A DNA stretch of 64,000 bases from Deltaproteobacteria bacterium (GTDB taxonomy: Bacteria; Desulfobacterota; DSM-4660; Desulfatiglandales; Desulfatiglandaceae): positions 62,001-126,000 of the forward strand of contig JAIPDI010000005.1 of NCBI GenBank assembly GCA_021737785.1. Direction: 5' to 3'. The notes beneath the pieces were generated by a model that had not been told where the DNA came from, ran no database searches, and saw nothing but the letters and a program-made list of their open reading frames with translations. The position numbers were made by a program, and so were the translations under genes. How positions within the stretch are numbered: the first letter of the stretch is position 1; each line of letters starts with the position of its first letter. Of this stretch, positions 1-64,000 are shown piece after piece.

Positions 1-1461
1 CACAACAATCGGAATGCCGGCCGCCCTTGCGTGATTGATCGCTTCCTTGGTCTGCGGCATGGCCCCGTCATCCGCCGCCACCACCAGCACGATAATATCG
101 GTGACCTTGGCCCCCCTCGCCCGCATGGCCGTAAAGGCCTCATGTCCCGGGGTATCCAGGAAGACGATATCACCCCCATCGGTCTTCACATAATAGGCGC
201 CGATATGCTGGGTAATGCCCCCGAATTCGCCTCCGATAATATTTGATTTCCGGATATAATCGAGAAGCGAGGTCTTGCCGTGATCCACGTGCCCCATAAT
301 CGTCACCACAGGGGGTCGTGGCACCAGATCTTCGGGTCGATCCACCGTGTCTTCAAAGAGGGTCTTCTCCTCGAAGGTATCCAGTTCCAGTTCAAAACCG
401 AGCTCCTCGGCGACCAACGATGCGGTCTCAAAGTCTATCGGCTGATTGACATTGACCATGGCGCCCATTTTGATGAGCCGTTTCATCAGTTCAGTGGCCT
501 TTGTCCCCATGGCCTTGGCCAGATCGGTAACCGTCACCAGTTCCTGGACTCCGATCTTTCGCTTGATGGCCTTGGGAACCGTAATTTCGGTATGCTTCAG
601 TTTCCGGACCACCTCTTTTCCCTTTTTGCCGGCCTTTGCCCCCTTGGGCCTTCGGGGCTTGCCGTTGTAGAGATCGGCCCGCTCATAGACTTCCTTCTTT
701 CGTCGCCGGAATGTGCCCCGATCAGGCACCTCTTCGACCGCCCCCACCTTTTTTTCTTTCTTTTTCTTAAAGGCCTTCCCCTTCTTCGGTTTTTCCTCCT
801 CTTCCTCGATCGCCGCTGCCGGGACCTTCGGCATCGGTGGTTCAGGACTTACGGCTGCGGCCTTCTCTTCAACCTGCTTGGCGAGCATGTCTTTCAGGGG
901 TCCTTCTTCCGGCCGCATGATAATCCTGGCCGGCCGTTCAATCTTTTTCTTTTTCCCCTTCTTCGGTTTGGGTTTGACTTCCTCATCAGCCTTGACGACC
1001 GCTTCTTCTTCAGGGACAGCAGGTTCCGCCTCCTCGGGTTCAGGTTCGATCAGGGGGGGTTCTTCGGGAACCGGCATCTCTTTCTCTTCGGCCAACGCCG
1101 CAGGTGCGGGAGCAGGGGCCTCCGGTTCAACTTCCGCCTCGGCCTCCGCCTCAATAGGCCTTTCTTCAATTTCCGGGATCTCTTCCGGCTCAGGGGGCTC
1201 CTCCGGGGTAACTTCGGGGGGCACCTGCTCGACAACGACAACTTTTTTACGCCTGCGGATCACTGTCGGTTTGATCCGCTTTTCTACCACCACTTGTGAC
1301 ACAGCGCCGGAAAGGATCTCTTTTGCCTTCGCAACGGCCGACTCATCAAGAGTACTCATGTAGTTCTTGACGTCCAGCCCTCCGGCAACGAGTTTGTCCA
1401 CCAAACTCTTGCTGTCCATGTCGAGTTCTCTTGCAAATTCATAAACCCTGACTTTAGCCAT
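1..1461 (-). CDS. infB: Translation initiation factor IF-2 (3' end off window)
   Basis: IF-2 is the GTPase that places initiator fMet-tRNA on the 30S subunit and promotes subunit joining. Only the first 487 codons are inside the window; the rest lies beyond base 1. The N-terminus ([14 protein letters not shown]) is a typical IF2_N domain. Residues of about 60-310 form a long low-complexity linker rich in Glu, Pro, Ala and Lys. The G domain begins near residue 388 with the P-loop GHVDHGKTS, followed by the switch segment [10 protein letters not shown] and the DTPGHEAF motif. The ATG at 1461 overlaps the end of ylxR by 8 bases, as expected for the nusA-ylxR-infB operon. Identification is certain; only the C-terminal domains are unseen. 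Confidence 0.97.
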
Positions 1462-1795
1462 TGATTCCCCCAAAGCAATTCATTATGGTCTGCACACCGC
1501 CCTGATTTTCCGATTCACGGCTTCGGGCATTGTTGACGGCGCCAAAAAAATCAGGATCAACTGCAACAACGCCTCCCGTCCTGAATGCTCTCTTCAGCCG
1601 CTTGCTCGTTTTGAGGCGCCTGAGGCAGGAGTCATCGGGACACACGTAGGCGCCGCGGCCCGCGCCTTTCCCGTCCACATCCCGAATAATCATCCCATCT
1701 GCATTCAGAATGAGCCTGACCAGATCTTTCTTGTCCCGCCTGGCATCGCAGGATATGCATGTCCTTATGGGTATGTGCCCTTTTCCTCTACTCAT
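1454..1795 (-). CDS. ylxR: YlxR-family (DUF448) RNA-binding protein
   Basis: This 113-residue basic protein sits between nusA and infB and overlaps each by 8 bases, the classic place for YlxR. The N-terminus [19 protein letters not shown] carries the family's R-x-C-x2-C-type signature. The [11 protein letters not shown] segment and the run of Lys/Arg near residues 80-95 fit the conserved RNA-binding surface. The family is a small nucleic-acid-associated protein; in some bacteria it has been linked to RNase P or to gene regulation, which cannot be decided here. Translational coupling to both neighbours is likely from the overlaps. Confidence 0.93.
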
Positions 1796-3281
1796 CTGCA
1801 GTTTTCAATGTTTCGGATTCCCGATCGTCCTCCTCAGGAGCATCCTCCACCTGAGGAGTTTCCGACGATTCGGTTCCTGGTGCCGTTTCTGCTTCTTCGT
1901 GGTCGGCGCTCGCCTGCGGCACGGTCTCCCCATCCGTCTCCGATGGTTCCGATTCCGGGGATTTTTCTGCGTCTTCCGCTAATGATCCCTCCGGTTCCTC
2001 CCCTGCCGCTTCCTGCATCGGAGTTTCAGACGTCTCTGCATCCCGCCGTTCCTTAACATACCGGATGGCCTCATCAATGAGCGTCTCCGCCTTGGTCGCT
2101 GTCATCCCCTTAACGGCCAGGAGATCATCGACAGAGGCGCCGGCCACGTCTCCCACTGATTTGAAGTCGGCCTCATAGAGATCGGTTGCCCGCTTCTCGC
2201 CGATGCCCTCCAAGTCCAGGAGCGACCGGTATCCATCCTTGAGCGCAGTATTATAATTGGTTTCTCCGACAACATCCAGCCTCCACCCGGTCAGTCGGGA
2301 GGCCAGGCGCACATTCTGCCCCCTCTTTCCGATAGCCAGGGACAACTGGTCATCAGGGACCACCACCTCCATGCTGCGGCCGTCCTCATCCACAATCACC
2401 CGTGTGATATCGGCCGGGGCCAGGGCATTGCAGATGAATTTCGCTGCGTCAGGATCCCAGGTGACGATGTCGATCTTCTCCCCGCGCAATTCCTGGACCA
2501 CCGCCTGGACCCGTCTCCCCTTCATGCCCACACACGCTCCCACAGGATCCACATCCTGATCTTTTGATGCCACCGCGATCTTGGCCCTGCTTCCCGGTTC
2601 CCGTGCCACCTGAACAATCTGAACAATACCCTCGGAAATTTCAGGGACTTCATTTTCAAAGAGGCTTGCCAGAAAATTGGGATGGGTCCTGGAAAGAATG
2701 ATCTGCGGCCCTCGGCTGAACTGCTTCACCTCCAGAATAAATGCCCTGATCCGATCTCCCTGTCTGTACGCCTCCCTCGGGATCTGCTCCTTCTGCGGGA
2801 GTTCGGCCTCTGCCCGGCCCACATTGACAATGATGGCACCCCTGTCGAATCGCTGCACGATCCCGTTGAGGATCTCGCCGCGGCGATCTTTGAAATCCTC
2901 ATAGACCATATCCCGCTCGGCCTCTTTCAGCCTCTGCATAATGACCTGCTTGGCAGACTGGGCCGCGATTCGGCCGAAGGCGTCGGTATCCATTTTGATC
3001 CCGAGGCTGTCTCCCAATTCAGATTCAGGGTCAATGTCATGGGCTTCCTCGAGGGAAATCTGAAGATGCTCGTTGGTCACCTCTTCAACCACTTCCTTGA
3101 ATTCAAAGGCCTCAACCTCCCCGAGTTCCTCATTATAGTTGACTTCCAGATCGTAATCGGGGCCGAATTTCTTGCGAGCCGCCACTTTCACCGCTTCCTC
3201 GAGCGCTCCGATCAGCACATCCTGCTCAACGCCCTTTTCACGACTTACCTGGTCAATCACCCTCTTTAAATCTGAAATCAT
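1788..3281 (-). CDS. nusA: Transcription termination/antitermination factor NusA
   Basis: NusA binds RNA polymerase and nascent RNA and modulates pausing, intrinsic termination and antitermination. The 497-residue product has the usual order: N-terminal polymerase-binding domain (residues 1-130), S1 domain (about 135-200, RGEILNGIVQRFDRGAIIVNVGRAEA), then two KH domains (about 210-345, with DPVGACVGMKGRRVQ and LAIGKRGQNVRLASRLTGW). Helix-hairpin-helix repeats follow to about residue 420. The last 80 residues are an unusually acidic Glu/Ser/Pro tail. It overlaps ylxR by 8 bases and lies 157 bases after rimP. NusA may regulate its own operon through the hairpin before rimP. Confidence 0.97.
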   Translation of the reverse strand: MISDLKRVIDQVSREKGVEQDVLIGALEEAVKVAARKKFGPDYDLEVNYNEELGEVEAFEFKEVVEEVTNEHLQISLEEAHDIDPESELGDSLGIKMDTDAFGRIAAQSAKQVIMQRLKEAERDMVYEDFKDRRGEILNGIVQRFDRGAIIVNVGRAEAELPQKEQIPREAYRQGDRIRAFILEVKQFSRGPQIILSRTHPNFLASLFENEVPEISEGIVQIVQVAREPGSRAKIAVASKDQDVDPVGACVGMKGRRVQAVVQELRGEKIDIVTWDPDAAKFICNALAPADITRVIVDEDGRSMEVVVPDDQLSLAIGKRGQNVRLASRLTGWRLDVVGETNYNTALKDGYRSLLDLEGIGEKRATDLYEADFKSVGDVAGASVDDLLAVKGMTATKAETLIDEAIRYVKERRDAETSETPMQEAAGEEPEGSLAEDAEKSPESEPSETDGETVPQASADHEEAETAPGTESSETPQVEDAPEEDDRESETLKTADE

Positions 3282-3438
3282 ACTATTCGCTCCATCAGCA
3301 CACTGAATTCTTTAAGGCCTTTGAAAGGCGGTCCTTGCCGCATTTTCCATTACATCACGATCTGTTCATCCCGGGCAGGATCAATGCTCTCAGGACAAAT
3401 CAGACATGGGTCAAGAGGAAGACGGATTCGAAGGCCAC

Positions 3439-3906
3439 TTATTCATTTTCAAAGTCATACACCAGATTGGCCTTTTCCACTCCCTCATAGAGAAGGAGAA
3501 ATCGATCGTCGTTGGCAGCCAGACACAGCACGCCGTCCTCAAAGGAGTGTAATTTTCCCTTGAAATTCCGGCGGCCGTCAACAGGGGCAACCATTCGGAT
3601 GTTGACGTTCTTTCCGACGGCATTGGCAAAATCCTTTTCCTTTTTGAGAGGCCTGTTGAGACCCGGGGATGAGACCTCCAGGACATACGGCTGTTGAAAA
3701 AGATCTTTCACCTCAATCAAATCCCCGATTTCCCTGCTCACCTGAACGCAGTCATCCAGGGTAATCCCCCCATCCCTGTCCAGGTAGATCCTGAGAATCC
3801 ATCTTCCGCCTTCTGAAAGAAATTCCACATCGACAAGCTCGATGTCCATCTCCTCTAGAATCGGTTCGATAAGAAGGCTTACCTCTCTGACAGCCTGCGT
3901 ATGCAT
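3439..3906 (-). CDS. rimP: Ribosome maturation factor RimP
   Basis: RimP is needed for maturation of the 30S subunit. The frame stays open upstream to 4188, but family length and homology place the start at the ATG at 3906 (MHTQAVREVSLLIEPILEEMDIELVDVEF), giving 155 residues with an AGGA about 10 bases upstream. The core VSREIGDLIEV, PYVLEVSSPGLNRPL and the C-terminal Sm-like domain (FKGKLHSFEDGVLCL) are typical. It is the first protein gene of the nusA-infB operon. The 5' region contains a strong terminator-like hairpin, so expression may depend on read-through. Confidence 0.94.
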   Translation of the reverse strand: MHTQAVREVSLLIEPILEEMDIELVDVEFLSEGGRWILRIYLDRDGGITLDDCVQVSREIGDLIEVKDLFQQPYVLEVSSPGLNRPLKKEKDFANAVGKNVNIRMVAPVDGRRNFKGKLHSFEDGVLCLAANDDRFLLLYEGVEKANLVYDFENE

Positions 3907-4022
3907 CGTCCCATGATCCTGATAAAATAGGCGCAAGGCCTGAGGCCCAAGGGGAGTGGTTCTCAGCCTGCCCGCGGCATCTTCCACCGGGATTTTGGCG
4001 CCGGAGACCTGTGCCTGAAAAT

Positions 4023-4050
4023 AAAAAAAAGCGGGCCACCCCGCCCGCTT
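4023..4050 (-). terminator. Intrinsic terminator or attenuator before rimP
   Basis: Reading the minus strand, AAGCGGGC and GCCCGCTT pair as an 8-bp perfect stem with a 6-base loop (4029-4050), followed directly by a run of eight T. It lies 172 bases after the tRNA-Gly gene and about 115 bases before the rimP start. It should terminate the tRNA transcript. Because no other strong promoter is seen before rimP, it may act as a partial terminator or attenuator, comparable to the metY-rimP-nusA-infB arrangement of E. coli. Confidence 0.85.
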
Positions 4051-4222
4051 CCCCACTGCAGACTCAATTGTAAAGCGCTTTATTACATAAGGTCCTTTGA
4101 GCAAAAACCGATAAGGAATTATGAAAACCAACGCAGTATCCGCAATTTGAAGTAGATGAACCGTCCCAAAACCGTTCAATAACCTCAAAAAGGGGGGATC
4201 AGGCCCGACCTGTCAAAAATAA

Positions 4223-4298
4223 TGGAGCGGGCAACGGGGCTCGAACCCGCGACACCAAGCTTGGGAAGCTTGTACTCTACCAACTGAGCTATGCCCGC
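4223..4298 (-). tRNA. tRNA-Gly, anticodon CCC
   Basis: A complete cloverleaf can be drawn. The acceptor stem is GCGGGCA/TGCCCGC, the D arm contains GCTCAGTTGGTAGAGT, the anticodon stem is CAAGC/GCTTG around the loop TTCCCAA, and the T arm is GCGGG-TTCGAAC-CCCGT. The anticodon CCC reads the Gly codon GGG. The 3' CCA is encoded, giving 76 bases. A sigma70-type promoter lies 33 bases upstream and an intrinsic terminator lies between it and rimP. Confidence 0.96.
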
Positions 4299-4330
4299 TT
4301 AATCCATCTTTCAGCCCGTTCGTTGTCGAG

Positions 4331-4359
4331 AAGATAATATAGTTAATCTTAGCAGTCAA
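4331..4359 (-). promoter_or_regulatory. Sigma70-type promoter of tRNA-Gly (and probably rimP operon)
   Basis: On the minus strand TTGACT and TATCTT are separated by exactly 17 bases. The predicted transcript start is near 4324, about 25 bases before the tRNA 5' end. It is one of the cleanest -35/-10 pairs in the window and could also drive rimP-nusA-infB by read-through. Confidence 0.65.
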
Positions 4360-4573
4360 GAGATATTTTGACCTTCCAAGACCCGTCATTGCAAAAAACT
4401 TGACATTCATCAGCGACAAAAATAAAATCTCTCCAAGACTTCCCATATCCGGGCAATCCTCTACAGGAGGCCTTTTTAAATTTTTCGAATCCCTGTATCC
4501 CTGATGGGCGCTGTGACCCGGAGAGGGAAAATGGATTTTTTACAGGGGTTTCGACAAGGAGACAAAAACACAT

Positions 4574-5458
4574 TTGGAAGACGGCTCTGAACAGGGTTTT
4601 TTTCATTTCATCAAATCTTTGATCAAAAAAAAAATACGCCTTGACGACAGCAATGATCTGACGGATGAGATCCATGATCTCATGGACGAAGGGCAGGCAA
4701 AGGGGCTTATCACAAATGAAGAATCCCACATGGTCTACGGCGTGCTCGATCTCAAGGAGACACCCGCCCACTCCATAATGATCCCCCGGACAGAAATCTC
4801 CTCTGCCCCGTTGGATTCCACAGTAGGTGAACTCATCGACCTCGTTACCCGTTGCGGGCATACGCGGATCCCGATTCATAAAGACAACATCGATCAAATC
4901 GTCGGCATTCTTCACGCAAAGGACCTCCTTAAGCTTTCAGGCAAGGATCCTGAATCCAAAATCCCGGCGGATATTCTCAGGAAGGCCTTTTTTGTCCCCG
5001 AAAGCCGGAGGGTCAGCGATCTGTTGAAGGATATGCAGGAAACCACGGCTCACCTGGCCATTGTCACAGACGAATACGGGGGCACTGCAGGCATCATCAC
5101 CATCGAAGATATTCTTGAGGAAATCGTAGGGGAAATCATGGATGAACACGACCATGAGGAAACCCTGCTGACCCGCCTCGAAGACGGCTCCCTGGTGGTG
5201 CACGCCCGGCTGGACGTTGAAAAACTGGGTGAGGCCCTCAATATGGAGCTGCCCGAGGGGGAATTCGAATCCGTAGGCGGATTCATCATCCACCTCCTCG
5301 GAAGAATACCGGAAACAAACGAAAAGATTCGATTCCGGGATATTGAAATGACCATCCAGAAGGGAGACCAGCGAAGGATCGAAAAGGTTCACGTCTTCCG
5401 TATGCCGCCACCCGGGGAAGTGGAGGAAGAAGCATCCGCCATTTCCGGTCATGGATAG
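4574..5458 (+). CDS. corC: CorC/HlyC-family CBS-domain protein
   Basis: This 294-residue soluble protein belongs to the CorC (YbeX) family, linked to magnesium/cobalt homeostasis. No membrane segment is visible. Two CBS domains span about residues 70-190 (MIPRTEISSAP, TRIPIHKDNIDQIVGILHAKDLL, then LAIVTDEYGGTAGIITIEDILEEIVGEI). A CorC_HlyC C-terminal domain follows (LEDGSLVVHARLDVEKL to the end). The start is the TTG at 4574, supported by AAGGAG 12 bases upstream; no better ATG precedes the conserved region. The lnt gene follows after 9 bases, the same order as ybeX-lnt in many Proteobacteria. Confidence 0.9.
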   Translation: MEDGSEQGFFHFIKSLIKKKIRLDDSNDLTDEIHDLMDEGQAKGLITNEESHMVYGVLDLKETPAHSIMIPRTEISSAPLDSTVGELIDLVTRCGHTRIPIHKDNIDQIVGILHAKDLLKLSGKDPESKIPADILRKAFFVPESRRVSDLLKDMQETTAHLAIVTDEYGGTAGIITIEDILEEIVGEIMDEHDHEETLLTRLEDGSLVVHARLDVEKLGEALNMELPEGEFESVGGFIIHLLGRIPETNEKIRFRDIEMTIQKGDQRRIEKVHVFRMPPPGEVEEEASAISGHG

Positions 5459-5467
5459 CCCCGTCCC

Positions 5468-7030
5468 ATGATGCCTGTGCCGAGACCGTCTCCGGTGTCC
5501 CTTCGCAACCTCCTCCTTGCAGCTCTATCCGGCGTCCTGCTGACGCTTTCGTTTCCTCCCGGGAAGTTTTCATTCGTGGCATGGTTCGCCCTGGTCCCCC
5601 TCCTGAAGGGGATTCAAGGCACTTCTCCTTTCAATGCCTTTAAATTGGGGCTTGTTTCCGGTCTCGCCCATTTCTTGACCCTCATTTATTGGATCATCGT
5701 GGTGCTGGAGCACTACGGCAACCTCCATATCGTTATCGCCCTGATTGCCCTCATTCTCCTTTCCCTCTACCTCTCTCTCTATATGGCCCTTTTTTCCACA
5801 TTGGCATCCCGACTCACGGATACGGTTCTCTATTCCGTCATTCTGGGCGGATACTGGGTGGGCCTGGAATATCTCCAGACCCATCTGATGACCGGTTTTC
5901 CCTGGTGTCTTCTGGGATACAGCCAATATGAACACCTCCATATCATTCAACTGGCAGACCTTTTCGGGGTATACGGTATCTCCTTCCTCATTGTCTGTGT
6001 GAACGGCCTGATCTTCCGCATCTCCCTCAGGCCTCCCCGCCGAAACGGCAGGGTCCTCAAATGGGAACTTCCCGTTTCTGTCCTGCTCCTGGCAGGGGCA
6101 TGGGTATACGGCCTTTATCAGCTCTCCGAAGCCCGGACCGGGGAAGAGGGGGGCCGCCCGGTGAAGGCCGCGGTCGTACAGGCCAATATCGATCAGTCTG
6201 TCAAATGGGATCCCGCATACCAGGAGGAAACCCTGCAGCGCTATTACCGGCTCACCCGCGCTACCCGGTCTTTCCATCCCGAACTGATCGTGTGGCCGGA
6301 GACCTCCCTCCCCTTTTTCTTTCAGGACCATCCGAAATTTTCTCCGGGCATTGTATCCCTTGCAGAGGAGTCGGGGGCCGTCCTCATATTTGGAAGCCCT
6401 GCATACAGGCGGGACAAGAGGGCCGTTCGCTATTACAACCGGGCCTACATGATCGCACCGGAAAGCGGGGACATTCTGTATTACGACAAGATCCACCTGG
6501 TCCCCTTCGGGGAATATGTACCCTTGAAAAGATATCTCCCTTTTATCCATCGCCTGGTGGCGGCTGCCGGTGATTTTGCCCGGGGAGAGAAATCAGAGGC
6601 GCTCAAGACAGGGGATCTTTCCGTGGGGGTCCTGATATGCTTTGAGGCGATTTTTCCGCAGTTGGCCGGGGAGCTGACCAGAAACGGGGCCAATATCCTT
6701 GTAAACATTACCAACGATGCCTGGTTCGGCATGACCAGCGCCCCGTTTCAGCATCTGAGCATGGCCGTGTTCCGGGCGGTGGAAAACCGCAGACCCATGA
6801 TACGGGCCGCCAACACCGGCTTCAGCGCCTTGATCACCCCTACGGGCGTAATCCAATCCAAAAGTGATCTCTTTGTTGAAGCGGTCTTAAAAGATTCCAT
6901 AACCGCGGGGGCGTTTCCCTTGACTTTCTACAGCCGTTTTGGAGACCTGTTTGCGGTGACCCTCCTCATCATCTCCGCCGCACACATCATTTACCATATC
7001 CGGACAAGACGGAGACGGAAGGCTGGTTAA
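5468..7030 (+). CDS. lnt: Apolipoprotein N-acyltransferase
   Basis: Lnt transfers the third acyl chain to the N-terminal cysteine of lipoproteins in the inner membrane. The 520-residue protein starts with about six membrane segments (residues 15-215), followed by a periplasmic nitrilase-like domain. The catalytic triad is intact: Glu278 in VWPETSLPFFF, Lys341 in YYDKIHLVPFGEYVP and Cys391 in GVLICFEAIFPQL. A last membrane segment lies near residues 490-510 before a basic tail. Its substrates would include the lipoproteins at 38-47 kb in this window. It is coupled to corC. Confidence 0.96.
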   Translation: MMPVPRPSPVSLRNLLLAALSGVLLTLSFPPGKFSFVAWFALVPLLKGIQGTSPFNAFKLGLVSGLAHFLTLIYWIIVVLEHYGNLHIVIALIALILLSLYLSLYMALFSTLASRLTDTVLYSVILGGYWVGLEYLQTHLMTGFPWCLLGYSQYEHLHIIQLADLFGVYGISFLIVCVNGLIFRISLRPPRRNGRVLKWELPVSVLLLAGAWVYGLYQLSEARTGEEGGRPVKAAVVQANIDQSVKWDPAYQEETLQRYYRLTRATRSFHPELIVWPETSLPFFFQDHPKFSPGIVSLAEESGAVLIFGSPAYRRDKRAVRYYNRAYMIAPESGDILYYDKIHLVPFGEYVPLKRYLPFIHRLVAAAGDFARGEKSEALKTGDLSVGVLICFEAIFPQLAGELTRNGANILVNITNDAWFGMTSAPFQHLSMAVFRAVENRRPMIRAANTGFSALITPTGVIQSKSDLFVEAVLKDSITAGAFPLTFYSRFGDLFAVTLLIISAAHIIYHIRTRRRRKAG

Positions 7031-7440
7031 TCCGGATGCTGGATACTGGATGCTGGATAACGGACGCTGGACCTCAGACGCTGGGATGCTGAAATGCGGG
7101 CATGCGAAGAGGGTGGGGTTTCCGACCTCCGACCTCCGATGTCAGACCTCTGATCTTTGTTGCTGGATGTTAAGCTGGTAAGCTGATAAGCTGGTAAGAC
7201 GATGGCTGATGAGTCGCTGATGAGTCGCTGTGGGGTCAGCAGCTGATAGCTGATGGCTGATAGCTGGTGAGCTGGTGAGCTGGTGAGCTGATAAGCTGGT
7301 GAGACGATGGCTGACAAGTCGATAATCTCTCAATGGCTCAATCCCGCTTTCCAGCGGAACTCAATAAACCCAGCGAACCCAACGAACCCAATAAACCCAT
7401 AACCCCCTGACGCCTTGCGCCTAATGCCTTGTGCCTGATC
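7031..7440. repeat. Word-like tandem repeat tract
   Basis: No gene is seen in these 410 bases. The tract is built from degenerate short words: first GGATGCTGGATACTGG-type units, then GACCTCCGACCTCCGAT, then many GCTGATAAGCTGGTAAGCTG and GCTGGTGAGCTGGTGAGC units, then AATCCCGCTTTCCAGCGG and CCCAACGAACCCAATAAACC. The minus-strand ORFs here are translations of the repeat (SPAYQLTS-type) and are not real genes. Related tracts recur in at least eight other gaps in the window. Confidence 0.85.
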
Positions 7441-7441
7441 T

Positions 7442-8406
7442 ATGGACCAGAGCGAAAAAACAGGGTGTTCCATCCTTATTTTTCTGGCGGGCTACGAGAT
7501 TGTGCATACCGTATTTTTTGAAACCGCCCAACTGAATAGGGGAACACTCCCCTACGCCATGGCCGGTGTGCTTTTGACCATGGCCATCACATTTGCCTTC
7601 TCCCGCTATGAACTTGCTCAGGGAAAACAGATCGGCTCACCCAGCCTCATGGCCGACGCCCAGCATATTCGCACCGATATGCTCTCATCCGGGGTCATTT
7701 TAGCGGGTCTGCTAGTCTCGATACTTGGATGGGACTTAGATAAATTCGCGGCCCTTCTGGTGGTGGTCCTGATTGCAAAGGCGGCCATCGCCATCCTGGT
7801 GGACGCCCTTCGTGTGCTGCTGGACGCCTCCATCGATTTCAAGACAATGGACCAGGTCAAGACGATCATCATGATAAATCCAAGGTTGTCTCCATCAATG
7901 CACTCTGGGGGAGAAAGTCCGGCCCCTATAAATTCATCGAGGCCGCTATCGTTGTCCAGGCAGGGAGTCTGGAGAGGGCCCATTTTTTCATCAGCAAGAT
8001 TGATAAAGAAATCAGGGAAAAACTCTCCAATGTAGACCCCATCCTGATCCATTATGAACCCCGGAAAAAGGAGGTCATGACCTGCGCCATACGGCTGGGT
8101 GAAGACAAGGCGTCTCTGGCGGATCACTTCGGAAGCGCTCCCCATTTTTATGTGGCCTCCAAGAGGCAGAAAGACGGCGAACTCATCTCAGAGGCCTTTT
8201 ACCATAATCCGTTCAGAGAGGATGACAAGGGGAAAGGAATCAAGGTGAGCGAGTGGCTCCTCGAAAAGGGCGTTGACTGGGTCTATTCACCAAAGGAATT
8301 GAGCGGACGAGGCCCGGGCTATGTCTTCTCTGACGCAGGGGTTGAGGTCATGGTCACGGATCTGAAACGTCTTGAGGATATTCAAGAGGACTTTCAAAAG
8401 ACATAA
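7442..8406 (+). pseudogene. Cation diffusion facilitator/NifX-like fusion, broken
   Basis: The remnant begins inside a CDF metal transporter (SILIFLAGYEIVHTVFF, then a membrane core with LMADAQHIRTDMLSSGVIL, the conserved H-x3-D metal site). The first roughly 70-80 residues expected of the family are replaced by repeat DNA. Near 7880 the frame shifts: the true continuation (SKVVSINALWGRKSGPYKFIEAA) runs in frame 1 into the reading frame starting at 8077. The C-terminus (MTCAIRLGEDKASLADHFGSAPHF) is a dinitrogenase iron-molybdenum cofactor (NifX/NifB-type) domain, a fusion known in Desulfobacterota. Both 5' truncation and frameshift indicate a dead gene, unless a sequencing error explains the latter. 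Confidence 0.75.
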
Positions 8407-8604
8407 TGCACCGGAGAGATGAACTCTGGTTACCCCTTTCAAATCCATCGGTATCTCTTTTGCCCATGCCCCTAAATAAGAGTTTTATGACTCATTTTTT
8501 CGGGAGGGGTGGATACCTCCGCCATACCATTCTCCGGTGACGAGCCAAATTTCGCAGTAATAAAGCTATTCTGAGATTAAGGGGGGCGGGTAAAAGCAGA
8601 CGAT

Positions 8605-9405
8605 TTACCTCAAGCGATCCGGAACGCGATAGATGCTTTCCAACTCCGCCTTCACTTCGTCAAGGGTATGATCATTTCCAAAACCCTTACATCCTGTGGT
8701 CAGCGCATGTTTTTTTGATTTCGGATAATTTCTGCAGTGTGCAGGTTTGGTCTCATGGATCCGGCATTTATATGCGTCCTTTAGAGGCAGCTTCCGAAGC
8801 CATGGACATCGATCGACCTCTTCCCCTGTGTTTGGTCTGATCCAGAGGTCACCGAAGGCTTCCACGCCGTCAAAGTTGAAAATATCGACCCATCGCAGTA
8901 TGTCCCACCGTTTTTCCCTTTTCCATCGATTGATATCCTCAGTATCGACGCTCGTGCAAAAGGCGTCAGACAGATCCCGGCAGCAATGCCCGCATTGGAC
9001 GCATTGAAATTTTTCCATTTCCGTCTCAACATAAATGCCGGGTTCCCCATTACGCCCTTTCCCCGGCATCGCCTTCACCCACATGACCCATTCATAGATC
9101 GTTGCAATATCATCAAGTCTATCTTCCAGTTTCGGGATCATTGGAACAACATGACTTTTGAAGTCCCATTTAGCAATGAAATCGGCTCCTTCCATCCCCG
9201 GGCCCTGATGCCAGATCCCCGATTTCGTGAATTCTAACTCCTTCTCCTGGCAAGTGCTGGGCCAGGCTTCCTCTCCGGTCAAAAAGCCGTAAACTCTGGC
9301 AAACATCGCGAAATCAAGCCAGCCATTTGATGCTTCAACCAGATCCGCGAAGACCTTATGGATGGCTTCTTCGGCTGTATGGAATTGGATGTCTTTGTCG
9401 GCCAT
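8605..9405 (-). CDS. YkgJ-family cysteine-cluster protein at end of CBASS operon
   Basis: This 266-residue protein has a cysteine cluster typical of YkgJ (PF03692): C135-x2-C138-x2-C141-C142, then C200 and C214-x9-C224 (YKCRIHETKPAHCRNYP). The cluster probably binds zinc or an Fe-S centre; the function is unknown. The N-terminal 130 residues are not recognised. The frame is open to 9483, which would overlap cap3; the ATG at 9405 is preferred, 40 bases after the cap3 stop. No terminator separates it from cap3, so it is probably co-transcribed with the CBASS genes. It is not one of the standard CBASS components. Confidence 0.75.
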   Translation of the reverse strand: MADKDIQFHTAEEAIHKVFADLVEASNGWLDFAMFARVYGFLTGEEAWPSTCQEKELEFTKSGIWHQGPGMEGADFIAKWDFKSHVVPMIPKLEDRLDDIATIYEWVMWVKAMPGKGRNGEPGIYVETEMEKFQCVQCGHCCRDLSDAFCTSVDTEDINRWKREKRWDILRWVDIFNFDGVEAFGDLWIRPNTGEEVDRCPWLRKLPLKDAYKCRIHETKPAHCRNYPKSKKHALTTGCKGFGNDHTLDEVKAELESIYRVPDRLR

Positions 9406-9445
9406 AATGGGCTTGCCCCATCTTTTATTATCGATTTGATTTAGA

Positions 9446-9916
9446 TCATGAAACTGGCTGCAACCGGAGGATTTCATGACCATTGATCAATCCTACCCAT
9501 ATGTCAGAAGGTTTGTCCGACTGACCCACCACCACCATGAGAAAATAATTGAGTTCATGGTCCGATTTCAGAAAACATTCCTCCATCGAAGAGAAATCAA
9601 TGTGTGACGGAAAGGGTGGATGCTGAGGATGAGTGTGCCAGTCTCCCACATAGTGTAAGCCCTTTTTGAAATAGCGGTCGATCTCCCTTTGGATGCGGCG
9701 TTTGTTGAGAAACAGTGAAAACCGCCTCCTGGTATCGAGCTTGTCAGGGCCTGTCGATGCTAATATTGAGACAGTTTTCGGGGTGATGGTCGCAAAGAGT
9801 TGCCCCCCTACTTCCTTCCGGTGGGGTAACACTTGCCTCTTTTTTAAGAAATGATCCAAAACGTTGTCTGAGAACTGAATTTCTTGTCTTTTTTCTGGGA
9901 GAATAAAGGTTAGCAT
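9446..9916 (-). CDS. cap3: CBASS JAB/JAMM deconjugating protease Cap3
   Basis: Cap3 is the deubiquitinase-like metalloprotease of type II CBASS that removes the nucleotidyltransferase from its conjugates. The 156-residue product has a full JAMM motif: Glu35 (KEVGG), then H94-x-H96 followed by seven residues, Ser104 and Asp107 (GDWHTHPQHPPFPSHIDFSS). It starts 9 bases after cap2 and continues the operon order cap2-cap3. No clear ribosome binding site precedes it, so translational coupling to cap2 is likely. Confidence 0.92.
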   Translation of the reverse strand: MLTFILPEKRQEIQFSDNVLDHFLKKRQVLPHRKEVGGQLFATITPKTVSILASTGPDKLDTRRRFSLFLNKRRIQREIDRYFKKGLHYVGDWHTHPQHPPFPSHIDFSSMEECFLKSDHELNYFLMVVVGQSDKPSDIWVGLINGHEILRLQPVS

Positions 9917-9925
9917 AGCGGCGTC

Positions 9926-11749
9926 TCAATGGCTGTATCGGCAGGCTTCTTGAACTTTCCAATCTTTCGTAATGAAACGTTCCCCCTGCCCTATCGCACC
10001 ATAATACTTCTGGACTCCGTCAGCGAGCTTGCCCTCCATATCGGCTAATGAATTCAGGTTACCGATCCAGACCCTGTGTTGCGATTTTTTTATCTTTTCA
10101 AGCAGGATATCCAGCACAAGCCTGGCTATCATATTTTGTGTCGGTAAGATGTCGATAACACCATAGGGCTGATAGGTGACTCCACAAGCGGGAGGGCGTT
10201 TTGCAATCAAAGAATTACCCCATTCGGTGATTGCCCTGATGAAGGTACCATATGGATCCATCCCGCAAGAGAGGCATCCGCCAACCCCCATCGTTACCAG
10301 GGCATGTCCAACAATCCCATAAGGTTCGGTCCAACCGTACACGACCGGTGGAAAATCAGCATCTGCAATAGAAGCATGGTTCAAGGCGGACTCGGCATCC
10401 CAGTCCGCCACAGTCGAGACGATCACATCGCTTTTAAGCATGACAGGTGCATCATTGATATACACCTTCTGCCACGTCTTCGGCTCCGCTTGAATCTCAA
10501 TCATTCCCGGAAAGTGTTTTTCAATATGTGTCTTTAATGCAGTAGCCTTATATTGCCCGGCTTCGGCCCCGCCCAAAAGATGCCTCCCAATATTATCCCA
10601 GGACAGAATTTCATGGTCGATCAGAACCAGTTTTCCCACACCGTTTTGGGACAAGATCATGGCAACCTGCGCTCCCAGAGATCCGCATCCGATGAAGCAT
10701 ACCTTAGCATGTTTGATCTCGTCTTTAAGCCCATTGCCTCCTCGCTCAAATATCCAACCTGAATCTATACGTTGAACCATTGCAGGCTCTGTCTTGCCAT
10801 CAACTCCAAAAAAACGATTCTTAAGTTGAATAGTCCCTCCCGATTTTTTGCGAAATCCGTTGAATCTCGGATAGTTTCTCTTTTTAGGGGAGACCTGCCG
10901 AATAGGTTCATTGAGTTTTAAATAGCCTAACGCCGGTCCGTTGCCCGATTCAAAGCCGAAGATGAGATCCACATGACCCGGCTCGACGGGAACAAGACTG
11001 CGAAAGATGTCGAAACCCGCTTTACTTCTCTTCTGTACCAGTGACACGACATCCGAATTATTCCTCGGATACTCATCAGGCTTGAGCGAGGATTCCAGCC
11101 ACAAGAAACCCGCATCCCGGAAGTCTTCCTCCCCCGGCTCCGATTTCCAACCCGCATCCTTCAGCCATTTTTTTGCTGCGGAGACGGAATCGCAGATCAA
11201 AACGGTTTCTTTTGATGAGACGCAATACACCATCCGTGATGGAGGGTCCGGCTGTCCAAAAAAGAGGACACTGAATTGTGCCCCATTCCTTTGATCGCAC
11301 CAGTACTTCCAGTAACTTTGAAATTCAGAGGAAAAATCCTGTTCGTTCTGTCCTTTCAGGTTCTCCTGAATGAGATTTTCAGCCTCCCTCAGGTAATATT
11401 CAACGAGTCCGCTTCCTGTTTGGTGGACCAGAGAATCATCCTGCTGCCGGAGGCACAATAATCCCCCTTTTTCAAAATGCGGCCATTTAAGAAACCATTT
11501 TTTGTCGGCAAGGCCCACTCTGGGGGGAGAGAACGGAGTCAAACCGTCAAGAAGAATATTTACCCTGAAATCTTGATCCGATGTCCTGATCCGTGTCTGC
11601 CAGCCTGCTATGAAATCCGTGTCTTTGTAGCCTGCCAGGTCTCTTCCGGTCAGGGGCCTGACTTTCGGATCTTTTGAGATCAGAAAACAGGCCGTGGCCT
11701 CAATGGTTTCACGGGCTATCACGGGAAAGAGCCCCGCCATTTTACCCAA
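9926..11749 (-). CDS. cap2: CBASS E2-E1 fusion Cap2
   Basis: Cap2 primes type II CBASS by ubiquitin-like conjugation of the CD-NTase C-terminus. The 607-residue protein has an N-terminal E2-like domain with a candidate catalytic Cys99 (EKGGLLCLRQ). A middle linker region follows. The C-terminal ThiF/E1 domain has the nucleotide-binding motif FIGCGSLGA (352-360), the acidic strand LVLIDHEILSWDNIGRH, and Cys522 in RPPACGVTYQP as candidate E1 cysteine; C492 and C495 form a CxxC. The start is either TTG 11749, which overlaps the cdn stop and has GGGGAG at good spacing, or ATG 11740. Confidence 0.93.
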   Translation of the reverse strand: MGKMAGLFPVIARETIEATACFLISKDPKVRPLTGRDLAGYKDTDFIAGWQTRIRTSDQDFRVNILLDGLTPFSPPRVGLADKKWFLKWPHFEKGGLLCLRQQDDSLVHQTGSGLVEYYLREAENLIQENLKGQNEQDFSSEFQSYWKYWCDQRNGAQFSVLFFGQPDPPSRMVYCVSSKETVLICDSVSAAKKWLKDAGWKSEPGEEDFRDAGFLWLESSLKPDEYPRNNSDVVSLVQKRSKAGFDIFRSLVPVEPGHVDLIFGFESGNGPALGYLKLNEPIRQVSPKKRNYPRFNGFRKKSGGTIQLKNRFFGVDGKTEPAMVQRIDSGWIFERGGNGLKDEIKHAKVCFIGCGSLGAQVAMILSQNGVGKLVLIDHEILSWDNIGRHLLGGAEAGQYKATALKTHIEKHFPGMIEIQAEPKTWQKVYINDAPVMLKSDVIVSTVADWDAESALNHASIADADFPPVVYGWTEPYGIVGHALVTMGVGGCLSCGMDPYGTFIRAITEWGNSLIAKRPPACGVTYQPYGVIDILPTQNMIARLVLDILLEKIKKSQHRVWIGNLNSLADMEGKLADGVQKYYGAIGQGERFITKDWKVQEACRYSH

Positions 11750-12749
11750 ATCGACTCCCCCCTCTTTTCCGGACCGGCTCCCTGGGTTCCTTATCGGCTA
11801 TGGTGATGGCCATTGCCGCGGAATTCTCCAGAAGATCCGAGAAGAACGAATGATTGAAAAACCCTTTCCAGGCCTTGAGTGCAGTCTGCCTAGTACACTG
11901 AGCATCGTGCAGGACTGAAAGATTATTCAGGGCCTGCTCCAGCCTTGTCTCCATCTCGTTAACGGACGCTTCTTTCCCTTCACTGATGAGGGTATTTTCA
12001 AGGACGGGGTGCTGAACATCCTTGCTCCAGAAAAGCCTTTCTTTGATTTTCTCTATGGTTTCATAAAGCGCCCGGTCATCCCGGTCCTTTGTGGAAATAT
12101 AACACTCATCCACCAATTTTGAGATGATGAAACCTGTCGGCATATTCCAGGAGTCCCGACTTTTGGCCCAGAATTTCAACAAACGGACAATCCGCCGCAT
12201 CTGTCGGCCGTTTGTCTCATCCGGGCTCTGGTCTATGACGGCATTGTTGAACCAGTTCGTAACCGCCTCCGGATCCGATTCAATCCAATCGTTCCCTGCA
12301 AGTTCGATTTTCGTTTCATCCCAATCATCTTCAAATTGTCTGTAGACGGGCATATCCACGTGGTGGCCCTCGTTATAATACACGCGGACACAGTTCTGCC
12401 TTACCTCCGAGGGCGTTTTGAAATGGCTGTCTTGAACGGCATCGCAGACCATTTTTCGGGCCTCAAAGGCCGTCTTATCACCACCTTGTGGTCCCTGAAG
12501 GTCCGCTTTCCCAAAGACCACGCCGACGTCAATGTCATAATCGTTCCTTGGATGCTGGTTGATGGTCCTCATGGCGTAAGACCCCTGGTTGATGTGACGT
12601 AAAGGCAATGGGTTTTCATTCTTCTTCAAGCCGGTTTCCACCCGCCCCTTATTGGCTTCTCTATAATCAGCAAGCTTGCTGACCTGGGCCGCTGAGAGCC
12701 TTACGTGTTTCCTGTAAAAATCCATTATCTCTGAAGAACAATCGTACAT
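11742..12749 (-). CDS. cdnA: CBASS DncV-like CD-NTase
   Basis: CD-NTases make the cyclic nucleotide alarm signal of CBASS after phage infection. The 335-residue protein carries the polymerase-beta-type active site: GSYAM at 56-60, Asp72 and Asp74 in DYDIDVGVVF, and a third acidic residue Asp132 in HHVDMPVY. Overall pattern resembles DncV (clade A), which would suggest cGAMP as product, but the product cannot be read from sequence. ATG 12749 is chosen because AGGGAGG lies 6 bases upstream; the open frame extends to 12815. The chain ends in SRFG, and a C-terminal glycine fits the known attachment site for Cap2-mediated conjugation. It overlaps cap2 by 8 bases. Confidence 0.93.
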   Translation of the reverse strand: MYDCSSEIMDFYRKHVRLSAAQVSKLADYREANKGRVETGLKKNENPLPLRHINQGSYAMRTINQHPRNDYDIDVGVVFGKADLQGPQGGDKTAFEARKMVCDAVQDSHFKTPSEVRQNCVRVYYNEGHHVDMPVYRQFEDDWDETKIELAGNDWIESDPEAVTNWFNNAVIDQSPDETNGRQMRRIVRLLKFWAKSRDSWNMPTGFIISKLVDECYISTKDRDDRALYETIEKIKERLFWSKDVQHPVLENTLISEGKEASVNEMETRLEQALNNLSVLHDAQCTRQTALKAWKGFFNHSFFSDLLENSAAMAITIADKEPREPVRKRGGSRFG

Positions 12750-12823
12750 GATGCCTCCCTTTTTCATTGTGTTCAGATGAAATCCATCCTCCAAAAACAT
12801 CAAGAAGCCCTTCAATGGGAAAA

Positions 12824-13942
12824 TCAGGGCGTTTCCCTTGGAAGAACCGAAAGATTTGAAAAGATTTCTCTAATGGGGACCAATTCCCCAGGGTCGTCCC
12901 TCATCGCTTTGCTGTGAATGCGGTCAGCGTCGGCCTCCGCAAGGGATAGCAATGTGCGGACCGCGACTTCATCTGCCCTGTCCAGGCCAATGGCACTGTA
13001 ATGTTCCGGTGATTTTTTGGGCTCTTCCAGGCGCATGACTTTGATATTGCGGCCTGCCCGTTTAAGATATCCGGCCAGCATACGGGCCATAAATCCATAG
13101 CCAGACGATTGTGCAGACATGGCCATTTCTAGGATGCCTATGCCCACCTTCCATTCCTTGAGCCCCCAATCGGCGTTTTTCAAAAGATTCGGGTCCCCTG
13201 TGGGCTGGTCGCAGGTCCCCGCGGAAACCAGTTCAATCGGGGTATTCTCCCCGGTCATCCCCAGCGCCTCTATCAGGCCGACCATGACGGGATTGTTGGC
13301 CCAAAGTCCACCGTCCACGAAATGCTGGACATTGTGAGAGTCATCAGGGTTTAGAACACGGGCCAGCGGGAAGAAAATCGGCGCCGCGGTACTCGCCAGA
13401 CATACATCCACCAGTCTATAACGATCATCACGGTGTTTGCCTTCCAGGTGGCTGGTCTTGATCACGCGGGCCTGGTGATTGATGGCCTTCACCGCAGGGA
13501 TACAAAGGGCAATGTGCCTTTTTTCGTAGACATCCTGTATGGTCATTTCTCCAAAGGTCCCCTCCAAAGCCTCTCGAAATGCTTCAACGACCGCAGCAGG
13601 TTTTTTCCGATACCGGAAACACCACCTGAGGACACCTTTTCTTTTTGGTGAAGGATCAGGGAAGATTTCGAGGCCTTTTCGGATATAAAAATCACGGATC
13701 TTTCCCAGAGGGACACCCGCTGCCAGGCCGCAGGCCAAGATGGCGCCCGTGCTCGTACCACATATCAGTTGGAAGGCGTTCCCGATATCCGGTTCCTCTT
13801 CTCCAAATCGCACGTCAAATCGCCGGGAAAGGGTGGAGAACAAAGAGGCGGTGTAAAGCCCCCTCATGCCACCTCCGTCGATGCAGAGAACTCGGAAAGG
13901 CGTGTTTGCGTTTTCTTGGGAAAAGGCAGGTTGCTCGAACAT
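12824..13942 (-). CDS. capV: CBASS patatin-like phospholipase effector CapV
   Basis: CapV-type effectors are phospholipases that destroy the inner membrane when they bind the CBASS nucleotide. The 372-residue protein has the patatin fold motifs: oxyanion segment DGGGMRG (22-28), nucleophile Ser64 in GTSTG, and the dyad aspartate Asp210 in VDGGLWANNPV. The start is ATG 13942 (MFEQPAF), with AAGGAT about 9 bases upstream, rather than the upstream open frame to 13993. It is the first gene of the operon capV-cdn-cap2-cap3, which matches the gene order of the Vibrio cholerae system. A sigma54-type promoter lies 57 bases upstream. Confidence 0.93.
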   Translation of the reverse strand: MFEQPAFSQENANTPFRVLCIDGGGMRGLYTASLFSTLSRRFDVRFGEEEPDIGNAFQLICGTSTGAILACGLAAGVPLGKIRDFYIRKGLEIFPDPSPKRKGVLRWCFRYRKKPAAVVEAFREALEGTFGEMTIQDVYEKRHIALCIPAVKAINHQARVIKTSHLEGKHRDDRYRLVDVCLASTAAPIFFPLARVLNPDDSHNVQHFVDGGLWANNPVMVGLIEALGMTGENTPIELVSAGTCDQPTGDPNLLKNADWGLKEWKVGIGILEMAMSAQSSGYGFMARMLAGYLKRAGRNIKVMRLEEPKKSPEHYSAIGLDRADEVAVRTLLSLAEADADRIHSKAMRDDPGELVPIREIFSNLSVLPRETP

Positions 13943-13998
13943 AATGCTAATCCTTAAATAAATTATTTTTTGTTTTGAGAAGGCTACTAACACTTAAT

Positions 13999-14014
13999 AG
14001 CAAGCGGCATGCCA
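13999..14014 (-). promoter_or_regulatory. Sigma54 (-24/-12) promoter of CBASS operon
   Basis: On the minus strand TGGCATGCCGCTTGCT fits the RpoN consensus TGGCACG-N4-TTGCW with one mismatch and exact GG-to-GC spacing. The predicted start is near 13988, leaving a leader of about 46 bases before the capV ATG with its AAGGAT site. No convincing sigma70 promoter was found in the same interval. Expression would then require an AAA+ activator; the nearest one encoded is the CARF-like regulator at 23799-25307. Confidence 0.65.
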
Positions 14015-14036
14015 TTGAAATGAAACAACGCCATAC

Positions 14037-14053
14037 CTCTTGAAACTCAAGAG
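14037..14053. promoter_or_regulatory. Inverted repeat upstream of CBASS promoter
   Basis: CTCTTGAAACTCAAGAG is a perfect 7-bp inverted repeat with a 3-base spacer, about 50-65 bases upstream of the predicted sigma54 transcription start. It could be an activator or repressor site. It has no T-tract and is not a terminator. Function is inferred only from position. Confidence 0.35.
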
Positions 14054-14215
14054 AAATTGGCTTTACAATCTTTTAATATCAAATGGTTAGGTCTTACGCT
14101 CAAGAAGAATGGAAACGAAAAAGAGTAGTATATTATTTAAAAGGAAAGAAAATAATAATAAAATTGTTTGCCATGTTATAAATTTTATTATGGTTCTATG
14201 GGTTCTGAGTACATG

Positions 14216-14300
14216 GGGCTTACTTAGTGCCTACTTAGTGCCTGGTGGACTGCTTAGCACTTAGTCCCTGCTCAGTCCCTACTTAGTCCCTTGGTGCAGC
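14216..14300. repeat. CTTAGTGCCTA-type degenerate tandem repeat
   Basis: About seven degenerate copies of an 11-12 base unit (CTTAGTGCCTA, CTTAGTCCCTG, CTCAGTCCCTA) occupy this stretch, in an AT-rich gap of roughly 790 bases (13943-14734) with no recognisable gene. Confidence 0.7.
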
Positions 14301-14449
14301 GCTCAGCTCTCCGGCTTTCGCGGCCCCCTGTTTGAGGCTGAGATCGGAAGGCAAGTCGTATTTCAAGAAAGGGAATATTCGGAGGGGCCACTCATTTTAT
14401 ATCAACGTGGAGCGGAAACCGCTGTGGTAGAATTTCTCATTTCCCTGGA

Positions 14450-14531
14450 CGACTCTGGCTCCACTCTGGCTGTAACTCTGCCATCACTCTGCCTTGACTC
14501 TGCCCTGACTCTGCCCTGACTCTGCCCTTGC
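14450..14531. repeat. ACTCTGCCCTG-type degenerate tandem repeat
   Basis: About eight degenerate copies of an 11-base unit (ACTCTGGCTCC, ACTCTGCCTTG, ACTCTGCCCTG) follow one another in the same gene-free gap. The last three copies are nearly identical, which suggests recent slippage. Confidence 0.75.
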
Positions 14532-14734
14532 CTTGTCATGAATTTGTATCGTTTAACTCACACCAGTAATATGTCTTGGATTTGTAGTGAGACCGGCTAT
14601 CCCTTTGATAAATCACTTTTGATCGAAGCCATCAGTTTCTATGGCCAAAAAGCACATTGAACAGGCTAGCCCGTAAGATGCCGATTCCCATTCCCTGTGG
14701 TTTATGAAATTGCGGATGGAATTTACTTGATCTA

Positions 14735-15103
14735 TCAATAAGGAGGAATGTCGTGACACCTTCTTTCCGACTCTAATCTTAATACGGTTTCATCGTCGCG
14801 CAATGCTAGTGCAACCCAATTGCTGCTGATGAATGAGAACATCCTATATTCAATAGGATTCCATTTGGAAGAACCGGGCGGATAATGACAGACTTTCACC
14901 TGAAGACCAAAGCGATTGCAGAATCCCATGTGCAGCTGATGTTTCCACATACGGGTGCGGTAGCCATTGCTCCCGCCGCAATCGGCGAGGATGAGTAGGC
15001 GGTCGGCATTTGGATAGTGGTTCGATCCCGCGCGTGACCACCAGGTACGCATAGAATCAACGGCAAATTCAAAGGTATCACGTGTGGTACTTATGTTGTT
15101 AGA
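14735..15103 (-). pseudogene. ISAzo13-type transposase, C-terminal remnant
   Basis: The translation FAVDSMRTWWS, then LLILADCGGSNGYRTRMWK and HYPPGSSKWNPIEYRMFSFISSNW matches the DDE catalytic half of ISAzo13-family transposases. This includes the Asp before the glycine-rich GGSNG and the Glu in the WNPIEYR segment. The match begins around 15103 and ends at a stop near the degenerate C-terminus. The N-terminal half is found separately at 15452-15843 on the same strand. The roughly 350 bases between them (15104-15451) are AT-rich and show no recognisable coding. Confidence 0.7.
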
Positions 15104-15451
15104 AAGGTTATGTTGTGTATATTTAGTTGATTTTATTCTGACAAAAAATATTGAAAATCCATTTTATTCTTCTAATTTCCTTTTAATTATCGTCCTTTCC
15201 ATATAAAATAGGTCCACAACCAAACGCCATAATCAGTGGCCGAACAGCCTGATGTGGTAGTAAAACAAAATTCTTCCGGCAGCTATATAAAAGCATATGG
15301 GGTAGATTGTATGGAACCAGGATGCCACACAAGAAGCAATAGATCTGCCCTGAGCGTATTGTTCCAGGGTCGTCTTTTCCGTTGTGAACCAGTACCGGAG
15401 GAGTGTTCACAGAGGTCAATAATTATGTTGTGGCAATTTTTCTGTGGTTAA

Positions 15452-15843
15452 TCAAAATCTTTTGTAACCTATTGAGATGGATATGAAATTACGATATCTC
15501 ATGCCCTCCCCGAGTTTACTCTTACTTTCAACAGGTTCTGGATGCCGGATCGAGTCCGGCATGACGGTTTTAGGACTTTTTACGAAACCATCAAGGTTTA
15601 CTCGAATCGAAAAGTTTATGTTTTTCAACAAGCTGCCCACAGTGTTGGCCGAAACTCGAATACCTGAGCGCTTCAGCTTTTGGGCAATTTTCAATGTGGT
15701 TTTCCGCGTCCATTTGCATCCACTGACAGGCTCTCCAGCGGTCTCGTGTTCCATTATCGCTGCAATCGCCTCTATGATCTCCGGCGCCTTTTTTCCGATT
15801 GGATCATAATTTAGCTTTAACTCTTCCGTTTTGTTGGATAATT
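15452..15843 (-). pseudogene. ISAzo13-type transposase, N-terminal remnant
   Basis: The frame ELKLNYDPIGKKAPEIIEAI, MEHETAGEPVSGCKWTRKTT, KIAQKLKRSGIRVSANTVGSLL is a recognisable N-terminal part of ISAzo13-family transposases (helix-turn-helix region). Homology stops at NLDGFVKSP, where a REP-like palindrome has been inserted (15529-15566), and the rest of the frame is meaningless. Together with the C-terminal remnant this is a decayed insertion sequence between two defence operons. Confidence 0.65.
15529..15566. repeat. REP-like palindrome inside transposase remnant
   Basis: The core ATGCCGGA-TCGAG-TCCGGCAT is a perfect 8-bp inverted repeat with a 5-base loop, followed by GACG. Its minus-strand translation gives the well-known false peptide VMPDSIRHPEP. 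The CCGGCATGACG edge resembles the ends of the larger inverted repeat at 34369-34446. Confidence 0.65.
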
Positions 15844-15900
15844 TAAAAATCTGATATCTTTAAACAAACCCAAACATAACGACGAAATAACTCGCAAAGA

Positions 15901-16866
15901 TTAGAGTACATGGGTTGATATGCATCCGATAGAATAGCTGCTGAGGAGTTTTCTCGCCTCTTCCGGTTTCTGGTAGTTGACATAGGCGTCACGACATCTA
16001 TGCGTGTTTTCATCAAGGAAATCCAAACCTCGATCTACATCGAGGGCAATTTGGTCTGTCAGGATAAACCTCTGATGAGGCAAGGTCGGCCGGGGCAATG
16101 ACTCATCATAAAAATGCACTTCGACCGCTGTCTTGGATAAAGGCCCCTTCTTGAATGAGCGAATCTCCTCTATTACGAAGTTTATCCCATGACCTTTGGG
16201 TTGACCCATATGAAAGATGATTCTGCAATTCCCTGGATCGAGTAAGACGCCGCCCAACCAACCCATGAGCTGCCTGATGGTATAGCGAAAATTTTGCGTA
16301 AGGTTCTTATTGCCGCAAACGCGGTCACAGATGTGAACCGTTTCGGCATGTTTAAGGGCTTTTGCGAAATGGAATTCCACAAAACCTGCCTCGTCCATTT
16401 CACCCTTACTACAGGTCTTTCCGTAGACGGCAAGGTCTGAACGTCTCGGCTCAAATGCCGTTTGCTGATAGGAACGCCGCGTTGCGATTTCAATCCCTTC
16501 CGGCGCGGAACGATTACTTTCAGATGCGATCACCAATATAAGATCCAAAAGAATCGTTTTCGCTTGCTCAAAAACACAGCCGAGATCCGACTGCTCACCC
16601 ATATAATCAGGAGAGATACTATACAGAAATCGTTTACGTTTTTTAAACCGGACCAAGATCTTTTTGACGTTACTACGGGTCATGGTTTCCGGCCAAATCT
16701 CCAGTTTTTCTTTTACGGACTCACCCCAGCGGTCGTCTTCAAAAACGGCGAGGAAACAATTCTGGAGGAGTCCGCTCAGGACCGCTAAAAGATGTTGAGC
16801 TGCGTCTTCCCCGTCTTCCGCGGCCTCTTCAAACATCTCTGGTTGGAGGAAAACATAAAAGTACAT
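15901..16866 (-). CDS. Unrecognised protein, possible PLD-like nuclease, paired with DUF3696 ATPase
   Basis: This 321-residue protein is not confidently recognised. Near the C-terminus H264-x-R266 is followed by RGLDFLD (residues 279-285). This spacing resembles the conserved segment of PLD-like MIT_C domains, so a nuclease role is possible but tentative. The N-terminus is acidic (EEAAEDGEDAAQ). There is no signal peptide or membrane segment. It starts 2 bases after the stop of the ATPase gene, so the pair is almost certainly translated together as the last two genes of the type I restriction operon. An ATPase sensor plus effector arrangement is inferred. Confidence 0.7.
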   Translation of the reverse strand: MYFYVFLQPEMFEEAAEDGEDAAQHLLAVLSGLLQNCFLAVFEDDRWGESVKEKLEIWPETMTRSNVKKILVRFKKRKRFLYSISPDYMGEQSDLGCVFEQAKTILLDLILVIASESNRSAPEGIEIATRRSYQQTAFEPRRSDLAVYGKTCSKGEMDEAGFVEFHFAKALKHAETVHICDRVCGNKNLTQNFRYTIRQLMGWLGGVLLDPGNCRIIFHMGQPKGHGINFVIEEIRSFKKGPLSKTAVEVHFYDESLPRPTLPHQRFILTDQIALDVDRGLDFLDENTHRCRDAYVNYQKPEEARKLLSSYSIGCISTHVL

Positions 16867-16868
16867 GG

Positions 16869-18539
16869 TCAGAAAAGCTCCTCAAAATCCTCTTCGAAAA
16901 ATCCACCAGGCCATTCTTTAACCAAATCACCTCTCTTATTTAATGGCATTTCGTGAATAATGCTACGAGATCCAACCGGTTCGACGAATAAAACCATAAC
17001 ATCCTCAGGACGGACAGATGGAAGCCCATTCGGCAGTTTACCTGAGGTGGTTTCACGCATCCGTCGCATAACCCGCAAGAGCAGATGCTCACTGTGGGTT
17101 TCCAGCAGAAAGGTGTTGTCGTTGCCTGCCAGGGCGGACTCGATGAACACGTCTCCAAGCTCGGCCTGAAGAGCCGGGTGAAGGTGTATCTCCGGCTGCT
17201 CGATGGCTATGATCTTTTCCCGGGAGGCATAGGCCGAGACTAAAATGGGCAGGACCTGGCTTATGCCGATACCGACATCGCGCTGAGAAACTTGTGTATC
17301 TGTGCGGCGGTCCAGAAGGACCAGTTCCTGGATGCTTGCGAGGTTTGTTTCTTTCTTCTTGATCTCGTCTAGGGCGGAGTAAAGTGTTCCAAACAGATCT
17401 CCATAAACCCCTTCTTCGGTATTGCCGCCGAGTCTGTCATGGTCTCCGTCAACATGGGCCCGTTCGATTTGCTCAACGATTTCTTGATAATCAGTATCCA
17501 AGTCATCTATGGTCAGAAGGTTTTTGATAGAAAGTTCATAAGGGGTGCTAAGTTTTTTAGTGTCACAGAGCCAGGAGTTGACCTTGTCGCGAACTTCCTT
17601 GTTGCGGCGGACAACGTCCCAGGCATAACCACCCCCGGCATACCAGTTGATGTCTTCATGCTCGGCAAAAGCGAAGTGCCGGGCCGGGTAGGAGCGAAGC
17701 GGTCCCAGGTACTGGAGTCGGTTGATCTCCAAGCGGAGCACGCTGTTCAACTTCTCAATAAGTTCGTCAAGCGTGCGCGGGAGAAAAATGCGAAGGGCTT
17801 TTGCAAGGTCCTCCTGCCGGTAACCTTTGCTGACAGGGAAAAATCCCGGCGGCTTTGTTGAATCACCTTCTTCCTCCCGACTGCGGTCCTTGAGCCCCTT
17901 TGGAAAGAATGCACCCATGGAAGCGCGCAGACCGGCGATGATACCCTCAATCGGTTTCTCCAGGGCAGAGAGGTCTTCTTCTGATACTGTCCCGGTGGTT
18001 GTATGGATTTCAATGAGGGCGCTGATGATACGCCGAAGCACGGGGTGCTTATATGGCAAGAGATCAAGGGCCATCTGATTACCCGGCCTTCTGCTCATGC
18101 GGAGCAAAGTGCTGCCGTCACTCTCAAGTTCATAGGAAATGACATGGGGCACGGCGCCTGGCAGAGGCTCGTCCTGGTCGTCAAGGGGCATGCCTGTGGT
18201 GATGTTTACGGTGATTTCGCCTACCGGTTTCAGAAGTTCCTTGAGCCTCCCGGTAAATTTCTTCGTTCTCAGAGTCATGCCCCATTCCATTCGGCGATTG
18301 GCCTGACGGCGATGAATGTACTGTCGGAAACCGCCCAGATCAATGGAACTGCCACCCAGGTCGGTGCGGAAAAGATCCAGTTCACCAGTGCGCATGGCCT
18401 CATGGGCCAGGGCCAGGCTGTGGATGATGCTGGACTTGCCGGCACTGTTGGCCCCGAAGATCAGAGTGATTGGCTTGATCGGGATGTTCTGGGCTTCAGC
18501 AAAGGCCTTAAAGTTCCCAAGGCGAAGAGCTGTGATCAT
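16869..18539 (-). CDS. AAA-family ATPase with DUF3696 C-terminus
   Basis: The 556-residue protein is an SMC/OLD-like ATPase. The Walker A is GANSAGKSS (29-37) directly after ITALRLGNFKAF. The ABC-type signature region is VSQRDVGIGISQVLP. The Walker B is IIAIEQPEIHLHPALQAEL, followed by the D-loop and a switch histidine (LLETHSEHLLLR). The last 45 residues (VMVLFVEPVGSRSIIHEMPL) match the DUF3696 domain. A ribosome binding site AGGAG precedes the ATG. It lies 11 bases after hsdS and 2 bases before the next gene. Such ATPases are common in multi-gene defence systems, but the role here is unknown. Confidence 0.88.
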   Translation of the reverse strand: MITALRLGNFKAFAEAQNIPIKPITLIFGANSAGKSSIIHSLALAHEAMRTGELDLFRTDLGGSSIDLGGFRQYIHRRQANRRMEWGMTLRTKKFTGRLKELLKPVGEITVNITTGMPLDDQDEPLPGAVPHVISYELESDGSTLLRMSRRPGNQMALDLLPYKHPVLRRIISALIEIHTTTGTVSEEDLSALEKPIEGIIAGLRASMGAFFPKGLKDRSREEEGDSTKPPGFFPVSKGYRQEDLAKALRIFLPRTLDELIEKLNSVLRLEINRLQYLGPLRSYPARHFAFAEHEDINWYAGGGYAWDVVRRNKEVRDKVNSWLCDTKKLSTPYELSIKNLLTIDDLDTDYQEIVEQIERAHVDGDHDRLGGNTEEGVYGDLFGTLYSALDEIKKKETNLASIQELVLLDRRTDTQVSQRDVGIGISQVLPILVSAYASREKIIAIEQPEIHLHPALQAELGDVFIESALAGNDNTFLLETHSEHLLLRVMRRMRETTSGKLPNGLPSVRPEDVMVLFVEPVGSRSIIHEMPLNKRGDLVKEWPGGFFEEDFEELF

Positions 18540-18550
18540 TTTTCTTTCTC

Positions 18551-19792
18551 CTATACGGCCAATGCCTTGGCCTGGACTTCCATTTCCTGTAGGAGTTCTT
18601 TCATGTGCGCTTTACGCCAGGAGGCGGTGAGTTCGCCGGTGAAGGCGCGGTGTAAAATTGAGTTGAAGAGAATTTCCTGCCTTGCACAGCATGTTCTCAT
18701 CCTTTCTCGATTCGTATCCAATTGGGTTAGGACTGCTGAAAATTTCTGTTGCAAAGGCAATGGCGGACACAGAACCGATAAAATAGAATATTCTTTCCCA
18801 TTAATGTTTGGTTGCCCACCAACCCGCTTTCGAGCAGCAACCCAACTCTTGTAATAGTTTGTCTGAGTGAGTGCGAATAAAAAAGCAGGTTCCATCTTCT
18901 TAGTGTCTGGCTTGAACCGAATCAAATAACCAGCATAAGCGCAAAGACCGTCTTTATTCCGATAGAGGTATGTCTTGCCAACCGTATTACCACTTCGTGC
19001 AAATAACAAATCTCCTTTGACCAATTGGTATTGTTCCCAATTTTCGAGACTAAGTGAAACGACTCCATTTGGAGAAAGTTGACCATTTTCTAATATGTCA
19101 GTAATACGCACATATCTTGGCTTGCCTTCTTTCCATTCAACTGCGCTTGCATTAGCTCCATATTCTGGCTTATCAATGCAGACCTTAATTAGTGGCTTTT
19201 GCGGCCATCTCATTGGATTCGTGGTGGGATCGCCAAACATCTTGATGAACAAGACGGGGAGGATGCGCTCGGCTTTTTTGTCCGCCTCGACGCGCAGTTT
19301 GCGCAACCGCTCCGCCTGGTCGAGGATCTCCACAATCCGCTGTTGCTCTGATGGAGGAGGAAGGGTTAATACTAAATTAGCAATATCCTTTCTGGTTATT
19401 CCTTTTATCGTTGCCCCCCGCTGTGCAGAAAGAAGTGTGGCCATTTTATTCTTAATTGCAGCAACAACATAATTTGTATCAATGCCATTTTTAAGAATAA
19501 TTCCTGTTATATCCTGGCTGACAGCAGTGTCTTCTTGAGCGATAGCGATTTTCCCCACACCTGTACGGGTAACCATGATAATCGAACCTTTCGGTACGAT
19601 ATTAGTCGCGCTGTTATTTAGTGCATCTTGATTTATATGGCGCCTTCCAAGAATGATTTCTCCGTCAGTAAAATCAGCACCGGTAATCCATGGAATATCC
19701 CCACTCCAATAAGGTTCAACTTTGGTATTGGGCGTTCCTCCACTTATGAATTTTTCAGCGAGGTTTGAGAGTTTGAACTCAGGCCACTTCAT
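18551..19792 (-). CDS. hsdS: Type I restriction specificity subunit HsdS
   Basis: HsdS selects the DNA target of the HsdM/HsdR complex. The 413-residue protein has the standard two halves. The first target recognition domain is residues 1-145 (FISGGTPNTKVEPYWSGDIPWITGADF), then a helical spacer (LPPPSEQQRIVEILDQAERLRKLRVEAD). The second is about 195-355 (YVRITDILENGQLSP, KGDLLFARSGNTVGK), then the distal conserved region (PPLPLQQKFSAVLTQLD). It overlaps hsdM by 4 bases (ATGA). The target sequence cannot be predicted from this alone. Confidence 0.94.
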   Translation of the reverse strand: MKWPEFKLSNLAEKFISGGTPNTKVEPYWSGDIPWITGADFTDGEIILGRRHINQDALNNSATNIVPKGSIIMVTRTGVGKIAIAQEDTAVSQDITGIILKNGIDTNYVVAAIKNKMATLLSAQRGATIKGITRKDIANLVLTLPPPSEQQRIVEILDQAERLRKLRVEADKKAERILPVLFIKMFGDPTTNPMRWPQKPLIKVCIDKPEYGANASAVEWKEGKPRYVRITDILENGQLSPNGVVSLSLENWEQYQLVKGDLLFARSGNTVGKTYLYRNKDGLCAYAGYLIRFKPDTKKMEPAFLFALTQTNYYKSWVAARKRVGGQPNINGKEYSILSVLCPPLPLQQKFSAVLTQLDTNRERMRTCCARQEILFNSILHRAFTGELTASWRKAHMKELLQEMEVQAKALAV

Positions 19793-21441
19793 ACTACCGC
19801 CTCCACGTCTTTGAGCAGCTTCTCCAGCCCTTCCGTAATATCCTGCTCAATCGCAAGCACATCCTTGATCAGATCTGCTGGGTTTTCGTCTGGCACATCT
19901 TCTGCGATCTGCGGCTTGTAATGGCTGACGCTAAGATTATACTCGGCTGCTTCGATCAGATCGTATTCGGCCCACCAGCATTTCGGCTCGTCCGAACCGG
20001 GCGGCAACATACCATTAGCTTTTTCACCTGGCAGTTTCTGAAAACTAGACTCCTTATACTCACCCCAAGCCGCAAGCAGGCCGGGGATTTCATTCTTCCC
20101 AGGGGTCTCGAGCCGGCCGCCGCCCTGGATTTTGTCCGGGTCGTAGCCGTCGTTCTTCAACTCGTAGAACCAAACCTTACTGGTTGCAGCCTGCCCCTTT
20201 TTTGGCTCGGCTACCGGTTTCCGGAAAACCAGCACTGAGGTCTTAACCCCGGCATAGGGCTTGAACACCCCGGCCGGAAGGGACACCACGGCCATCATTT
20301 CAAAATCATTTACCAGCTTTTTACGTAAATCCTTGTGCGCGCCTGTGGAGCCGAAAAGCGCCCCTTCCGGCACCACGACTGCGCAGCGCCCGCCAGGAGC
20401 CAGAGACTCCATCATCAGGGCCAGAAAAAGCAATTCGCTTTTTTTAGAACTGGTAGGCAGATCGTGACGGATGGAATCCTTGGGCAGCACTCCGGCAAAG
20501 GGCGGATTAGAGAGTATCACCTTATAGCGTCGGTTCAGGTCCTCCTCTGTAAGACCACCCATTTCGGAAAGGACATTCGCCCTTTTCAGCCTTGCCTTGC
20601 CGATGCCGTGCAGAACCAGGTTCATCATAGAGATCCGCATCATTTGCCGGGAAACATCGGTGCCGTAGATGGAGGCCTCCAGCAGCCCCCAGTCCGGGAT
20701 CTTTTCACCGGCCCCTTTTCGGTAGGTCTGGAGGTTGGGCATCTCCTTTCTCACCTCGGCCAGAGTCTGCTTTCTCTTCTCCAGCCAGTCCTCACCGTAG
20801 ATCGGCAGTTCCTGAGGGGTTTCGCTGTATTTGGCCAGCAGGTAATCCACCGTGTCGATCAGAAAACCGGCGGTGCCGCAGGCCGGGTCAAAAATCGTAT
20901 CTCCAATATCCGGATCGGTCATGGCCACCATGAAGGCCCGGATTTGCTTGGGGGTCCGGAACTGGCCGTTCAGGGCGGACTGGCCGAGATGGGTCAGCAG
21001 GTATTCAAAGATGTCGCCTTTGACATCCGGCCCCAGTTTGCGAAAATCAATGGTATCCAGCTCATCCACCACCTGCTTCAAAACATTGGGGTCCATGATC
21101 TCAAGGACCGCGTCCCGGAAATACTCAGCCACCTGGGGCTCGTCCTTGACCAGGGAGGCCATGTAGGGAAAAACCTCGTCGCGGATAAAGTCGCGCAGCT
21201 TGTTTCCGCTGTAAAATCGCCACTTCATCCAGCGGAAGCGTTCCGCCTGGTCGGGAAAGAGCAGCTTGCCGTTGCCGGCCTTGAGGCGGGCACGCAGTTC
21301 GCGGTTGTTCTCCTCCTCATCAAGGAGTTTCAGATAAATGAGATAGGATATCTGCTCAATGTAAGTGACCGGGTTGGTCACCCCGCCCGCCCAAAGGATA
21401 TCGGTGATGCGGCTGAGCTTTCGTCTTATTTCCTGGTCCAT
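19789..21441 (-). CDS. hsdM: Type I restriction-modification methyltransferase HsdM
   Basis: HsdM methylates adenine in the site recognised by HsdS. The 550-residue protein has an N-terminal helical HsdM_N domain, an AdoMet-binding motif DPACGTAGF (185-193) and the catalytic NPPF (312-315, ILSNPPFAGVLP), which marks an N6-adenine enzyme. AAGGAAAG precedes the ATG. It starts 12 bases after hsdR. Gene order hsdR-hsdM-hsdS on one transcript means that methylase and nuclease are induced together if the promoter before hsdR is the only one. Confidence 0.95.
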   Translation of the reverse strand: MDQEIRRKLSRITDILWAGGVTNPVTYIEQISYLIYLKLLDEEENNRELRARLKAGNGKLLFPDQAERFRWMKWRFYSGNKLRDFIRDEVFPYMASLVKDEPQVAEYFRDAVLEIMDPNVLKQVVDELDTIDFRKLGPDVKGDIFEYLLTHLGQSALNGQFRTPKQIRAFMVAMTDPDIGDTIFDPACGTAGFLIDTVDYLLAKYSETPQELPIYGEDWLEKRKQTLAEVRKEMPNLQTYRKGAGEKIPDWGLLEASIYGTDVSRQMMRISMMNLVLHGIGKARLKRANVLSEMGGLTEEDLNRRYKVILSNPPFAGVLPKDSIRHDLPTSSKKSELLFLALMMESLAPGGRCAVVVPEGALFGSTGAHKDLRKKLVNDFEMMAVVSLPAGVFKPYAGVKTSVLVFRKPVAEPKKGQAATSKVWFYELKNDGYDPDKIQGGGRLETPGKNEIPGLLAAWGEYKESSFQKLPGEKANGMLPPGSDEPKCWWAEYDLIEAAEYNLSVSHYKPQIAEDVPDENPADLIKDVLAIEQDITEGLEKLLKDVEAVV

Positions 21442-21453
21442 GTTTTTCTTTCC

Positions 21454-23751
21454 TTATGTGTTTGCCGCCTTGCTGAAAACGCTTTTGTTGAGATCATCCA
21501 CTATTTCCTGTAAACCCTGCTCGCCGAACAGCTCGATTCCGATACCTGCGGCATTGAGAATGGAAAGCGGCGGCTTGAACAGGTCGTCCAGCTGCACCTT
21601 GCCGGTGGCAATGCCGCGGTTCTTGAGCAGGGAGAGATACTCGGCCTGTTCCGGGGCCAGGGATTTTGCCACCAGCCAGGCCCGGAAAAGTTCTTCGAGT
21701 TTTTCGTCACGGCCCTGAATTTTGAGAAGACCAAGGGCGGCCTTGATAAAATCGATCAGGTTTCCCATTGGATTTTTATATGCCCTGCGAAGGTTTTCCT
21801 CATTAAAGTAAAGCTTAGGGTTGTTGAGCCGGTTGGACAGCTCCTCTTCCTCATCATCGGAGAGCGGTTCGTCTTTTTTCACCTTCTCTATGATCGGGTC
21901 ATCGGCGCTCATTTCCCAGATGGTCTTTTCCCAGGTGGTCTGGTATTCCTTCTTGTCGATTCTTTCGCCTTCCGGACCGACCTCGACATAACTGAGCGCT
22001 TCGAGCCACTCATCATCAACGCCAAGTTCGACAAGCTCCTTGGGTTCCGGTTTGCCGCCGGAGCCGCCCGGCGCCGTGCCCCCCTTGGCGCCACCGGTAA
22101 AGACATCGGCATCCGAATCATTCCAACGCTTATGGTTGTTAAAAAAATCATAGATGATGAATTTCTTTTTTTCTATGTGCGGAGCGGTGCGGGTACCCCT
22201 GCCTCGCATTTGCTGGTAGAGAATGGGGCTCATCACCCGGCGGCACATGACGAGGTGAAGGATTTCCCGGCAGTCAAATCCGGTGTCGAGCATACCGACA
22301 CTGACCGCCACCATGGGGTATGTCTCCTTCTTGAACCGGCGGATCAGGGCGTCGGGATCAGCTACATCCGATGTGATCACCACGGCGTAATTGCCCTTGT
22401 GCTCAGGGTGGAGTTCATTGAGGTATTGGGCCAGGCGGGCGGCATGGTGCTTGGTGATGGCAAAGACCACCACCTTGCCGGGGCCGACCTTCTGGCCCGG
22501 GGCAAGTTCCTGATAAGACTCCCAGGCTAAGCGGTCAAACTCCTCTATCATCAACCGGTTGGTCTTTTCATTGGTCCATTGATGCTCGAATTTGGCCGGA
22601 TCATAATGCTCCTCGTCAACGTCCACTCCTTCAGCGATCACCTCGGTAATGCCTGTGGCAAACTTGTATGGAGATAGAAAACCGGCGGCAAAGGCATCCT
22701 GTATCCGGTAAGAGAAATCAGGCTGGCCGGCCTTGCAGTGATAAAATTCGTAGGTGTTGCGGTCGATGTAGCTAGCCGGTGTGGCGGTAAGGCCGATATG
22801 CAGGGCGTCAAAGCGGGTCAGTGACGCCTGCCAGGCCCCATATATGGAACGGTGACTTTCATCCATGATCACCACGTCGAAATAGCCGCTGGTGTATTCA
22901 TGGGTTCGGTTTATCATGGTCTGCAGGAGGCAGACGGTGATCTGCTTTTCCTGGCGGATCATGCCGGGTTTCAGCCAGTAACTGCCATATTGACCGCCGA
23001 GAAGATCCTGGATCGTCTCAAGGGCCTGTTTTGCGAGTTGCTCCCTGTCAACCAGGAAGAGGATACGCTCAGCCCATCCCGCCTCAATAAGTCTTTTTAT
23101 GTAAAGGGCGGTCAGGTCGGTTTTCCCGGTACCGGTGGGCAGTTCCATTAGAAAGCGCCGTTTACCAAGCTCAAGGGCCTGGTCAAGCGCCCGCATGGCT
23201 TCCTGTTGGTAAGGCCGAAAGGTGCGGGTCTCGCCCTGGCGAATGTAATAATCGGGGATCTCCACCGTAGCCAGGGGTTTTCGGTTCTTGCGGGATTCAA
23301 CCAATCGCTCCATGTCCCGCCGTGAATAAAAAGAGGCGACAATTCTGGCATCGTCGTTCTGATAGTCCCAGAAATAGATCAAGTCGCCGTTGGTCAGAAA
23401 GATGAAAGGTGCGCTAAGCTCCTGGGCATAGGGCAGGGCCTGCTGTTTGGCCACATAAGGATTGATGGCGTTCTTCTTGGCCTCGATGACTGCCAACGCG
23501 CGACCTTTGCTGTCCCGCAGCACATAATCAGCCCGACCGGAAATATGCTTTTTTACCTCGTCTGGTTTTTCTTTGTGACCATAATGTCCCATGGACTCTG
23601 CAACCTTCAAACCGGCAAAAAAACTTTCGTCGGCCTGCTGAATATAAAACTCAGTCAGCACTTGGGACTTGTCTGAAGGATCCCATCTGGCCTCCTTGAG
23701 CAAGTCATCTATGAGTATCCTGGCGTCAGCTTCTGTGGTCTGTGTGCTCAT
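21454..23751 (-). CDS. hsdR: Type I restriction endonuclease subunit HsdR
   Basis: HsdR is the translocating nuclease of the type I complex. From ATG 23751 it has 765 residues. The PD-(D/E)xK nuclease domain is N-terminal (Asp75, Glu90, Lys92 in ADYVLRD and AVIEAKK). Then comes a superfamily 2 helicase core with Walker A PTGTGKTD (205-212) and DESH (297-300), and a C-terminal domain of the EcoEI type. The frame is open to 23796, but that stretch contains the sigma54 promoter; ATG 23751 has AAGGGTG about 6 bases upstream and matches family N-termini. The gene is the first target of the activator encoded just upstream. Confidence 0.94.
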   Translation of the reverse strand: MSTQTTEADARILIDDLLKEARWDPSDKSQVLTEFYIQQADESFFAGLKVAESMGHYGHKEKPDEVKKHISGRADYVLRDSKGRALAVIEAKKNAINPYVAKQQALPYAQELSAPFIFLTNGDLIYFWDYQNDDARIVASFYSRRDMERLVESRKNRKPLATVEIPDYYIRQGETRTFRPYQQEAMRALDQALELGKRRFLMELPTGTGKTDLTALYIKRLIEAGWAERILFLVDREQLAKQALETIQDLLGGQYGSYWLKPGMIRQEKQITVCLLQTMINRTHEYTSGYFDVVIMDESHRSIYGAWQASLTRFDALHIGLTATPASYIDRNTYEFYHCKAGQPDFSYRIQDAFAAGFLSPYKFATGITEVIAEGVDVDEEHYDPAKFEHQWTNEKTNRLMIEEFDRLAWESYQELAPGQKVGPGKVVVFAITKHHAARLAQYLNELHPEHKGNYAVVITSDVADPDALIRRFKKETYPMVAVSVGMLDTGFDCREILHLVMCRRVMSPILYQQMRGRGTRTAPHIEKKKFIIYDFFNNHKRWNDSDADVFTGGAKGGTAPGGSGGKPEPKELVELGVDDEWLEALSYVEVGPEGERIDKKEYQTTWEKTIWEMSADDPIIEKVKKDEPLSDDEEEELSNRLNNPKLYFNEENLRRAYKNPMGNLIDFIKAALGLLKIQGRDEKLEELFRAWLVAKSLAPEQAEYLSLLKNRGIATGKVQLDDLFKPPLSILNAAGIGIELFGEQGLQEIVDDLNKSVFSKAANT

Positions 23752-23779
23752 TGTTTCACCCTTCATGCCGGCATGTAAA

Positions 23780-23795
23780 AGCAACGACCGTGCCA
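23780..23795 (-). promoter_or_regulatory. Sigma54 (-24/-12) promoter of the type I restriction operon
   Basis: On the minus strand TGGCACGGTCGTTGCT is a perfect match to the RpoN consensus TGGCACG-N4-TTGCW. It begins 4 bases after the stop of a sigma54-dependent activator gene and ends 28 bases before the hsdR ATG. The predicted start is near 23769, giving a leader of about 17 bases that holds the AAGGGTG ribosome site. A palindrome CATGCCGGCATG (23764-23775) lies over the start point. Position and quality make this the strongest regulatory site in the window. Confidence 0.85.
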
Positions 23796-23798
23796 AAC

Positions 23799-25307
23799 TT
23801 ATTCAAGCCCGTATCTTCTGAGCCAATTGGCCAGGGTCTGATAGCTGGGCAGCCCCAGTATTTTCGCGGTTTTTGTTTTATTGCCATGTTTTTCTGAAAG
23901 CCCTCTTTCAAGATAATGGACCGCCACTGTTTTTATGATTTCCGGGAGATTGATTCCACCCGACAGCGGCTGGTTGAGAATGCGCTCCATTTCCTTGCCG
24001 GCTGCGGGAACAGGGAGCAGCGCCTCCCGTATATCCTCTTCTTCAAGGTCTTCTCCCACCGACCAGACTGCTGCCCTGGTCAAGGTATTCTGCAGTTCCC
24101 GGACATTGCCCGGCCAGGAGTGCTGAAGCAGGAGATTTCTTGCTGAAGCGGAAAATTTCTTGCGCTTATAGCCTGGCTCGTTGCGGCCTTCCTTGTTGAT
24201 CTGCTCCAGGAGCTGATCAAACAACAGGCTGACGTCTCCTGCTCTTTCACGAAGGGGGGGCAGTTTGATTACAGCCACGGCAAGACGATAGAAGAGATCT
24301 TCCCGAAATGAGCCTTCCGCGACCTCCTCTATAAGATTTCTATTGGTTGCAGCAATGATTCTTATATCCACCGGCCGGACTTGAGTTGCGCCGATCCGTC
24401 TCACTTCACCTTCCTCTACAGTACGAAGCAGCTTGACCTGCATTTCCTTGGGCAAATCACCGATCTCATCTAAGAAAATGGTCCCCGTGTGGGCTGCTTC
24501 AAAATGGCCTGCCCGCGTGGCCACAGCACCTGTGAAGGCCCCTTTTTCGTGGCCGAACAACTCGGATTCAACCAGTTCCTTGGGTATTGCACCGCAGTTG
24601 ATGGCAATAAAGGGTTTGCCTTTGCGGGGGCTGGCGTCGTGAATGGCGCGGGCAAACAGCTCCTTGCCGGTGCCGGACTCCCCTTCGATCAGCACGGGAA
24701 TAGATCGGGGTGCAATACGTCTCGCCTTGAGCACGAGCCGCTGCATCACCTCGCTGCGGTGAATAATGTTGTCAAACTCCGGAGCAACCGCAGGTAGCCC
24801 GGCCGCCAGACGCTTCAGGGTCTGATCCGGCTTCCTGAACAGGTCCGGGATAAAGTCGGCTGAAATGTCAAAGGGCACGGAGGCTGTGAGGACGCCGTGC
24901 TCCTTTGAGGATTCAATCAGTTCTGCCGGGAAGCGGGTCTTGGCCAGGATGATCCAGACGGCGGCCATGGCCGGTGTGCCCGGGCTCAGATGGAAGGTCA
25001 GAGACGCGTCCTTTCCGTGCCGGGAGAGGATGTCCGTTACCACCCTTGAGGCCGCTTCGTATATTTCTCCGAATCGGGTGGGACCGGTTAGTTTCTCTGG
25101 GCGAAGGACAATCTTTGTCTCTGTGAGCGAACCGAGCCATTGGACATAGTGGTCAGTCTCCTCGGGAGTTAGATCGCTGATAAGGCAGATCTCATCGAAT
25201 GCCCTTGCCGTGGCCGCCTGACCGATAGGGCCTAAACCATCCTTTTCAGATCCTTTGGATGCCCGGATATCCGTGAATCCGATCCAGCTTGTCAGAATCT
25301 CTTCCAT
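23799..25307 (-). CDS. Sigma54-dependent activator with RtcR/CARF-like sensor domain
   Basis: The 502-residue protein has three parts. Residues 1-155 resemble the N-terminal CARF domain of the RNA-repair regulator RtcR. A central strand ends in the nucleotide-binding signature SPGTPAM (108-114) and is followed by a helix and PAELIESS. CARF domains bind cyclic oligonucleotides or related RNA ends. Residues 180-410 are the AAA+ sigma54-contacting domain: Walker A GESGTGKE (209-216), GAFTGA (256-261), Walker B TIFLDE (276-281). The last 45 residues are a Fis-type helix-turn-helix. ATG 25307 follows AAGGAGG with short spacing; the frame is open to TTG 25343. No rtcBA genes are near. Its target is probably the promoter before hsdR. 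Confidence 0.88.
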   Translation of the reverse strand: MEEILTSWIGFTDIRASKGSEKDGLGPIGQAATARAFDEICLISDLTPEETDHYVQWLGSLTETKIVLRPEKLTGPTRFGEIYEAASRVVTDILSRHGKDASLTFHLSPGTPAMAAVWIILAKTRFPAELIESSKEHGVLTASVPFDISADFIPDLFRKPDQTLKRLAAGLPAVAPEFDNIIHRSEVMQRLVLKARRIAPRSIPVLIEGESGTGKELFARAIHDASPRKGKPFIAINCGAIPKELVESELFGHEKGAFTGAVATRAGHFEAAHTGTIFLDEIGDLPKEMQVKLLRTVEEGEVRRIGATQVRPVDIRIIAATNRNLIEEVAEGSFREDLFYRLAVAVIKLPPLRERAGDVSLLFDQLLEQINKEGRNEPGYKRKKFSASARNLLLQHSWPGNVRELQNTLTRAAVWSVGEDLEEEDIREALLPVPAAGKEMERILNQPLSGGINLPEIIKTVAVHYLERGLSEKHGNKTKTAKILGLPSYQTLANWLRRYGLE

Positions 25308-25436
25308 GGCCTCCTTGATACAAAATTCTTTGTAATATTGCAAGGATTCTTATAATGGAGCATCGATGGTTGGACGGCCTTATTATTATGCCCAGGTATT
25401 CAGCAGGACATGTTTAAGAGCAGGCCTATGTAAAAG

Positions 25437-26360
25437 TTACAGAAAAAGCGGGGTGCTGATGTAGCGTTCTCCGGTGCTGGGAAGGATGGTCACGATGGTT
25501 TTTTGGGCGTTCTCTGGCCTTGCGGCGACCTGAAGGGCGGCCCAGACCGCCGCACCTGAGGATATTCCGCACAGGATGCCTTCTTTTCGGGCCATTGCTC
25601 TCGCCACCTCAAAGGCATCTTCGTTGGTCACCGTAATAATTTCATCGATGATCCGGGTATTCAGCACGTCCGGCACGAAGCCTGCCCCGATTCCCTGTAT
25701 CTTGTGGGCCCCGGGCTGACCGCCCGAGAGAACCGGCGAGTCGTGCGGTTCCACTGCAACCGCCTTGAAGGAGGGTTTCCGGTCCTTTATCACCTCTGAT
25801 ACGCCTGTGATGGTCCCCCCGGTACCGACCCCGGCCACCAGGATGTCCACCGCCCCCCGGGTGTCCTCCCAGATCTCCTCGGCCGTTGTTTTTCGATGGA
25901 TCTCCGGATTCGCAGGATTTGAGAACTGGTCGGGCATATACGCGCCAGAAGTGTCTTCGAGCATCTCACGGGCCTTCTGGATGGCACCCTTCATCCCTTC
26001 TGCGCCGGGCGTCAGGACCAGTTCGGCGCCCAGGTGCTTCAAGAGTTTCTGCCGCTCCCGGCTCATGGTATCCGGCATGGTCAAGACGAGCCGGTAGCCC
26101 CTGACCGCGCATACAAACGCCAGGGCGATCCCCGTATTGCCGCTCGTCGGCTCGACAATCAGCGTGTCCGGCCGGATCCGTCCGTCTCGTTCCCCGGCCT
26201 CGATCATGGCCAGACCGATACGGTCTTTTACGCTTCCCAAGGGATTCTTGAACTCCAGTTTGGCCAGGAGGGTCGCCGCGGTTCCTTCGGATATTTTGTT
26301 GAGTTTCACCAGGGGAACGGAACCGATGGTACGGGTAATATCCGGGAAAATTCCACTCAT
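25437..26360 (-). CDS. cysK: Cysteine synthase
   Basis: CysK makes L-cysteine from O-acetylserine and sulfide using PLP. The 307-residue protein shows the PLP lysine in NPLGSVKDR, the substrate loop PTSGNTG and the phosphate loop GTGGT. The active-site end [10 protein letters not shown] is also present. It starts 17 bases after the serine acetyltransferase gene and is probably coupled to it; the two proteins form the cysteine synthase complex in many bacteria. The residue after NP is Leu where Ala or Gly is usual, which is a minor variation. Confidence 0.95.
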
Positions 26361-26377
26361 GATTTCAGCCCTCCTAT

Positions 26378-27352
26378 TTAGCGTATTATATCTCCCTCCG
26401 AACGCTTATCCTTGATGATCAATTCCGGGCGTTTCAAAAAGACCCGGGTATCCGGGGGTATGGATTCGGTCAGCCACACATTGCCGCCGATGACCGAACG
26501 GGCCCCGATAACGGTTTCGCCGCCGAGGATGGATGCCCCCGCATAGATGACCACGTCGTCTTCAATGGTGGGATGCCGTTTCCGGTCGCGAAGCTGGTGA
26601 ATGGTCCCCTTGGGAAGCGAGAGGGCCCCCAGGGTGACGCCCTGGTAGATCCTCACGCGGTCGCCGATGACGGTGGTCTCGCCGATGACCACGCCGGTCC
26701 CGTGATCGATGAAGAAGCTCTCGCCGATATGGGCCCCCGGATGGATGTCTATGCCGGTCCGGCTCTTGGCATATTCAGTCATGATCCGCGGGATCAGGGG
26801 AACCCCCTGGTGAAAGAGCTGATGGGCAATCCGGTAGGTGGCGACGGCTGAAAGCCCGGGGTAGCTGAAGATGATCTCATCCTCGCTTTTGGCAGCAGGA
26901 TCCCCTTCCCGGGCGGCGACCACATCCTTGGCAAGGGCCTTGCGGAGGAGAGGCATCTCTCTTAACAGACCGATGGCGGCCTCATACCCTGCTTCCAGGC
27001 ATTTGGAACAGGGCTTATCATAACGAAGACAGTCGTGGCGGATGGAGAGGGTCACCTGTTCGGCCAGGCTCTCAAAGAGCCCTGTGACCTCCTGTCCCAG
27101 ATAATACCCGAGATTGACCCTGTCGAGCCGTGTTCGGATGAAATAGCCGGGGAACAGGATCCTTTTGGCGGTGTCGATGAGGGCAATGATCGCCTCTCTG
27201 GACGGAATGGGCTCGGGGCTCACATGTTCGAAACAGTGGTGTCCGTCACAGGAATGCTCGAGGCGGTCCACAATATCGGGGATGTCTTTTCGGTATTGCT
27301 CGACACTGGATGCTTCTATCCGGCATTGATCTTCTTTGGACGTCTGATCCAT
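26378..27352 (-). CDS. cysE: Serine O-acetyltransferase
   Basis: CysE acetylates serine to feed CysK. The 324-residue protein has an N-terminal helical domain and a C-terminal left-handed beta-helix with hexapeptide repeats. The conserved catalytic stretch is [27 protein letters not shown], with the acetyl-CoA segment [13 protein letters not shown]. The chain is longer than E. coli CysE at the N-terminus, as in the EpsC-like serine acetyltransferases of Desulfobacterota. It precedes cysK in the same operon and follows the repeat-filled gap after nifS. Confidence 0.94.
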
Positions 27353-27359
27353 GATATTT

Positions 27360-27508
27360 ACTCCGGGCGTGAGGTGAATGAGCTGAAAGCTGAAAGCTTA
27401 AAGCATTTCAACATCGACATCAAGAGGCCAGAAAAGCCAACATGCCACCATTCCAGTCATCCCCCCATCCAGCATCGAGTATCCAGTATCCAGCATCCAG
27501 TACCCATC
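27360..27508. repeat. Word-like repeats between cysE and nifS
   Basis: This 149-base gap holds GAGCTGAAAGCTGAAAGCTT units near 27380 and ATCCAGCATCGAGTATCCAG-type units (27468-27502). The same two word families recur in several other gaps in the window. No terminator is evident, so nifUS could read through into cysEK. Confidence 0.75.
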
Positions 27509-28693
27509 TCACGTCCCTGAAGCACAGGCTTGGGCCTGGGGTTTCCAGAAGGGGGAGAATCCCCTCAGCTTTTCGATAATCGGAGGGAGTCTATCGATCA
27601 CGATGTCGACCTCTTCCTCGGTATTGTAGACGCTCAGGCTGAGCCGTACGGAGCCGTGGGCCATGGTAAACGGCACCCCCATGGCGCGGAGCACATGAGA
27701 GGGCTGGAGGGAGCCGGATGTGCAGGCCGACCCGGAAGAGGCGCAGATGCCGAACTCATCCATGAGCAGGAGAATGGCCTCTCCTTCGACAAACTCAAAA
27801 CTGATATTGGTGGTATTGGGGAGCCTTTCTGCACCGCCCCCGTTCACCCGGCTGTTGGGAACCCGGTCCAGCAATCCTTTTTCCAGCCGGTCTCTGAGCT
27901 TTCTGACCCGTGTGTTCTCCTCTTCCAACCGTTGGGCCGCCAGTTCGCAGGCCCTTCCCAGGCCGATGATGCCAGCGGTATTTTCGGTTCCTCCGCGACG
28001 TCCCCGTTCCTGGTGGCCCCCGATCAGAAACGGTGAAAACTTGGTGCCCTTCCGCACGTACAGGACGCCCACCCCCTTGGCGGCATGGAGCTTGTGCCCT
28101 GAGATGGAGAGCATGTCAACGGCGCTCTGCCGAAGATCAATCGGAATTTTGCCCGCGGCCTGAACCGCATCGGTATGGAAAAGGATTCCCCGGTCTTTGG
28201 CCAGCCGGGCGGCTTCTTCCACAGGGAAAATCGCCCCGGTTTCATTATTGGCCCACATCATGCTGACAATGGCCGTATCCGGGGTCAGGCTCTTCTTGTA
28301 TCGATCCATATCCAGCCGGCCCTCCCTGTCCACCGGCACCTCGGTCACGCGATAGCCCCTCTTGATCAGCTCGTTGCAAAGGACTTTTATGGCGGGATGT
28401 TCCACCCGGGTGGTGACGACATGCATCCGGTCTTTCCCTGTATTGAGCGCGGACATGATGGCGGTATTATCGCTTTCAGATCCGCAGCTCGTAAAGATAA
28501 TCTCTTCAGGAGAGGCCCCTAAAAAGGCCGCCACCTGTTCTCTGGCTTTCCGGATATCCCGGGCGACCTGACCGCCAAAGGAATAGGCGCTGCTGGGGTT
28601 CCCGTACAGATCCGTGAGAAAAGGAAGCATGGTTTCCAGCACCTCCGGCGCTACCCGGGTGGTGGCGTTGTTGTCCATATAGATGATCTTCAT
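27509..28693 (-). CDS. nifS: Cysteine desulfurase (NifS/IscS type)
   Basis: NifS takes sulfur from cysteine through a persulfide and delivers it to the NifU scaffold. From ATG 28693 ([18 protein letters not shown]) it has 394 residues. GGAGG lies 7 bases upstream; the frame is open to 28726. The PLP lysine is in [14 protein letters not shown]. The catalytic cysteine is in the flexible loop [18 protein letters not shown], with the SSGSAC pattern of class I (NifS/IscS) enzymes. It overlaps nifU by 4 bases (ATGA). Confidence 0.95.
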
Positions 28694-29514
28694 TTGGGCA
28701 CCTCCTCGACGGTCAATTCGGGCCACACATGTTCCCGAAGTTTGGCCTCCACAAAATGGGTCAGGGTCAGTTCCGAGGCCTTGCAGACCGCACAGGCGCC
28801 CAGGGAAGAGACCAGCACCCGGTTGCCGATCACATCCACCAGTTCAATGTCTCCGCCGTCCTGCTGCAGCGAGGGCCTGATTTCCCGTTCAAGGGTCTCT
28901 TCGATCATCTTGATTTTCTGAATATTGCTCAGCTTGGGCTTCTTGATCGGCGCTTCCTCCTCGCGAACCCTGGCAATCAGTTCCCGGATGGCGTCGTGGC
29001 AGGACTCGCAGCCGCCGCCGGCCTTGGTGTAATTGGTGACTTCTTCCACCGATGTGAGATTGTTTTCCCGAATCGCCTTTTCAATCTCCTTATCCGTGAC
29101 CCCGAAGCACTCACAGACAACCTCCCCTTCCTGTTCTTTGGGCGCCTCTCCTCTGTAGTTGGAAAGGGCCGATTCAAGGGCCTGCCGGCCCAGGACGGAG
29201 CAGTGCATCTTTTCTTTGGGAAGGCCCCCGAGAAAATCGGCAATGTCCTGATTGGTTATCTTTTCAGCCTCTTGCACACTTTTTCCCTTGAGCATTTCCG
29301 TGAGCGCAGAGGCCGAGGCAATGGCACTGGCGCACCCGAACGTCTGGAATTTCGCATCTTCAATCTTGCCGTCGTCGTCCACCTTCAACGTAAGCTTAAG
29401 GGCATCTCCGCAGGCCATCGAGCCCACCTCGCCCACAGCGTTTGCTTCTTCCACTTCCCCGGCGTTCCGGGGATTCAGGAAGTGCTCTTTTACTTTATCC
29501 GTGTATTCCCACAT
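28690..29514 (-). CDS. nifU: Iron-sulfur scaffold NifU, three-domain type
   Basis: NifU assembles Fe-S clusters with sulfur from NifS. The 274-residue protein has the full modular form. An IscU-like domain covers residues 1-125 with cysteines in [18 protein letters not shown] and [12 protein letters not shown]-like [2Fe-2S] domain covers about 130-180 ([15 protein letters not shown] and [11 protein letters not shown]). A C-terminal Nfu domain follows ([29 protein letters not shown], with the CxxC). It is the first gene of the nifU-nifS-cysE-cysK group and links cysteine synthesis with cluster assembly. No nitrogenase genes are visible. Confidence 0.96.
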
Positions 29515-29588
29515 AAGCGCCCTCCCTACACCAAGCAGGTTAAAAATGAGACCCCACCCCTATGGTCGGGCAGGACCTTGAGATTGTT

Positions 29589-29617
29589 ATTATCTATATA
29601 AACATTCTTTAGCACAA
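29589..29617 (-). promoter_or_regulatory. Possible sigma70 promoter of nifU
   Basis: On the minus strand TTGTGC and GATAAT are separated by 17 bases, with the -10 box about 75 bases before the nifU ATG. The -10 matches well and the -35 only moderately. The gap 29515-29857 (343 bases) shows no gene. Confidence 0.3.
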
Positions 29618-29781
29618 AATGCATTTTATCTCAACAACCGATGTCTGAAGGATTCGGATCCCCAGGACGGCAGTGAAGGACCCTTCATCCTTTTCACCCC
29701 CATTGTCGAGGCTACGGGGCTGCATGACCGCATGATGATGTGTGATGCCGTTCAAATAACGCCGTAATCCTTTGAAAAACC

Positions 29782-29810
29782 TTGACCGGGAAATCCGAAT
29801 GGAGTTAATA
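29782..29810 (+). promoter_or_regulatory. Possible sigma70 promoter of the small secreted protein gene
   Basis: TTGACC and TTAATA are separated by 17 bases, about 47 bases upstream of the ATG at 29858. A strong ribosome site (AGGGAGG) follows just before that start. The -10 box is only fair. Confidence 0.35.
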
Positions 29811-29857
29811 GGATAAAGAAGATGTTGAATCACTCAATTCAATAGGGAGGTGGCAAG

Positions 29858-30148
29858 ATGGGTAATTTCCGATGTATCCTCCTCATGGCGGCATCGGCAG
29901 TATTGCTCTGGAGCGTTCAGGCCCTGTCTGCGGAATATTACGTGATCGAGACCAGATCCGGCATCGTCCGTATCACCGATCACCAGCCGCAGGGTGAGGC
30001 CGTTGTATTGAAAGGGCCTTTTGAAAACCGGGAGGCGGCTGAAGCGGCCCTTTCCGAGGAGGAAAAGAAAAATCCCGGCACATCGGGGAAGGGTGAAGGT
30101 CAGGGAAAAGGGAGAGGCCGGGGCCAGGGCCAGGGAAAGAACAGGTAA
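29858..30148 (+). CDS. Small secreted protein with Gly/Lys/Arg-rich tail
   Basis: The 96-residue product has a clear signal peptide (CILLMAASAVLLWSVQALSA, cleavage near residue 25), a short central part (EYYVIETRSGIVRITDHQPQGE, GPFENREAAEAALSEEE) and a basic low-complexity tail of KGEGQGKGRGRGQGQGK type. GGGAGGTGGCAAG before the ATG is a good ribosome site. No family is recognised. The tail could bind nucleic acid or anionic polymers, but that is a guess. It precedes the DUF1847 gene by 13 bases and may share a transcript with it. Confidence 0.7.
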   Translation: MGNFRCILLMAASAVLLWSVQALSAEYYVIETRSGIVRITDHQPQGEAVVLKGPFENREAAEAALSEEEKKNPGTSGKGEGQGKGRGRGQGQGKNR

Positions 30149-30161
30149 TAAAGGGGATGTT

Positions 30162-30845
30162 ATGAAGGATGAGAGGAGTCCGGAATGCGCCAAGTGTCCT
30201 GTTAAGGATCGAATCTGCCGGGTGGAGGATGGAAAGGGACCCGAGTCCTGTCCCACCATTCATTATCGTGAGGTTATCGAAGATGTCGTAAAGGAATACG
30301 ATAAGCCCGGAATACATGAATTCGCCAGGATGGCGTCGATCCAGGAGTCGGAATGTTACAGCAATCGTGATATTCAACCCTATGTAATGCATCCTGTGAA
30401 GCCGCGGGTCCAGGAGATCTGTGAATTCGCCCGGAAAATGGGATACCATAAGCTGGGCATCGCCTTTTGTACGGGGCTTCACCCCGAGGCAAAGGCCCTG
30501 AACCGGATACTGGAGGCACAAGGGTTTGAGGTGGTGTCCGTTGTGTGTAAGGCAGGCGCCATCCCCAAGGAAACCATAGGGATCAAGGATTCGGAAAAGG
30601 TACGGATCGGAGGGTTTGAATCCATGTGCAGTCCCATTACCCAGGCCACCATCCTCAACAGGGAGAAGACCGATTTCAACATCCTGGTGGGTCTGTGCGT
30701 GGGTCATGACTCGCTGTTCTTCAAATACAGCGAGGCCTTCTGCACCGTCCTGGTTGCAAAGGACCGCGTCCTCGGCCACAACCCGGCGGGGGCCCTGTAT
30801 ACCTCCGGCACCTATTATGCCCGAATGCTCCGCAAGGGGTTTTAA
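30162..30845 (+). CDS. DUF1847 metal-binding protein
   Basis: From ATG 30162 the protein has 227 residues; the longer open frame (from 30021) overlaps the preceding gene and has an improbable basic N-terminus. It begins with a cysteine-rich motif (C-x2-C-x5-C, then SCPT), typical of the DUF1847 family, which is common in anaerobes. Further conserved cysteines occur in IAFCTGLHPEAK, SVVCKAGAIPKE, ESMCSPITQA and VGLCVGHDS. The family function is unknown; metal or Fe-S binding is likely from the cysteines. The ATG is preceded by AAAGGGG. Confidence 0.85.
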   Translation: MKDERSPECAKCPVKDRICRVEDGKGPESCPTIHYREVIEDVVKEYDKPGIHEFARMASIQESECYSNRDIQPYVMHPVKPRVQEICEFARKMGYHKLGIAFCTGLHPEAKALNRILEAQGFEVVSVVCKAGAIPKETIGIKDSEKVRIGGFESMCSPITQATILNREKTDFNILVGLCVGHDSLFFKYSEAFCTVLVAKDRVLGHNPAGALYTSGTYYARMLRKGF

Positions 30846-30924
30846 GGGCGGTAGACGGAATCAGGAGACCGATTCCCAGCTCTCATGCTGCCAGCGCATT
30901 GCTGCCGGATAATGATTTTTCTGA

Positions 30925-30995
30925 TCTCCGACTTCTGATCTCTGGCTTTCGGTGCCCGTCGGCCTTGCGCCTAACGCCTTACGCCTTGCGCCTTC
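30925..30995. repeat. GCCTTACGCCTTGCGCC-type repeat
   Basis: The gap after the DUF1847 gene holds GATTTCTGATCTCC-like units, then GGCCTTGCGCCTAACGCC and TTACGCCTTGCGCC words. The word tract runs into the 3' end of the radical SAM gene (its last codons GGRRKA lie inside GCCTTGCGCCTTCC), so the repeat appears to have set the present C-terminus. Confidence 0.65.
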
Positions 30996-32853
30996 CACCA
31001 CAAACCGCCAAGGCCAGGTATCGCTCCCCTTCGCAAAACATGAGCCGTTTATCTATCATCATTTGAAGGAAGGGCCTGATCCGGTCTTCGCCGAACCGCG
31101 GAAATCGGCCGACGATATCGGCCATGGACCGCTGGGTCCCGCAGAAGAGATAGATGGCACGGGAGGTGCCTTTCAAGCGATGGGTCATGGGCGCGTCATC
31201 CAGCCGACGCTCCCGAATAATGAGAAAGTCCTTGCCGTCCCTGAAAGAGAGTATCGGCTCACACCCCGGTTCCCGGTGCATGCGGTTATAAAAGGCATGC
31301 CATTCCGCCAGTTTTTCCCGGACCGGCGCCCACATCCGGTGTTGATGCCGGACCCCGCCATGGTATCCCTGCATCATAAACCGGAGTTTCCCCCGCACTT
31401 CCGCCGGAAACAGATATCGATAATCCGGATGATTTCCCCTGAGGCGGATTCCGTAACGGTCAGGATGACGCCAAAGGAGGCTTCCATAGCCGAGCCAGAG
31501 GTCGATCCCTTTCAGGGGCCGGAATGGAAACGCAAAGGAGAGGTGGTGCAGGGTCTCGGACACGTCCCGGGAATCGCTGGAAGGAAACCCGAGAATGAGA
31601 TTTCCGGTAAGATCCGGAAGGTGAGGGACCTCGCAGTTTTTCATCATTTCCAGATTGTCCATGGCCGTGGTCCCCTTGTGAAATTTTTTGAGGAGGCGGC
31701 TGCTCAGGGCCTCAATGCCCACCTGGACCTCCTGCATGCCGGCGGCTGCCATCGCCTCCAGCACGGCCCGGGGCGTCCTGGCCCGGATTTCCGAGAACAA
31801 CTGGAGGTCCATTCCCAGTCGCTGTATGGCCTGAAAGCGTCTTTCCAGCCTTCTGGCCGGGAGCAGATTATCCATAAAGTATATGGAGAGGACCTGGTGA
31901 CGGTTGACCAGGGTGTCTATCTCCAGGGCCGTTCTCCCATCGCTTTTTTCCCGATACCCGTGCCACTGAAGATTGAGGTTGCAGAAGGCGCAGCCCCCGC
32001 CCCCCTTTGAATCTCCCCCCTTGTTCCACCAGCAGCCCCGCGACATCTCCATCGGAAGTCTGGGCAGAAAGGCCTCTCCGGGGTCTGAAGATTCCAGATC
32101 GCGGAAGTAATCGGTATAATCGGGAATGGGGAGCTCATCCAGATCGGGGACCTGCTGAGGGCCATCCCAGGCCGGAAGCACGTCCCTGTGGATAAGACCG
32201 GGGATATGCGGAATCTGCGAGGCATCCCCTCGGCGCGCCATCCACGCCGTGAGGTGCAGCAGCGGCAGTTCCCCTTCGCCCTGAATGGCGTAATCAATAT
32301 CCGGAACGGCTCGAATAAGCGTTTCACCCTGGGCCCCGGCACATGCGGAGCCGCCCACCACGATCGGCAGCCGGGGTGCACGCCGCTTGATTTCCCGGAT
32401 AAAATAGAGTGAACTGGTCAATTGGGCCAGACAGATGGAAAACCCGGCAAAAAGATAGCTGTCCCATCGGTGTGCGTCTATCATGGCGAGGGAAGCGGCC
32501 TCGATCCGGCCGCAAAGGTCTTTGAAGTCCTTGGCTGCCAAACGGGGATCGCCGCGGATCTTCCGGTTCCAGAACCGGCCGATGGTTTCCATCCGGTCCG
32601 GGTAGAGGAGTGCGGCGTAGGGGGATTCCGCGATCCACGACCGTTCGGATACGGCCTGGTAGATGGAATAGCCCAGGTCCCGCGCGATCTTCAAATAGAC
32701 ATGACACGCATCTACCCGGATATGAGGAAGGCGTTCATTGAGAAACGCCTTGAGGGCTCCCAATTGAATGGACGGACGGTCAAATAACGGCCAGGGCGTG
32801 GACACCAGGGCAATCCGTTCTTTACGGGCCAGTCCCGGGTCAGCCTCATTCAC
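30979..32853 (-). CDS. B12-binding radical SAM enzyme, RiPP-maturation-like
   Basis: The 624-residue protein has a cobalamin-binding-like N-terminal half (VSTPWPLFDRPSIQLGALKAFL; GGSACAGAQGE near 168) and a radical SAM domain. The cluster motif is Cys274-x13-Cys288-x2-Cys291 within SRGCWW and CAFCNLNLQWHGYREKS. It strongly resembles RiPP maturation radical SAM protein 1, whose usual spacing is C-x7-C-x2-C. Here a Gly/Lys-rich insertion lengthens the loop. Such enzymes often methylate peptide precursors, but no precursor gene was found nearby. It overlaps the upstream gene by 8 bases, so the two are translationally coupled. The start is the ATG at 32853. Confidence 0.82.
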   Translation of the reverse strand: MNEADPGLARKERIALVSTPWPLFDRPSIQLGALKAFLNERLPHIRVDACHVYLKIARDLGYSIYQAVSERSWIAESPYAALLYPDRMETIGRFWNRKIRGDPRLAAKDFKDLCGRIEAASLAMIDAHRWDSYLFAGFSICLAQLTSSLYFIREIKRRAPRLPIVVGGSACAGAQGETLIRAVPDIDYAIQGEGELPLLHLTAWMARRGDASQIPHIPGLIHRDVLPAWDGPQQVPDLDELPIPDYTDYFRDLESSDPGEAFLPRLPMEMSRGCWWNKGGDSKGGGGCAFCNLNLQWHGYREKSDGRTALEIDTLVNRHQVLSIYFMDNLLPARRLERRFQAIQRLGMDLQLFSEIRARTPRAVLEAMAAAGMQEVQVGIEALSSRLLKKFHKGTTAMDNLEMMKNCEVPHLPDLTGNLILGFPSSDSRDVSETLHHLSFAFPFRPLKGIDLWLGYGSLLWRHPDRYGIRLRGNHPDYRYLFPAEVRGKLRFMMQGYHGGVRHQHRMWAPVREKLAEWHAFYNRMHREPGCEPILSFRDGKDFLIIRERRLDDAPMTHRLKGTSRAIYLFCGTQRSMADIVGRFPRFGEDRIRPFLQMMIDKRLMFCEGERYLALAVCGGRRKA

Positions 32854-34000
32854 GATCCTGTCTCCCGGGCGAATTGTCCTGTTTTTCCGTATGGTTCATT
32901 CGTTGTTTCTCGTGAATATCGACCGGGCACAGGCTCCGGGCATGCAGATAATCCTGAGGAAACCCCTTCCAGCACTCGTCTTCCGGACTCACCTCTGCGC
33001 CGGTTGCCCCCATGTTGGTGAATATCAGGACGTCGCCTTCCTGGATGACCGCCGGCGCATCCGGAAAGTCTATCCGGTTTCCCGGTCCCCCTGCCTGACC
33101 GATGATGGCCGTCGTTGAATTTGTTTTATTGCTATCGGATCTCGACAAATTGACAATCCCATGATAGATGCCGCGCCTCCCATTATGGATCGGGGATTGC
33201 ATATCCGCATTGATCCTGATCCAACGTCTTCCCTTCTCTTCGCCGGCCTCGACAACCCGGGTTATGAGGACACCGGCGCGGGCAAGCATTCCATGCGGCA
33301 GTTCCAGCCACAGGTTGAATCGGGGATAGGCATGGGCGACGGCATCCAGATACTCGTCTAATCCCGGGACATCCACCCATGCCTGTTCGCGATCCATTTC
33401 CTGTTCCATGCCGTTGCCCAGGATGAGGGTCGGTTTATCGGGAAAACGCACCAGTGCCTCGGTGAGGAAGGGGCGCATTTCATCCGGTCCTGACACAGGA
33501 GGGGCATCCGGCTTCAGGGAACAATAGAGTCCCCGGATAGAGGTCCCTGTGAACCCGATCTCTCTGTGATGGGCGCCTGCATCCCCGCGAATGAAAAATC
33601 TCCTGTCTTGAAAAAGATCCGGCCGCCGTCTGATTGCACTCAGATTGTACACCACCACGTGCACGCCGCAATCAAAGGCCCGCGCAAACTCCCGATCCTG
33701 GGCAGCGGCAGGAAAGAACACGATATGCTCGGGATCGAGTCGAGGGAAATCCCTCAAGAGGAGGTCCATCTCATTCCACGAGATGCACCGAAACCCCACG
33801 CCCTGCTCAACGGCCTTTCTCAGAATTTTTGGATGGGGATTCGCATGGACAGGATAGAAGAGGCGGTCAACGGCATCGATGGATAACAGATCGAACAGAA
33901 TCTCATTCAATGTCTCCTCATTGAAGACATAGAGGGGGGATCCCCGGCCGGCCATGGCCAGCAATTCATCCCTGCGGGACTGCCACCATTCAGTTTCCAT
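32846..34000 (-). CDS. PLP-dependent decarboxylase (LysA-like) homologue lacking the PLP lysine
   Basis: The 384-residue protein follows the fold-type III decarboxylase pattern (diaminopimelate/ornithine decarboxylase). PLYVFNEETL is at the start, LFYPVHANPHPKIL takes the place of FYAVKANxNPxIL, and ELPHGMLARAGVLITRV and NMGATGA take the places of the usual EPGR and NAGAY segments. The PLP-binding lysine is replaced by His52 (codon CAT at 33847-33845), and the usual CESxD active-site cysteine is not seen. It may be a pseudoenzyme or may have changed chemistry. The start is ATG 34000, or ATG 33955 with AGGGAT upstream; the promoter places the transcript start only about 3 bases before 34000, which favours 33955. 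It is coupled to the radical SAM gene. Confidence 0.8.
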   Translation of the reverse strand: METEWWQSRRDELLAMAGRGSPLYVFNEETLNEILFDLLSIDAVDRLFYPVHANPHPKILRKAVEQGVGFRCISWNEMDLLLRDFPRLDPEHIVFFPAAAQDREFARAFDCGVHVVVYNLSAIRRRPDLFQDRRFFIRGDAGAHHREIGFTGTSIRGLYCSLKPDAPPVSGPDEMRPFLTEALVRFPDKPTLILGNGMEQEMDREQAWVDVPGLDEYLDAVAHAYPRFNLWLELPHGMLARAGVLITRVVEAGEEKGRRWIRINADMQSPIHNGRRGIYHGIVNLSRSDSNKTNSTTAIIGQAGGPGNRIDFPDAPAVIQEGDVLIFTNMGATGAEVSPEDECWKGFPQDYLHARSLCPVDIHEKQRMNHTEKQDNSPGRQDRE

Positions 34001-34009
34001 GATCTCAGG

Positions 34010-34038
34010 ATTTTACATCCTGTCGGACACCGGGTCAA
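34010..34038 (-). promoter_or_regulatory. Sigma70-type promoter of the PLP-like/radical SAM pair
   Basis: On the minus strand TTGACC and TAAAAT are separated by exactly 17 bases; both boxes match five of six consensus bases. The predicted start is near 34003. A 29-base palindrome lies about 27 bases upstream of the -35 box. Confidence 0.6.
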
Positions 34039-34064
34039 TACGGTTCTTGAAAGGGTCACAGGCG

Positions 34065-34093
34065 CTGAATTTCCCGCTGCAGCGGGAATTCAG
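34065..34093. promoter_or_regulatory. 29-base near-perfect palindrome upstream of the promoter
   Basis: CTGAATTTCCCGCTG and CAGCGGGAATTCAG form a 14-bp inverted repeat with one bulged T and no spacer. It lies between divergent genes, upstream of the minus-strand promoter. It could be an operator. It also resembles the TCCCGCTTTTCAGCGGGA words in several intergenic repeats, so it may only be another member of that family. Confidence 0.4.
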
Positions 34094-34368
34094 GGGGAGT
34101 AACGGCGACAGCATTGAAGACCGGATCGCTTGTGGACCCCGCTGCAAAGCCGGACTGACTTAGCCGAAATCCGTGGATCGGGCACTACTTTCAGGTTTCA
34201 AATGAAGACCCGAGTGGCACTCTTATAAAAGGGACTTTAAACCAGCAACCGTTCTCCCGGGGCGGCCTTGAACCTTCGACCCTTTGAACCGGTAAACGAT
34301 TAGTACCTGGTCTTCTGTCATGAAAAACAAGAAAATATGGCCATCCTTCCACTGCGCGCTTAGCCTTT

Positions 34369-34446
34369 CGTCATTCCGGCATGTTTCTAGCCGGAATCCA
34401 GAAATACGACGGACTGGATTCCGGCTAAGGGCATGCCGGAATGACG
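34369..34446. repeat. 78-base compound inverted repeat (REP/MITE-like)
   Basis: The outer arms CGTCATTCCGGCATG and CATGCCGGAATGACG are perfect complements. Inner arms TAGCCGGAATCCAG and CTGGATTCCGGCTA are also perfect, around a 12-base centre. Each half also carries CCGGCATG and TAGCCGG, so the element is a mirror pair of REP-like hairpins. It sits in a 609-base gene-free gap (34001-34609). Its ends resemble the short palindrome in the transposase remnant at 15529-15566. Confidence 0.8.
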
Positions 34447-34495
34447 GGACAGCACCATCCGTTTTGGTTGCGGTTATCCGCTTTAGGGTTTTTCG

Positions 34496-34522
34496 TTGAC
34501 CCCTTCATGGTTTAGGTATAGT
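34496..34522 (+). promoter_or_regulatory. Possible sigma70 promoter of the DUF1538 gene
   Basis: TTGACC and TATAGT both match five of six consensus bases, but the spacer is 15 bases, shorter than ideal. The gene start at 34610 is about 87 bases downstream, with AAGGAG just before it. Confidence 0.3.
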
Positions 34523-34609
34523 TTTGCCTGAATCAGGAGGTCCCTGTACAAACATGGGGGCATCCGTCCGCGGCGCTTTTTTTAAAGCTTTAAAGATTTA
34601 AGGAGCGAT

Positions 34610-36730
34610 GTGGTTTCTAAAAAGCCAGATAGAATCCATGTGAGCATCAGGGAAGCCCTCGGCCTTCTCATCCCCTATGTCAAGTCCCGGGTCCTGACCC
34701 AGGTGAGATCCATCTGGCTGATCATTTTGTATCTGATCTTTTTCCAAAAGTTTGTTCTCGGGATTTCCATCGCCGGTGCATCGGTTATCGCCGGTGGGAT
34801 GGTGCTGGTCGTCATCGGGCTGACCCTGTTCATGGAAGGGCTCATGCTGGGGCTTATGCCGCTGGGAGAACTGGTGGGGCTCAGGCTCCCCCAGCGTTCC
34901 GGGCTCCCGATGGTGTTGGGTTTTGCCCTGGTCCTCGGTTTCCTGGCCACTCTGGCCGAGCCTTCCATTAATGTCCTCCAGACGGCCGGGCTATCCGTCA
35001 GACCCTGGGATGCGCCCCTCCTGTTTCTCCTGCTCAATCTGTACGCCCCCTGGCTGGTGTATACCGTAGGCGCAGGGGTAGGGGTTGCCGTCTGCCTGGG
35101 AATGATCCGCTTCTACTACAGTTTTTCTCTCAAACCCTTCATCTATATCCTGGTGGGGGCGCTTTGCGCCTTCACGGTGTGGGCCTCCTTTGATCCGAAT
35201 CTCAGGCACATTGTGGGCCTGGCATGGGATTGCGGCGCGGTGACGACCGGGCCGGTCACCGTGCCCCTGGTGCTGGCCCTGGGGATCGGCATATCCCGGA
35301 TGTTTGCATCCTCGGAATCGGGGGCCACGGGCTTTGGGGTCGTGACCCTTGCATCCCTCCTTCCGGTGCTGGCGGTATTCATTCTGAGCGTATTCCTGCT
35401 CGGGATGGCGCCAGGTCCCGTTTCTGAGAGAGATTTCTTCAAGCCGGAAAACAGGACTCAGGCTGAACGCCTCCTCGGAGGGGAAGGCCGTCTGTTACGG
35501 TATGTCTTTGTCCAGGCTAACCCCGAAGGAAGACTTGCCTTTTTTGATAACAATTATGACAAGATGGCGCAGTTTTTCGAGGACCTGTATGAGGATGATG
35601 CAAGACGAAAGGCCGTGTTTGGAGATGATCCAGAGGCATTAAAACGCTGGGTCGCCCTCCATGGGACCGAAGGGCAGCAGCGCTTCATTTTCGGGAGTCA
35701 GGAGAACCTGGAAAAATATCTTCTAAGTATCCGGGGCTCGGCAGAAGAATTCCAGGCCGAAGAGCTTTTGAGGTACAATACCATCGCCGCAATCAAGGCC
35801 ATAGGGCTGTTGACCATCCCTCTTTTTGTCGTGCTCTTTTTTATCCTCCGCGACAGGCTGCCCCAGCCCGATGAGATCTTCCTGGGTCTGTTTCTCTGTA
35901 TCGCAGGGCTTGGCCTCTTCGGTATCGGGATCGAGGTCGGGCTGAACAGACTCGGGACCCAGATCGGCAGCAAACTCCCCTCCTCCTTCAAGGCCATTCA
36001 GCTTCCGGAAGAAAGGGAGGCCATCGCTGACTTTGATCCGGCCATGGTCCACACGGCCATCTCTTCGGACGGCCAGAAACATCTGTTCTTCTATGTCAAG
36101 AAAGGGAACCGTTACGTCGAAACCCCTTACCATCCTAAGGATTACGATCCTGAAACCGGCCGGTATCACCATATCCCAACCAAAGGGCCCCTTTTCGGGG
36201 ATCATTACAGTTTTGCAGGGATTGGTCTCGTCCTTTTCTTTGCCTTTGTCATGGGTTACGGCGCAACACTTGCCGAACCCGCCTTGAATGCCCTCGGCCT
36301 CACCGTGGAGGCATTGACTGCCGGGGCCTTCAGAAAGTCTCTTTTGATGCAGGCGGTGGCCGTGGGGGTTGGGGGAGGCATTACCTTGGGCGTGGCCAAG
36401 ATTATCTGGAATATCCCCCTTGCCTGGCTCCTGGTTCCCCCCTATCTCTTGCTGCTGCTGTTGACCCGATGGTCCACAGAGGAGTACGTAAACATTGCCT
36501 GGGACAGCGCCGGGGTCACGACAGGACCTATCACCGTGCCCCTTGTCCTCACCATGGGGCTAGGGATAAGCACCCAGGTAGGGGTGGTGGAGGGATTCGG
36601 GATTCTGGCTGCCGCCTCTGCCTGTCCCATCCTCAGCGTGCTTGGCCTGGGCCTCTATGCAGCGAAAAAGAGAGAGGCTGCATTGAGGGAGTCCATCGCT
36701 GTCGCACCGACTGGAGAAAGCCGGATATGA
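34610..36730 (+). CDS. DUF1538 integral membrane protein, two repeats
   Basis: The 706-residue protein holds two DUF1538 repeats. Each has the family marks: ATLAEPSINVL and ATLAEPALNAL after glycine-rich helices, then AWDCGAVTTGPVTVPLVLALGIGIS and AWDSAGVTTGPITVPLVLTMGLGIS. Each repeat has about six membrane helices. A hydrophilic part of about 150 residues lies between them (residues 275-405), with another soluble stretch at 460-535. The family is predicted to be a permease; its substrate is unknown. The start is GTG 34610, with AAGGAG 6 bases upstream. It overlaps the PII-like gene by 4 bases (ATGA), a pairing that suggests the PII-like protein controls it. Confidence 0.88.
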   Translation: MVSKKPDRIHVSIREALGLLIPYVKSRVLTQVRSIWLIILYLIFFQKFVLGISIAGASVIAGGMVLVVIGLTLFMEGLMLGLMPLGELVGLRLPQRSGLPMVLGFALVLGFLATLAEPSINVLQTAGLSVRPWDAPLLFLLLNLYAPWLVYTVGAGVGVAVCLGMIRFYYSFSLKPFIYILVGALCAFTVWASFDPNLRHIVGLAWDCGAVTTGPVTVPLVLALGIGISRMFASSESGATGFGVVTLASLLPVLAVFILSVFLLGMAPGPVSERDFFKPENRTQAERLLGGEGRLLRYVFVQANPEGRLAFFDNNYDKMAQFFEDLYEDDARRKAVFGDDPEALKRWVALHGTEGQQRFIFGSQENLEKYLLSIRGSAEEFQAEELLRYNTIAAIKAIGLLTIPLFVVLFFILRDRLPQPDEIFLGLFLCIAGLGLFGIGIEVGLNRLGTQIGSKLPSSFKAIQLPEEREAIADFDPAMVHTAISSDGQKHLFFYVKKGNRYVETPYHPKDYDPETGRYHHIPTKGPLFGDHYSFAGIGLVLFFAFVMGYGATLAEPALNALGLTVEALTAGAFRKSLLMQAVAVGVGGGITLGVAKIIWNIPLAWLLVPPYLLLLLLTRWSTEEYVNIAWDSAGVTTGPITVPLVLTMGLGISTQVGVVEGFGILAAASACPILSVLGLGLYAAKKREAALRESIAVAPTGESRI

Positions 36731-37851
36731 TGGAGACAAGAAAGGCCTTTCGCATCACCGCATTCCTTCCCAGGAGCTTTTCAAAAGAGGTACTGAATGC
36801 CTTGCGTGACATGGGGGTCCACGATCTCTGCACGGCGGCGGCCCGGTCCCTGGTGATTAAAGCCAAGAAGGGGATTTCGTTGCTCCTGCCGGGAAAGGAT
36901 CTGATCGCGGATCCGATGGACCTGGTCGTATTTCTGGGGGGAGAGACCATGGAGACTGCTCTCTTCAACCTTGTAGTAGAGAAGGGGCATCTGGCCATTC
37001 CGGGAATGGGGACTGTCACCAGTGAAGAGATTGAAGTCCCTTCGGGGGAGGTCCTCTACAATGAAGAAAGTGTTCAACCCTTTGATGCAACGCCGATCCC
37101 TATCCATCCCCATGCAGTCACCGGGATCTGCTGCATCGTGCAGAGAGGCCAGGGAGAGGGTGTTGCCAGGATCGCTCTGGATACGGGGACCTGCGTCCCT
37201 GCGATCAATTTCGGGATCGGTACAGGGGTCCGCGACAAGATGGGACTCCTGCGCATCACCATTCCGGCTGAAAAGGAAATCATCCATGTCTTCACTTCGG
37301 TGGATGAAGTCCACGGCCTTTTGACCATGATGGCCGAGGCCGGAAACCTGGAACAGCCGGGCAAAGGGTTCATTCACACCTATCCTGTAAAAAAGGCCGT
37401 GGTCAACATGAAGGTCATCAGGGGAGGTCAACAGCGTGCGGCCAGCATCGAGCAGGTGGTTGCCGCGATCGATCACATGAAAGGAGGGGCCGAATGGCGG
37501 CGCCGGGCCACGGGAATAGAAAGGCCGACCGGAAGGCAGCAGAGATTCCTTTTAAGGCTTATAGAGATCAACCTTCTGTGCGACGGGGGGACCGGGCCGG
37601 GGCTGGTGAAGGCCGCCATGGGGGCCGGCGCGGGGGGGAGCACCACTCAGAGCTTCAGGCATGTCCGCCCATCGGATTCACCCCTGGAAACAATCAGCCC
37701 GGTGCGTGAGCTTTGCAGCCTCATTGTCCCGGAAGACCGGCTGGATCCCATTGTGGACGCCCTCAAAGAAGCCGGCGCCTTTACGGACCGCTGCCACGGC
37801 CAGATCCACTTTCGCCGGGTCCCCAAGGCGGTGACCTATATGGTCAAGTGA
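36727..37851 (+). CDS. Triple PII-like-domain regulator paired with DUF1538
   Basis: The product from ATG 36727 has 374 residues; the larger open frame upstream is a shadow of the DUF1538 gene. Three stretches look like repeated ferredoxin-fold PII-like units: about 5-95 (ITAFLPRSFSKEVLNALRDMG to VEKGHLAIPGMGT), 135-225 (GICCIVQRGQGEGVARIA, GIGTGVRDKMGLLRITIP, IIHVFTSVDEVHGLLTMM) and 275-374 (IEINLLCDGGTGPGLVKAAM, SLIVPEDRLDPIVDALKEAG). PII proteins act as trimers, so one chain could form a pseudo-trimer. The unit assignment is by eye. ATG overlaps the upstream stop, so the two genes are coupled. Confidence 0.75.
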   Translation: MMETRKAFRITAFLPRSFSKEVLNALRDMGVHDLCTAAARSLVIKAKKGISLLLPGKDLIADPMDLVVFLGGETMETALFNLVVEKGHLAIPGMGTVTSEEIEVPSGEVLYNEESVQPFDATPIPIHPHAVTGICCIVQRGQGEGVARIALDTGTCVPAINFGIGTGVRDKMGLLRITIPAEKEIIHVFTSVDEVHGLLTMMAEAGNLEQPGKGFIHTYPVKKAVVNMKVIRGGQQRAASIEQVVAAIDHMKGGAEWRRRATGIERPTGRQQRFLLRLIEINLLCDGGTGPGLVKAAMGAGAGGSTTQSFRHVRPSDSPLETISPVRELCSLIVPEDRLDPIVDALKEAGAFTDRCHGQIHFRRVPKAVTYMVK

Positions 37852-37904
37852 ACCCTTTTCAGGCAGGACTTCCTTCATTTTCGGTACAACCGGCAGCAAA
37901 GACC

Positions 37905-38013
37905 AGAGCTCAACGGTCGGAAGTCAGACATCAGAAAACCCACCATCCCGGTCATCCAGCCATCCAGTATCCAGAATCAAGTATCCAGTACCCAGCATCT
38001 TCGCATCCAGTAT
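37905..38013. repeat. CCAGTATCCAG-type repeat tract
   Basis: The gap between the convergent PII-like and CHAT genes holds GGAAGTCAGACATCAGAAAA and then several copies of ATCCAGTATCCAG, CAAGTATCCAGTACCCAGC and CATCCAGTATCTAG. It belongs to the same word family as the gaps at 27.4 and 47.4 kb. No intrinsic terminator is evident. Confidence 0.75.
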
Positions 38014-41000
38014 CTAGAAATAATCCCCCACCAGCACAAAGGCCCCCCAGTAGCCGGGGTGGGGATACCGCTGCTTCACATGCTGCATGGCCTTCTGGAG
38101 GCTTTCGGCTGTAGGCCTTGTCTTGTATTCCCGGTAGAACTGCTTGACCAGGATGGCGGTGGAGATGTCGCTGACCCGCCAGAGGCTGGAGAGGACCGCA
38201 TGGGTCCCGGCATAGAGGAAGGCCCGGTTCATGCCGATCACGTCATCCCCCTGGGTCACCCTTCCGAGCCCGGTCTGACAGGCGCTCAGGACCACGAGCC
38301 CGGCCCGGATATCGAGGCCGAAGATCTCGGAGGTCTTCAAATCGCCGTCGTCCTTTTCGTCTCTGGCCAGTTTGACGGCCGAAAAGAGCGGGTTGACGGG
38401 ATCGAACTCCCCGTGGGAGGCCAGATGGATGATCCCGAATTCCGATATGTGGCGCACCACCCACCCCTCGGTGGCCCGTTTTCCGGTGAGGACCGTGATG
38501 TCGGGGAAGTTCCAGCCGATAGCCCCCACCTCTCTCTCGGCAAAGGGGAGGTCCAGGGCAGGGTTTTCCAGGTCAGGATTGCCCACTGCCAGGACCCTGG
38601 GATTCTTTTCCTCGGCCCGCCGCTCCAGGGTATACCGGAGCACGCTGGCGCTGGGGACGGAGAAGAGGGGGAACCGGTCCGCCAGATACGCTTTTCCGTC
38701 AAAGAGGGCGGCAAAGGAGAGGTGGTGCAGGGCATCATGGGGCACGATCCCCACGGCCTGAACGCCCTCCAGTCCCGCTGCGGGCCGGGACAGGAGCCAT
38801 GCGTGGAGTTGTTGTGAAACCGCTTCCGCAGGTTCCAGGTTCTGAAGGATCCGCCGGTAATGGAGGACGGTCTCCCTCAGGGTCTTGCGGCCGATGGGGG
38901 TGCGGAACAGGTCGGCCCGGTCCCGCGTGATCCGCCAGCAGAGGACCTGGTCGGGGACCACATAGTAGACCAGGACCGCCACGCCGGGCTCCAGCAGATT
39001 GCGGAACTCACGGAGCGTCAGGGGCAGGACCGAGACGATGCTGGCCAGCTGCGGGTTCTTCATCTGGATCTCCAGCATGAGGTCCCGGTGATCGTCCCTG
39101 GCCCGTTTCAGGGCCGTGGCATAGACCTCCCGCGCACTCTCCTCCCGGGCCTGGGCCAGGAGGGTCTCATACTCGCCGATCCGGGACTTCAGGGCCTTCT
39201 CCCGATCATACATTTTTTGATTGACGGTCCCGTGCAGGCTGAGTCGCTGGTTTCCCAAGAGGTCGATGAGGTTCCGGGCCCGGGAGCGCTCGGCCACCTC
39301 AAAGGCCTCTGTGTCTTTCCCCATATCCACCAACAGGCCCACCAGGGTCTCATAGACATCCATCTTGTTTCCGATGAATCCGTCTCTCAGCTGCTCCAGC
39401 CTGATCTCAGACCGCACCCCTTCGATGACCTCCACGGCCCGGGAAAGGAGGCCCCTGGCCCCTTCCCGGTCTCCCTCGCGGATCCGGAGTCTGGCCAGTC
39501 CGTAGAGGGCCCGCCATTCGGTCTCACGGAGGGCCATGCCCCTCGAAAGTTCCAGTGCCTCGCCATAGACCGTTTCGGCCTTTGAAGTGCGGTCCAATTG
39601 CGTCAGGGCATCGCCGTACGCGGCCAGGATCTTGGCCTGGTTGATCCGGTTGCCGATCTGGGCCGCCGTGACAAGGGCCTCCTCAAACAGGGGGACGGCC
39701 GCCCCCGGCTTTCCCATGCGCACATAGGTCATGGCCTGGTTCTTGAGGTCATAGGCAACGGCCCATTTGGAGCGGATCTTTCGGTCGATCTGCAAGGCCT
39801 GGTCCAGTATGTGGAGGGCCTTCTCATACTCCCCCTGATCGCGATAGACCAGTCCCATGTTGTTGAGGGTGGTGGCCGTCTCGTCCTGCCGGGCCTTCAA
39901 TTTCTTTGCCAGTTTCAGGGCGTCTGCCAGTTCCCGCAGGGCCCGATCGTGATCGCCCAGGGTCCACCAGATGAGCCCTGCGGTATTGAGGGCGTTGACC
40001 TGCTCCAGGTCCCACTGGTTTTCCCGGGCCTTCACCAGCACCTCCCTCTGCCCCTCGAAGGCATGCTGGTATCGGGCCTGAAACCAGTCATTGTTGGCCT
40101 GCTCCATCCGGATATTGGCCCTGATGCGCTGATCCGCCTCTCCCGGTTCCAGGAGGGTCAGGGCCTTTTGGTAGCGATCCGAGGCATCCCCGAAATTCCC
40201 GAGAAGACGATCGCACCGGCCCGTGTCCAACAGGGCCTGGGCCATCCAGGCCTTTTGTTCCAGTGCCTCATAGAGGTCATAGGCCGCCATATAGTGCTGT
40301 TTGGCCCCGGCATATTGACTCAGCCGCAGATCATATATCCGGCCCATGCGCATGTGCTGCCGGGCCAGGAGTTCGTCCTTGTCCATGTCCCTGCTGAGGG
40401 CGGCCGCCGACTGGAACTGCTCCAATGCCCGATCATAGTCGGTGGCGTTCTCCAGGACCACGCCCAGGTCGGTGAGGGCCGCCACCTGGGGGGCGCCCAG
40501 CTCCAGATCGGCCATGATCTCGGCCCCTTGCTCCAGGACCGGGATGGCCTGATCGTATTTCTCCATGCGGGCCCGGACCAGGCCCAGCCGGATCAGGGCA
40601 TCCGCATGTTCCGGGGTATCGGGTTTTTCCCGGACCATCATCCCGGCCAGGGCCTGTGCATAGGTCTCTGCGTCCCTGTACCGGCCCGCGGCAAAAGCGC
40701 TTTCCCGTGCATAGGTGTAGAGCTGGGGGATATAGGATTTCAAATCCTTTGTCTGAAGGGCCACATTCAAGGCCTTGTCAAAAGACACCATGGCCCTGAG
40801 GGGCGCTTTTCCCTTGAATGCCTGGACCCCGTCCGTGACATATTCCTTGAAGCGCTTTTTGGCCAGCGCCAGGGCCTCGGCCTCTGTCATGCCCCAGTAG
40901 CCCAAAGAGATCCATTCCCCTCTGCCGCCGGTCTCCTGCTGGGCAGCCATCAGCGCCTCAAAGGCAGGGGCCTCGGCATATGCCGCAAAAAAAGGGCCTG

Positions 41001-44000
41001 TCATCGTCAGGTCGGACGGGCCTTGCCGGGGCATCAGGAGGGTGGGCACGTCCAGCATGGCGAAGAGGTGGCCCAGTGAATAGGCCTGCTCAACAGAGGC
41101 CCCCGGCAAAAGGGCCAGCGAGACATCCGGGACCCGGCCCGAGAGACGGGAGAGGGGAAAGGTCCGGCCCTTGTCCAGTCCCATGGCCGGATAGGGAGAC
41201 GGGATCTCTCCCGGTCTCGTGGGGACTGAATTGGCCGTGAACAAGGGGCCTCCCAGAAGGAGTCCCTGGGCCCCGGGCAGGGCCTCCATGATCTGGTTTT
41301 GGGTGGCGCCGGCCCCAAGGGAGGTGATCTCAAAGGGGAGGGGGATGGCGGATTCGAAGGAGAGGGCGATGATGCGACGGCGGAAGGGCCTTCGGTTTTC
41401 CACGGATCGCACCAGGTGCGTGGCGTTCAGGGCCAGGGGCCGGTTAAGGGATGCGGGAAGCATCGACAAATCCTCACACACCCAAACGGTTTTGCCCGCC
41501 TCGAGCCCCTGAATCGGATCGTCCAGGTTTATTTCCTGAACCGCGATGTCGTCCGGGGTGATCCTGAAGGCCTGTGCGGGTCCGTCTCCGGCCCCCTTGA
41601 AGATCCGCATACAGGTCCATCCGGCCGGCAGATTCTCCATGAGATCGATGGCCTCCACCGGGTCCGGCCCGAACATGGCCGCAAGACCCCGGCAGCCTTC
41701 CCTGGCCGCCCGGGTCCTTAGCTTTTTTAACCTTTCCTCATAGACCGACAGGGTGTCGTGGTATTCCTTCCTCAGGGCATCGGAAGGGGAACCAGGGTCG
41801 TGGGTGACAAGGGTCTCTGCCAGGTCCTGGGCCTTCACGGCCAGACCCAGGAGGATCATCACCTGTTCCTGAAGGGCCTCGGATGGGGCCAGACCCACCT
41901 GGACCGGGACCTGATCGTTTTGCTCCCCCATGGCCTTCCTGAGGAGTTGCCGTTCCTGATCGATCCGTTGCCGGAGATGGGGCCGGTCTTCTTTTGGAGC
42001 GGTCTCGAGCCCTGTTTCCAGTCGCTCCAAGGCCATGAGCCTCGGGGCCACCCGATTGAGCCACGCCCTTTCAGGTCCTGTGAGAGGGTTTATGATCAAG
42101 GGTCTCAGGCAATGGAACCGCTCCATGTCGGATATCTTTTCCAGGAAATTGAAGGCCTCTTCGATCTTCCCCTCCCGGATGAGATCAGCGACCATGGGCG
42201 AAAAGGCATGCACCATCTCCCCCGGGCCGCAACCGGTTTCAAAGAGGGAAACACGTTTTAGCGCCGACAGGGCCGTCTTCAGGTCTCCCAGTCCGGCCAG
42301 ACCCCGCCACTGGTACGCGGGGAGGATTCCCCTCCGGGAGATCTCAAGGGCCTTGCCCAGATGCGCCTGCTGTTCCACGTCCTCTTGAAGGTCTCCGGCC
42401 ACTCGTGCCATGTTGAGGTGGAGGGCCGCCTCAAGGGCCAGGGTCTTTCTCCCCTTGGGGCCTTTGACGCGGTCCAGCCAGGCGAGCCCCTCGGAGAAAT
42501 GGGCCCCGGCCCGTGTCAGGGCGTGGGTGCGGCGGACCGCTTCTTGGGGCGAGGTCGCGTCCCTACCAGGGATCTTTGCCAGGAGGTAGACCCCGAGGGT
42601 GTTGTGGTATTCAGGGGTGGTCAGGGGATCCAGGACCTCGGAAAAGGTCCTGAGGAGCCGGACCGTCCGGCGGTCCGCGATCATGAGATCGGCCCGGCAG
42701 CGGTCATACTGGGGATCCCGGGCCGGTATCCGGGCCAGTGCGACGGCCATGTTTTCCACGTTCAGCGCGGCGCTGACCGGGTTTTTGAGTTCCAGGGCTA
42801 TGAGGGCGGACCGGTGAAATCGATGGAAGGCCTCTGTAGTCTGTTGCAGGGCATGGCTCAACTGTCCGCCCCGGTGAGAGAGGAGGGATAGACCGTACAG
42901 GTCTCCCTCGGCCACCGGCTGTTCCGCGGGGTAGGCCGCCAGTTGCGCGGCCAGCGCCTCTTCTGCTGAAGACAAGACCCCCAGCTCGGTCTCGATGCGG
43001 GAGAGGAAGGCCTGGGCCAGCCGCCGCTCCTGCTCAGGGCTGAACCCGTATACGGCCCTGGATGCGTCTGTCTTGTCAAAGGCCACGTCCAGGGAAAGGT
43101 TCATGAGGGCCTGGCCGGGCCGGGATGCGGTGCCCTTCTTGATTTCCGCCGCGCCGTGCTCCTCAAGCAGCCCCGGTACCTGTTCAAAGTCTCGGGCCGC
43201 CTCTTGAAGCATCTCGATTCGGGCCGCTCCGGTGAGATCCCCTGCGGTCATGTAGGCGCTGTAGGCAACCGAGCGCCGGTTGGCCGCCAGGTTCCGGACC
43301 TGGCCCAGGGCCTTGTTGAGCGCAAAGGCCGCTTCAAAGGCGGCCCGGGCCTCAGGCCATCGTTCCGCCTCCTGAAAGGCCAGGCCGAGACGGTCCAGCA
43401 TCTCGGCCTTGAGCTGGACCATTGACATGGGAAACCCGAGGGCCTCCCTTGCTTTAAGGAGCATGTAGCGGAGGTTCTGGACGGTTTCCTCGGGCTTGCC
43501 CTGGATCAGGGGCGCGATCTCGGCAATGAGCGCTTCCTGATCCTTTAGGATCGGTTCCAGTGCATCCCTGTAACCCTGCCACCGGGGGTCGGGCGGGGGG
43601 CCGAAGGTCTGGGTCGTGGCCTGAAAGAGCCGCTGTTGGATGTCGGCCTGTCTCTGGGCCAGTGCCTCGGCGGCCTGGGCCGTATCGGGTCGTTTCAGGG
43701 CCGGGGTCAGGACCCGGTCGCGGACGGCGTCGTTGATCTTTCCCATGACCTTTGAAGGGCGTTTGGGGTCGATCCGTTGATCGATGAGGGCGATGGCCTT
43801 CTGAAAGGCCGTGATGGGCCGCTCAGGGTCCCGCACCTGGAAGGCCGCGGCCCCTAAGCGGCGGTAAAAGAGGATTTCCGTGTCCGGTTGATCAAAGGGA
43901 ACATCCGCATCGAGGCGTTCCAGGTAGCGCTCCAGGGCCTTTCCATACTGGCCCAGCAGAAAATGGATATTCCCCAGGTTGAGGGCCAGATCGGCCCCGT

Positions 44001-46611
44001 TACGGGGGTCCTCTTCGGGCCGGTTGAGGAAATAGGCCTTCTGGTACGCTTCGAGGGCCTTTTCCAGATACCCCGGCTGGTGGTGAACCGTCTCCATCAC
44101 CTCAAAGATATACCCCAGGGTCTGGTGAAAATAGGCGGTCTGTCCCTCCCGCTGGATAGCCTGTTGGATCAGGCCGCGGGCCTCATCGAGGGGCGTCTTT
44201 CCATCCAGATAGGTAAGACAAAGCCCGGCGGCGTAGAGGCGGACCGGGTCATCCGGGGCCTGTTGCAGCCGGCTGCGATAGAGGGTGAGGGTGGATCCCA
44301 TCTCCTGTTTGGCGGCCGCGCACTTGATATACCCCCGGTGTCCCCTGATCAGGGAGGGGTCTTCGCGGATCAGTTCCGCATAGATGGCCTGGGCCCCCGG
44401 GACCTCGCCCAGCAAAAAGAGATAATCGGCCGCGGCCAGGGATTTCTGCACATAGGCGGCGCGGGCCAGGCGGTAGAGCCGGTCTTCGTCGGGTCGAAGG
44501 TCCATTTCCGTTGCATAGAGATCGAGGGCCTCCCGGAACAGCTCCTCTTGATACAGGATCTCGGCCAGGGCGAGCCGGGCCGCGGCCGTCTGGGTGGCGG
44601 TCTCTCCTGACTGGGGAAACCCGGTCAGGACCTGCCGATACCAGGTCTTGGCCTGTCTCCAGTCTCCCCGGTCAAAGGCGATATCCCCCATCCGGTTGAA
44701 GGCCCCCATGGCCGTCTTGGGAAGGGTCGTTCGATAGTCGCCGGCCAGCTTGTTGAGGGCCTCGATCCTCGCCTCGTCCGTTGTGAGGGCCGGATCCGAC
44801 AGGGTGGTGTCGATCATCGCCGCCACGGATCGGTCGGCCCAGAGGGATTCAGGGGCCTCGTCGATGACCCTCTGAAATGCGGGCATGACCTGGCCGGGCC
44901 TCCCGATACGGCCGGTTATCCGGGCCTGGAGAAAAAGGGCCTCTCCTTTGGTGGAGTTCCCGATGTCCGTCATGTGAGCCACCCGGTCCAGGAGCTTCAG
45001 GGCACGAAGGAGCGATTCCGGATCCGTGCTGAGGTCGCTCAAGAGCCGGGCCTCCTCCAGAAGACTGCGGGCCCGAATACGGGCCAGGTCCTGATCGGAG
45101 AGCCCGGGGCTTGGAAGGTCTCCGGGTTTCTCCGGGGACCCGATGCGGTCAAGGGCCTGCTGAACGGCCGCCGCTTTTGCCGTATCTGTTACCGCGGCCT
45201 CCCATGCCTTTCGCCCCCGTATCCCCTCCAGACGGATGCGGGCAAGGGCGGCCTCGGGACCGGACGTATTGAAGGAAGAGATCACCAGAGAATAGGCCCG
45301 GTCTGCATCATCGGGCCGCCCCATCCGTTGACAGACCTTTCCCATCTCATAGGCGGCCTGTGCCCTGATCCTGTCCTGGGCCGGAAACCCCTCCATGGCC
45401 TTGTAACAGGCCAGAACGGTCAGACGGTCGTCCCCGGGTCGGCGGTCGGCAAAGGTTCGGGCAAGGGCCATCTGGGCCTTTGCATCCTTCTGAAGGGGGA
45501 TCATCCCGTCCATTGGCAGACGCCGGAGATTGGAGGTCCCTCGAAGGCTCGACAGGAAAAAGATCCCGGAAGGCGCAACCATGGGCTGATAGGCTGAAAA
45601 GGCCTCAGAGGTCAGGGGATAGACCAGCGGGTTTGAACCTGTGACCTCCACTCGACAGATGACGGCAGGGTCTTCGGGCGTCACTTTTCGGTCGCCGGTG
45701 GCATCCACGGCAAACCGGGAAAAATAGATGTACCGGCCGTCGGGGGACCAGGATGGATAGAGGTCCAGGGCCGGGCCTCGGGTCACAGGCGTCACGCGGC
45801 CGCTGGGGAGATCGAGCACAAAGATATCCCCGCCCGGATCATGCCGGCCCGAGACAAAGGCGCAGGCGTGGCCGTCCGGAGAGACCGCGGGGAAGGCCCC
45901 GTCGGCCCCCGTATCCAACAGCTGGGGTGAGGGCGAGGCCTCCCTCAGGTCAAGGGCAGCCAGGCGTCGCCCTGTCTCTCCGGTCCGGGAAAGATGAAAA
46001 TAGAGGGTGTTTCCATCGGGTGAAAAGGCGGGGGCCCCGTCCTGGGTCTCCCGTCCTGTGAGCCGCTTGGGGGGGCCATCTCCCTGGTCCGGGATCAGGA
46101 GATAGATGTCTCCCTTGGCATCGTGGCCCGTGGCCGCAAAGGCGATCTTCTGACCGTCTTGGGAGATGGCAGGGGACGTGATTCTCCCCACCCCCTGAAC
46201 CCGCCTTTGCGGCAGTTCAACGGCAGACGGCCCCAGGTTTCTGAGCCAGAGGGAGGATTGGCCGTTCTCTTCCGTGACATAGACCAGCCTTTGCCCGTTG
46301 CCGGACAGGGCCGCATAGAGGACCGGATCGGCTTCAAAGGTGATCTGGACCGGCCGGTGGATGGGCAGGAGCCTCGGGCCGCTCCGTTGGGTCCCCTGCT
46401 GCGCAAAAGGGTCGGACAGGGGCGGACCCGCAGGGGGTTTCGTTTCACCCGGCAAGCGGGAAAATCCCGGAATCGTGCAGGCGGACAAAAGAACGATGAC
46501 CAGGAGCAGTATCCCTGTCAGAAAACATGAGTTGTGAATTGAGGGATTGAGGGATTGAGGGATTTGCGCCTCATGCCTCGAGCCCGGCGCCTTTATTGCT
46601 TCACCGTCCAC
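38014..46611 (-). CDS. Giant lipoprotein with beta-propeller, TPR and CHAT protease domains
   Basis: This 2865-residue protein is the largest in the window. A lipoprotein signal (FLTGILLLVIVLLSAC) places the lipid-linked cysteine at residue 45, so the chain is exported and membrane anchored. Residues 80-370 look like a TolB/WD40-type propeller (repeated SPDGHACAF, SWSPDGRYIYFSR, FSPDGNTLYFHL). A long TPR region follows to about 2450, with regular units such as ATTLNNMGLVYRDQGEYEKAL. The C-terminus is a CHAT caspase-like domain with the His2733/Cys2778 dyad (HLASHGEF, VLSACQTG). The start is the GTG at 46611, overlapping the preceding gene; no ATG is available in frame before the signal. Confidence 0.88.
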   Translation of the reverse strand: MDGEAIKAPGSRHEAQIPQSLNPSIHNSCFLTGILLLVIVLLSACTIPGFSRLPGETKPPAGPPLSDPFAQQGTQRSGPRLLPIHRPVQITFEADPVLYAALSGNGQRLVYVTEENGQSSLWLRNLGPSAVELPQRRVQGVGRITSPAISQDGQKIAFAATGHDAKGDIYLLIPDQGDGPPKRLTGRETQDGAPAFSPDGNTLYFHLSRTGETGRRLAALDLREASPSPQLLDTGADGAFPAVSPDGHACAFVSGRHDPGGDIFVLDLPSGRVTPVTRGPALDLYPSWSPDGRYIYFSRFAVDATGDRKVTPEDPAVICRVEVTGSNPLVYPLTSEAFSAYQPMVAPSGIFFLSSLRGTSNLRRLPMDGMIPLQKDAKAQMALARTFADRRPGDDRLTVLACYKAMEGFPAQDRIRAQAAYEMGKVCQRMGRPDDADRAYSLVISSFNTSGPEAALARIRLEGIRGRKAWEAAVTDTAKAAAVQQALDRIGSPEKPGDLPSPGLSDQDLARIRARSLLEEARLLSDLSTDPESLLRALKLLDRVAHMTDIGNSTKGEALFLQARITGRIGRPGQVMPAFQRVIDEAPESLWADRSVAAMIDTTLSDPALTTDEARIEALNKLAGDYRTTLPKTAMGAFNRMGDIAFDRGDWRQAKTWYRQVLTGFPQSGETATQTAAARLALAEILYQEELFREALDLYATEMDLRPDEDRLYRLARAAYVQKSLAAADYLFLLGEVPGAQAIYAELIREDPSLIRGHRGYIKCAAAKQEMGSTLTLYRSRLQQAPDDPVRLYAAGLCLTYLDGKTPLDEARGLIQQAIQREGQTAYFHQTLGYIFEVMETVHHQPGYLEKALEAYQKAYFLNRPEEDPRNGADLALNLGNIHFLLGQYGKALERYLERLDADVPFDQPDTEILFYRRLGAAAFQVRDPERPITAFQKAIALIDQRIDPKRPSKVMGKINDAVRDRVLTPALKRPDTAQAAEALAQRQADIQQRLFQATTQTFGPPPDPRWQGYRDALEPILKDQEALIAEIAPLIQGKPEETVQNLRYMLLKAREALGFPMSMVQLKAEMLDRLGLAFQEAERWPEARAAFEAAFALNKALGQVRNLAANRRSVAYSAYMTAGDLTGAARIEMLQEAARDFEQVPGLLEEHGAAEIKKGTASRPGQALMNLSLDVAFDKTDASRAVYGFSPEQERRLAQAFLSRIETELGVLSSAEEALAAQLAAYPAEQPVAEGDLYGLSLLSHRGGQLSHALQQTTEAFHRFHRSALIALELKNPVSAALNVENMAVALARIPARDPQYDRCRADLMIADRRTVRLLRTFSEVLDPLTTPEYHNTLGVYLLAKIPGRDATSPQEAVRRTHALTRAGAHFSEGLAWLDRVKGPKGRKTLALEAALHLNMARVAGDLQEDVEQQAHLGKALEISRRGILPAYQWRGLAGLGDLKTALSALKRVSLFETGCGPGEMVHAFSPMVADLIREGKIEEAFNFLEKISDMERFHCLRPLIINPLTGPERAWLNRVAPRLMALERLETGLETAPKEDRPHLRQRIDQERQLLRKAMGEQNDQVPVQVGLAPSEALQEQVMILLGLAVKAQDLAETLVTHDPGSPSDALRKEYHDTLSVYEERLKKLRTRAAREGCRGLAAMFGPDPVEAIDLMENLPAGWTCMRIFKGAGDGPAQAFRITPDDIAVQEINLDDPIQGLEAGKTVWVCEDLSMLPASLNRPLALNATHLVRSVENRRPFRRRIIALSFESAIPLPFEITSLGAGATQNQIMEALPGAQGLLLGGPLFTANSVPTRPGEIPSPYPAMGLDKGRTFPLSRLSGRVPDVSLALLPGASVEQAYSLGHLFAMLDVPTLLMPRQGPSDLTMTGPFFAAYAEAPAFEALMAAQQETGGRGEWISLGYWGMTEAEALALAKKRFKEYVTDGVQAFKGKAPLRAMVSFDKALNVALQTKDLKSYIPQLYTYARESAFAAGRYRDAETYAQALAGMMVREKPDTPEHADALIRLGLVRARMEKYDQAIPVLEQGAEIMADLELGAPQVAALTDLGVVLENATDYDRALEQFQSAAALSRDMDKDELLARQHMRMGRIYDLRLSQYAGAKQHYMAAYDLYEALEQKAWMAQALLDTGRCDRLLGNFGDASDRYQKALTLLEPGEADQRIRANIRMEQANNDWFQARYQHAFEGQREVLVKARENQWDLEQVNALNTAGLIWWTLGDHDRALRELADALKLAKKLKARQDETATTLNNMGLVYRDQGEYEKALHILDQALQIDRKIRSKWAVAYDLKNQAMTYVRMGKPGAAVPLFEEALVTAAQIGNRINQAKILAAYGDALTQLDRTSKAETVYGEALELSRGMALRETEWRALYGLARLRIREGDREGARGLLSRAVEVIEGVRSEIRLEQLRDGFIGNKMDVYETLVGLLVDMGKDTEAFEVAERSRARNLIDLLGNQRLSLHGTVNQKMYDREKALKSRIGEYETLLAQAREESAREVYATALKRARDDHRDLMLEIQMKNPQLASIVSVLPLTLREFRNLLEPGVAVLVYYVVPDQVLCWRITRDRADLFRTPIGRKTLRETVLHYRRILQNLEPAEAVSQQLHAWLLSRPAAGLEGVQAVGIVPHDALHHLSFAALFDGKAYLADRFPLFSVPSASVLRYTLERRAEEKNPRVLAVGNPDLENPALDLPFAEREVGAIGWNFPDITVLTGKRATEGWVVRHISEFGIIHLASHGEFDPVNPLFSAVKLARDEKDDGDLKTSEIFGLDIRAGLVVLSACQTGLGRVTQGDDVIGMNRAFLYAGTHAVLSSLWRVSDISTAILVKQFYREYKTRPTAESLQKAMQHVKQRYPHPGYWGAFVLVGDYF

Positions 46612-47180
46612 TTCCCGTTCTCCTGCTGTATCTTTTCGCCCGAAAGGGCGTTTTCCCGGTTCATTCGGGCAAAGATGCTCCGGACCCGGGGCAGATCCTT
46701 TTCGGTCAAATCCGGGTTGGTGTCCACCACCCGCTGCATGACCGTGTCCCGGGCCTTATTGACCTGGGCCACCACCGCGTCGAATTCAGGCTGGGTGTAC
46801 CGGGATGCAAAGGCCTGAAGATTATCCGGGACCTTCTCCTTCTGCAGGGGAAAGGGGGCCAGACGACCCTGGGTGTCTTCTCCCACCCAGCCCAGCCGTT
46901 TGAAGGCGTCCACATCATCTTCGTGGAAGGCCAGGGTCTCCACGGCCTCCACCGCGTTCTGCTGCTCCCGGCTCTTTTTGGGCGGGGTCTTGATGGCGCC
47001 CAAGGGGTCCACCCCTCTGACCGAGGCCACTAAGAGCACGTCCTGGGTCAATGCATTATAGGATCCCAGGACCTGGTTTTCGAGGGCCGTCCGTTCGCTC
47101 ACCACATTGACGTCCACCTTGGCCAGGGTGCAGCCGAAGAGGACCAGGGGGAGGAGTGCGAGGCAATATATGTTTTTCAT
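46593..47180 (-). CDS. DUF1318 (YdbL-like) lipoprotein
   Basis: The 195-residue protein has a lipoprotein signal (LALLPLVLFGC, cysteine 17) and then the DUF1318 pattern VDVNVVSERTALENQVLGSYNAL. In E. coli the DUF1318 protein YdbL is encoded with YdbH and YnbE, a system for transport of lipids to the outer membrane. Here an AsmA/YdbH-like gene lies directly upstream, which supports the same role. No YnbE-sized gene is seen between them. The last 18 bases overlap the CHAT gene start. Confidence 0.85.
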   Translation of the reverse strand: MKNIYCLALLPLVLFGCTLAKVDVNVVSERTALENQVLGSYNALTQDVLLVASVRGVDPLGAIKTPPKKSREQQNAVEAVETLAFHEDDVDAFKRLGWVGEDTQGRLAPFPLQKEKVPDNLQAFASRYTQPEFDAVVAQVNKARDTVMQRVVDTNPDLTEKDLPRVRSIFARMNRENALSGEKIQQENGKWTVKQ

Positions 47181-47194
47181 GATGGGGTCTCCAG

Positions 47195-47400
47195 GGTTAG
47201 GCGTTAGGCTTCAGGCGAAGGGGTAATGAGCTGAAAGCTCAAAGCTCAAAGCTGAAAGCTGAAAGCTCGAGGGGTAAAGCAGTTATTGGTTGTCGATCGA
47301 CATCATAGCGCATGGCGACTCGTGGATGGCGTATGGCGTTTTTGAGCCCAAGAAACACAATAGAGCAGCCTATCCAGCATCCAGTATCCAGTATCCAGCA
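47195..47400. repeat. Word-like repeats between YdbH-like and DUF1318 genes
   Basis: The gap holds GCGTTAGGCTTCAGGCG, then GAGCTGAAAGCTCAAAGC with several copies, then GGCGACTCGTGGATGGCG, and finally ATCCAGCATCCAGTATCC units touching the stop codon of the next gene. No ynbE-like ORF was found here. Confidence 0.75.
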
Positions 47401-50400
47401 TCACCGCCCATTCCCCACAAACCGAATGTCTGAATCCTTTCCAATCAGTATACTATCGGCAGACAGGGTCTTCAACCCCTTCTCCACCGGACCCAGCCTG
47501 CCCAGGATTTTCTGGAGTCTGGCGTGGATCGGCAGGTTGGTCAGATTGAGTCGTTCCACCGCAGGAAGGGGGATACTGGTCCCCATTGCGGCTACGGATC
47601 CGGCGAGGGAGAGGTTTCCATGGCGTATCTGCACGTCCACCCATTCGGGGGTCCCCTTCCTGAGGAGGGCCCGCTGCCGGACGATCCCCTCATTGGCCTC
47701 GTAGGGATCCATGGCGTACAAAAGCCTCTCCAGTGTCCTGGACCCGATGTGGGTCAGACGGATGCCCGCGCTCAGGTTGTTCATGACCTGTACCGAATCA
47801 TGGGAAACAGGCATTCGAAGGGAAACCTGTCCCGAGACCTGGGTGTCCGGATCTGTATGAGGAGATGTCCTTTCCCCCGGGGCCGGTTCAGGGAGGAGCG
47901 TTCGGGCGTCCAGGCCTGAAAAGGCCCCGTTCATCTCAAGGCGGGATAGATCGTCCTGCCGGGTGATCCGCAGATCGCCCAGGATGCTCCCTCCCATGGC
48001 ATCCAACTGGAAGCGGTCCAGGGCAGGGAGGGACCCGGCCAATCGGAACTGCATCTGGCCGTGGCGCAATTCAAGGGGAAACGGGCCTCCCTTTAAGGTT
48101 GCCGATTCAAACGAGAGGGCAGGGGGCCCGGACATGGATCCGCCCAGGTCTTCCACCAGCCGGCGGACCAGGGCATTGCCGGGTCCGGATGGCAGCGCTG
48201 GAGCCCTTGCGGGACGGAGGACCTTCCGGGAGAGCAACGCAGATCCTGATCCGGGACTGTCCTTCTCTTCCCCCTCAAATTGAAGGCCGTAGGTCTTGGT
48301 CAGATGGATATGGCTGGTCAGCCCTTGAATGTGGGCCTGCTGTGCAGTCACATCGAGGCCAGCGCTCTCCAGGGACACACGGGCCGATATCCGCTTTCCC
48401 CCGTTGAGTTCGACCCCGAGGCCGGCATTGAGGGGTCCGGTCAGGGCGAGGCCGGGCGTGAAGGGGGCCAGAGACGGACCCAGGGTGGTCCGAAGACCTG
48501 CGGTGAGGGTGCCGTCCAGGTGCCTCAGAAGGGTGGAAAGGGTCGGCGGATCCTCCAGATTCAGGAGACGGCCCAGCCTGTTGAGAGAAATATGGAGGTC
48601 CTGATCGATGCTTAAGGGGTCGATATGGAGGGCCTCTCTGATCTGAAGCGACGACAGGTCCCGGCTATCGGCCCTGAAGGAAAGGGTCGCCGAGAGGGGC
48701 GGTTCGAAGGCCCTTGAACCGGGGATCTGCGAGATGGCGTCAACGGCCAGGTTGCCCTCCAGGAGAAGGGATTGGAGCCCGGACGAAGCAATGACGGTCA
48801 GGGGAGAGACGGAACGGATGCCGCGGGCCGACAGGGACGCCCCCCCCTTCATGTGGAGATCCAGGCCCACATTCTTGAGGCCGGCCTTTAGTTCGACCCT
48901 GTTTATGAAGCCCAGGGCCTCGAGGCGACGGGCCAAAGAGAGCCCCCGGTCGGAGAAGGTCTTCAGCTCTCCCGGCGTGGGCCGCCGGCCCTCAAGTCGC
49001 CAGTCCACATCCAGTGCCCCGGCAAAGCTCCCTTTGGGCCTCACAGAGGCAGGGATCAGGGCGCCGGCCGCATTCAAATCGAGTCTGGCGCGTCCGTTGG
49101 CCCGGAAGGCCTTTGCCCCGAGGGCAGCGGCCTCTCCCTTGATCTGCATATCGAGCAGCTGGCCGAGACGGATGGCTGCCTCCATTCCTCCCACGTCGGC
49201 CATAAGGGGCGTGAGGCTCGCAATATCCAGATCCTCGATCTGTGCCTCCAGGTGCATGCCGCCCTGGATCGGTTGTTTGGAAATGGGATCGATCCGAGGG
49301 GAGGGGGATTCAACGGCCGTTTGGGCAGACAGTTTCATCAATGGGGGGCGGTCCTGCATGAGGATGGAGGCCTTCAGATCATGATGCATGTCGGGGATGG
49401 AGGCAAGGCCCGGGGCGTCCATCCGGGCAATGGTAACCGATTCGGTGAGATGGACGGTCCCTGACACGCCCAGCAGGGCCTTGGAAGACCGGACCAGGTC
49501 TTGCATTGTCACATGGACGTCCGTGGCTTTCAATCCGTGGACATGGACGGGTTGGGGCCCTGTCAGGCTGAGGTCCTGGATCTCAAGATCTGCGCGCATA
49601 TCGATGGATAGGGGAAATTGGTCCTGAAGCCGGACATCCGCCCCGGACATGCGGAGGCCCATCCCCTTCGCGGAGAGGCCGTTCTCGGCGTGGGCCAGTC
49701 TCAGACCCGGAAGGTCCACCCTGAGGCCCTTCACCGCAACATGGACCGCCCCGGCAGGGAGGATCCCGTTCAGGTGCACCTGCTCGACAAAGACCCCCTG
49801 AGGTTCCTTCGGGGACCACCCGCTCGTGACGTCCATGGGGAGGAACGGACCTGCAAGTCCTGCTATCTCTTTCAGGTCTATGGCGATGGCGGCGATGGCG
49901 AGATCGGCGTCAATCCCGGAGGTATCCGCCCGGCGCACCCGGCCCTCCCATTGGAGGCGGGTCTTCTCCTGAATCCGGAGTTTCCCTTGAGCGATCGTCA
50001 ATTCCTTCTTTTCCGGTGTCACGGTCCCTTTTTGTGAAAACCGGAGGGCCACAGGCCCGACGCGGCGTTCCTTGAGGGGGCCTCCCGCAATTGCCAGCCG
50101 ACTGCCCGAAAGCGTCATATCATAGGCGATTTCGTCCCCGGAACCGAGGTGCGCCTTTGCGGTAAAAGCCACCTCTCCGGACACGGCAGGGAGAGTGGAG
50201 GGGGCCAGGGGACCCGCCGCTTCCATAAGGGCCGCGAGATCCAGATCCAGCTTTCCTTCGATCCCCATGTCCGAGAGCCCCCCTGACACGGCCAGGTCAA
50301 GGCCGGGGAGCCTGCATCGGGCCTGGATCGATGCCGTGTTGAGCCGGACCGCAGGCTTGGAATCCACCATGTGTTCGACAGAGAGGGACAGCTCCACCGG

Positions 50401-51072
50401 CGGCAGAGGGGTTCCATCCATCTCCTGGGTTGAAGAGAGGGTCATGGTGATCGGCTTGTGCACCAGGGAGGGGACACTGAGAAGAAGGGCGATGTCGCGA
50501 ATCGTGAGGGAACGCTTTGCCTGCCGGTCCTCCACGAGGATAGCGCTCCGCTCTAGCCGGATCCGTGCGTTGAGGTCTCCGGGGAGGGCCAAGGCCATGT
50601 TTCGCCAGTCCCCGGGTTCGGCCGGCCGGGTCTCCGGGGGGGGCGTCGCGGTTGACCTGATCCGGGCCAGCCAGGCCTCCAGATTGGTGCGGCCGTCCTG
50701 CCCCCGGATCACGCGGGCCTTGAGTCCCTCCATCTGAAGATCCAGATAGAGAAGTCTGTCCATCAATCGGACGGGATCGATATGCAGGGTGAGCCGGTCA
50801 AGCGAGAGGATCGGGTCAGCGCTGAAGGCCTGATCGTCAGCTACCCGGAGACCCTCTATTCGAATGCCCTCCTTCCAGGTCCATTGAAGGCCGTCCATGG
50901 TCACCGGGGCATGCAGGGCCCGGGAGGCCCGGATTTCGATCTGTTTTTTGGCCCAGTCGGTGGAAACGGCCCTGGGCATCATCCAGAGGGCCGCAACCCC
51001 TATGGTCAGGATGAAGATGAGGACCGCCAGACCCCACAGCAGCCATTTGACAATCCGGCGCAGCATCGACAT
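47401..51072 (-). CDS. AsmA-like/YdbH-family envelope protein
   Basis: The 1223-residue protein has one N-terminal membrane segment (WLLWGLAVLIFILTIGVAALW, residues 10-30) and a very long periplasmic part rich in beta-strands (typical repeats of LDLDLAALM, VEQVHLNGILP, LEIQDLSLTGP). It belongs with the AsmA-like inter-membrane lipid-transfer bridge proteins. The C-terminus (GSILGDLRITRQDDLSRLEMNG, MDPYEANEGIVRQRALL) matches the YdbH-type dicarboxylate/AsmA region. It starts the operon YdbH-like, DUF1318, CHAT lipoprotein. Assignment is by pattern and neighbourhood. Confidence 0.8.
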   Translation of the reverse strand: MSMLRRIVKWLLWGLAVLIFILTIGVAALWMMPRAVSTDWAKKQIEIRASRALHAPVTMDGLQWTWKEGIRIEGLRVADDQAFSADPILSLDRLTLHIDPVRLMDRLLYLDLQMEGLKARVIRGQDGRTNLEAWLARIRSTATPPPETRPAEPGDWRNMALALPGDLNARIRLERSAILVEDRQAKRSLTIRDIALLLSVPSLVHKPITMTLSSTQEMDGTPLPPVELSLSVEHMVDSKPAVRLNTASIQARCRLPGLDLAVSGGLSDMGIEGKLDLDLAALMEAAGPLAPSTLPAVSGEVAFTAKAHLGSGDEIAYDMTLSGSRLAIAGGPLKERRVGPVALRFSQKGTVTPEKKELTIAQGKLRIQEKTRLQWEGRVRRADTSGIDADLAIAAIAIDLKEIAGLAGPFLPMDVTSGWSPKEPQGVFVEQVHLNGILPAGAVHVAVKGLRVDLPGLRLAHAENGLSAKGMGLRMSGADVRLQDQFPLSIDMRADLEIQDLSLTGPQPVHVHGLKATDVHVTMQDLVRSSKALLGVSGTVHLTESVTIARMDAPGLASIPDMHHDLKASILMQDRPPLMKLSAQTAVESPSPRIDPISKQPIQGGMHLEAQIEDLDIASLTPLMADVGGMEAAIRLGQLLDMQIKGEAAALGAKAFRANGRARLDLNAAGALIPASVRPKGSFAGALDVDWRLEGRRPTPGELKTFSDRGLSLARRLEALGFINRVELKAGLKNVGLDLHMKGGASLSARGIRSVSPLTVIASSGLQSLLLEGNLAVDAISQIPGSRAFEPPLSATLSFRADSRDLSSLQIREALHIDPLSIDQDLHISLNRLGRLLNLEDPPTLSTLLRHLDGTLTAGLRTTLGPSLAPFTPGLALTGPLNAGLGVELNGGKRISARVSLESAGLDVTAQQAHIQGLTSHIHLTKTYGLQFEGEEKDSPGSGSALLSRKVLRPARAPALPSGPGNALVRRLVEDLGGSMSGPPALSFESATLKGGPFPLELRHGQMQFRLAGSLPALDRFQLDAMGGSILGDLRITRQDDLSRLEMNGAFSGLDARTLLPEPAPGERTSPHTDPDTQVSGQVSLRMPVSHDSVQVMNNLSAGIRLTHIGSRTLERLLYAMDPYEANEGIVRQRALLRKGTPEWVDVQIRHGNLSLAGSVAAMGTSIPLPAVERLNLTNLPIHARLQKILGRLGPVEKGLKTLSADSILIGKDSDIRFVGNGR

Positions 51073-51074
51073 GC

Positions 51075-51360
51075 CCCTGGTTTAGGGTCAGAGGTTCAGG
51101 GTTTAGAGGGTTTCAGGTTGACAGCAGGCGTTGAGCATTCACAGGTTATTTTTGATTTTTGGGGGTGGATTGTCAATCCTAAAGCGGCTTAGCCGAAACC
51201 AGAATATCTCACACAAAGCCACAAAGCCACAAAGAGGGTGTTCGACTTTGGCAGGTTAATACCGAGTTCTCTCACACACATAAGACGCAGTCGGAAGAGG
51301 GTAAGAGGGTAAGAGGGTAAGAGGGTGAGAGGGTGAGACCCAACGGGCAAGAGTAAGCAG
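51075..51360. repeat. Repeat-rich 490-base gap upstream of the AsmA-like gene
   Basis: The gap 51073-51562 contains TTTAGGGTCAGAGGTTCAGG, then CACAAAGCCACAAAGCCAC (51212-51235), then about five copies of AGAGGGTA-type units (51296-51338), and a TACCCTGCGCTTCGACC stretch. The CCACAAAGCC word recurs at 59555-59590. No gene is seen; the minus-strand ORFs here are repeat translations. Confidence 0.75.
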
Positions 51361-51562
51361 GAACGAGCAACTGATAACCAGCACCGAGTTCCCGATTCCA
51401 AACCTGTTGCCCTGAGGGCGCAGCGGGATCTACCCTGCGCTTCGACCGGGAAAGGGTCACATTCACCCTTGCAATCGGGTGTGGCTCGTATTATAGAAAG
51501 GTCCTCAAAAGTGCTCAATAGAAATTGCTCCCAAATATTTTGAGGTTGGAAAGGTCGTCTGA

Positions 51563-52450
51563 ATGAACCCAATATCTGAGAGGGAGGCCCTCGACGTCAA
51601 GGCAGTAATCCTCCTGACCCTCCTCTGCATGGCATGGGGCTTCAATGCCGTGGCCATGAAGGTGGGCAATACGGGAATCGCCCCCATCTTCTGCGCCGGC
51701 ATCCGGTCCGTCATCGCCGTCATGGGACTGGTGGTCTGGATGCGGATAAAACGGATCCCCCTGTTCCCGGGAAGCCTGATGGACGGGCTGATCGTGGGCA
51801 TCCTCTTTGGTCTGGAGTTCGCCGCACTTTTCTCTTCCCTCCTCTATACATCGGTGTCTTCGGCATGGATTCTCCTTTATTCCACCCCCTTTTTTCATGC
51901 AGTGGGGGCCCACTATTTTCTGGCAGGGGATCGCATCACCCTGCAGAAGACCATCGGCCTGACCCTGGCATTCTTCGGAATTATAATCCTCTTGAGCAAA
52001 CATCTGGGCCTTCCGTCCCTCACAGGACTGGCAGGCGATATGCTGGCCCTGGCTGCGGCCATGCTCTGGGCCGCCACCACCATCTGGATCAAGCGGCGGC
52101 TGGTGGGACGGGTATCACCGCATCATACCCTCTTTTACCAGACCCTCTTCTCCATCCCCATCCTCTTTCTCCTGAGCGCCCTGTTCAGGGAGACCCCGGT
52201 CCATCATCTCGACGCGCTCATTATCTCGTCCGTCCTCTTTCAGGGGATCGTCATCGCCTTTATCAGCTACCTGGTCTGGTTCTCCCTGGTCCATGACTAC
52301 CCGGTCAGCAGGCTCTCGTCCTTCACCTTTCTGACGCCGGTGTTCGCCACCCTGTCGGGGGCCCTCTTTCTCCAGGAGCCCCTGACGCTGCGGCTGACCC
52401 TGTCGCTGGTACTGGTGAGCATCGGGATCTACGTGGTGAACCGGAAATGA
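51563..52450 (+). CDS. DMT-family (EamA) transporter
   Basis: The 295-residue protein has ten predicted membrane helices in two EamA repeats. The first helix is LLTLLCMAWGFNAVAMKVGN and the repeat boundary LGLPSLTGLAGDMLALAAAMLWAATTIWIKRRL. The last helices are VFATLSGALFLQEPLTLRL and LVLVSIGIYVVNRK. This is a drug/metabolite exporter of unknown substrate. The ATG at 51563 has only a weak ribosome site (GAGGTTGGAAAGG). It stands alone between repeat-rich gaps. Confidence 0.9.
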   Translation: MNPISEREALDVKAVILLTLLCMAWGFNAVAMKVGNTGIAPIFCAGIRSVIAVMGLVVWMRIKRIPLFPGSLMDGLIVGILFGLEFAALFSSLLYTSVSSAWILLYSTPFFHAVGAHYFLAGDRITLQKTIGLTLAFFGIIILLSKHLGLPSLTGLAGDMLALAAAMLWAATTIWIKRRLVGRVSPHHTLFYQTLFSIPILFLLSALFRETPVHHLDALIISSVLFQGIVIAFISYLVWFSLVHDYPVSRLSSFTFLTPVFATLSGALFLQEPLTLRLTLSLVLVSIGIYVVNRK

Positions 52451-52756
52451 TCCCTTTCTTTACTCAGGTTGGGTGGGGGGGCGTCCACTGAATCGGCTGA
52501 CAAAATCAGGCTATGACCAAATTTGGCCTTGACAATATTCAGTTAATCCCTGCGATCCAGCTTAGCAATAGGAACGGCATCCACAAGGTTGTTTCGAATA
52601 ACCGGTCAAAAATATTGATCATCAGTGCACACCACTGGCTCTCTTTGCTGCCATAGCGCCAGGTAATTGGACCCTGTTGGGATCAGCTTCCCGTTCATCG
52701 GTGCGATCGCGGTTTGAAGGCCGCTTCCACAGAATAGGTCCTATGCAGCCAAAGGA

Positions 52757-52984
52757 TTGCTAAATGGTTGTGCATTGACTTGGAAACCCGCCTCGGATAA
52801 CATTGAGGCATCGGAATCCATTATCGAAGCATTTGAGGTGGACTTCGCCGAACCCGAACACCTTGTCTTTCAGGCCGGCTACCTGACCATTGAACGGGAA
52901 CACCGGGCGGCAGGCAAGACTTTTTACAGGCTGCGCTATCCCAACATGGAGGTGAAAAGCAGCCTGTCGGATTATATATTCTGA
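52757..52984 (+). pseudogene. Fragment of AAA-ATPase-like/PD-(D/E)xK nuclease protein
   Basis: The 75-codon frame contains FEVDFAEPEHLVFQAGYLTI and YRLRYPNMEVKSSLSDYIF. This resembles the middle of the AAA-ATPase_like (PF09820/PDDEXK_9) proteins, which are often found in multiple decayed copies. Both ends are missing, and the upstream bases to 52715 contain a stop in frame. The preceding 306-base gap (52451-52756) holds no recognisable gene. I rate it a pseudogene remnant. Confidence 0.6.
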
Positions 52985-53018
52985 ATCTCTATTCCCCTGA
53001 CAAAAAATTGGGCGCTCC

Positions 53019-54479
53019 ATGATCCAGAATCTCACATTGACGACCTCTTTGATCTCTGTTGTCCACTGGGTGATTGTTATCGCCCTTTCCATTCGCGTGA
53101 TCATGAGACGTCTTCCGGTCGGCGTCTCCCTGGCATGGCTTGCGGTGATCTTCAGCATCCCCTTTGTGGGGGCTGTGACGTACCTGCTCATCGGGGAGAA
53201 CCGATTGGGCCGCAAGTATGCGAAGCGCGCCACCGCCATCCACGGGGTCTACAGCAAGTGGCAGGAGGACCTCCGGGCGAGGATCTCGCATCTCCCGTGG
53301 CCTGAGGATTCAACGGCGGCCTCCCTCCAGTACCATGCGAAAACACTGGTGGGATTTCCTCCCATGCAGGGGAACCGGCTCAGACTGATGGATGACTTCA
53401 AGACGGTCTTCGCGTCCATTATTGCTGACCTGGATCAGGCCGGGCGGACATGCCATCTTGAATTCTATATCTGGCACATGGGCGGAATGGCGGATGAGGT
53501 GGGAGAGGCACTGATCCGGGCCGCAGCGCGCGGAGTGGTTTGTCGTGTTCTAGTGGACGCCGTCGGAAGCAAAGGATTCCTCAAAAGCGGGCTCTCCCGA
53601 CAGCTTCGGGATGCCGGCGTCCACGTGGCCGCCTCTCTCCCGGTAGGCCCTTTACAACTCCTGACGACCCGGGCCGATCTTAGAAATCACCGGAAAATCA
53701 TTGTTATCGACGGAGAAATCGCCTATACCGGCAGCCAGAATCTGGTGGACCCTCGTTTCTTCAAGCAGGACGAGGGGGTGGGACAGTGGATCGACGCCAT
53801 GGTGCGGATGGAGGGCCCCGGGGTCGAGGCCCTGGCAGGGATATTCATTGAGGGCTGGGAGCTGGATACCGGCGAGGGCCTTGAAGACCTTGAGACCACC
53901 AGCGATGTGGGCCCGGTATCGTCGAGGGGACCGTCCACGGTGCAGGTGGTCCCTTCGGGCCCCGGATTCAAGCCCGATGCCATCCGCCAGTTGCTGCTTA
54001 GCGCCATCTACTCGGCCCGCAGGGAACTGGTGATCACCACCCCTTATTTTGTGCCGGACGACACGGTCCATACGGCCCTGATCTCTGCGGCCCACCGGGG
54101 CGTCGAGGTCACAATTGTGGTCCCCTCAAGATTGGATTCACGGCTTGCGTATTATGCCGGCCGGTCGCTTTACGATGATCTCCTCTCGGCAGGCGTCCGG
54201 ATGATAGGGTTCAAAGGAGGGTTGTTGCATACCAAATCGATTACCGTGGACCGGGAGTTCTCCGTATTCGGCTCGGTCAATCTGGACATGCGCAGTCTGT
54301 GGCTCGATTTCGAAATCTCACTGTTCGTCTACGACGCTGAGTTTACAGAGAGGGTGCATGCCATGCAGGCCGGATATATGGCGGATGGGGAGGTCGTGGA
54401 TTTGGCTGAGTGGCGAAAACGGCCGGCAATTCAACGATTTGTCGAGAATGCGTCCCATCTTGTGGGACCGCTTCTCTGA
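53019..54479 (+). CDS. cls: Cardiolipin synthase
   Basis: Cls joins phosphatidylglycerols to make cardiolipin in the inner membrane. The 486-residue protein begins with two membrane helices (LTTSLISVVHWVIVIALSIRV and SLAWLAVIFSIPFVGAVTYLLIG). It then has two PLD-type HKD motifs: NHRKIIVIDGEIAYTGSQN in the first half and LHTKSITVDREFSVFGSVN in the second. Length and layout match ClsA-type enzymes. The ATG at 53019 lies 34 bases after the fragment's stop, which itself is not related. Confidence 0.95.
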   Translation: MIQNLTLTTSLISVVHWVIVIALSIRVIMRRLPVGVSLAWLAVIFSIPFVGAVTYLLIGENRLGRKYAKRATAIHGVYSKWQEDLRARISHLPWPEDSTAASLQYHAKTLVGFPPMQGNRLRLMDDFKTVFASIIADLDQAGRTCHLEFYIWHMGGMADEVGEALIRAAARGVVCRVLVDAVGSKGFLKSGLSRQLRDAGVHVAASLPVGPLQLLTTRADLRNHRKIIVIDGEIAYTGSQNLVDPRFFKQDEGVGQWIDAMVRMEGPGVEALAGIFIEGWELDTGEGLEDLETTSDVGPVSSRGPSTVQVVPSGPGFKPDAIRQLLLSAIYSARRELVITTPYFVPDDTVHTALISAAHRGVEVTIVVPSRLDSRLAYYAGRSLYDDLLSAGVRMIGFKGGLLHTKSITVDREFSVFGSVNLDMRSLWLDFEISLFVYDAEFTERVHAMQAGYMADGEVVDLAEWRKRPAIQRFVENASHLVGPLL

Positions 54480-54524
54480 ACCGGAACCCGCTGTCCGATC
54501 GAGAGAGAACCCGCGTTACCCCTT

Positions 54525-54878
54525 TCAGCCGCCGTTTCTCTCCAGGATCAGAAGGCCCACCAGGTAATGTCCTTTGAACGGGCCTTGGTCCAGCCGTGTA
54601 ATATGTTCGATCTTCGTCTTCAGGTGTTCGGCCGAACCTGAGGCGTTCCCCGGATTGTATTTCATCTCCAATACATCGCCCTCATTGAGGTACTTCAGCG
54701 CAGCGGAGGTCTCATTTACCAGAATGCCGAGGCCCCATGGCGACATATCCCGCACTCTGAACTGGTGGACAGGGAGTTCACGGCTGACGGCGAACTCCAC
54801 GCTGTAGTAGTCCGTGAGAATCTTTCGGGGTTCGGATCTCTTTTTGTGCCCTGTCTCCTTTTCTTTCCATGGATCCAT
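54525..54878 (-). CDS. PilZ-domain (c-di-GMP-binding) protein
   Basis: The protein from ATG 54878 has 117 residues; an upstream in-frame start at 54926 is possible. The PilZ marks are the RSEPRK arginine motif and, about 35 residues later, VRDMSPWGLGILV, the D-x-S-x2-G motif. These bind cyclic-di-GMP. It would be a small c-di-GMP effector, output unknown. It is convergent with cls, and close to a chemosensory cluster that may control c-di-GMP, which fits but does not prove a link. Confidence 0.82.
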   Translation of the reverse strand: MDPWKEKETGHKKRSEPRKILTDYYSVEFAVSRELPVHQFRVRDMSPWGLGILVNETSAALKYLNEGDVLEMKYNPGNASGSAEHLKTKIEHITRLDQGPFKGHYLVGLLILERNGG

Positions 54879-54972
54879 ATTGAACCTCGTCCGGATATCC
54901 GGCCCAGGCATGTCTTGCAGGTCCATCTGCCGCAGTCGGTGGTGTCACCGTATAAATCAAGCTCTGTGAAGA

Positions 54973-54999
54973 AAAATCGTATTATTTTTAAACGATTTT
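54973..54999. promoter_or_regulatory. AT-rich inverted repeat upstream of the PilZ gene
   Basis: AAAATCGT and ACGATTTT are separated by an 11-base AT-rich loop. It lies about 95 bases upstream of the PilZ start and 250 bases before the first chemoreceptor gene, in a 321-base gap with no gene. It may be an operator; there is no T-tract that would make it a terminator. Confidence 0.3.
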
Positions 55000-55247
55000 G
55001 CACCTAAAGTCCATACTTTTTTTGGTTATGGCTCATTGTTGACTGTTCAGAACCTTCCCGCGCATGCGTTCAGGGGCAACACGCTGTTCCCAGACGCCGG
55101 TTTGAAACGGTTGCATCCTTCAACATAGTGTTATATACATTCCAGGGAGATGCATTCTTAGGTACGCAGTCATTTCGTTGTCAGACACCCTTTTAAATCG
55201 ATCGATGGGGCGCCCACCAATCCCGTCCAGGGCCCGGAGGCTGGGGC

Positions 55248-57305
55248 ATGAGGTTTACGTTACGGCTGAAGATTCTTCTGATGGTTGGCATTATCACGCT
55301 CTCGTCCCTCCTGGGCTATATCGTGTTGACCTATAATGCCCGGGTGATCGGGAACAGACTTCAGGTTGAAACCGAAGACCATATCAAGGCGATTGTGGGG
55401 AAAAATGCCGGGGAGATCGAATCCGCCATGCTCCTTATGGAGAGAACCGCGGATGCCCTTGCCACTACAGGAGAGGCCTTTTATGCGATTCATAAGGCCA
55501 CGGCACAGGATATCACGGAACAAATCAAGGGATACCTTATCAACACCTTCAAGAAGGTCCCGAAGGCGATCGGAGGCGGTCTCTGGTACGAACCCCATGC
55601 CCTGTTTGAAGAAAGAGAACGTTTCGGGGCCTATGTTTATCGGGAAAACGACCAGGTTTTCTTCACCTGGGATCTGAATACGGAGGCGTATGACTATCAT
55701 CGACAGGCATGGTATCTCCTTGCCATCCCGGAGGACTGGAACCGGTCCCAGCAAAGACCTTCCAGGATTTACTGGACAGATCCCTATTTTGACGAGGCCG
55801 CAACCAAGGCCCTCATGATTACGGTGGATGCCCTGATGCATGACCTGGAGGGTAAAGTGATAGGGCTCTCTACGGTTGACTTCAGTCTGGAGGGATTGAA
55901 AGACATGGTGGCCAGGATGACCGTCACCCCCAATGCCTTGCCATTTGCCGTGGACGTGTCCAGCGGTCTCCTCATCTCTTTTCCTTCTGATCCCTCCAAG
56001 GTCTTGAAGAATATCGCCGATCTCGGCTGGGGAGAAAAGATCGAGGAGATCAAGAACGTCCGTCCGGGAGAGGTGATCGCCACCCTGGCCACACTCCAAG
56101 GGAAGGAGTTTTTCCTGGTGTATACGGTCTCTTCCACCGGGACCGCCCTCGGCATCCTGGCGCCCCATGACGAACTCTACGCCCATATCAACGAACTTAA
56201 TCGGGCCAATATGGTCACGTCACTCATCATTATCTCGATCCAGGTGGTTCTTTATCTGCTCATTGCATTCTTCATGGTGAGACGTATCTGCAATCCCATC
56301 AGCAGATTGACCGATGTGGCCCAGGAGATTGCAGCAGGCAATCTCGCCGGTGCGTCGGGGTCTCTGGCCGCAATCGAGGCCAAAAACCGATCAGACAAGG
56401 ATGAAACCGGACAGCTGTTGGCCGCGTTCCAGGGAATGAATAGAGACCTCACCGCCCTTTTCGGACAGGTCCAGCGATCCGGAACCCAGGTCAGTTCATC
56501 CTCGGCACAGATCGCCGCCTCCTCAAAGCAGATGGAGGCCACTGTCAGCGAGCAGGCCGCGGCCACGCATCAGGTCAGCGTTTCCTCCAAGCAGATTTCC
56601 GCCACCGCAAGCACGCTGGCGAACACCGTCAATGAGGTGACAACGTCTGCGACTGAGACGGCAGGTCTGGCCGAAGCGGGTCAGAAGGGCCTGGAAGGGA
56701 TGGAACAATCGATGCAAGGCGTGCTCAAGGGATCTGAATCGGTTTCGGCAAAACTGGAGGAAATCAAAGAAAACACATTAAATATCAGTACGATTGTATC
56801 TACCATGACAAGGGTCGCGGATCAGACCAACCTTCTCTCACTCAATGCGGCGATCGAGGCTGAAAAGGCCGGGGAATACGGCCTTGGATTCTCTGTGGTG
56901 GCAAGGGAAATCCGCAGGTTGGCGGACCAGACCTCCGTAGCCGTGCTGGACATCGAGGATATGGTCAAGAGGATGGAGGCATCCGTATCGGACGGGGCCG
57001 CTGAAATGGAAACCTTTTCCGAAGACGTGCGTGTCGCGGTCAGCGACATCAACAAGATCGGAAGGCAATTGGATGGGATCATGGAAAGGGTCCGGTCTCT
57101 CCCCCCCCGTTTCGAATCGGTCAATGAAGGGATGGAAACCCAATCCCGGAGCGCAGGCCGAATCAGCGAGACCATGGAACAGTTGAACCTGACGGCCCAG
57201 CATACACTGAAGGCGCTGAGGGAATTCAATCTTTCGGCCGAGTACCTGAGGGACGCGGCCCAGATCCTCCAAGATGCGGTTGCCCGCTTCAGGGTAACCG
57301 AATGA
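55248..57305 (+). CDS. Methyl-accepting chemotaxis protein with dCache sensor
   Basis: The 685-residue receptor has a first membrane helix (ILLMVGIITLSSLLGYIVL), then a periplasmic double-Cache domain (GGGLWYEPHALFEERERFGAYVY, then RIYWTDPYFDEAATKALMITV). A second helix (MVTSLIIISIQVVLYLLIAFFMV) follows. HAMP begins with RRICNPISRLTDVAQEIAAGN. The signalling tip is NLLSLNAAIEAEKAGEYGLG with EIRRLADQTSVAV. This tip pattern is close to WspA-type receptors. It is the first of three receptors in a row; the second starts 19 bases later. The ATG is preceded by GGAGGCTGGGGC. Confidence 0.93.
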   Translation: MRFTLRLKILLMVGIITLSSLLGYIVLTYNARVIGNRLQVETEDHIKAIVGKNAGEIESAMLLMERTADALATTGEAFYAIHKATAQDITEQIKGYLINTFKKVPKAIGGGLWYEPHALFEERERFGAYVYRENDQVFFTWDLNTEAYDYHRQAWYLLAIPEDWNRSQQRPSRIYWTDPYFDEAATKALMITVDALMHDLEGKVIGLSTVDFSLEGLKDMVARMTVTPNALPFAVDVSSGLLISFPSDPSKVLKNIADLGWGEKIEEIKNVRPGEVIATLATLQGKEFFLVYTVSSTGTALGILAPHDELYAHINELNRANMVTSLIIISIQVVLYLLIAFFMVRRICNPISRLTDVAQEIAAGNLAGASGSLAAIEAKNRSDKDETGQLLAAFQGMNRDLTALFGQVQRSGTQVSSSSAQIAASSKQMEATVSEQAAATHQVSVSSKQISATASTLANTVNEVTTSATETAGLAEAGQKGLEGMEQSMQGVLKGSESVSAKLEEIKENTLNISTIVSTMTRVADQTNLLSLNAAIEAEKAGEYGLGFSVVAREIRRLADQTSVAVLDIEDMVKRMEASVSDGAAEMETFSEDVRVAVSDINKIGRQLDGIMERVRSLPPRFESVNEGMETQSRSAGRISETMEQLNLTAQHTLKALREFNLSAEYLRDAAQILQDAVARFRVTE

Positions 57306-57324
57306 CGTGTGGAAGGGAAACGAC

Positions 57325-59532
57325 ATGAGATTAATGCTCAGGCACAAGGTCATCGGCCTCCCGGTCCTGGCGGCCATCCTGCCGGTCCTGGCCATGTTTG
57401 TTTTGACATTCATGGAAAAAAGCAGCGTCACACACAAAATCGAAGGGGAACTGGATCTTCTTGCACGTGACAGCATGAAAGGGATTGCGATAGCCATCAG
57501 GGATACCTGCCAGGTCACGAGCCATATGATACAGAAGGATGTGGACCGGCGCCTCGAGGATGGGGATTCCTTTTTTTCGGCCCTCGGAGGGCTCTCCTTG
57601 GGTTTTGAAGAGGTCTCATGGACCGCAGTGAATCAGTTTACGGGTGAAGAAAAAAAAGTGTCTCTTCCCAAAATGCTTATCGACGGGGTCACCTGGCTGG
57701 GACAAAATGAAAGATTGGATGAATCGACCCCTGTTATTGACGATGCCAAGATGAAATTCGGAGGAGACTATGCCATCTTTCAGCGGATGAATGAAAAGGG
57801 AGATATGATTCAGGTGGCAACCACCCTGCCCACTCAGGATGGGCATCGCGCCACCGGAAGCTACATTCCCGCAACGACCCAGGGCATTTCGGTCCCCGTG
57901 GTTTCAACCGTGCTTCAGGGGAAGACATACAAGGGCCTGGCTGAAATAAACAAGCGGTGGTATGTCTCCGGTTTCAAGCCGATCAGCGATAAAACCGGGA
58001 AAATTATAGGGATGCTGTTTACAGGGATACCCGATAAGATCCCCGACAGCCTGCGACAGGTCATTTTGAACATGAAGGTGGGGAAGACGGGGTATGTATA
58101 TGTCCTCGGCGGCCGATTCCCCCACCACAGGGGACATTATATCATTTCAAAGGACGGCGAACGGGACGGCGAGAATATCTGGGATTCCAAAGACGCAAAC
58201 GGCCGTTATTATATTCAGGATATCATAAATAAGGCGACGGCGCTGAAAGGAAACGAGGTGGTATTTGAGCGGTATCCATGGCGGAACATCGGGGAGGACA
58301 AAGACAGATGGAAGGTTGTCGCCGTCACCTATTTTGAACCCTGGGACTGGGTAATCGGGGCCGGCGCATACGAAGAGGATTATTATGATGCGAGGCAGAA
58401 GGTTGAAGCCTCCATGTCTCACATGCTGTGGGTGATGATCCTGAGCGGACTTGCCGTGCTTATTCCCATCGTCGGAATAGCCCTGTTTTTCGGGAACAGG
58501 ATCACCAGACGCCTCATCCAGATCACGTCCATATCAAGGAAAATCGCCAAGGGGGATCTCTCGGCGGCCGCTGCCGCAGTCAGATCCCTGGCGGCTGCAG
58601 ATGATCCTGACGGCAGGCGCAGGACTGACGATGAAACAGGACACCTCCTCAGTTCCATCAAGACGATGACGGAAAATCTCAATGCCCTGGTGGGGCAGGT
58701 CCAGCGTTCCGGGATTCAGGTCACCTCTTCTTCCACGCAACTGGCGGCGACGGCCAAGGAACAGGAGACCACCATGGCCAATCAGGTGGCATCCACCAAT
58801 AAGGTGGTCAGGTCCATAAAAGAGATCTCCGAGGTTGCCGCCCGGTTGGTAGAGACCATGGAGCAGGTCGCCTCCAAGTCTCAGGATACTGCCGGTTTTG
58901 CGACCAAGGGTCAGACAGACCTGGCCCGCATGGAGGCGGCCATGCAGCATATGGAGACGGCCTCCAGGTCTATTTCAGGCCGATTGGAGACCATCAATGA
59001 AAAGGCGGAGAACATCACCAACGTGGTCACCACCATTACCAAGGTCGCGGATCAGACCAATCTCCTCTCCCTCAATGCGGCCATCGAAGCGGAAAAGGCC
59101 GGAGAGTATGGAAGGGGATTCAACGTGGTGGCCCGGGAGATACGGAGATTAGCGGATCAGACCGCGGTGGCCACCCTCGACATCGACAAGATGGTCCAGG
59201 AGATGCAATCGGCCGTATCCGCCGGCGTCATGGAGATGGACAAGTTCATCGCCGAAGTCAATCGCAGTGCGGAAGATGTGGGAAGGATCAGCGTCCAGTT
59301 GGCCCGGATCATCGAACAGGTCCAGGCCCTGTCTCCTGATTTCGAAAATGTCAATGTGGCCATGGGAAGACAGTCTGAGAACGCCCAAAAGATCAATAGC
59401 TCCATAACGAGTCTAAGCGAAGAGATACAGATGGTGACCGAATCATTGCACGAGTCGTTTTCCGCTATTGAGCAACTGAATGATGCGGCCAGAGGGCTCC
59501 AAAACCAGGTATCGCGATTCAAGGTGAGCTGA
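57325..59532 (+). CDS. Methyl-accepting chemotaxis protein with Cache_3-Cache_2 sensor
   Basis: From ATG 57325 the receptor has 735 residues; GTG 57307 is a weaker alternative. A first helix (VIGLPVLAAILPVLAMFVLTF) leads to a large Cache 3/Cache 2 fusion domain (KGLAEINKRWYVSGFKPISD, GKTGYVYVLGG, DRWKVVAVTYFEPWDWVIGAGAYE). A second helix (VMILSGLAVLIPIVGIALFFG), HAMP and an MCP signalling domain follow. From about 58690 the DNA is nearly identical to the third receptor (from about 61350), so the C-terminal halves arose by recent duplication or gene conversion. Ligand unknown. Confidence 0.93.
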   Translation: MRLMLRHKVIGLPVLAAILPVLAMFVLTFMEKSSVTHKIEGELDLLARDSMKGIAIAIRDTCQVTSHMIQKDVDRRLEDGDSFFSALGGLSLGFEEVSWTAVNQFTGEEKKVSLPKMLIDGVTWLGQNERLDESTPVIDDAKMKFGGDYAIFQRMNEKGDMIQVATTLPTQDGHRATGSYIPATTQGISVPVVSTVLQGKTYKGLAEINKRWYVSGFKPISDKTGKIIGMLFTGIPDKIPDSLRQVILNMKVGKTGYVYVLGGRFPHHRGHYIISKDGERDGENIWDSKDANGRYYIQDIINKATALKGNEVVFERYPWRNIGEDKDRWKVVAVTYFEPWDWVIGAGAYEEDYYDARQKVEASMSHMLWVMILSGLAVLIPIVGIALFFGNRITRRLIQITSISRKIAKGDLSAAAAAVRSLAAADDPDGRRRTDDETGHLLSSIKTMTENLNALVGQVQRSGIQVTSSSTQLAATAKEQETTMANQVASTNKVVRSIKEISEVAARLVETMEQVASKSQDTAGFATKGQTDLARMEAAMQHMETASRSISGRLETINEKAENITNVVTTITKVADQTNLLSLNAAIEAEKAGEYGRGFNVVAREIRRLADQTAVATLDIDKMVQEMQSAVSAGVMEMDKFIAEVNRSAEDVGRISVQLARIIEQVQALSPDFENVNVAMGRQSENAQKINSSITSLSEEIQMVTESLHESFSAIEQLNDAARGLQNQVSRFKVS

Positions 59533-59549
59533 GCCGGCACAGCCGGGAC

Positions 59550-59680
59550 CCAAGATGTCTCACACAGAGCCACAGAGCCACAAAGAGACAGAAAAATTTT
59601 GTGCTTTTTGCGACAGAAATCTAAGAGATAAGACCCTGACGCCTTTGGCTGGCGCCTGATGTCTTATGCCTTATCAGGAG
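59550..59680. repeat. CCACAGAGCCACAAAG-type repeat
   Basis: The gap after the second receptor holds TCTCACACAGAGCCACAGAG and a closely following GCCACAAAGAGAC, then GCCTTTGGCTGGCGCC and GATGTCTTATGCCTTATC words. The first word occurs also at 51212-51235. It ends at the ribosome site of the binding-protein gene. Confidence 0.7.
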
Positions 59681-59685
59681 GTCGA

Positions 59686-60501
59686 ATGTCGAACCTATGG
59701 TCAAGATTTCAGGTTTCTAATTTTTCAACATTCACTTTTTATTTTTCAATATTCAATATTCGATGGCTTGCATGCGGTGTTCTTGCCGCAGTCTGCTTCC
59801 TATCCGTTGATGTCGCGCCTTCCTGGTCCGACCGGAAAGAGCTGACAATGGCTGTCGGACTGGCCCTGCCCCCCTATAACATCCCGGAAACAGATTCGGG
59901 AATCGAGATGGATATCGTGCGCGAGGCGCTCAAGATCAAAGGCTATGCCGTGAAACCCAAATATGTGCCCTTTGCGCGAGTCAGAAGAGAGCTGATGAAT
60001 CGCGACGTGGACGGCGCATTGACCATTAATCCGGATTCCGGCATCGAGGCCTTTTATTCGGATGGGCACCTGGTTTGTCAGAATATCGTTGTCACCCTGA
60101 AAAAAAACGGCTTCCGTGTGGATGAGATCGCCGACCTTAAGGACAAGAGCGTGCTTGCATTTCAAGACGCCACCCTCTATTTGGGGAAGGAATTCGCCGC
60201 CATGGCCGAGCAGAATGATCAATACAAGGAAATCGCCAAGCAGGAGATCCAGATCAATCTCCTGTACACCAATCGGGTGGACGCCGTTGTCCTCGACAAA
60301 AATATCTTTTATCACCATCGGAACCACAATACCGTGGTGGATACGTCCCAGGATATCGATATCTGGTATATTTTTCCACCCACCACCTTCAGCGTCGCCT
60401 TCATAGATGAAACGGTGAGGGACGATTTTAACGAGGGCCTGAAACAACTGCGGGCGACAGGCCGCTATGATGAGATCGTCAAGCAATATATAACCCCCTG
60501 A
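59686..60501 (+). CDS. Periplasmic solute-binding protein (SBP_bac_3 type)
   Basis: From ATG 59686 the protein has 271 residues. CAGGAGG lies 5 bases upstream; an earlier start at 59659 lacks one. A hydrophobic signal (IRWLACGVLAAVCFLSVDVAPS) is preceded by a long N-region. The mature part has the family features LPPYNIPETDSGIEMDIVREALKIKG, then DGALTINPDSG and LYTNRVDAVVLD. It resembles amino-acid-type binding proteins but no transporter genes are nearby. Its place between two receptors suggests it presents a ligand to a chemoreceptor. Confidence 0.82.
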   Translation: MSNLWSRFQVSNFSTFTFYFSIFNIRWLACGVLAAVCFLSVDVAPSWSDRKELTMAVGLALPPYNIPETDSGIEMDIVREALKIKGYAVKPKYVPFARVRRELMNRDVDGALTINPDSGIEAFYSDGHLVCQNIVVTLKKNGFRVDEIADLKDKSVLAFQDATLYLGKEFAAMAEQNDQYKEIAKQEIQINLLYTNRVDAVVLDKNIFYHHRNHNTVVDTSQDIDIWYIFPPTTFSVAFIDETVRDDFNEGLKQLRATGRYDEIVKQYITP

Positions 60502-60539
60502 CTCGAAATTGAAATCCGGAATTCGACGGAGCGATGGTC

Positions 60540-62192
60540 ATGCGTGATTGGAGCATTATAACCAAGATAGTGGCGGCTGCCTGCGGCATCGTGTGCACCC
60601 TGGTGCTGCTGGGCGGATTTGTGCTGATCAAGTTCGAAATAAACATGGTGGGCACCTTCACCAGGCAGATCCTGACGGAATTGAATGAGTTTATCGATAT
60701 GCGGGCGACCCAGGAAAAGGACTCCCTCCACCAGAATGTCCGGTTCAATGCGGAGATCCTGAGCGGCGTCGGCGCCACCTATCTGTACAATCTCGATCAG
60801 GACGGCATGAAGCAGTCTTTGCGGCCCTTTATGAATTACCGGGAAATCGTCGCCATACAGGTCCTGGATGAAAAGGGAAAGCCTTTTGCCGCTGCCTGGA
60901 GAGCGCCCGGAATCAGCATAGGGGACGCGCTTCCCGGCGATCTGAAACTGAACGAGGCCCTCTCGGTTTCCGTGGATTGCATGCACAATAAAAAGAAAAT
61001 CGGAAGTTTTCATGTCTACTACACCGACGCCATATTGAAAGACCGGATTATCGCGCTGAAAACGAGTGCCTCCCGGGAGGCAGAGGCCTTTGAAAACGCC
61101 GCCCGGTCGGAACTCGACCGCGCCATTGTCAGCCAGACGATCGGCGTCTTTGTGATCCTTATGACCCTTGTGATTTCCTTAATCTTTTTTCTGAGGGCAT
61201 TGGTCCTTAAGCCGTTGAAGGCGGTTTCCGAAGCGGCGCGTCAACTCTCCAATTTCAACCTTGGGGTCCGCATCACCGCCACATCCAATGATGAGATCGG
61301 CAAACTCCTACGGGCCATCGACGGCATGGCCGATTCGTTTCGACAGGTTGTCGGCCAGGTCCAGCGGTCCGGGATCCAAGTCACCTCCTCTTCCACCGAA
61401 TTGGCTGCCACGGCCAAGGAGCAGGAGACGACCATGGCCAACCAGGTGGCATCCACCAACCGGATGGTGACCTCGGTGGAACAGATTTCGGAAGTCGCCG
61501 AGCAGTTGGTGGTGACAGTGGAGCAGGTGGCCTCCATGTCCCAGGAGACGGCCGGTTTTGCCACCAAGGGCCAGACAGACCTGGCCCGCATGGAGGCGGC
61601 CATGCGCAATATGGAAACGGCCTCCAGGTCCATTTCGGGCCGGCTGGAGACCATTAATGAAAAGGCGGAGAACATCACCAATGTGGTCACCACCATTACC
61701 AAGGTTGCGGATCAGACCAATCTCCTCTCCCTTAATGCGGCTATCGAGGCGGAGAAGGCCGGAGAATATGGAAGGGGATTCAACGTGGTGGCCCGGGAGA
61801 TCCGCAGACTGGCCGACCAGACCGCCGTGGCCACCCTCGATATCGACCAGATGGTTCAGGAGATGCAGTCGGCCGTATCCGCGGGCGTCATGGAGATGGA
61901 CAAATTCATTGCCGAGGTCAACCGCAGTGCCGAAGATGTGGGAAGGATCAGCGTCCAATTGGCCCGGATCATCGAACAGGTCCAGACCCTGTCCCCGAAT
62001 TTCGAGAATGTCAACGTGGCCATGGGGCAGCAGTCGGAAAACGCCCAGAAGATTAATCAATCCATGATCCATTTAAGTGAAGAGATGCAGGAAACCATGG
62101 ATTCCCTGCGTGAGACCTATGCCGCCATTGAACAATTGAATGAGGCGGCAAGGGGCCTGCAGGACGAGGTGTCCAAGTTCAAGGTGAGCTGA
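60540..62192 (+). CDS. Methyl-accepting chemotaxis protein, short sensor
   Basis: From ATG 60540 the receptor has 550 residues; GGAG lies 9-10 bases upstream, while ATG 60534 is only 3-4 bases after it. The first helix is AAACGIVCTLVLLGGFVLIKF. A periplasmic part of about 150 residues follows with a single small sensor (QKQSLRPF-like segment DQDGMKQSLRPFMNYREIVAIQV). A second helix (GVFVILMTLVISLIFFLRALV), HAMP and a signalling domain with NLLSLNAAIEAEKAGEYGRG and EIRRLADQTAVATLDIDQM follow. The last 840 bases are nearly identical to those of the second receptor. Confidence 0.92.
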   Translation: MRDWSIITKIVAAACGIVCTLVLLGGFVLIKFEINMVGTFTRQILTELNEFIDMRATQEKDSLHQNVRFNAEILSGVGATYLYNLDQDGMKQSLRPFMNYREIVAIQVLDEKGKPFAAAWRAPGISIGDALPGDLKLNEALSVSVDCMHNKKKIGSFHVYYTDAILKDRIIALKTSASREAEAFENAARSELDRAIVSQTIGVFVILMTLVISLIFFLRALVLKPLKAVSEAARQLSNFNLGVRITATSNDEIGKLLRAIDGMADSFRQVVGQVQRSGIQVTSSSTELAATAKEQETTMANQVASTNRMVTSVEQISEVAEQLVVTVEQVASMSQETAGFATKGQTDLARMEAAMRNMETASRSISGRLETINEKAENITNVVTTITKVADQTNLLSLNAAIEAEKAGEYGRGFNVVAREIRRLADQTAVATLDIDQMVQEMQSAVSAGVMEMDKFIAEVNRSAEDVGRISVQLARIIEQVQTLSPNFENVNVAMGQQSENAQKINQSMIHLSEEMQETMDSLRETYAAIEQLNEAARGLQDEVSKFKVS

Positions 62193-62194
62193 CA

Positions 62195-62300
62195 GGGGTT
62201 TTGGCTGATGGCTGATAAGCTCATAAGCGGGTCAGCGGCGCTGGGCCCAATCCCGCTTTTCAGCATGCGGATAAAGAACCTTGGGCCTTGCGCCTCATGA
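62195..62300. repeat. GGCTGATGGCTGATAAGC-type repeat
   Basis: The gap after the third receptor holds GGCTGATGGCTGATAAGC, then CAATCCCGCTTTTCAGC and CTTGGGCCTTGCGCCTC. The words match those of the 7.0 kb and 63.1 kb tracts. It runs into the 5' end of the second binding-protein gene. Confidence 0.7.
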
Positions 62301-62308
62301 GGTTGACC

Positions 62309-63028
62309 ATGATTCGATGGGGGTTGATCATACTATGCCTTTTGGGGGGAGCTGCGGCCAGTTCCGCTGAAACCATCACCCTCGGCGCTGAGAATGACTG
62401 GGTTCCTTATGCCAACCAGGACGGCACCGGGATGTCGAATGAGATTGTCCGTGCGGCGTATAAGGCGGTGGGGATCGCGGTTGTATTCCAGGTGGGACCC
62501 TATAATCGTCTGCTGCAGGATGTCCGGGACGGCGCCATATTGGGGGCCTTCAATGTGCCCAGGGAGCGCTCGAATGAGGATCTCTATCTTTTCGGGAAGA
62601 CGCCCCTTTTCACTGCCTTGTCGGCCTATTATCACAACCGCGACAACCCGCTTTCAGCCACCCGAAAGGAAGAACTGGTAAACGGAGAAACCGTGGGCGT
62701 TGTCTTCGATTACGGGTATGGGGACTTTTTTACCAACAATGACCGGATCGCCAAGGTTGAAGTGAGATCGGACCTGCTGAATCTTCGGAAGCTGGCCAAA
62801 GGCCGGCTTGACGCCACCATCCTGTATGACAAGACCGCGAGAAAACTCATCGAGGACAACGGGCTTGGCGACAAGATTGTAAAGGCCTTTGACAGCGAAA
62901 GCGCCGACATCTACGTCGCCTTCTCCAAGGTCTTCCCAAGGGCTCGGTATTACGCCGATAAGTTGGATGAGGGTCTCGCCATTATCAAGGGCAACGGCGA
63001 GTATCAGAAGATACTGGAGGCGTACTGA
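62309..63028 (+). CDS. Periplasmic solute-binding protein (SBP_bac_3 type)
   Basis: From ATG 62309 (MIRWGLIILCLL) the protein has 239 residues and GAGG lies 6 bases upstream; in-frame starts at 62288 (TTG) and 62297 lie in repeat DNA. The signal peptide is IILCLLGGAAASSAET. The mature chain (GAENDWVPYANQDGTGMSNEIVRAAYKAVG, GAFNVPRERSNEDLYLFGKTPLF, KLAKGRLDATILYDKTARKLI) is a TransP/SBP_bac_3 binding protein. It is only distantly similar to the other binding protein. Its position suggests a sensory, not transport, role. Confidence 0.82.
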   Translation: MIRWGLIILCLLGGAAASSAETITLGAENDWVPYANQDGTGMSNEIVRAAYKAVGIAVVFQVGPYNRLLQDVRDGAILGAFNVPRERSNEDLYLFGKTPLFTALSAYYHNRDNPLSATRKEELVNGETVGVVFDYGYGDFFTNNDRIAKVEVRSDLLNLRKLAKGRLDATILYDKTARKLIEDNGLGDKIVKAFDSESADIYVAFSKVFPRARYYADKLDEGLAIIKGNGEYQKILEAY

Positions 63029-63029
63029 A

Positions 63030-63240
63030 GGTTTGTTGAGTTCGTTGGGTTACTTGAGGTTATTGGGTTGGGTGGGGTGCCGGATACTGCTGACAGCTCA
63101 TGGCTGATGGCTGATGAGCGGATATGGGGCTCAATCCCGCTTTTCAGCGGGACTTAACAGCTCAACAGCTTAACAGCCTGATCCCGCTTTCAGCTTTGAG
63201 CTTTGAGCCTTAGGTCTTGCGTCTCAATCGTCAACCGCCA
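63030..63240. repeat. Word-like repeat tract before cheW
   Basis: The gap holds GTTGAGTTCGTTGGGTTAC and GGTTATTGGGTTGGGTGGGG, then GCTCATGGCTGATGGCTGAT, then CAATCCCGCTTTTCAGCGGG followed by ACTTAACAGCTCAACAGC, then TTTGAGCTTTGAGCC. The stem CCCGCTTTTCAGCGGG can fold, but no T-tract follows. No gene is seen. Confidence 0.75.
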
Positions 63241-63261
63241 ATTATTAATCCTGAGGGGGCC

Positions 63262-63735
63262 ATGCTGGTACTTATTTTCTATCTGGGGGACACCATGTAT
63301 ACGATGACGTGTGACAGGGTGAGAGAGGTGGCCCCCATGGTAAAGCTCAAGGAGGTACCCCATACCCCGGATTATTTTGCAGGGCTCTTCAATTACCGGG
63401 GGGTGGTTGTCCCTGTCATCGACTTGAGGCAATTGATACAGGGGTGTCCGTGCCAGATGCGCCTCAGCACCCGGATCATCCTTGTGGATTATTTAAAGGA
63501 AGATAAAACCCCCTACATCATGGGACTCATGGCGGAACGGGTCACCGATGCGGTCAGAAAATCCCGGGATGCATTCGTATCCCCCGGGCTTAGCTTGCAG
63601 GAGGCCCCCTATCTAGGGGGGTTTGTCATGGAAGATAAGGAAATGATTCAATACATCGATCTGGACCTTCTCCCGGAAACATTCCGGTTTCTCCCCCTGC
63701 TGGAAGGCGGCCATGGAATCCCTGGCAATGATTGA
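63262..63735 (+). CDS. cheW: CheW-type adaptor (WspB-like)
   Basis: CheW links chemoreceptors to the CheA kinase. From ATG 63262 (GAGGGGGCC directly before) the protein has 157 residues; the frame is open to 63217. The CheW fold is plain: FYLGDTMYTMTCDRVREVAPM, then YFAGLFNYRGVVVPVIDLRQL, and GLMAERVTDAV. It overlaps the cheR gene by 23 bases, so they are coupled. With the receptor tip sequence and cheR next, the cluster resembles wspA-wspB-wspC. Confidence 0.9.
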   Translation: MLVLIFYLGDTMYTMTCDRVREVAPMVKLKEVPHTPDYFAGLFNYRGVVVPVIDLRQLIQGCPCQMRLSTRIILVDYLKEDKTPYIMGLMAERVTDAVRKSRDAFVSPGLSLQEAPYLGGFVMEDKEMIQYIDLDLLPETFRFLPLLEGGHGIPGND

Positions 63736-64000
63736 ATCCTTTCTGGAGAAAAAGATCGGCCTTTCTACGGAAGCCATCGGTTCCGAGGTCATCTCCAAGG
63801 CGGTGCGCGTTCGAATGGCCGACCTTGGGCTGCCTGACGCCGTCGCCTATCATGACAGTCTCAAGGCATCTGAAAAGGAACAGGCCGCCCTTATCGAAGC
63901 GGTGGTCGTACCCGAGACGTGGTTTTTCAGGAATAAAAAGGCCTTCCGCTTTCTTGTGGATTACGTTACAGGGACATGGTTCAGGGAAAATCCGGGCCGT
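63713..64000 (+). CDS. cheR: CheR-type methyltransferase (3' end off window)
   Basis: CheR methylates receptor glutamates. The ATG at 63713 has GGAAGG 6 bases upstream; 96 codons are in the window. The sequence SFLEKKIGLSTEAIGSEVI, then VRMADLGLPDAVAYHDSL and VVVPETWFFRNKKAF matches the N-terminal helical domain and the PETWFFR motif (usually NETYFFR) of CheR. The AdoMet domain lies beyond the window, so a C-terminal TPR domain as in WspC cannot be checked. Confidence 0.88.
   Translation, partial: MESLAMIESFLEKKIGLSTEAIGSEVISKAVRVRMADLGLPDAVAYHDSLKASEKEQAALIEAVVVPETWFFRNKKAFRFLVDYVTGTWFRENPGR

Follow-up and report, generated by a model that had tools for sequence, protein, structure and literature searches.

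On the minus strand of a 64,000-nucleotide stretch of a deltaproteobacterial contig, called the window hereafter, four adjacent genes form a complete type II CBASS, with the CD-NTase, the effector, the E1-E2 protein and the JAB protein all together. In order of transcription these are capV, encoding a patatin-like phospholipase effector (12824–13993; NF041079 at 222.3 bits, above the cut-off of 200), the gene of a DncV-like CD-NTase (11742–12815; NF041078 at 135.4 bits, below the cut-off of 150), cap2, encoding an E1-E2 fusion (9926–11749), and cap3, encoding a JAB/JAMM isopeptidase (9446–9916). All four have Pfam and PADLOC matches, the PADLOC models being those for the cyclase, the E1-E2, the JAB and the phospholipase-effector proteins, and cap3 was further identified by NCBIfam searches and motifs. 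Inspection of three of the proteins found HxH..SxxD in Cap3, GS..DxD and a C-terminal Gly in the CD-NTase and GxSxG in CapV. The type II passage of a published review names four genes, DncV, CapV, Cap2 and Cap3 (PMC10419184); the window operon has all of them but carries an extra gene, of the YkgJ type.

This extra gene follows cap3 on the same strand. It likely spans 8605–9405 (stop codon 8605–8607) and encodes 266 aa starting at ATG 9405, the position at which its relatives start in an alignment of 16 members. The whole open frame is 8605–9483 (292 aa), and a possible N-terminal extension from the in-frame ATG at 9483 (9406–9483) would overlap cap3 and finds no support among the relatives. 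The initial annotation had given the gene as 8605–9446, where no reading frame exists; its spacing of 40 bases behind cap3 was correct, as 40 bases separate the cap3 stop (9446) from ATG 9405. It had also described the junction as lacking a terminator, and a simple scan indeed lists no minus-strand promoter-like or terminator-like site between cap3 and the YkgJ-type gene, which is weak evidence because its total of 8 terminator-like sites hardly exceeds the 7.9 expected after shuffling.

The C-terminal part of the protein matches PF03692, the CxxCxxCC/YkgJ family of putative zinc- or iron-chelating domains, with 28.6 bits (E 2.3e-6; curated cut-off 23), which together with the CxxCxxCC motif bears out the family first proposed. 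This cysteine-cluster part (residues 135–242; 8680–9003) contains CxxCxxCC followed by further conserved cysteines in CPWL, C.IH..KP.HC and C.GF. It was initially read as a seven-cysteine pattern; the cluster is there, but eight cysteines, at residues 135, 138, 141, 142, 200, 214, 224 and 239, are invariant among the 16 aligned members of its subfamily (form B, defined below), out of ten cysteines in all when counted from ATG 9405. Unlike the PF03692 family, the window protein carries about 130 extra residues at its N-terminus (residues 1–130; 9016–9405), which had been called unrecognised; no Pfam model matches them, but they can be aligned across the subfamily within the phylum and are moderately conserved among the 16 members. 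Searches with the whole protein gave no NCBIfam match up to E 1, no reliable PDB relative (best E 0.002), no match in PHROGs and zero PADLOC matches at E 0.01, and a structure model built from three sequences reached a mean pLDDT of 44.1.

With regard to base composition, G+C/GC3 is 0.493/0.539 for ykgJ, 0.459/0.522 for cap3 and 0.488/0.515 for cap2, unlike the seven flanking genes at 0.516–0.596/0.609–0.714, while the CD-NTase gene (0.493/0.598) and capV (0.528/0.572) are intermediate. By this likeness, ykgJ looks as if it had arrived together with cap2 and cap3. Its place as fifth gene, the 40-bp gap without a visible terminator and the shared composition speak for a lineage-specific CBASS accessory, possibly an Fe-S protein sensing redox or modifying the CD-NTase or CapV, for example by methylating lysines that Cap2 would use. 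We nevertheless regard such a role as improbable in view of how YkgJ and CBASS are distributed, described in the following.

At E 0.001, 10 of 85 genomes of the window's class hold a YkgJ relative; in another class of the phylum, 117 of 389 do so at E 1e-15. They fall into three forms, for which we coined the labels A, B and C: form A has a diverged N-terminal part, form B includes the window protein and form C consists of the cysteine part alone (~116 aa). As judged by sequence comparison, a Desulfobacterota subfamily of two-part YkgJ proteins, made of an N-terminal extension and a cysteine part, is marked out. Two of the relatives score close to the PF03692 cut-off, L013 above it (23.3) and L014 just below it (22.4). 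The closest relatives of the window protein, at 53–63% identity, are those of G807, G628 (twice), G558 and G572, and in a tree of 28 proteins it shares a clade (support 100/99) with G558, G807 and both copies of G628, standing on a long end branch that is among those of which the tree builder warned. Viral contigs and plasmids searched with the single window protein gave no match; an alignment query returned one relative of the cysteine part on a viral contig (L130, 7986–8753), which scores 18.2 against PF03692 and so misses the cut-off, and a scan of genome contigs with two peptide patterns returned only two already known relatives. Form B also shows decay, with fragments in L021, L106, L107 and L125. 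In L105 (G546; 6936–9438), a form-B ykgJ is apparently split by a 556-aa ORF, presumably a transposase, while intact relatives exist elsewhere.

The neighbours of form B were read at 22 loci holding 23 copies or fragments outside the window, chosen by identity and length (40 places of the 389-genome search were read, the remaining ones being mostly weaker). CD-NTase and Cap2/E2 profiles (33 and 24 sequences), which could miss other kinds of CBASS cyclase, were run against all 22 loci together with BLAST queries from two CBASS. CBASS lies beside one of the 23 copies (L014, in G036); the other 22 are without CBASS in the stretch examined, although a CBASS neighbour may be unseen in L092, L093, L094, L096, L097 and L101, where the contig is short or breaks off close to ykgJ. 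Outside L014, the only profile match in these loci is E1-like, a lone 251-aa protein in L103. No CBASS match was seen in four further loci with fragments that have no form assignment (L122, L123, L124 and L129), nor in the flanks of the nearest relatives (G807, G628 twice, G558 and G572); G628 holds a form-B pair and, on a different contig, a DncV-like CD-NTase with an E2. The L093 copy rests on a tblastn match and was missed by the simple ORF caller. The genes upstream of form-B ykgJ differ from place to place: a PIN-domain gene 9 bp away (L090), the gene of a 347-aa protein lacking a Pfam match 78 bp away (L091, in G628) and the gene of a DUF6880 protein overlapping ykgJ by 4 bp (L094), and several other copies stand at long gaps from their upstream neighbour.

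For the converse view, starting from CBASS, DncV-like cyclases scoring above the cut-off were located in 5 of the 85 genomes of the window's class and in 19 of the 389 of the other class. Twenty-four cyclase loci (L157–L180) and three reached via Cap2 (L050–L052) make up 27 CD-NTase loci outside the window and G036, and the YkgJ profile matched in 0 of these 27, of which four (L157, L160, L168 and L174) can be followed for less than 1 kb past their final CBASS gene, L157 not at all. A cysteine-pattern search of the 24 cyclase loci found no YkgJ either, and no profile match was obtained in L053, with its CD-NTase-like and Cap2-like genes, or in the four plasmid CBASS loci that were read out of 249 plasmid records matching Cap2. 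In L170, which holds the nearest relative of the window CBASS (CD-NTase 60%, CapV 52%, Cap2 38%, Cap3 46%), the operon ends at cap3 and the next gene is on the opposite strand, so YkgJ is not kept there. In the literature collection searched, nothing linked the YkgJ family to CBASS or phage defence, and none of our findings ties the protein to the CBASS cycle.

The one recurrence, in G036 (L014, 3323–8710), consists of an HNH-SAVED effector, a CD-NTase and an E2, followed by YkgJ and then by a phage-integrase-family gene. As in the window, a subfamily-B ykgJ lies downstream on the same strand; unlike in the window, the effector is HNH-SAVED, the E2 comes without E1, the E2 gene and ykgJ are 594 bp apart with no same-strand ORF of at least 70 aa called in between, and the YkgJ protein is of another clade, grouping with G017, G518 and G511 (support 100/98 in the same tree). 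The two proteins encoded beside CBASS thus belong to different well-supported clades, each of which also holds copies remote from CBASS. L174 carries the closest relative of the CBASS in G036 (effector 74%, CD-NTase 79%, E2 77%). DNA similarity between L014 and L174 breaks off 22 bp ahead of the stop codon of the E2 gene; as just 623 bp of L174 are visible there, a ykgJ gene could lie further on. By a rough calculation, with CBASS in 24 of 474 genomes and with four neighbour slots and 4000 genes assumed, a set of 22 copies would include at least one beside CBASS with a probability of 0.001 if there is no island bias, rising to 0.011, 0.033 and 0.11 if the bias is 10-fold, 30-fold and 100-fold. 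Pure chance is therefore an unlikely source of the G036 adjacency, though less so if form B is biased towards islands, as it seems to be.

This apparent bias is read from the PADLOC matches of the neighbouring genes. At 1e-15, the 113 neighbours of form B matched 200 PADLOC families and the 117 of forms A and C matched 46, a difference that is a hint and not a rate because the matched families are redundant models rather than independent genes. The form-B scan covered 113 of 114 proteins (one 2882-aa ORF was left out) from 18 of the 22 loci (all except L021, L096, L107 and L125), and for the control 20 selected loci of forms A and C supplied 117 of their 133 proteins, the other 16 having been dropped by eye as overlong or questionable ORFs. 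Among the matches listed for form B are CBASS, type I-C Cas proteins, a type I methyltransferase, dCTPase, PtuA, RtcR-CARF and DpdF, and among those listed for the control are mad2, mad3 and candidate-system matches. As a hint only, defence-rich regions seem to harbour form B more often than its sister forms. Perhaps, then, the subfamily by itself protects against phages or repairs damage and gathers near many defence systems. We find this rather unlikely, as the redundancy of the families and the defence matches in the control weaken the contrast, neither PADLOC nor PHROGs matches the YkgJ protein itself, and several copies lie beside genes that we take to be of the housekeeping kind (comEC/murA in L095 and L096, MoxR/DUF58 in L105 and L107). 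Two of the loci also contain restriction-modification genes: in L102, the form-B ykgJ (9154–9900) is near HsdR-, HsdM- and HsdS-like genes, a PtuA-like ATPase and a PDC-M01B-like protein, and L100 has HsdM- and HsdS-like genes nearby. The L102 ykgJ is also near genes that look like cysteine synthase and serine acetyltransferase, and presumably genes of a similar kind, at 25437–27352, border the window's island.

We consider it likely that the YkgJ gene is a passenger and not a part of CBASS, mobile, often decayed and found in variable, often defence-rich regions, because its relatives lie nearly always elsewhere and related operons seem to be without it. The separation of the two is seen from both sides, with 22 of 23 other copies away from CBASS and none at the 27 other CD-NTase loci, and the absence at L170 and the 594-bp gap in G036 further argue against an accessory. 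Absence of recurrence, together with independent transcription of the gene, had been named at the outset as the outcome that would speak against a CBASS component; YkgJ is largely absent beside CBASS, with G036 as the single exception, which falls short of a full refutation. What stands of the proposed fifth gene of the operon is thus its position, by strand, gap and composition, and not a function in CBASS, and of the two roles suggested for it, accessory factor or passenger, the second is favoured. The tight spacing, the cap2/cap3-like composition and the second adjacency in G036 count against the passenger and in favour of the accessory. Form-B members sit in many places, often as fragments, settling in variable and frequently defence-rich regions; if the gene is indeed a passenger, one copy would have landed directly behind cap3. 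There it would probably be transcribed by read-through from the CBASS operon, with no promoter or terminator visible between them. Its distribution suggests that it would be dispensable for the CBASS cycle, namely cyclic-nucleotide synthesis, conjugation by Cap2, removal by Cap3 and activation of CapV. A tight 3′ neighbour, in other words, need not be a CBASS component, YkgJ and CBASS mostly travelling apart.

As to what the protein may do, a metal or Fe-S role is plausible, and the eight invariant cysteines would most likely bind a [4Fe-4S] cluster or another metal, the window protein being probably a [4Fe-4S] protein by analogy with the flagellin lysine methyltransferase FliB. In FliB, an oxygen-sensitive [4Fe-4S] cluster is reported to be needed for methyl transfer, and the authors liken its motif to PF03692 (PMC8598068). 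FliB has eight conserved cysteines as form-B YkgJ does; compared by the published motif only, it differs in having CX4CX3CC against CX2CX2CC in the window protein, and its substrate is flagellin (PMC8598068). YkgJ would most likely be, like FliB, a small redox-sensitive enzyme that modifies proteins or handles metal. A bolder extension, which we hold to be very improbable, is that subfamily-B YkgJ could be a shared [4Fe-4S] module of defence islands whose targets, under reducing (anaerobic) conditions, are proteins of the host or of phages, and that CBASS has captured it here to control the cyclase or conjugation in a redox-dependent way.

The surroundings of the operon suggested two further linkages, neither of which found support. 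At 15901–25343 on the minus strand lies a type I restriction-modification island led by a CARF-AAA-HTH (RtcR_PspF2) sigma-54 regulator, in the order RtcR, HsdR, HsdM, HsdS, an AAA ATPase and a 321-aa protein without match. RtcR stands at the far end of the window's same-strand island and is related (63%) to the RtcR of L091 (G628), where RtcR, a TPR protein, the 347-aa protein and YkgJ stand in a row. A linked RtcR-YkgJ system was rejected, with YkgJ in 0 of 10 further RtcR loci (the L209 and L212 contigs being only 5.1 and 6.6 kb long), while HsdR- or HsdM-like genes are near RtcR in 7 of the 10. The link of RtcR-type regulators with restriction-modification systems is already published (PMC4012209).

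The second linkage concerned a resident gene beside lnt. In G037 (L018), a form-A relative adjoins lnt, and the left-hand neighbour in the window is presumably lnt as well (the housekeeping names lnt, corC and nusA are our assumption from the sequence). A resident origin is not supported, because the tree separates the window protein from form A and the window's own genome holds its form-A copy (L012) on another contig; the contigs of G024 and G023, from the same genus, stop within ~400 bp of lnt and so show no empty site. A gene matching PF02579 (8077–8406) is next to a cation-efflux gene (7442–8035, plus strand) that looks truncated, as its PF01545 match covers only positions 75–198 of the 198 in the profile. 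Between the CBASS and the restriction-modification genes, a transposase fragment (DDE_Tnp_ISAZ013; 14735–15052, minus strand) lies in a stretch of low G+C (0.43).

Follow-up and report, generated by a model that had tools for sequence, protein, structure and literature searches.

The 64,000-nucleotide stretch of DNA analysed here (the window) encodes on its minus strand a giant TPR-CHAT protein (P0001) with an export signal. Its C-terminus folds, as judged from profile matches, into a CHAT domain with an intact His/Cys dyad, while structural modelling identifies a second, catalytically dead copy of the fold further towards the N-terminus. The gene follows those of an AsmA-like protein and a DUF1318 lipoprotein, an order which recurs across the phylum and is accompanied by co-inheritance. 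With somewhat better than even confidence, the giant protein can be regarded as an exported separase/caspase-type protease, perhaps with a sensor function, of an outer-membrane homeostasis gene set.

The reading frame opens with a GTG at position 46611 (Table 1), and the plus strand of the same interval is riddled with stops. Frame and length are both kept in near-full-length orthologues with 50–63% identity and likewise in distant orthologues with 39–46% identity, which excludes a chance frame and confirms the 2,865-residue chain proposed by a first-pass annotation of the sequence alone. An AGGAG motif is situated 8–9 nt 5' of the GTG, which overlaps the stop codon of the DUF1318 gene. This overlapping start is preserved in close orthologues, either as GGAGGACGG followed by ATG or GTG or as an ATGA overlap, suggesting that both genes are probably translationally coupled and that the signal sequence belongs to the giant protein. 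A start further downstream, by which the lipobox would be removed, had been raised as a possibility and is at odds with the preserved overlap. A short tandem repeat (aatccctc, ~46535–46565) lies within the coding sequence of the n-region of the signal, and another (ggatactggatactgg) is located at ~47370–47400.

Table 1. Positions of the giant TPR-CHAT gene, its domains and the two upstream genes in the window.
Feature	Position	Strand	Basis
Giant TPR-CHAT protein, 2,865 codons	38014..46611	minus	Profiles and orthologues
Signal region, lipobox LSAC, Cys45 as would-be +1 residue	46474..46611	minus	Sequence inspection; orthologous starts overlap DUF1318 stop
TolB/PD40-like propeller core, residues ~86–300	45712..46356	minus	PF07676, E 3.5e-26; TIGR02800, 85 bits
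First recognisable TPR stretch, residues ~634–946	43774..44712	minus	TPR families and solved TPR chains
Dead CHAT/separase domain (modelled), residues ~1640–1920	40852..41694	minus	AF2, Foldseek (E 6e-7 to 7e-6 for DdvA and Csx29), VIA-align, hhalign, orthologue columns
Second TPR stretch, residues ~1962–2398	39418..40728	minus	TPR_12 and other TPR families
CHAT domain with intact dyad His2733/Cys2778, residues 2597–2863	38020..38823	minus	PF12770; Csx29 alignment
DUF1318 (YdbL-like domain) lipoprotein, 195 aa	46593..47180	minus	PF07027, 34.8 bits, above cut-off of 27
AsmA-like (DUF748/YhdP-type) protein, 1,223 aa	47401..51072	minus	Profile match

The chain comprises a lipobox cysteine, a PD40/TolB propeller and an intact His/Cys dyad, as the first-pass annotation had recognised. 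The propeller remains well below the cut-off of the TolB equivalog TIGR02800 (343 bits). The more than 1,500 residues of TPR-like repeats also proposed are found in part: two TPR stretches can be recognised, residues 946–1440 give no profile match, residues 1444–1640 are largely helical in AF2 models, and the following segment is the degenerate CHAT domain, which had been missed. The C-terminal CHAT domain matches PF12770 with 195.6 bits (E 1.6e-57), far above the curated cut-off of 24. Its residues His2733 and Cys2778, invariant in 18 and 17 orthologues, respectively, distant ones included, align to His615 and Cys658 of Csx29, a pair whose mutation abolishes Csx30 cleavage (PMC10028731). The domain is a predicted protease, which likely performs limited proteolysis.

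A first hint at the nature of the middle domain was given by the orthologue alignment, in which residues 1640–1920 are collinear with the CHAT domain. Profile-profile comparison with diverse CHATs (hhalign), which had been weak with few sequences (E 0.005), gave E 2.1e-6 and a probability of 89%, collinear over 283 columns, and reversed and shuffled controls in local mode gave E 0.07–0.9; values from global mode were set aside, since one shuffled control produced a one-column artefact with E 1.3e-23. Modelling with AF2 from 20 orthologues (pLDDT 86.8, pTM 0.81) replaced a poor model of residues 1440–1960 from nine sequences (pLDDT 61), the top nine PDB matches of which were all Craspase TPR-CHAT. 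With the 20-sequence model, Foldseek returned DdvA and the Craspase TPR-CHAT (Csx29) as first matches (E 6e-7 to 1e-4). Superposition with VIA-align gave a Z-score of 16.4 for the separase protease domain (ctSPD; rmsd 3.2 over 234 residues) and of 15.1 for Csx29. Pfam did not recognise the domain in 9 of 9 orthologues checked, and a PDB sequence search with its profile returned TPRs alone. Its catalytic columns hold neither His nor Cys, both residues being absent from all 20 orthologues. From the profile comparison and the model, it can be concluded that residues 1640–1920 are a catalytically dead CHAT/separase domain, and that dead and intact separase-like domains are naturally paired within one chain.

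Size, the many repeats and a CHAT copy devoid of both catalytic residues would also suit a non-proteolytic scaffold, in which the propeller, the repeats and both CHAT folds merely hold an envelope complex together. Such a role is rather unlikely, since the C-terminal dyad is invariant in 17–18 orthologues, with both residues gone from the middle copy in 20 of 20, and since the C-terminal half of the protein is more conserved than the middle region (mean column identity of 75% versus 58% in the orthologue alignment). Considerably less probable still is an envelope stress sensor which steers transcription like the transmembrane anti-sigma factor DdvA. It would account for the similarity of the dead domain to this protein (8rw5, Foldseek rank 1 with E 6e-7; VIA-align Z-score of 14.0), but no cytoplasmic domain precedes the signal of the giant protein and no sigma-factor gene is conserved next to it.

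Inspection and hydropathy reveal a hydrophobic export signal in every giant with a readable N-terminus. A lipobox-like Cys is present in nine Desulfobacterales giants including that of the window, with L024 being weak among these, and inspection found none in L008, L009 or the more distant L124 and L126–L131; the status of L132 is ambiguous. Distant orthologues as well as two close ones carry a plain Sec-type signal. Since the lipobox is confined to part of the Desulfobacterales and the signal is seen at all readable N-termini, the sequences suggest that export is the conserved property of the giant proteins and the lipid anchor a lineage-specific one. The anchoring in the envelope proposed by the first-pass annotation is therefore retained with respect to export by a predicted signal, but not with respect to the lipid anchor as its key feature. 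Due to the export signal, an envelope location is predicted, either in the periplasm or at the outer membrane.

An exported CHAT-TPR protein had been considered unusual, a view that does not hold for this phylum. By inspection, six shorter TPR-CHAT relatives in the order possess an export signal and one a membrane anchor, and across the phylum a signal is found in 13 of 13 readable N-termini. Together, 19 of the 19 readable shorter TPR-CHATs of Desulfobacterota carry a signal, many with a lipobox, and one further protein is membrane-anchored. CHATs of other architecture in the order look cytoplasmic, among them the other CHAT of the window's genome (G000:C39, L002:490-3765), in which a class III nucleotidyl cyclase is joined to CHAT, TPRs and a CsgG/LpoB-like part; G043, G071 and G075 encode cyclase-CHAT proteins similar to it.

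Twelve of the 46 family genomes encode an orthologue of the giant protein, full-length or as fragments, as do a single genome from a different family of the order and at least ten further genomes among a 395-genome sample of the phylum; the length of the orthologues holds at ~2,700–2,900 residues across Desulfobacterota. The window shares the gene order AsmA–DUF1318–giant CHAT with 13 other loci, and three more, where the contig ends, show DUF1318–giant CHAT; both genes precede the giant in every locus with a contig reaching that far. In L034 and L036 the AsmA and DUF1318 genes are separated by only ~12–15 bases. Both a giant CHAT (2,693-codon frame) and DUF1318 are present in G144, on the separate contigs C28 and C87. 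A comparison of the flanks of all loci showed no other window gene to be conserved beside the giant.

Cys17 of the DUF1318 lipoprotein is invariant in 10 sequences. The AsmA-like protein displays a DUF748/YhdP/AsmA match at its N-terminus, with 38 bits for DUF748 (PF05359; cut-off 50) in the window and 52.5 in the L036 orthologue, and no YnbE ORF lies between the two genes (47181–47400). Of the lipid transport pair of YdbH/DUF1318 type described in the first-pass annotation, the linkage of AsmA and DUF1318 stands and extends across the phylum, but the specific assignment to YdbH finds no support.

The survey of neighbours adds a part which the first-pass annotation lacked: in ten other loci the giant CHAT gene is followed by genes for two exported proteins, one of SH3b type (SH3_3) and the other an M48 protease. 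The latter exceeds the cut-off of the Peptidase_M48 profile, and its best NCBIfam match is BepA (NF052400), at 90 bits far below the cut-off of 570; like the AsmA-like protein with respect to E. coli YdbH/YhdP, it is only a distant relative of E. coli BepA. SH3b and M48 are fused in one chain in L126 (L126:4225-5472) and L127, with a HExxH motif that looks degenerate in L127. The same giant–SH3b–M48 order is found in G022, on a contig with a CHAT fragment. In the window's genome the SH3b/M48 pair is located on another contig (G000:C23:49942-51387), and it likewise lies away from the giant in G039, G040 and G043.

Ten of the 46 family genomes and 11 of the 395 phylum genomes contain DUF1318 of the window type, and each of them also encodes the giant; the same is true for all nine of the 46 family genomes with SH3b. 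A giant without detected SH3b is seen in genus g8 (G016, G017) and in G026. Fisher tests of co-occurrence with the giant, in which phylogeny is ignored, gave 1.6e-8 for DUF1318 and P ~2e-7 for SH3b, and the underlying counts, derived from MAGs, are open to incomplete assemblies and shared ancestry.

Elsewhere in the window, a DUF1538 protein (34610–36730) matches both the UmpA and the UmpB antiporter subunit within one chain, a RiPP-type B12 radical SAM methyltransferase (rSAM_ocin_1, over cut-off) adjoins a LysA-like decarboxylase (30979–34000), and a run of methyl-accepting-chemotaxis-like genes occupies 55248–62192 on the plus strand. In L042, a decarboxylase 33% identical to the LysA-like one is situated ~2.4 kb from a short TPR-CHAT.

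The CHAT-TPR architecture, the dyad matching that of Csx29 and the patchy distribution could point to a cytoplasmic-type immune or cell-death effector resembling Craspase or a gasdermin-linked CHAT, which kills its own cell on infection. The only PADLOC matches of the giant, weak ones to models of TPR and BovA, agree with this, but export signals throughout the giants, envelope proteins as conserved partners and a gene order kept across the phylum leave it a slim chance. Neither a Cas nor a gasdermin gene was found among the scanned neighbours, a subset of the ORFs. PADLOC also matched the cardiolipin synthase and the cysteine desulfurase encoded in the flanks, which is accounted for by those housekeeping families. 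With scanned neighbours devoid of Cas and PADLOC matches either weak or explained in this way, a role in defence fits poorly. Membership of Craspase is rejected, the giant scoring 41 bits against a cut-off of 300 for the Csx29 family (NF041237) and Cas genes being absent among the scanned neighbours. Least probable is a protease that is secreted or displayed at the surface to gain nutrients or to antagonise neighbour cells, for which export, size and repeats would be suitable, as the giant is co-inherited with AsmA-like and BepA-like genes and not with secretion or immunity genes.

The preferred reading of the giant as an upkeep protease follows from its linkage to AsmA-clan and BepA-like partners, and the idea of binding-driven switching from Csx29. 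AsmA-clan proteins of E. coli function in outer-membrane lipid homeostasis (PMC8593681), and BepA, which acts on LptD and BamA, in assembly and degradation of outer-membrane proteins (PMC8423444, PMC7950410). Csx29 is activated allosterically, makes a single cut and contains both a pseudo-caspase and an active one (PMC10028731). The gene set would consist of the AsmA-like protein, the DUF1318 lipoprotein and the giant CHAT, plus SH3b and the BepA-like M48 protease encoded elsewhere in the window's genome. In such a set, the propeller, a putative sensor, and the helical repeats might dock on envelope partners or clients, with the dead CHAT as a module for binding or regulation that has no catalytic part. 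Binding, relayed via the second TPR stretch, could then re-orient His2733 and Cys2778, whereupon the C-terminal CHAT would cleave an envelope protein in a limited manner, perhaps one of the partners from the gene set. Proteolysis, allosteric switching, the substrate and a role in lipid or outer-membrane protein upkeep are all proposed here on this comparative basis. More tentatively, the giant may cut its own partner (the AsmA-like, SH3b or M48 protein) and so adjust lipid or outer-membrane protein assembly. If true, this would represent a previously undescribed pathway by which proteolysis controls the envelope of Desulfobacterota, with a separase/caspase-type signalling protease outside the cytoplasm.

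There are precedents for CHAT proteases, for TPR-CHATs and, with DdvA, for a membrane-linked protein that has a CHAT fold, and no description of the giant's architecture together with its gene set was found in the literature searched. To our knowledge, the characterised bacterial CHAT proteases have intracellular roles in immunity or development. In the phylum studied here, an entire branch of TPR-CHATs appears to be exported, and gene order and co-inheritance connect its largest member with the upkeep of lipids and proteins of the outer membrane, which would place limited proteolysis of the caspase/separase type in bacterial envelope homeostasis and provides a defined gene set for testing.

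Among the closest known systems, Csx29 of Craspase (type III-E CRISPR) shares the TPRs ahead of CHAT, the aligned His/Cys dyad, the pseudo-caspase plus active caspase and the likely limited proteolysis. However, Csx29 has 751 residues and is bound to Cas7-11, whereas the giant has no Cas genes among its scanned neighbours, carries an export signal and a propeller, and contains a further dead CHAT which is complete, spanning both parts and situated ~900 residues before the intact CHAT. In eukaryotic separase, too, a double caspase-like domain is preceded by a long helical stretch, and the separase protease domain superposes on the dead domain, but the giant is bacterial and exported, with the dead copy ~900 residues ahead of the intact one. 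DdvA (PDB 8rot, 8rw5) is also a membrane-linked bacterial protein with a CHAT fold; in contrast to it, the giant is without an anti-sigma domain or sigma-factor gene and keeps the dyad of its C-terminal CHAT. An AsmA-like protein followed by a DUF1318 protein is a feature shared with E. coli YdbH-YnbE-YdbL and other AsmA-clan proteins, while in the giant's locus YnbE is missing, DUF1318 is a 195-residue lipoprotein, the giant CHAT comes next and the AsmA match is to DUF748/YhdP. The M48 partner resembles the exported M48 proteases BepA, LoiP and YcaL of E. coli, but lacks the TPR part of BepA and remains under its cut-off. With TolB, finally, the giant shares a PD40 propeller in an exported protein, at a score under the TolB cut-off.
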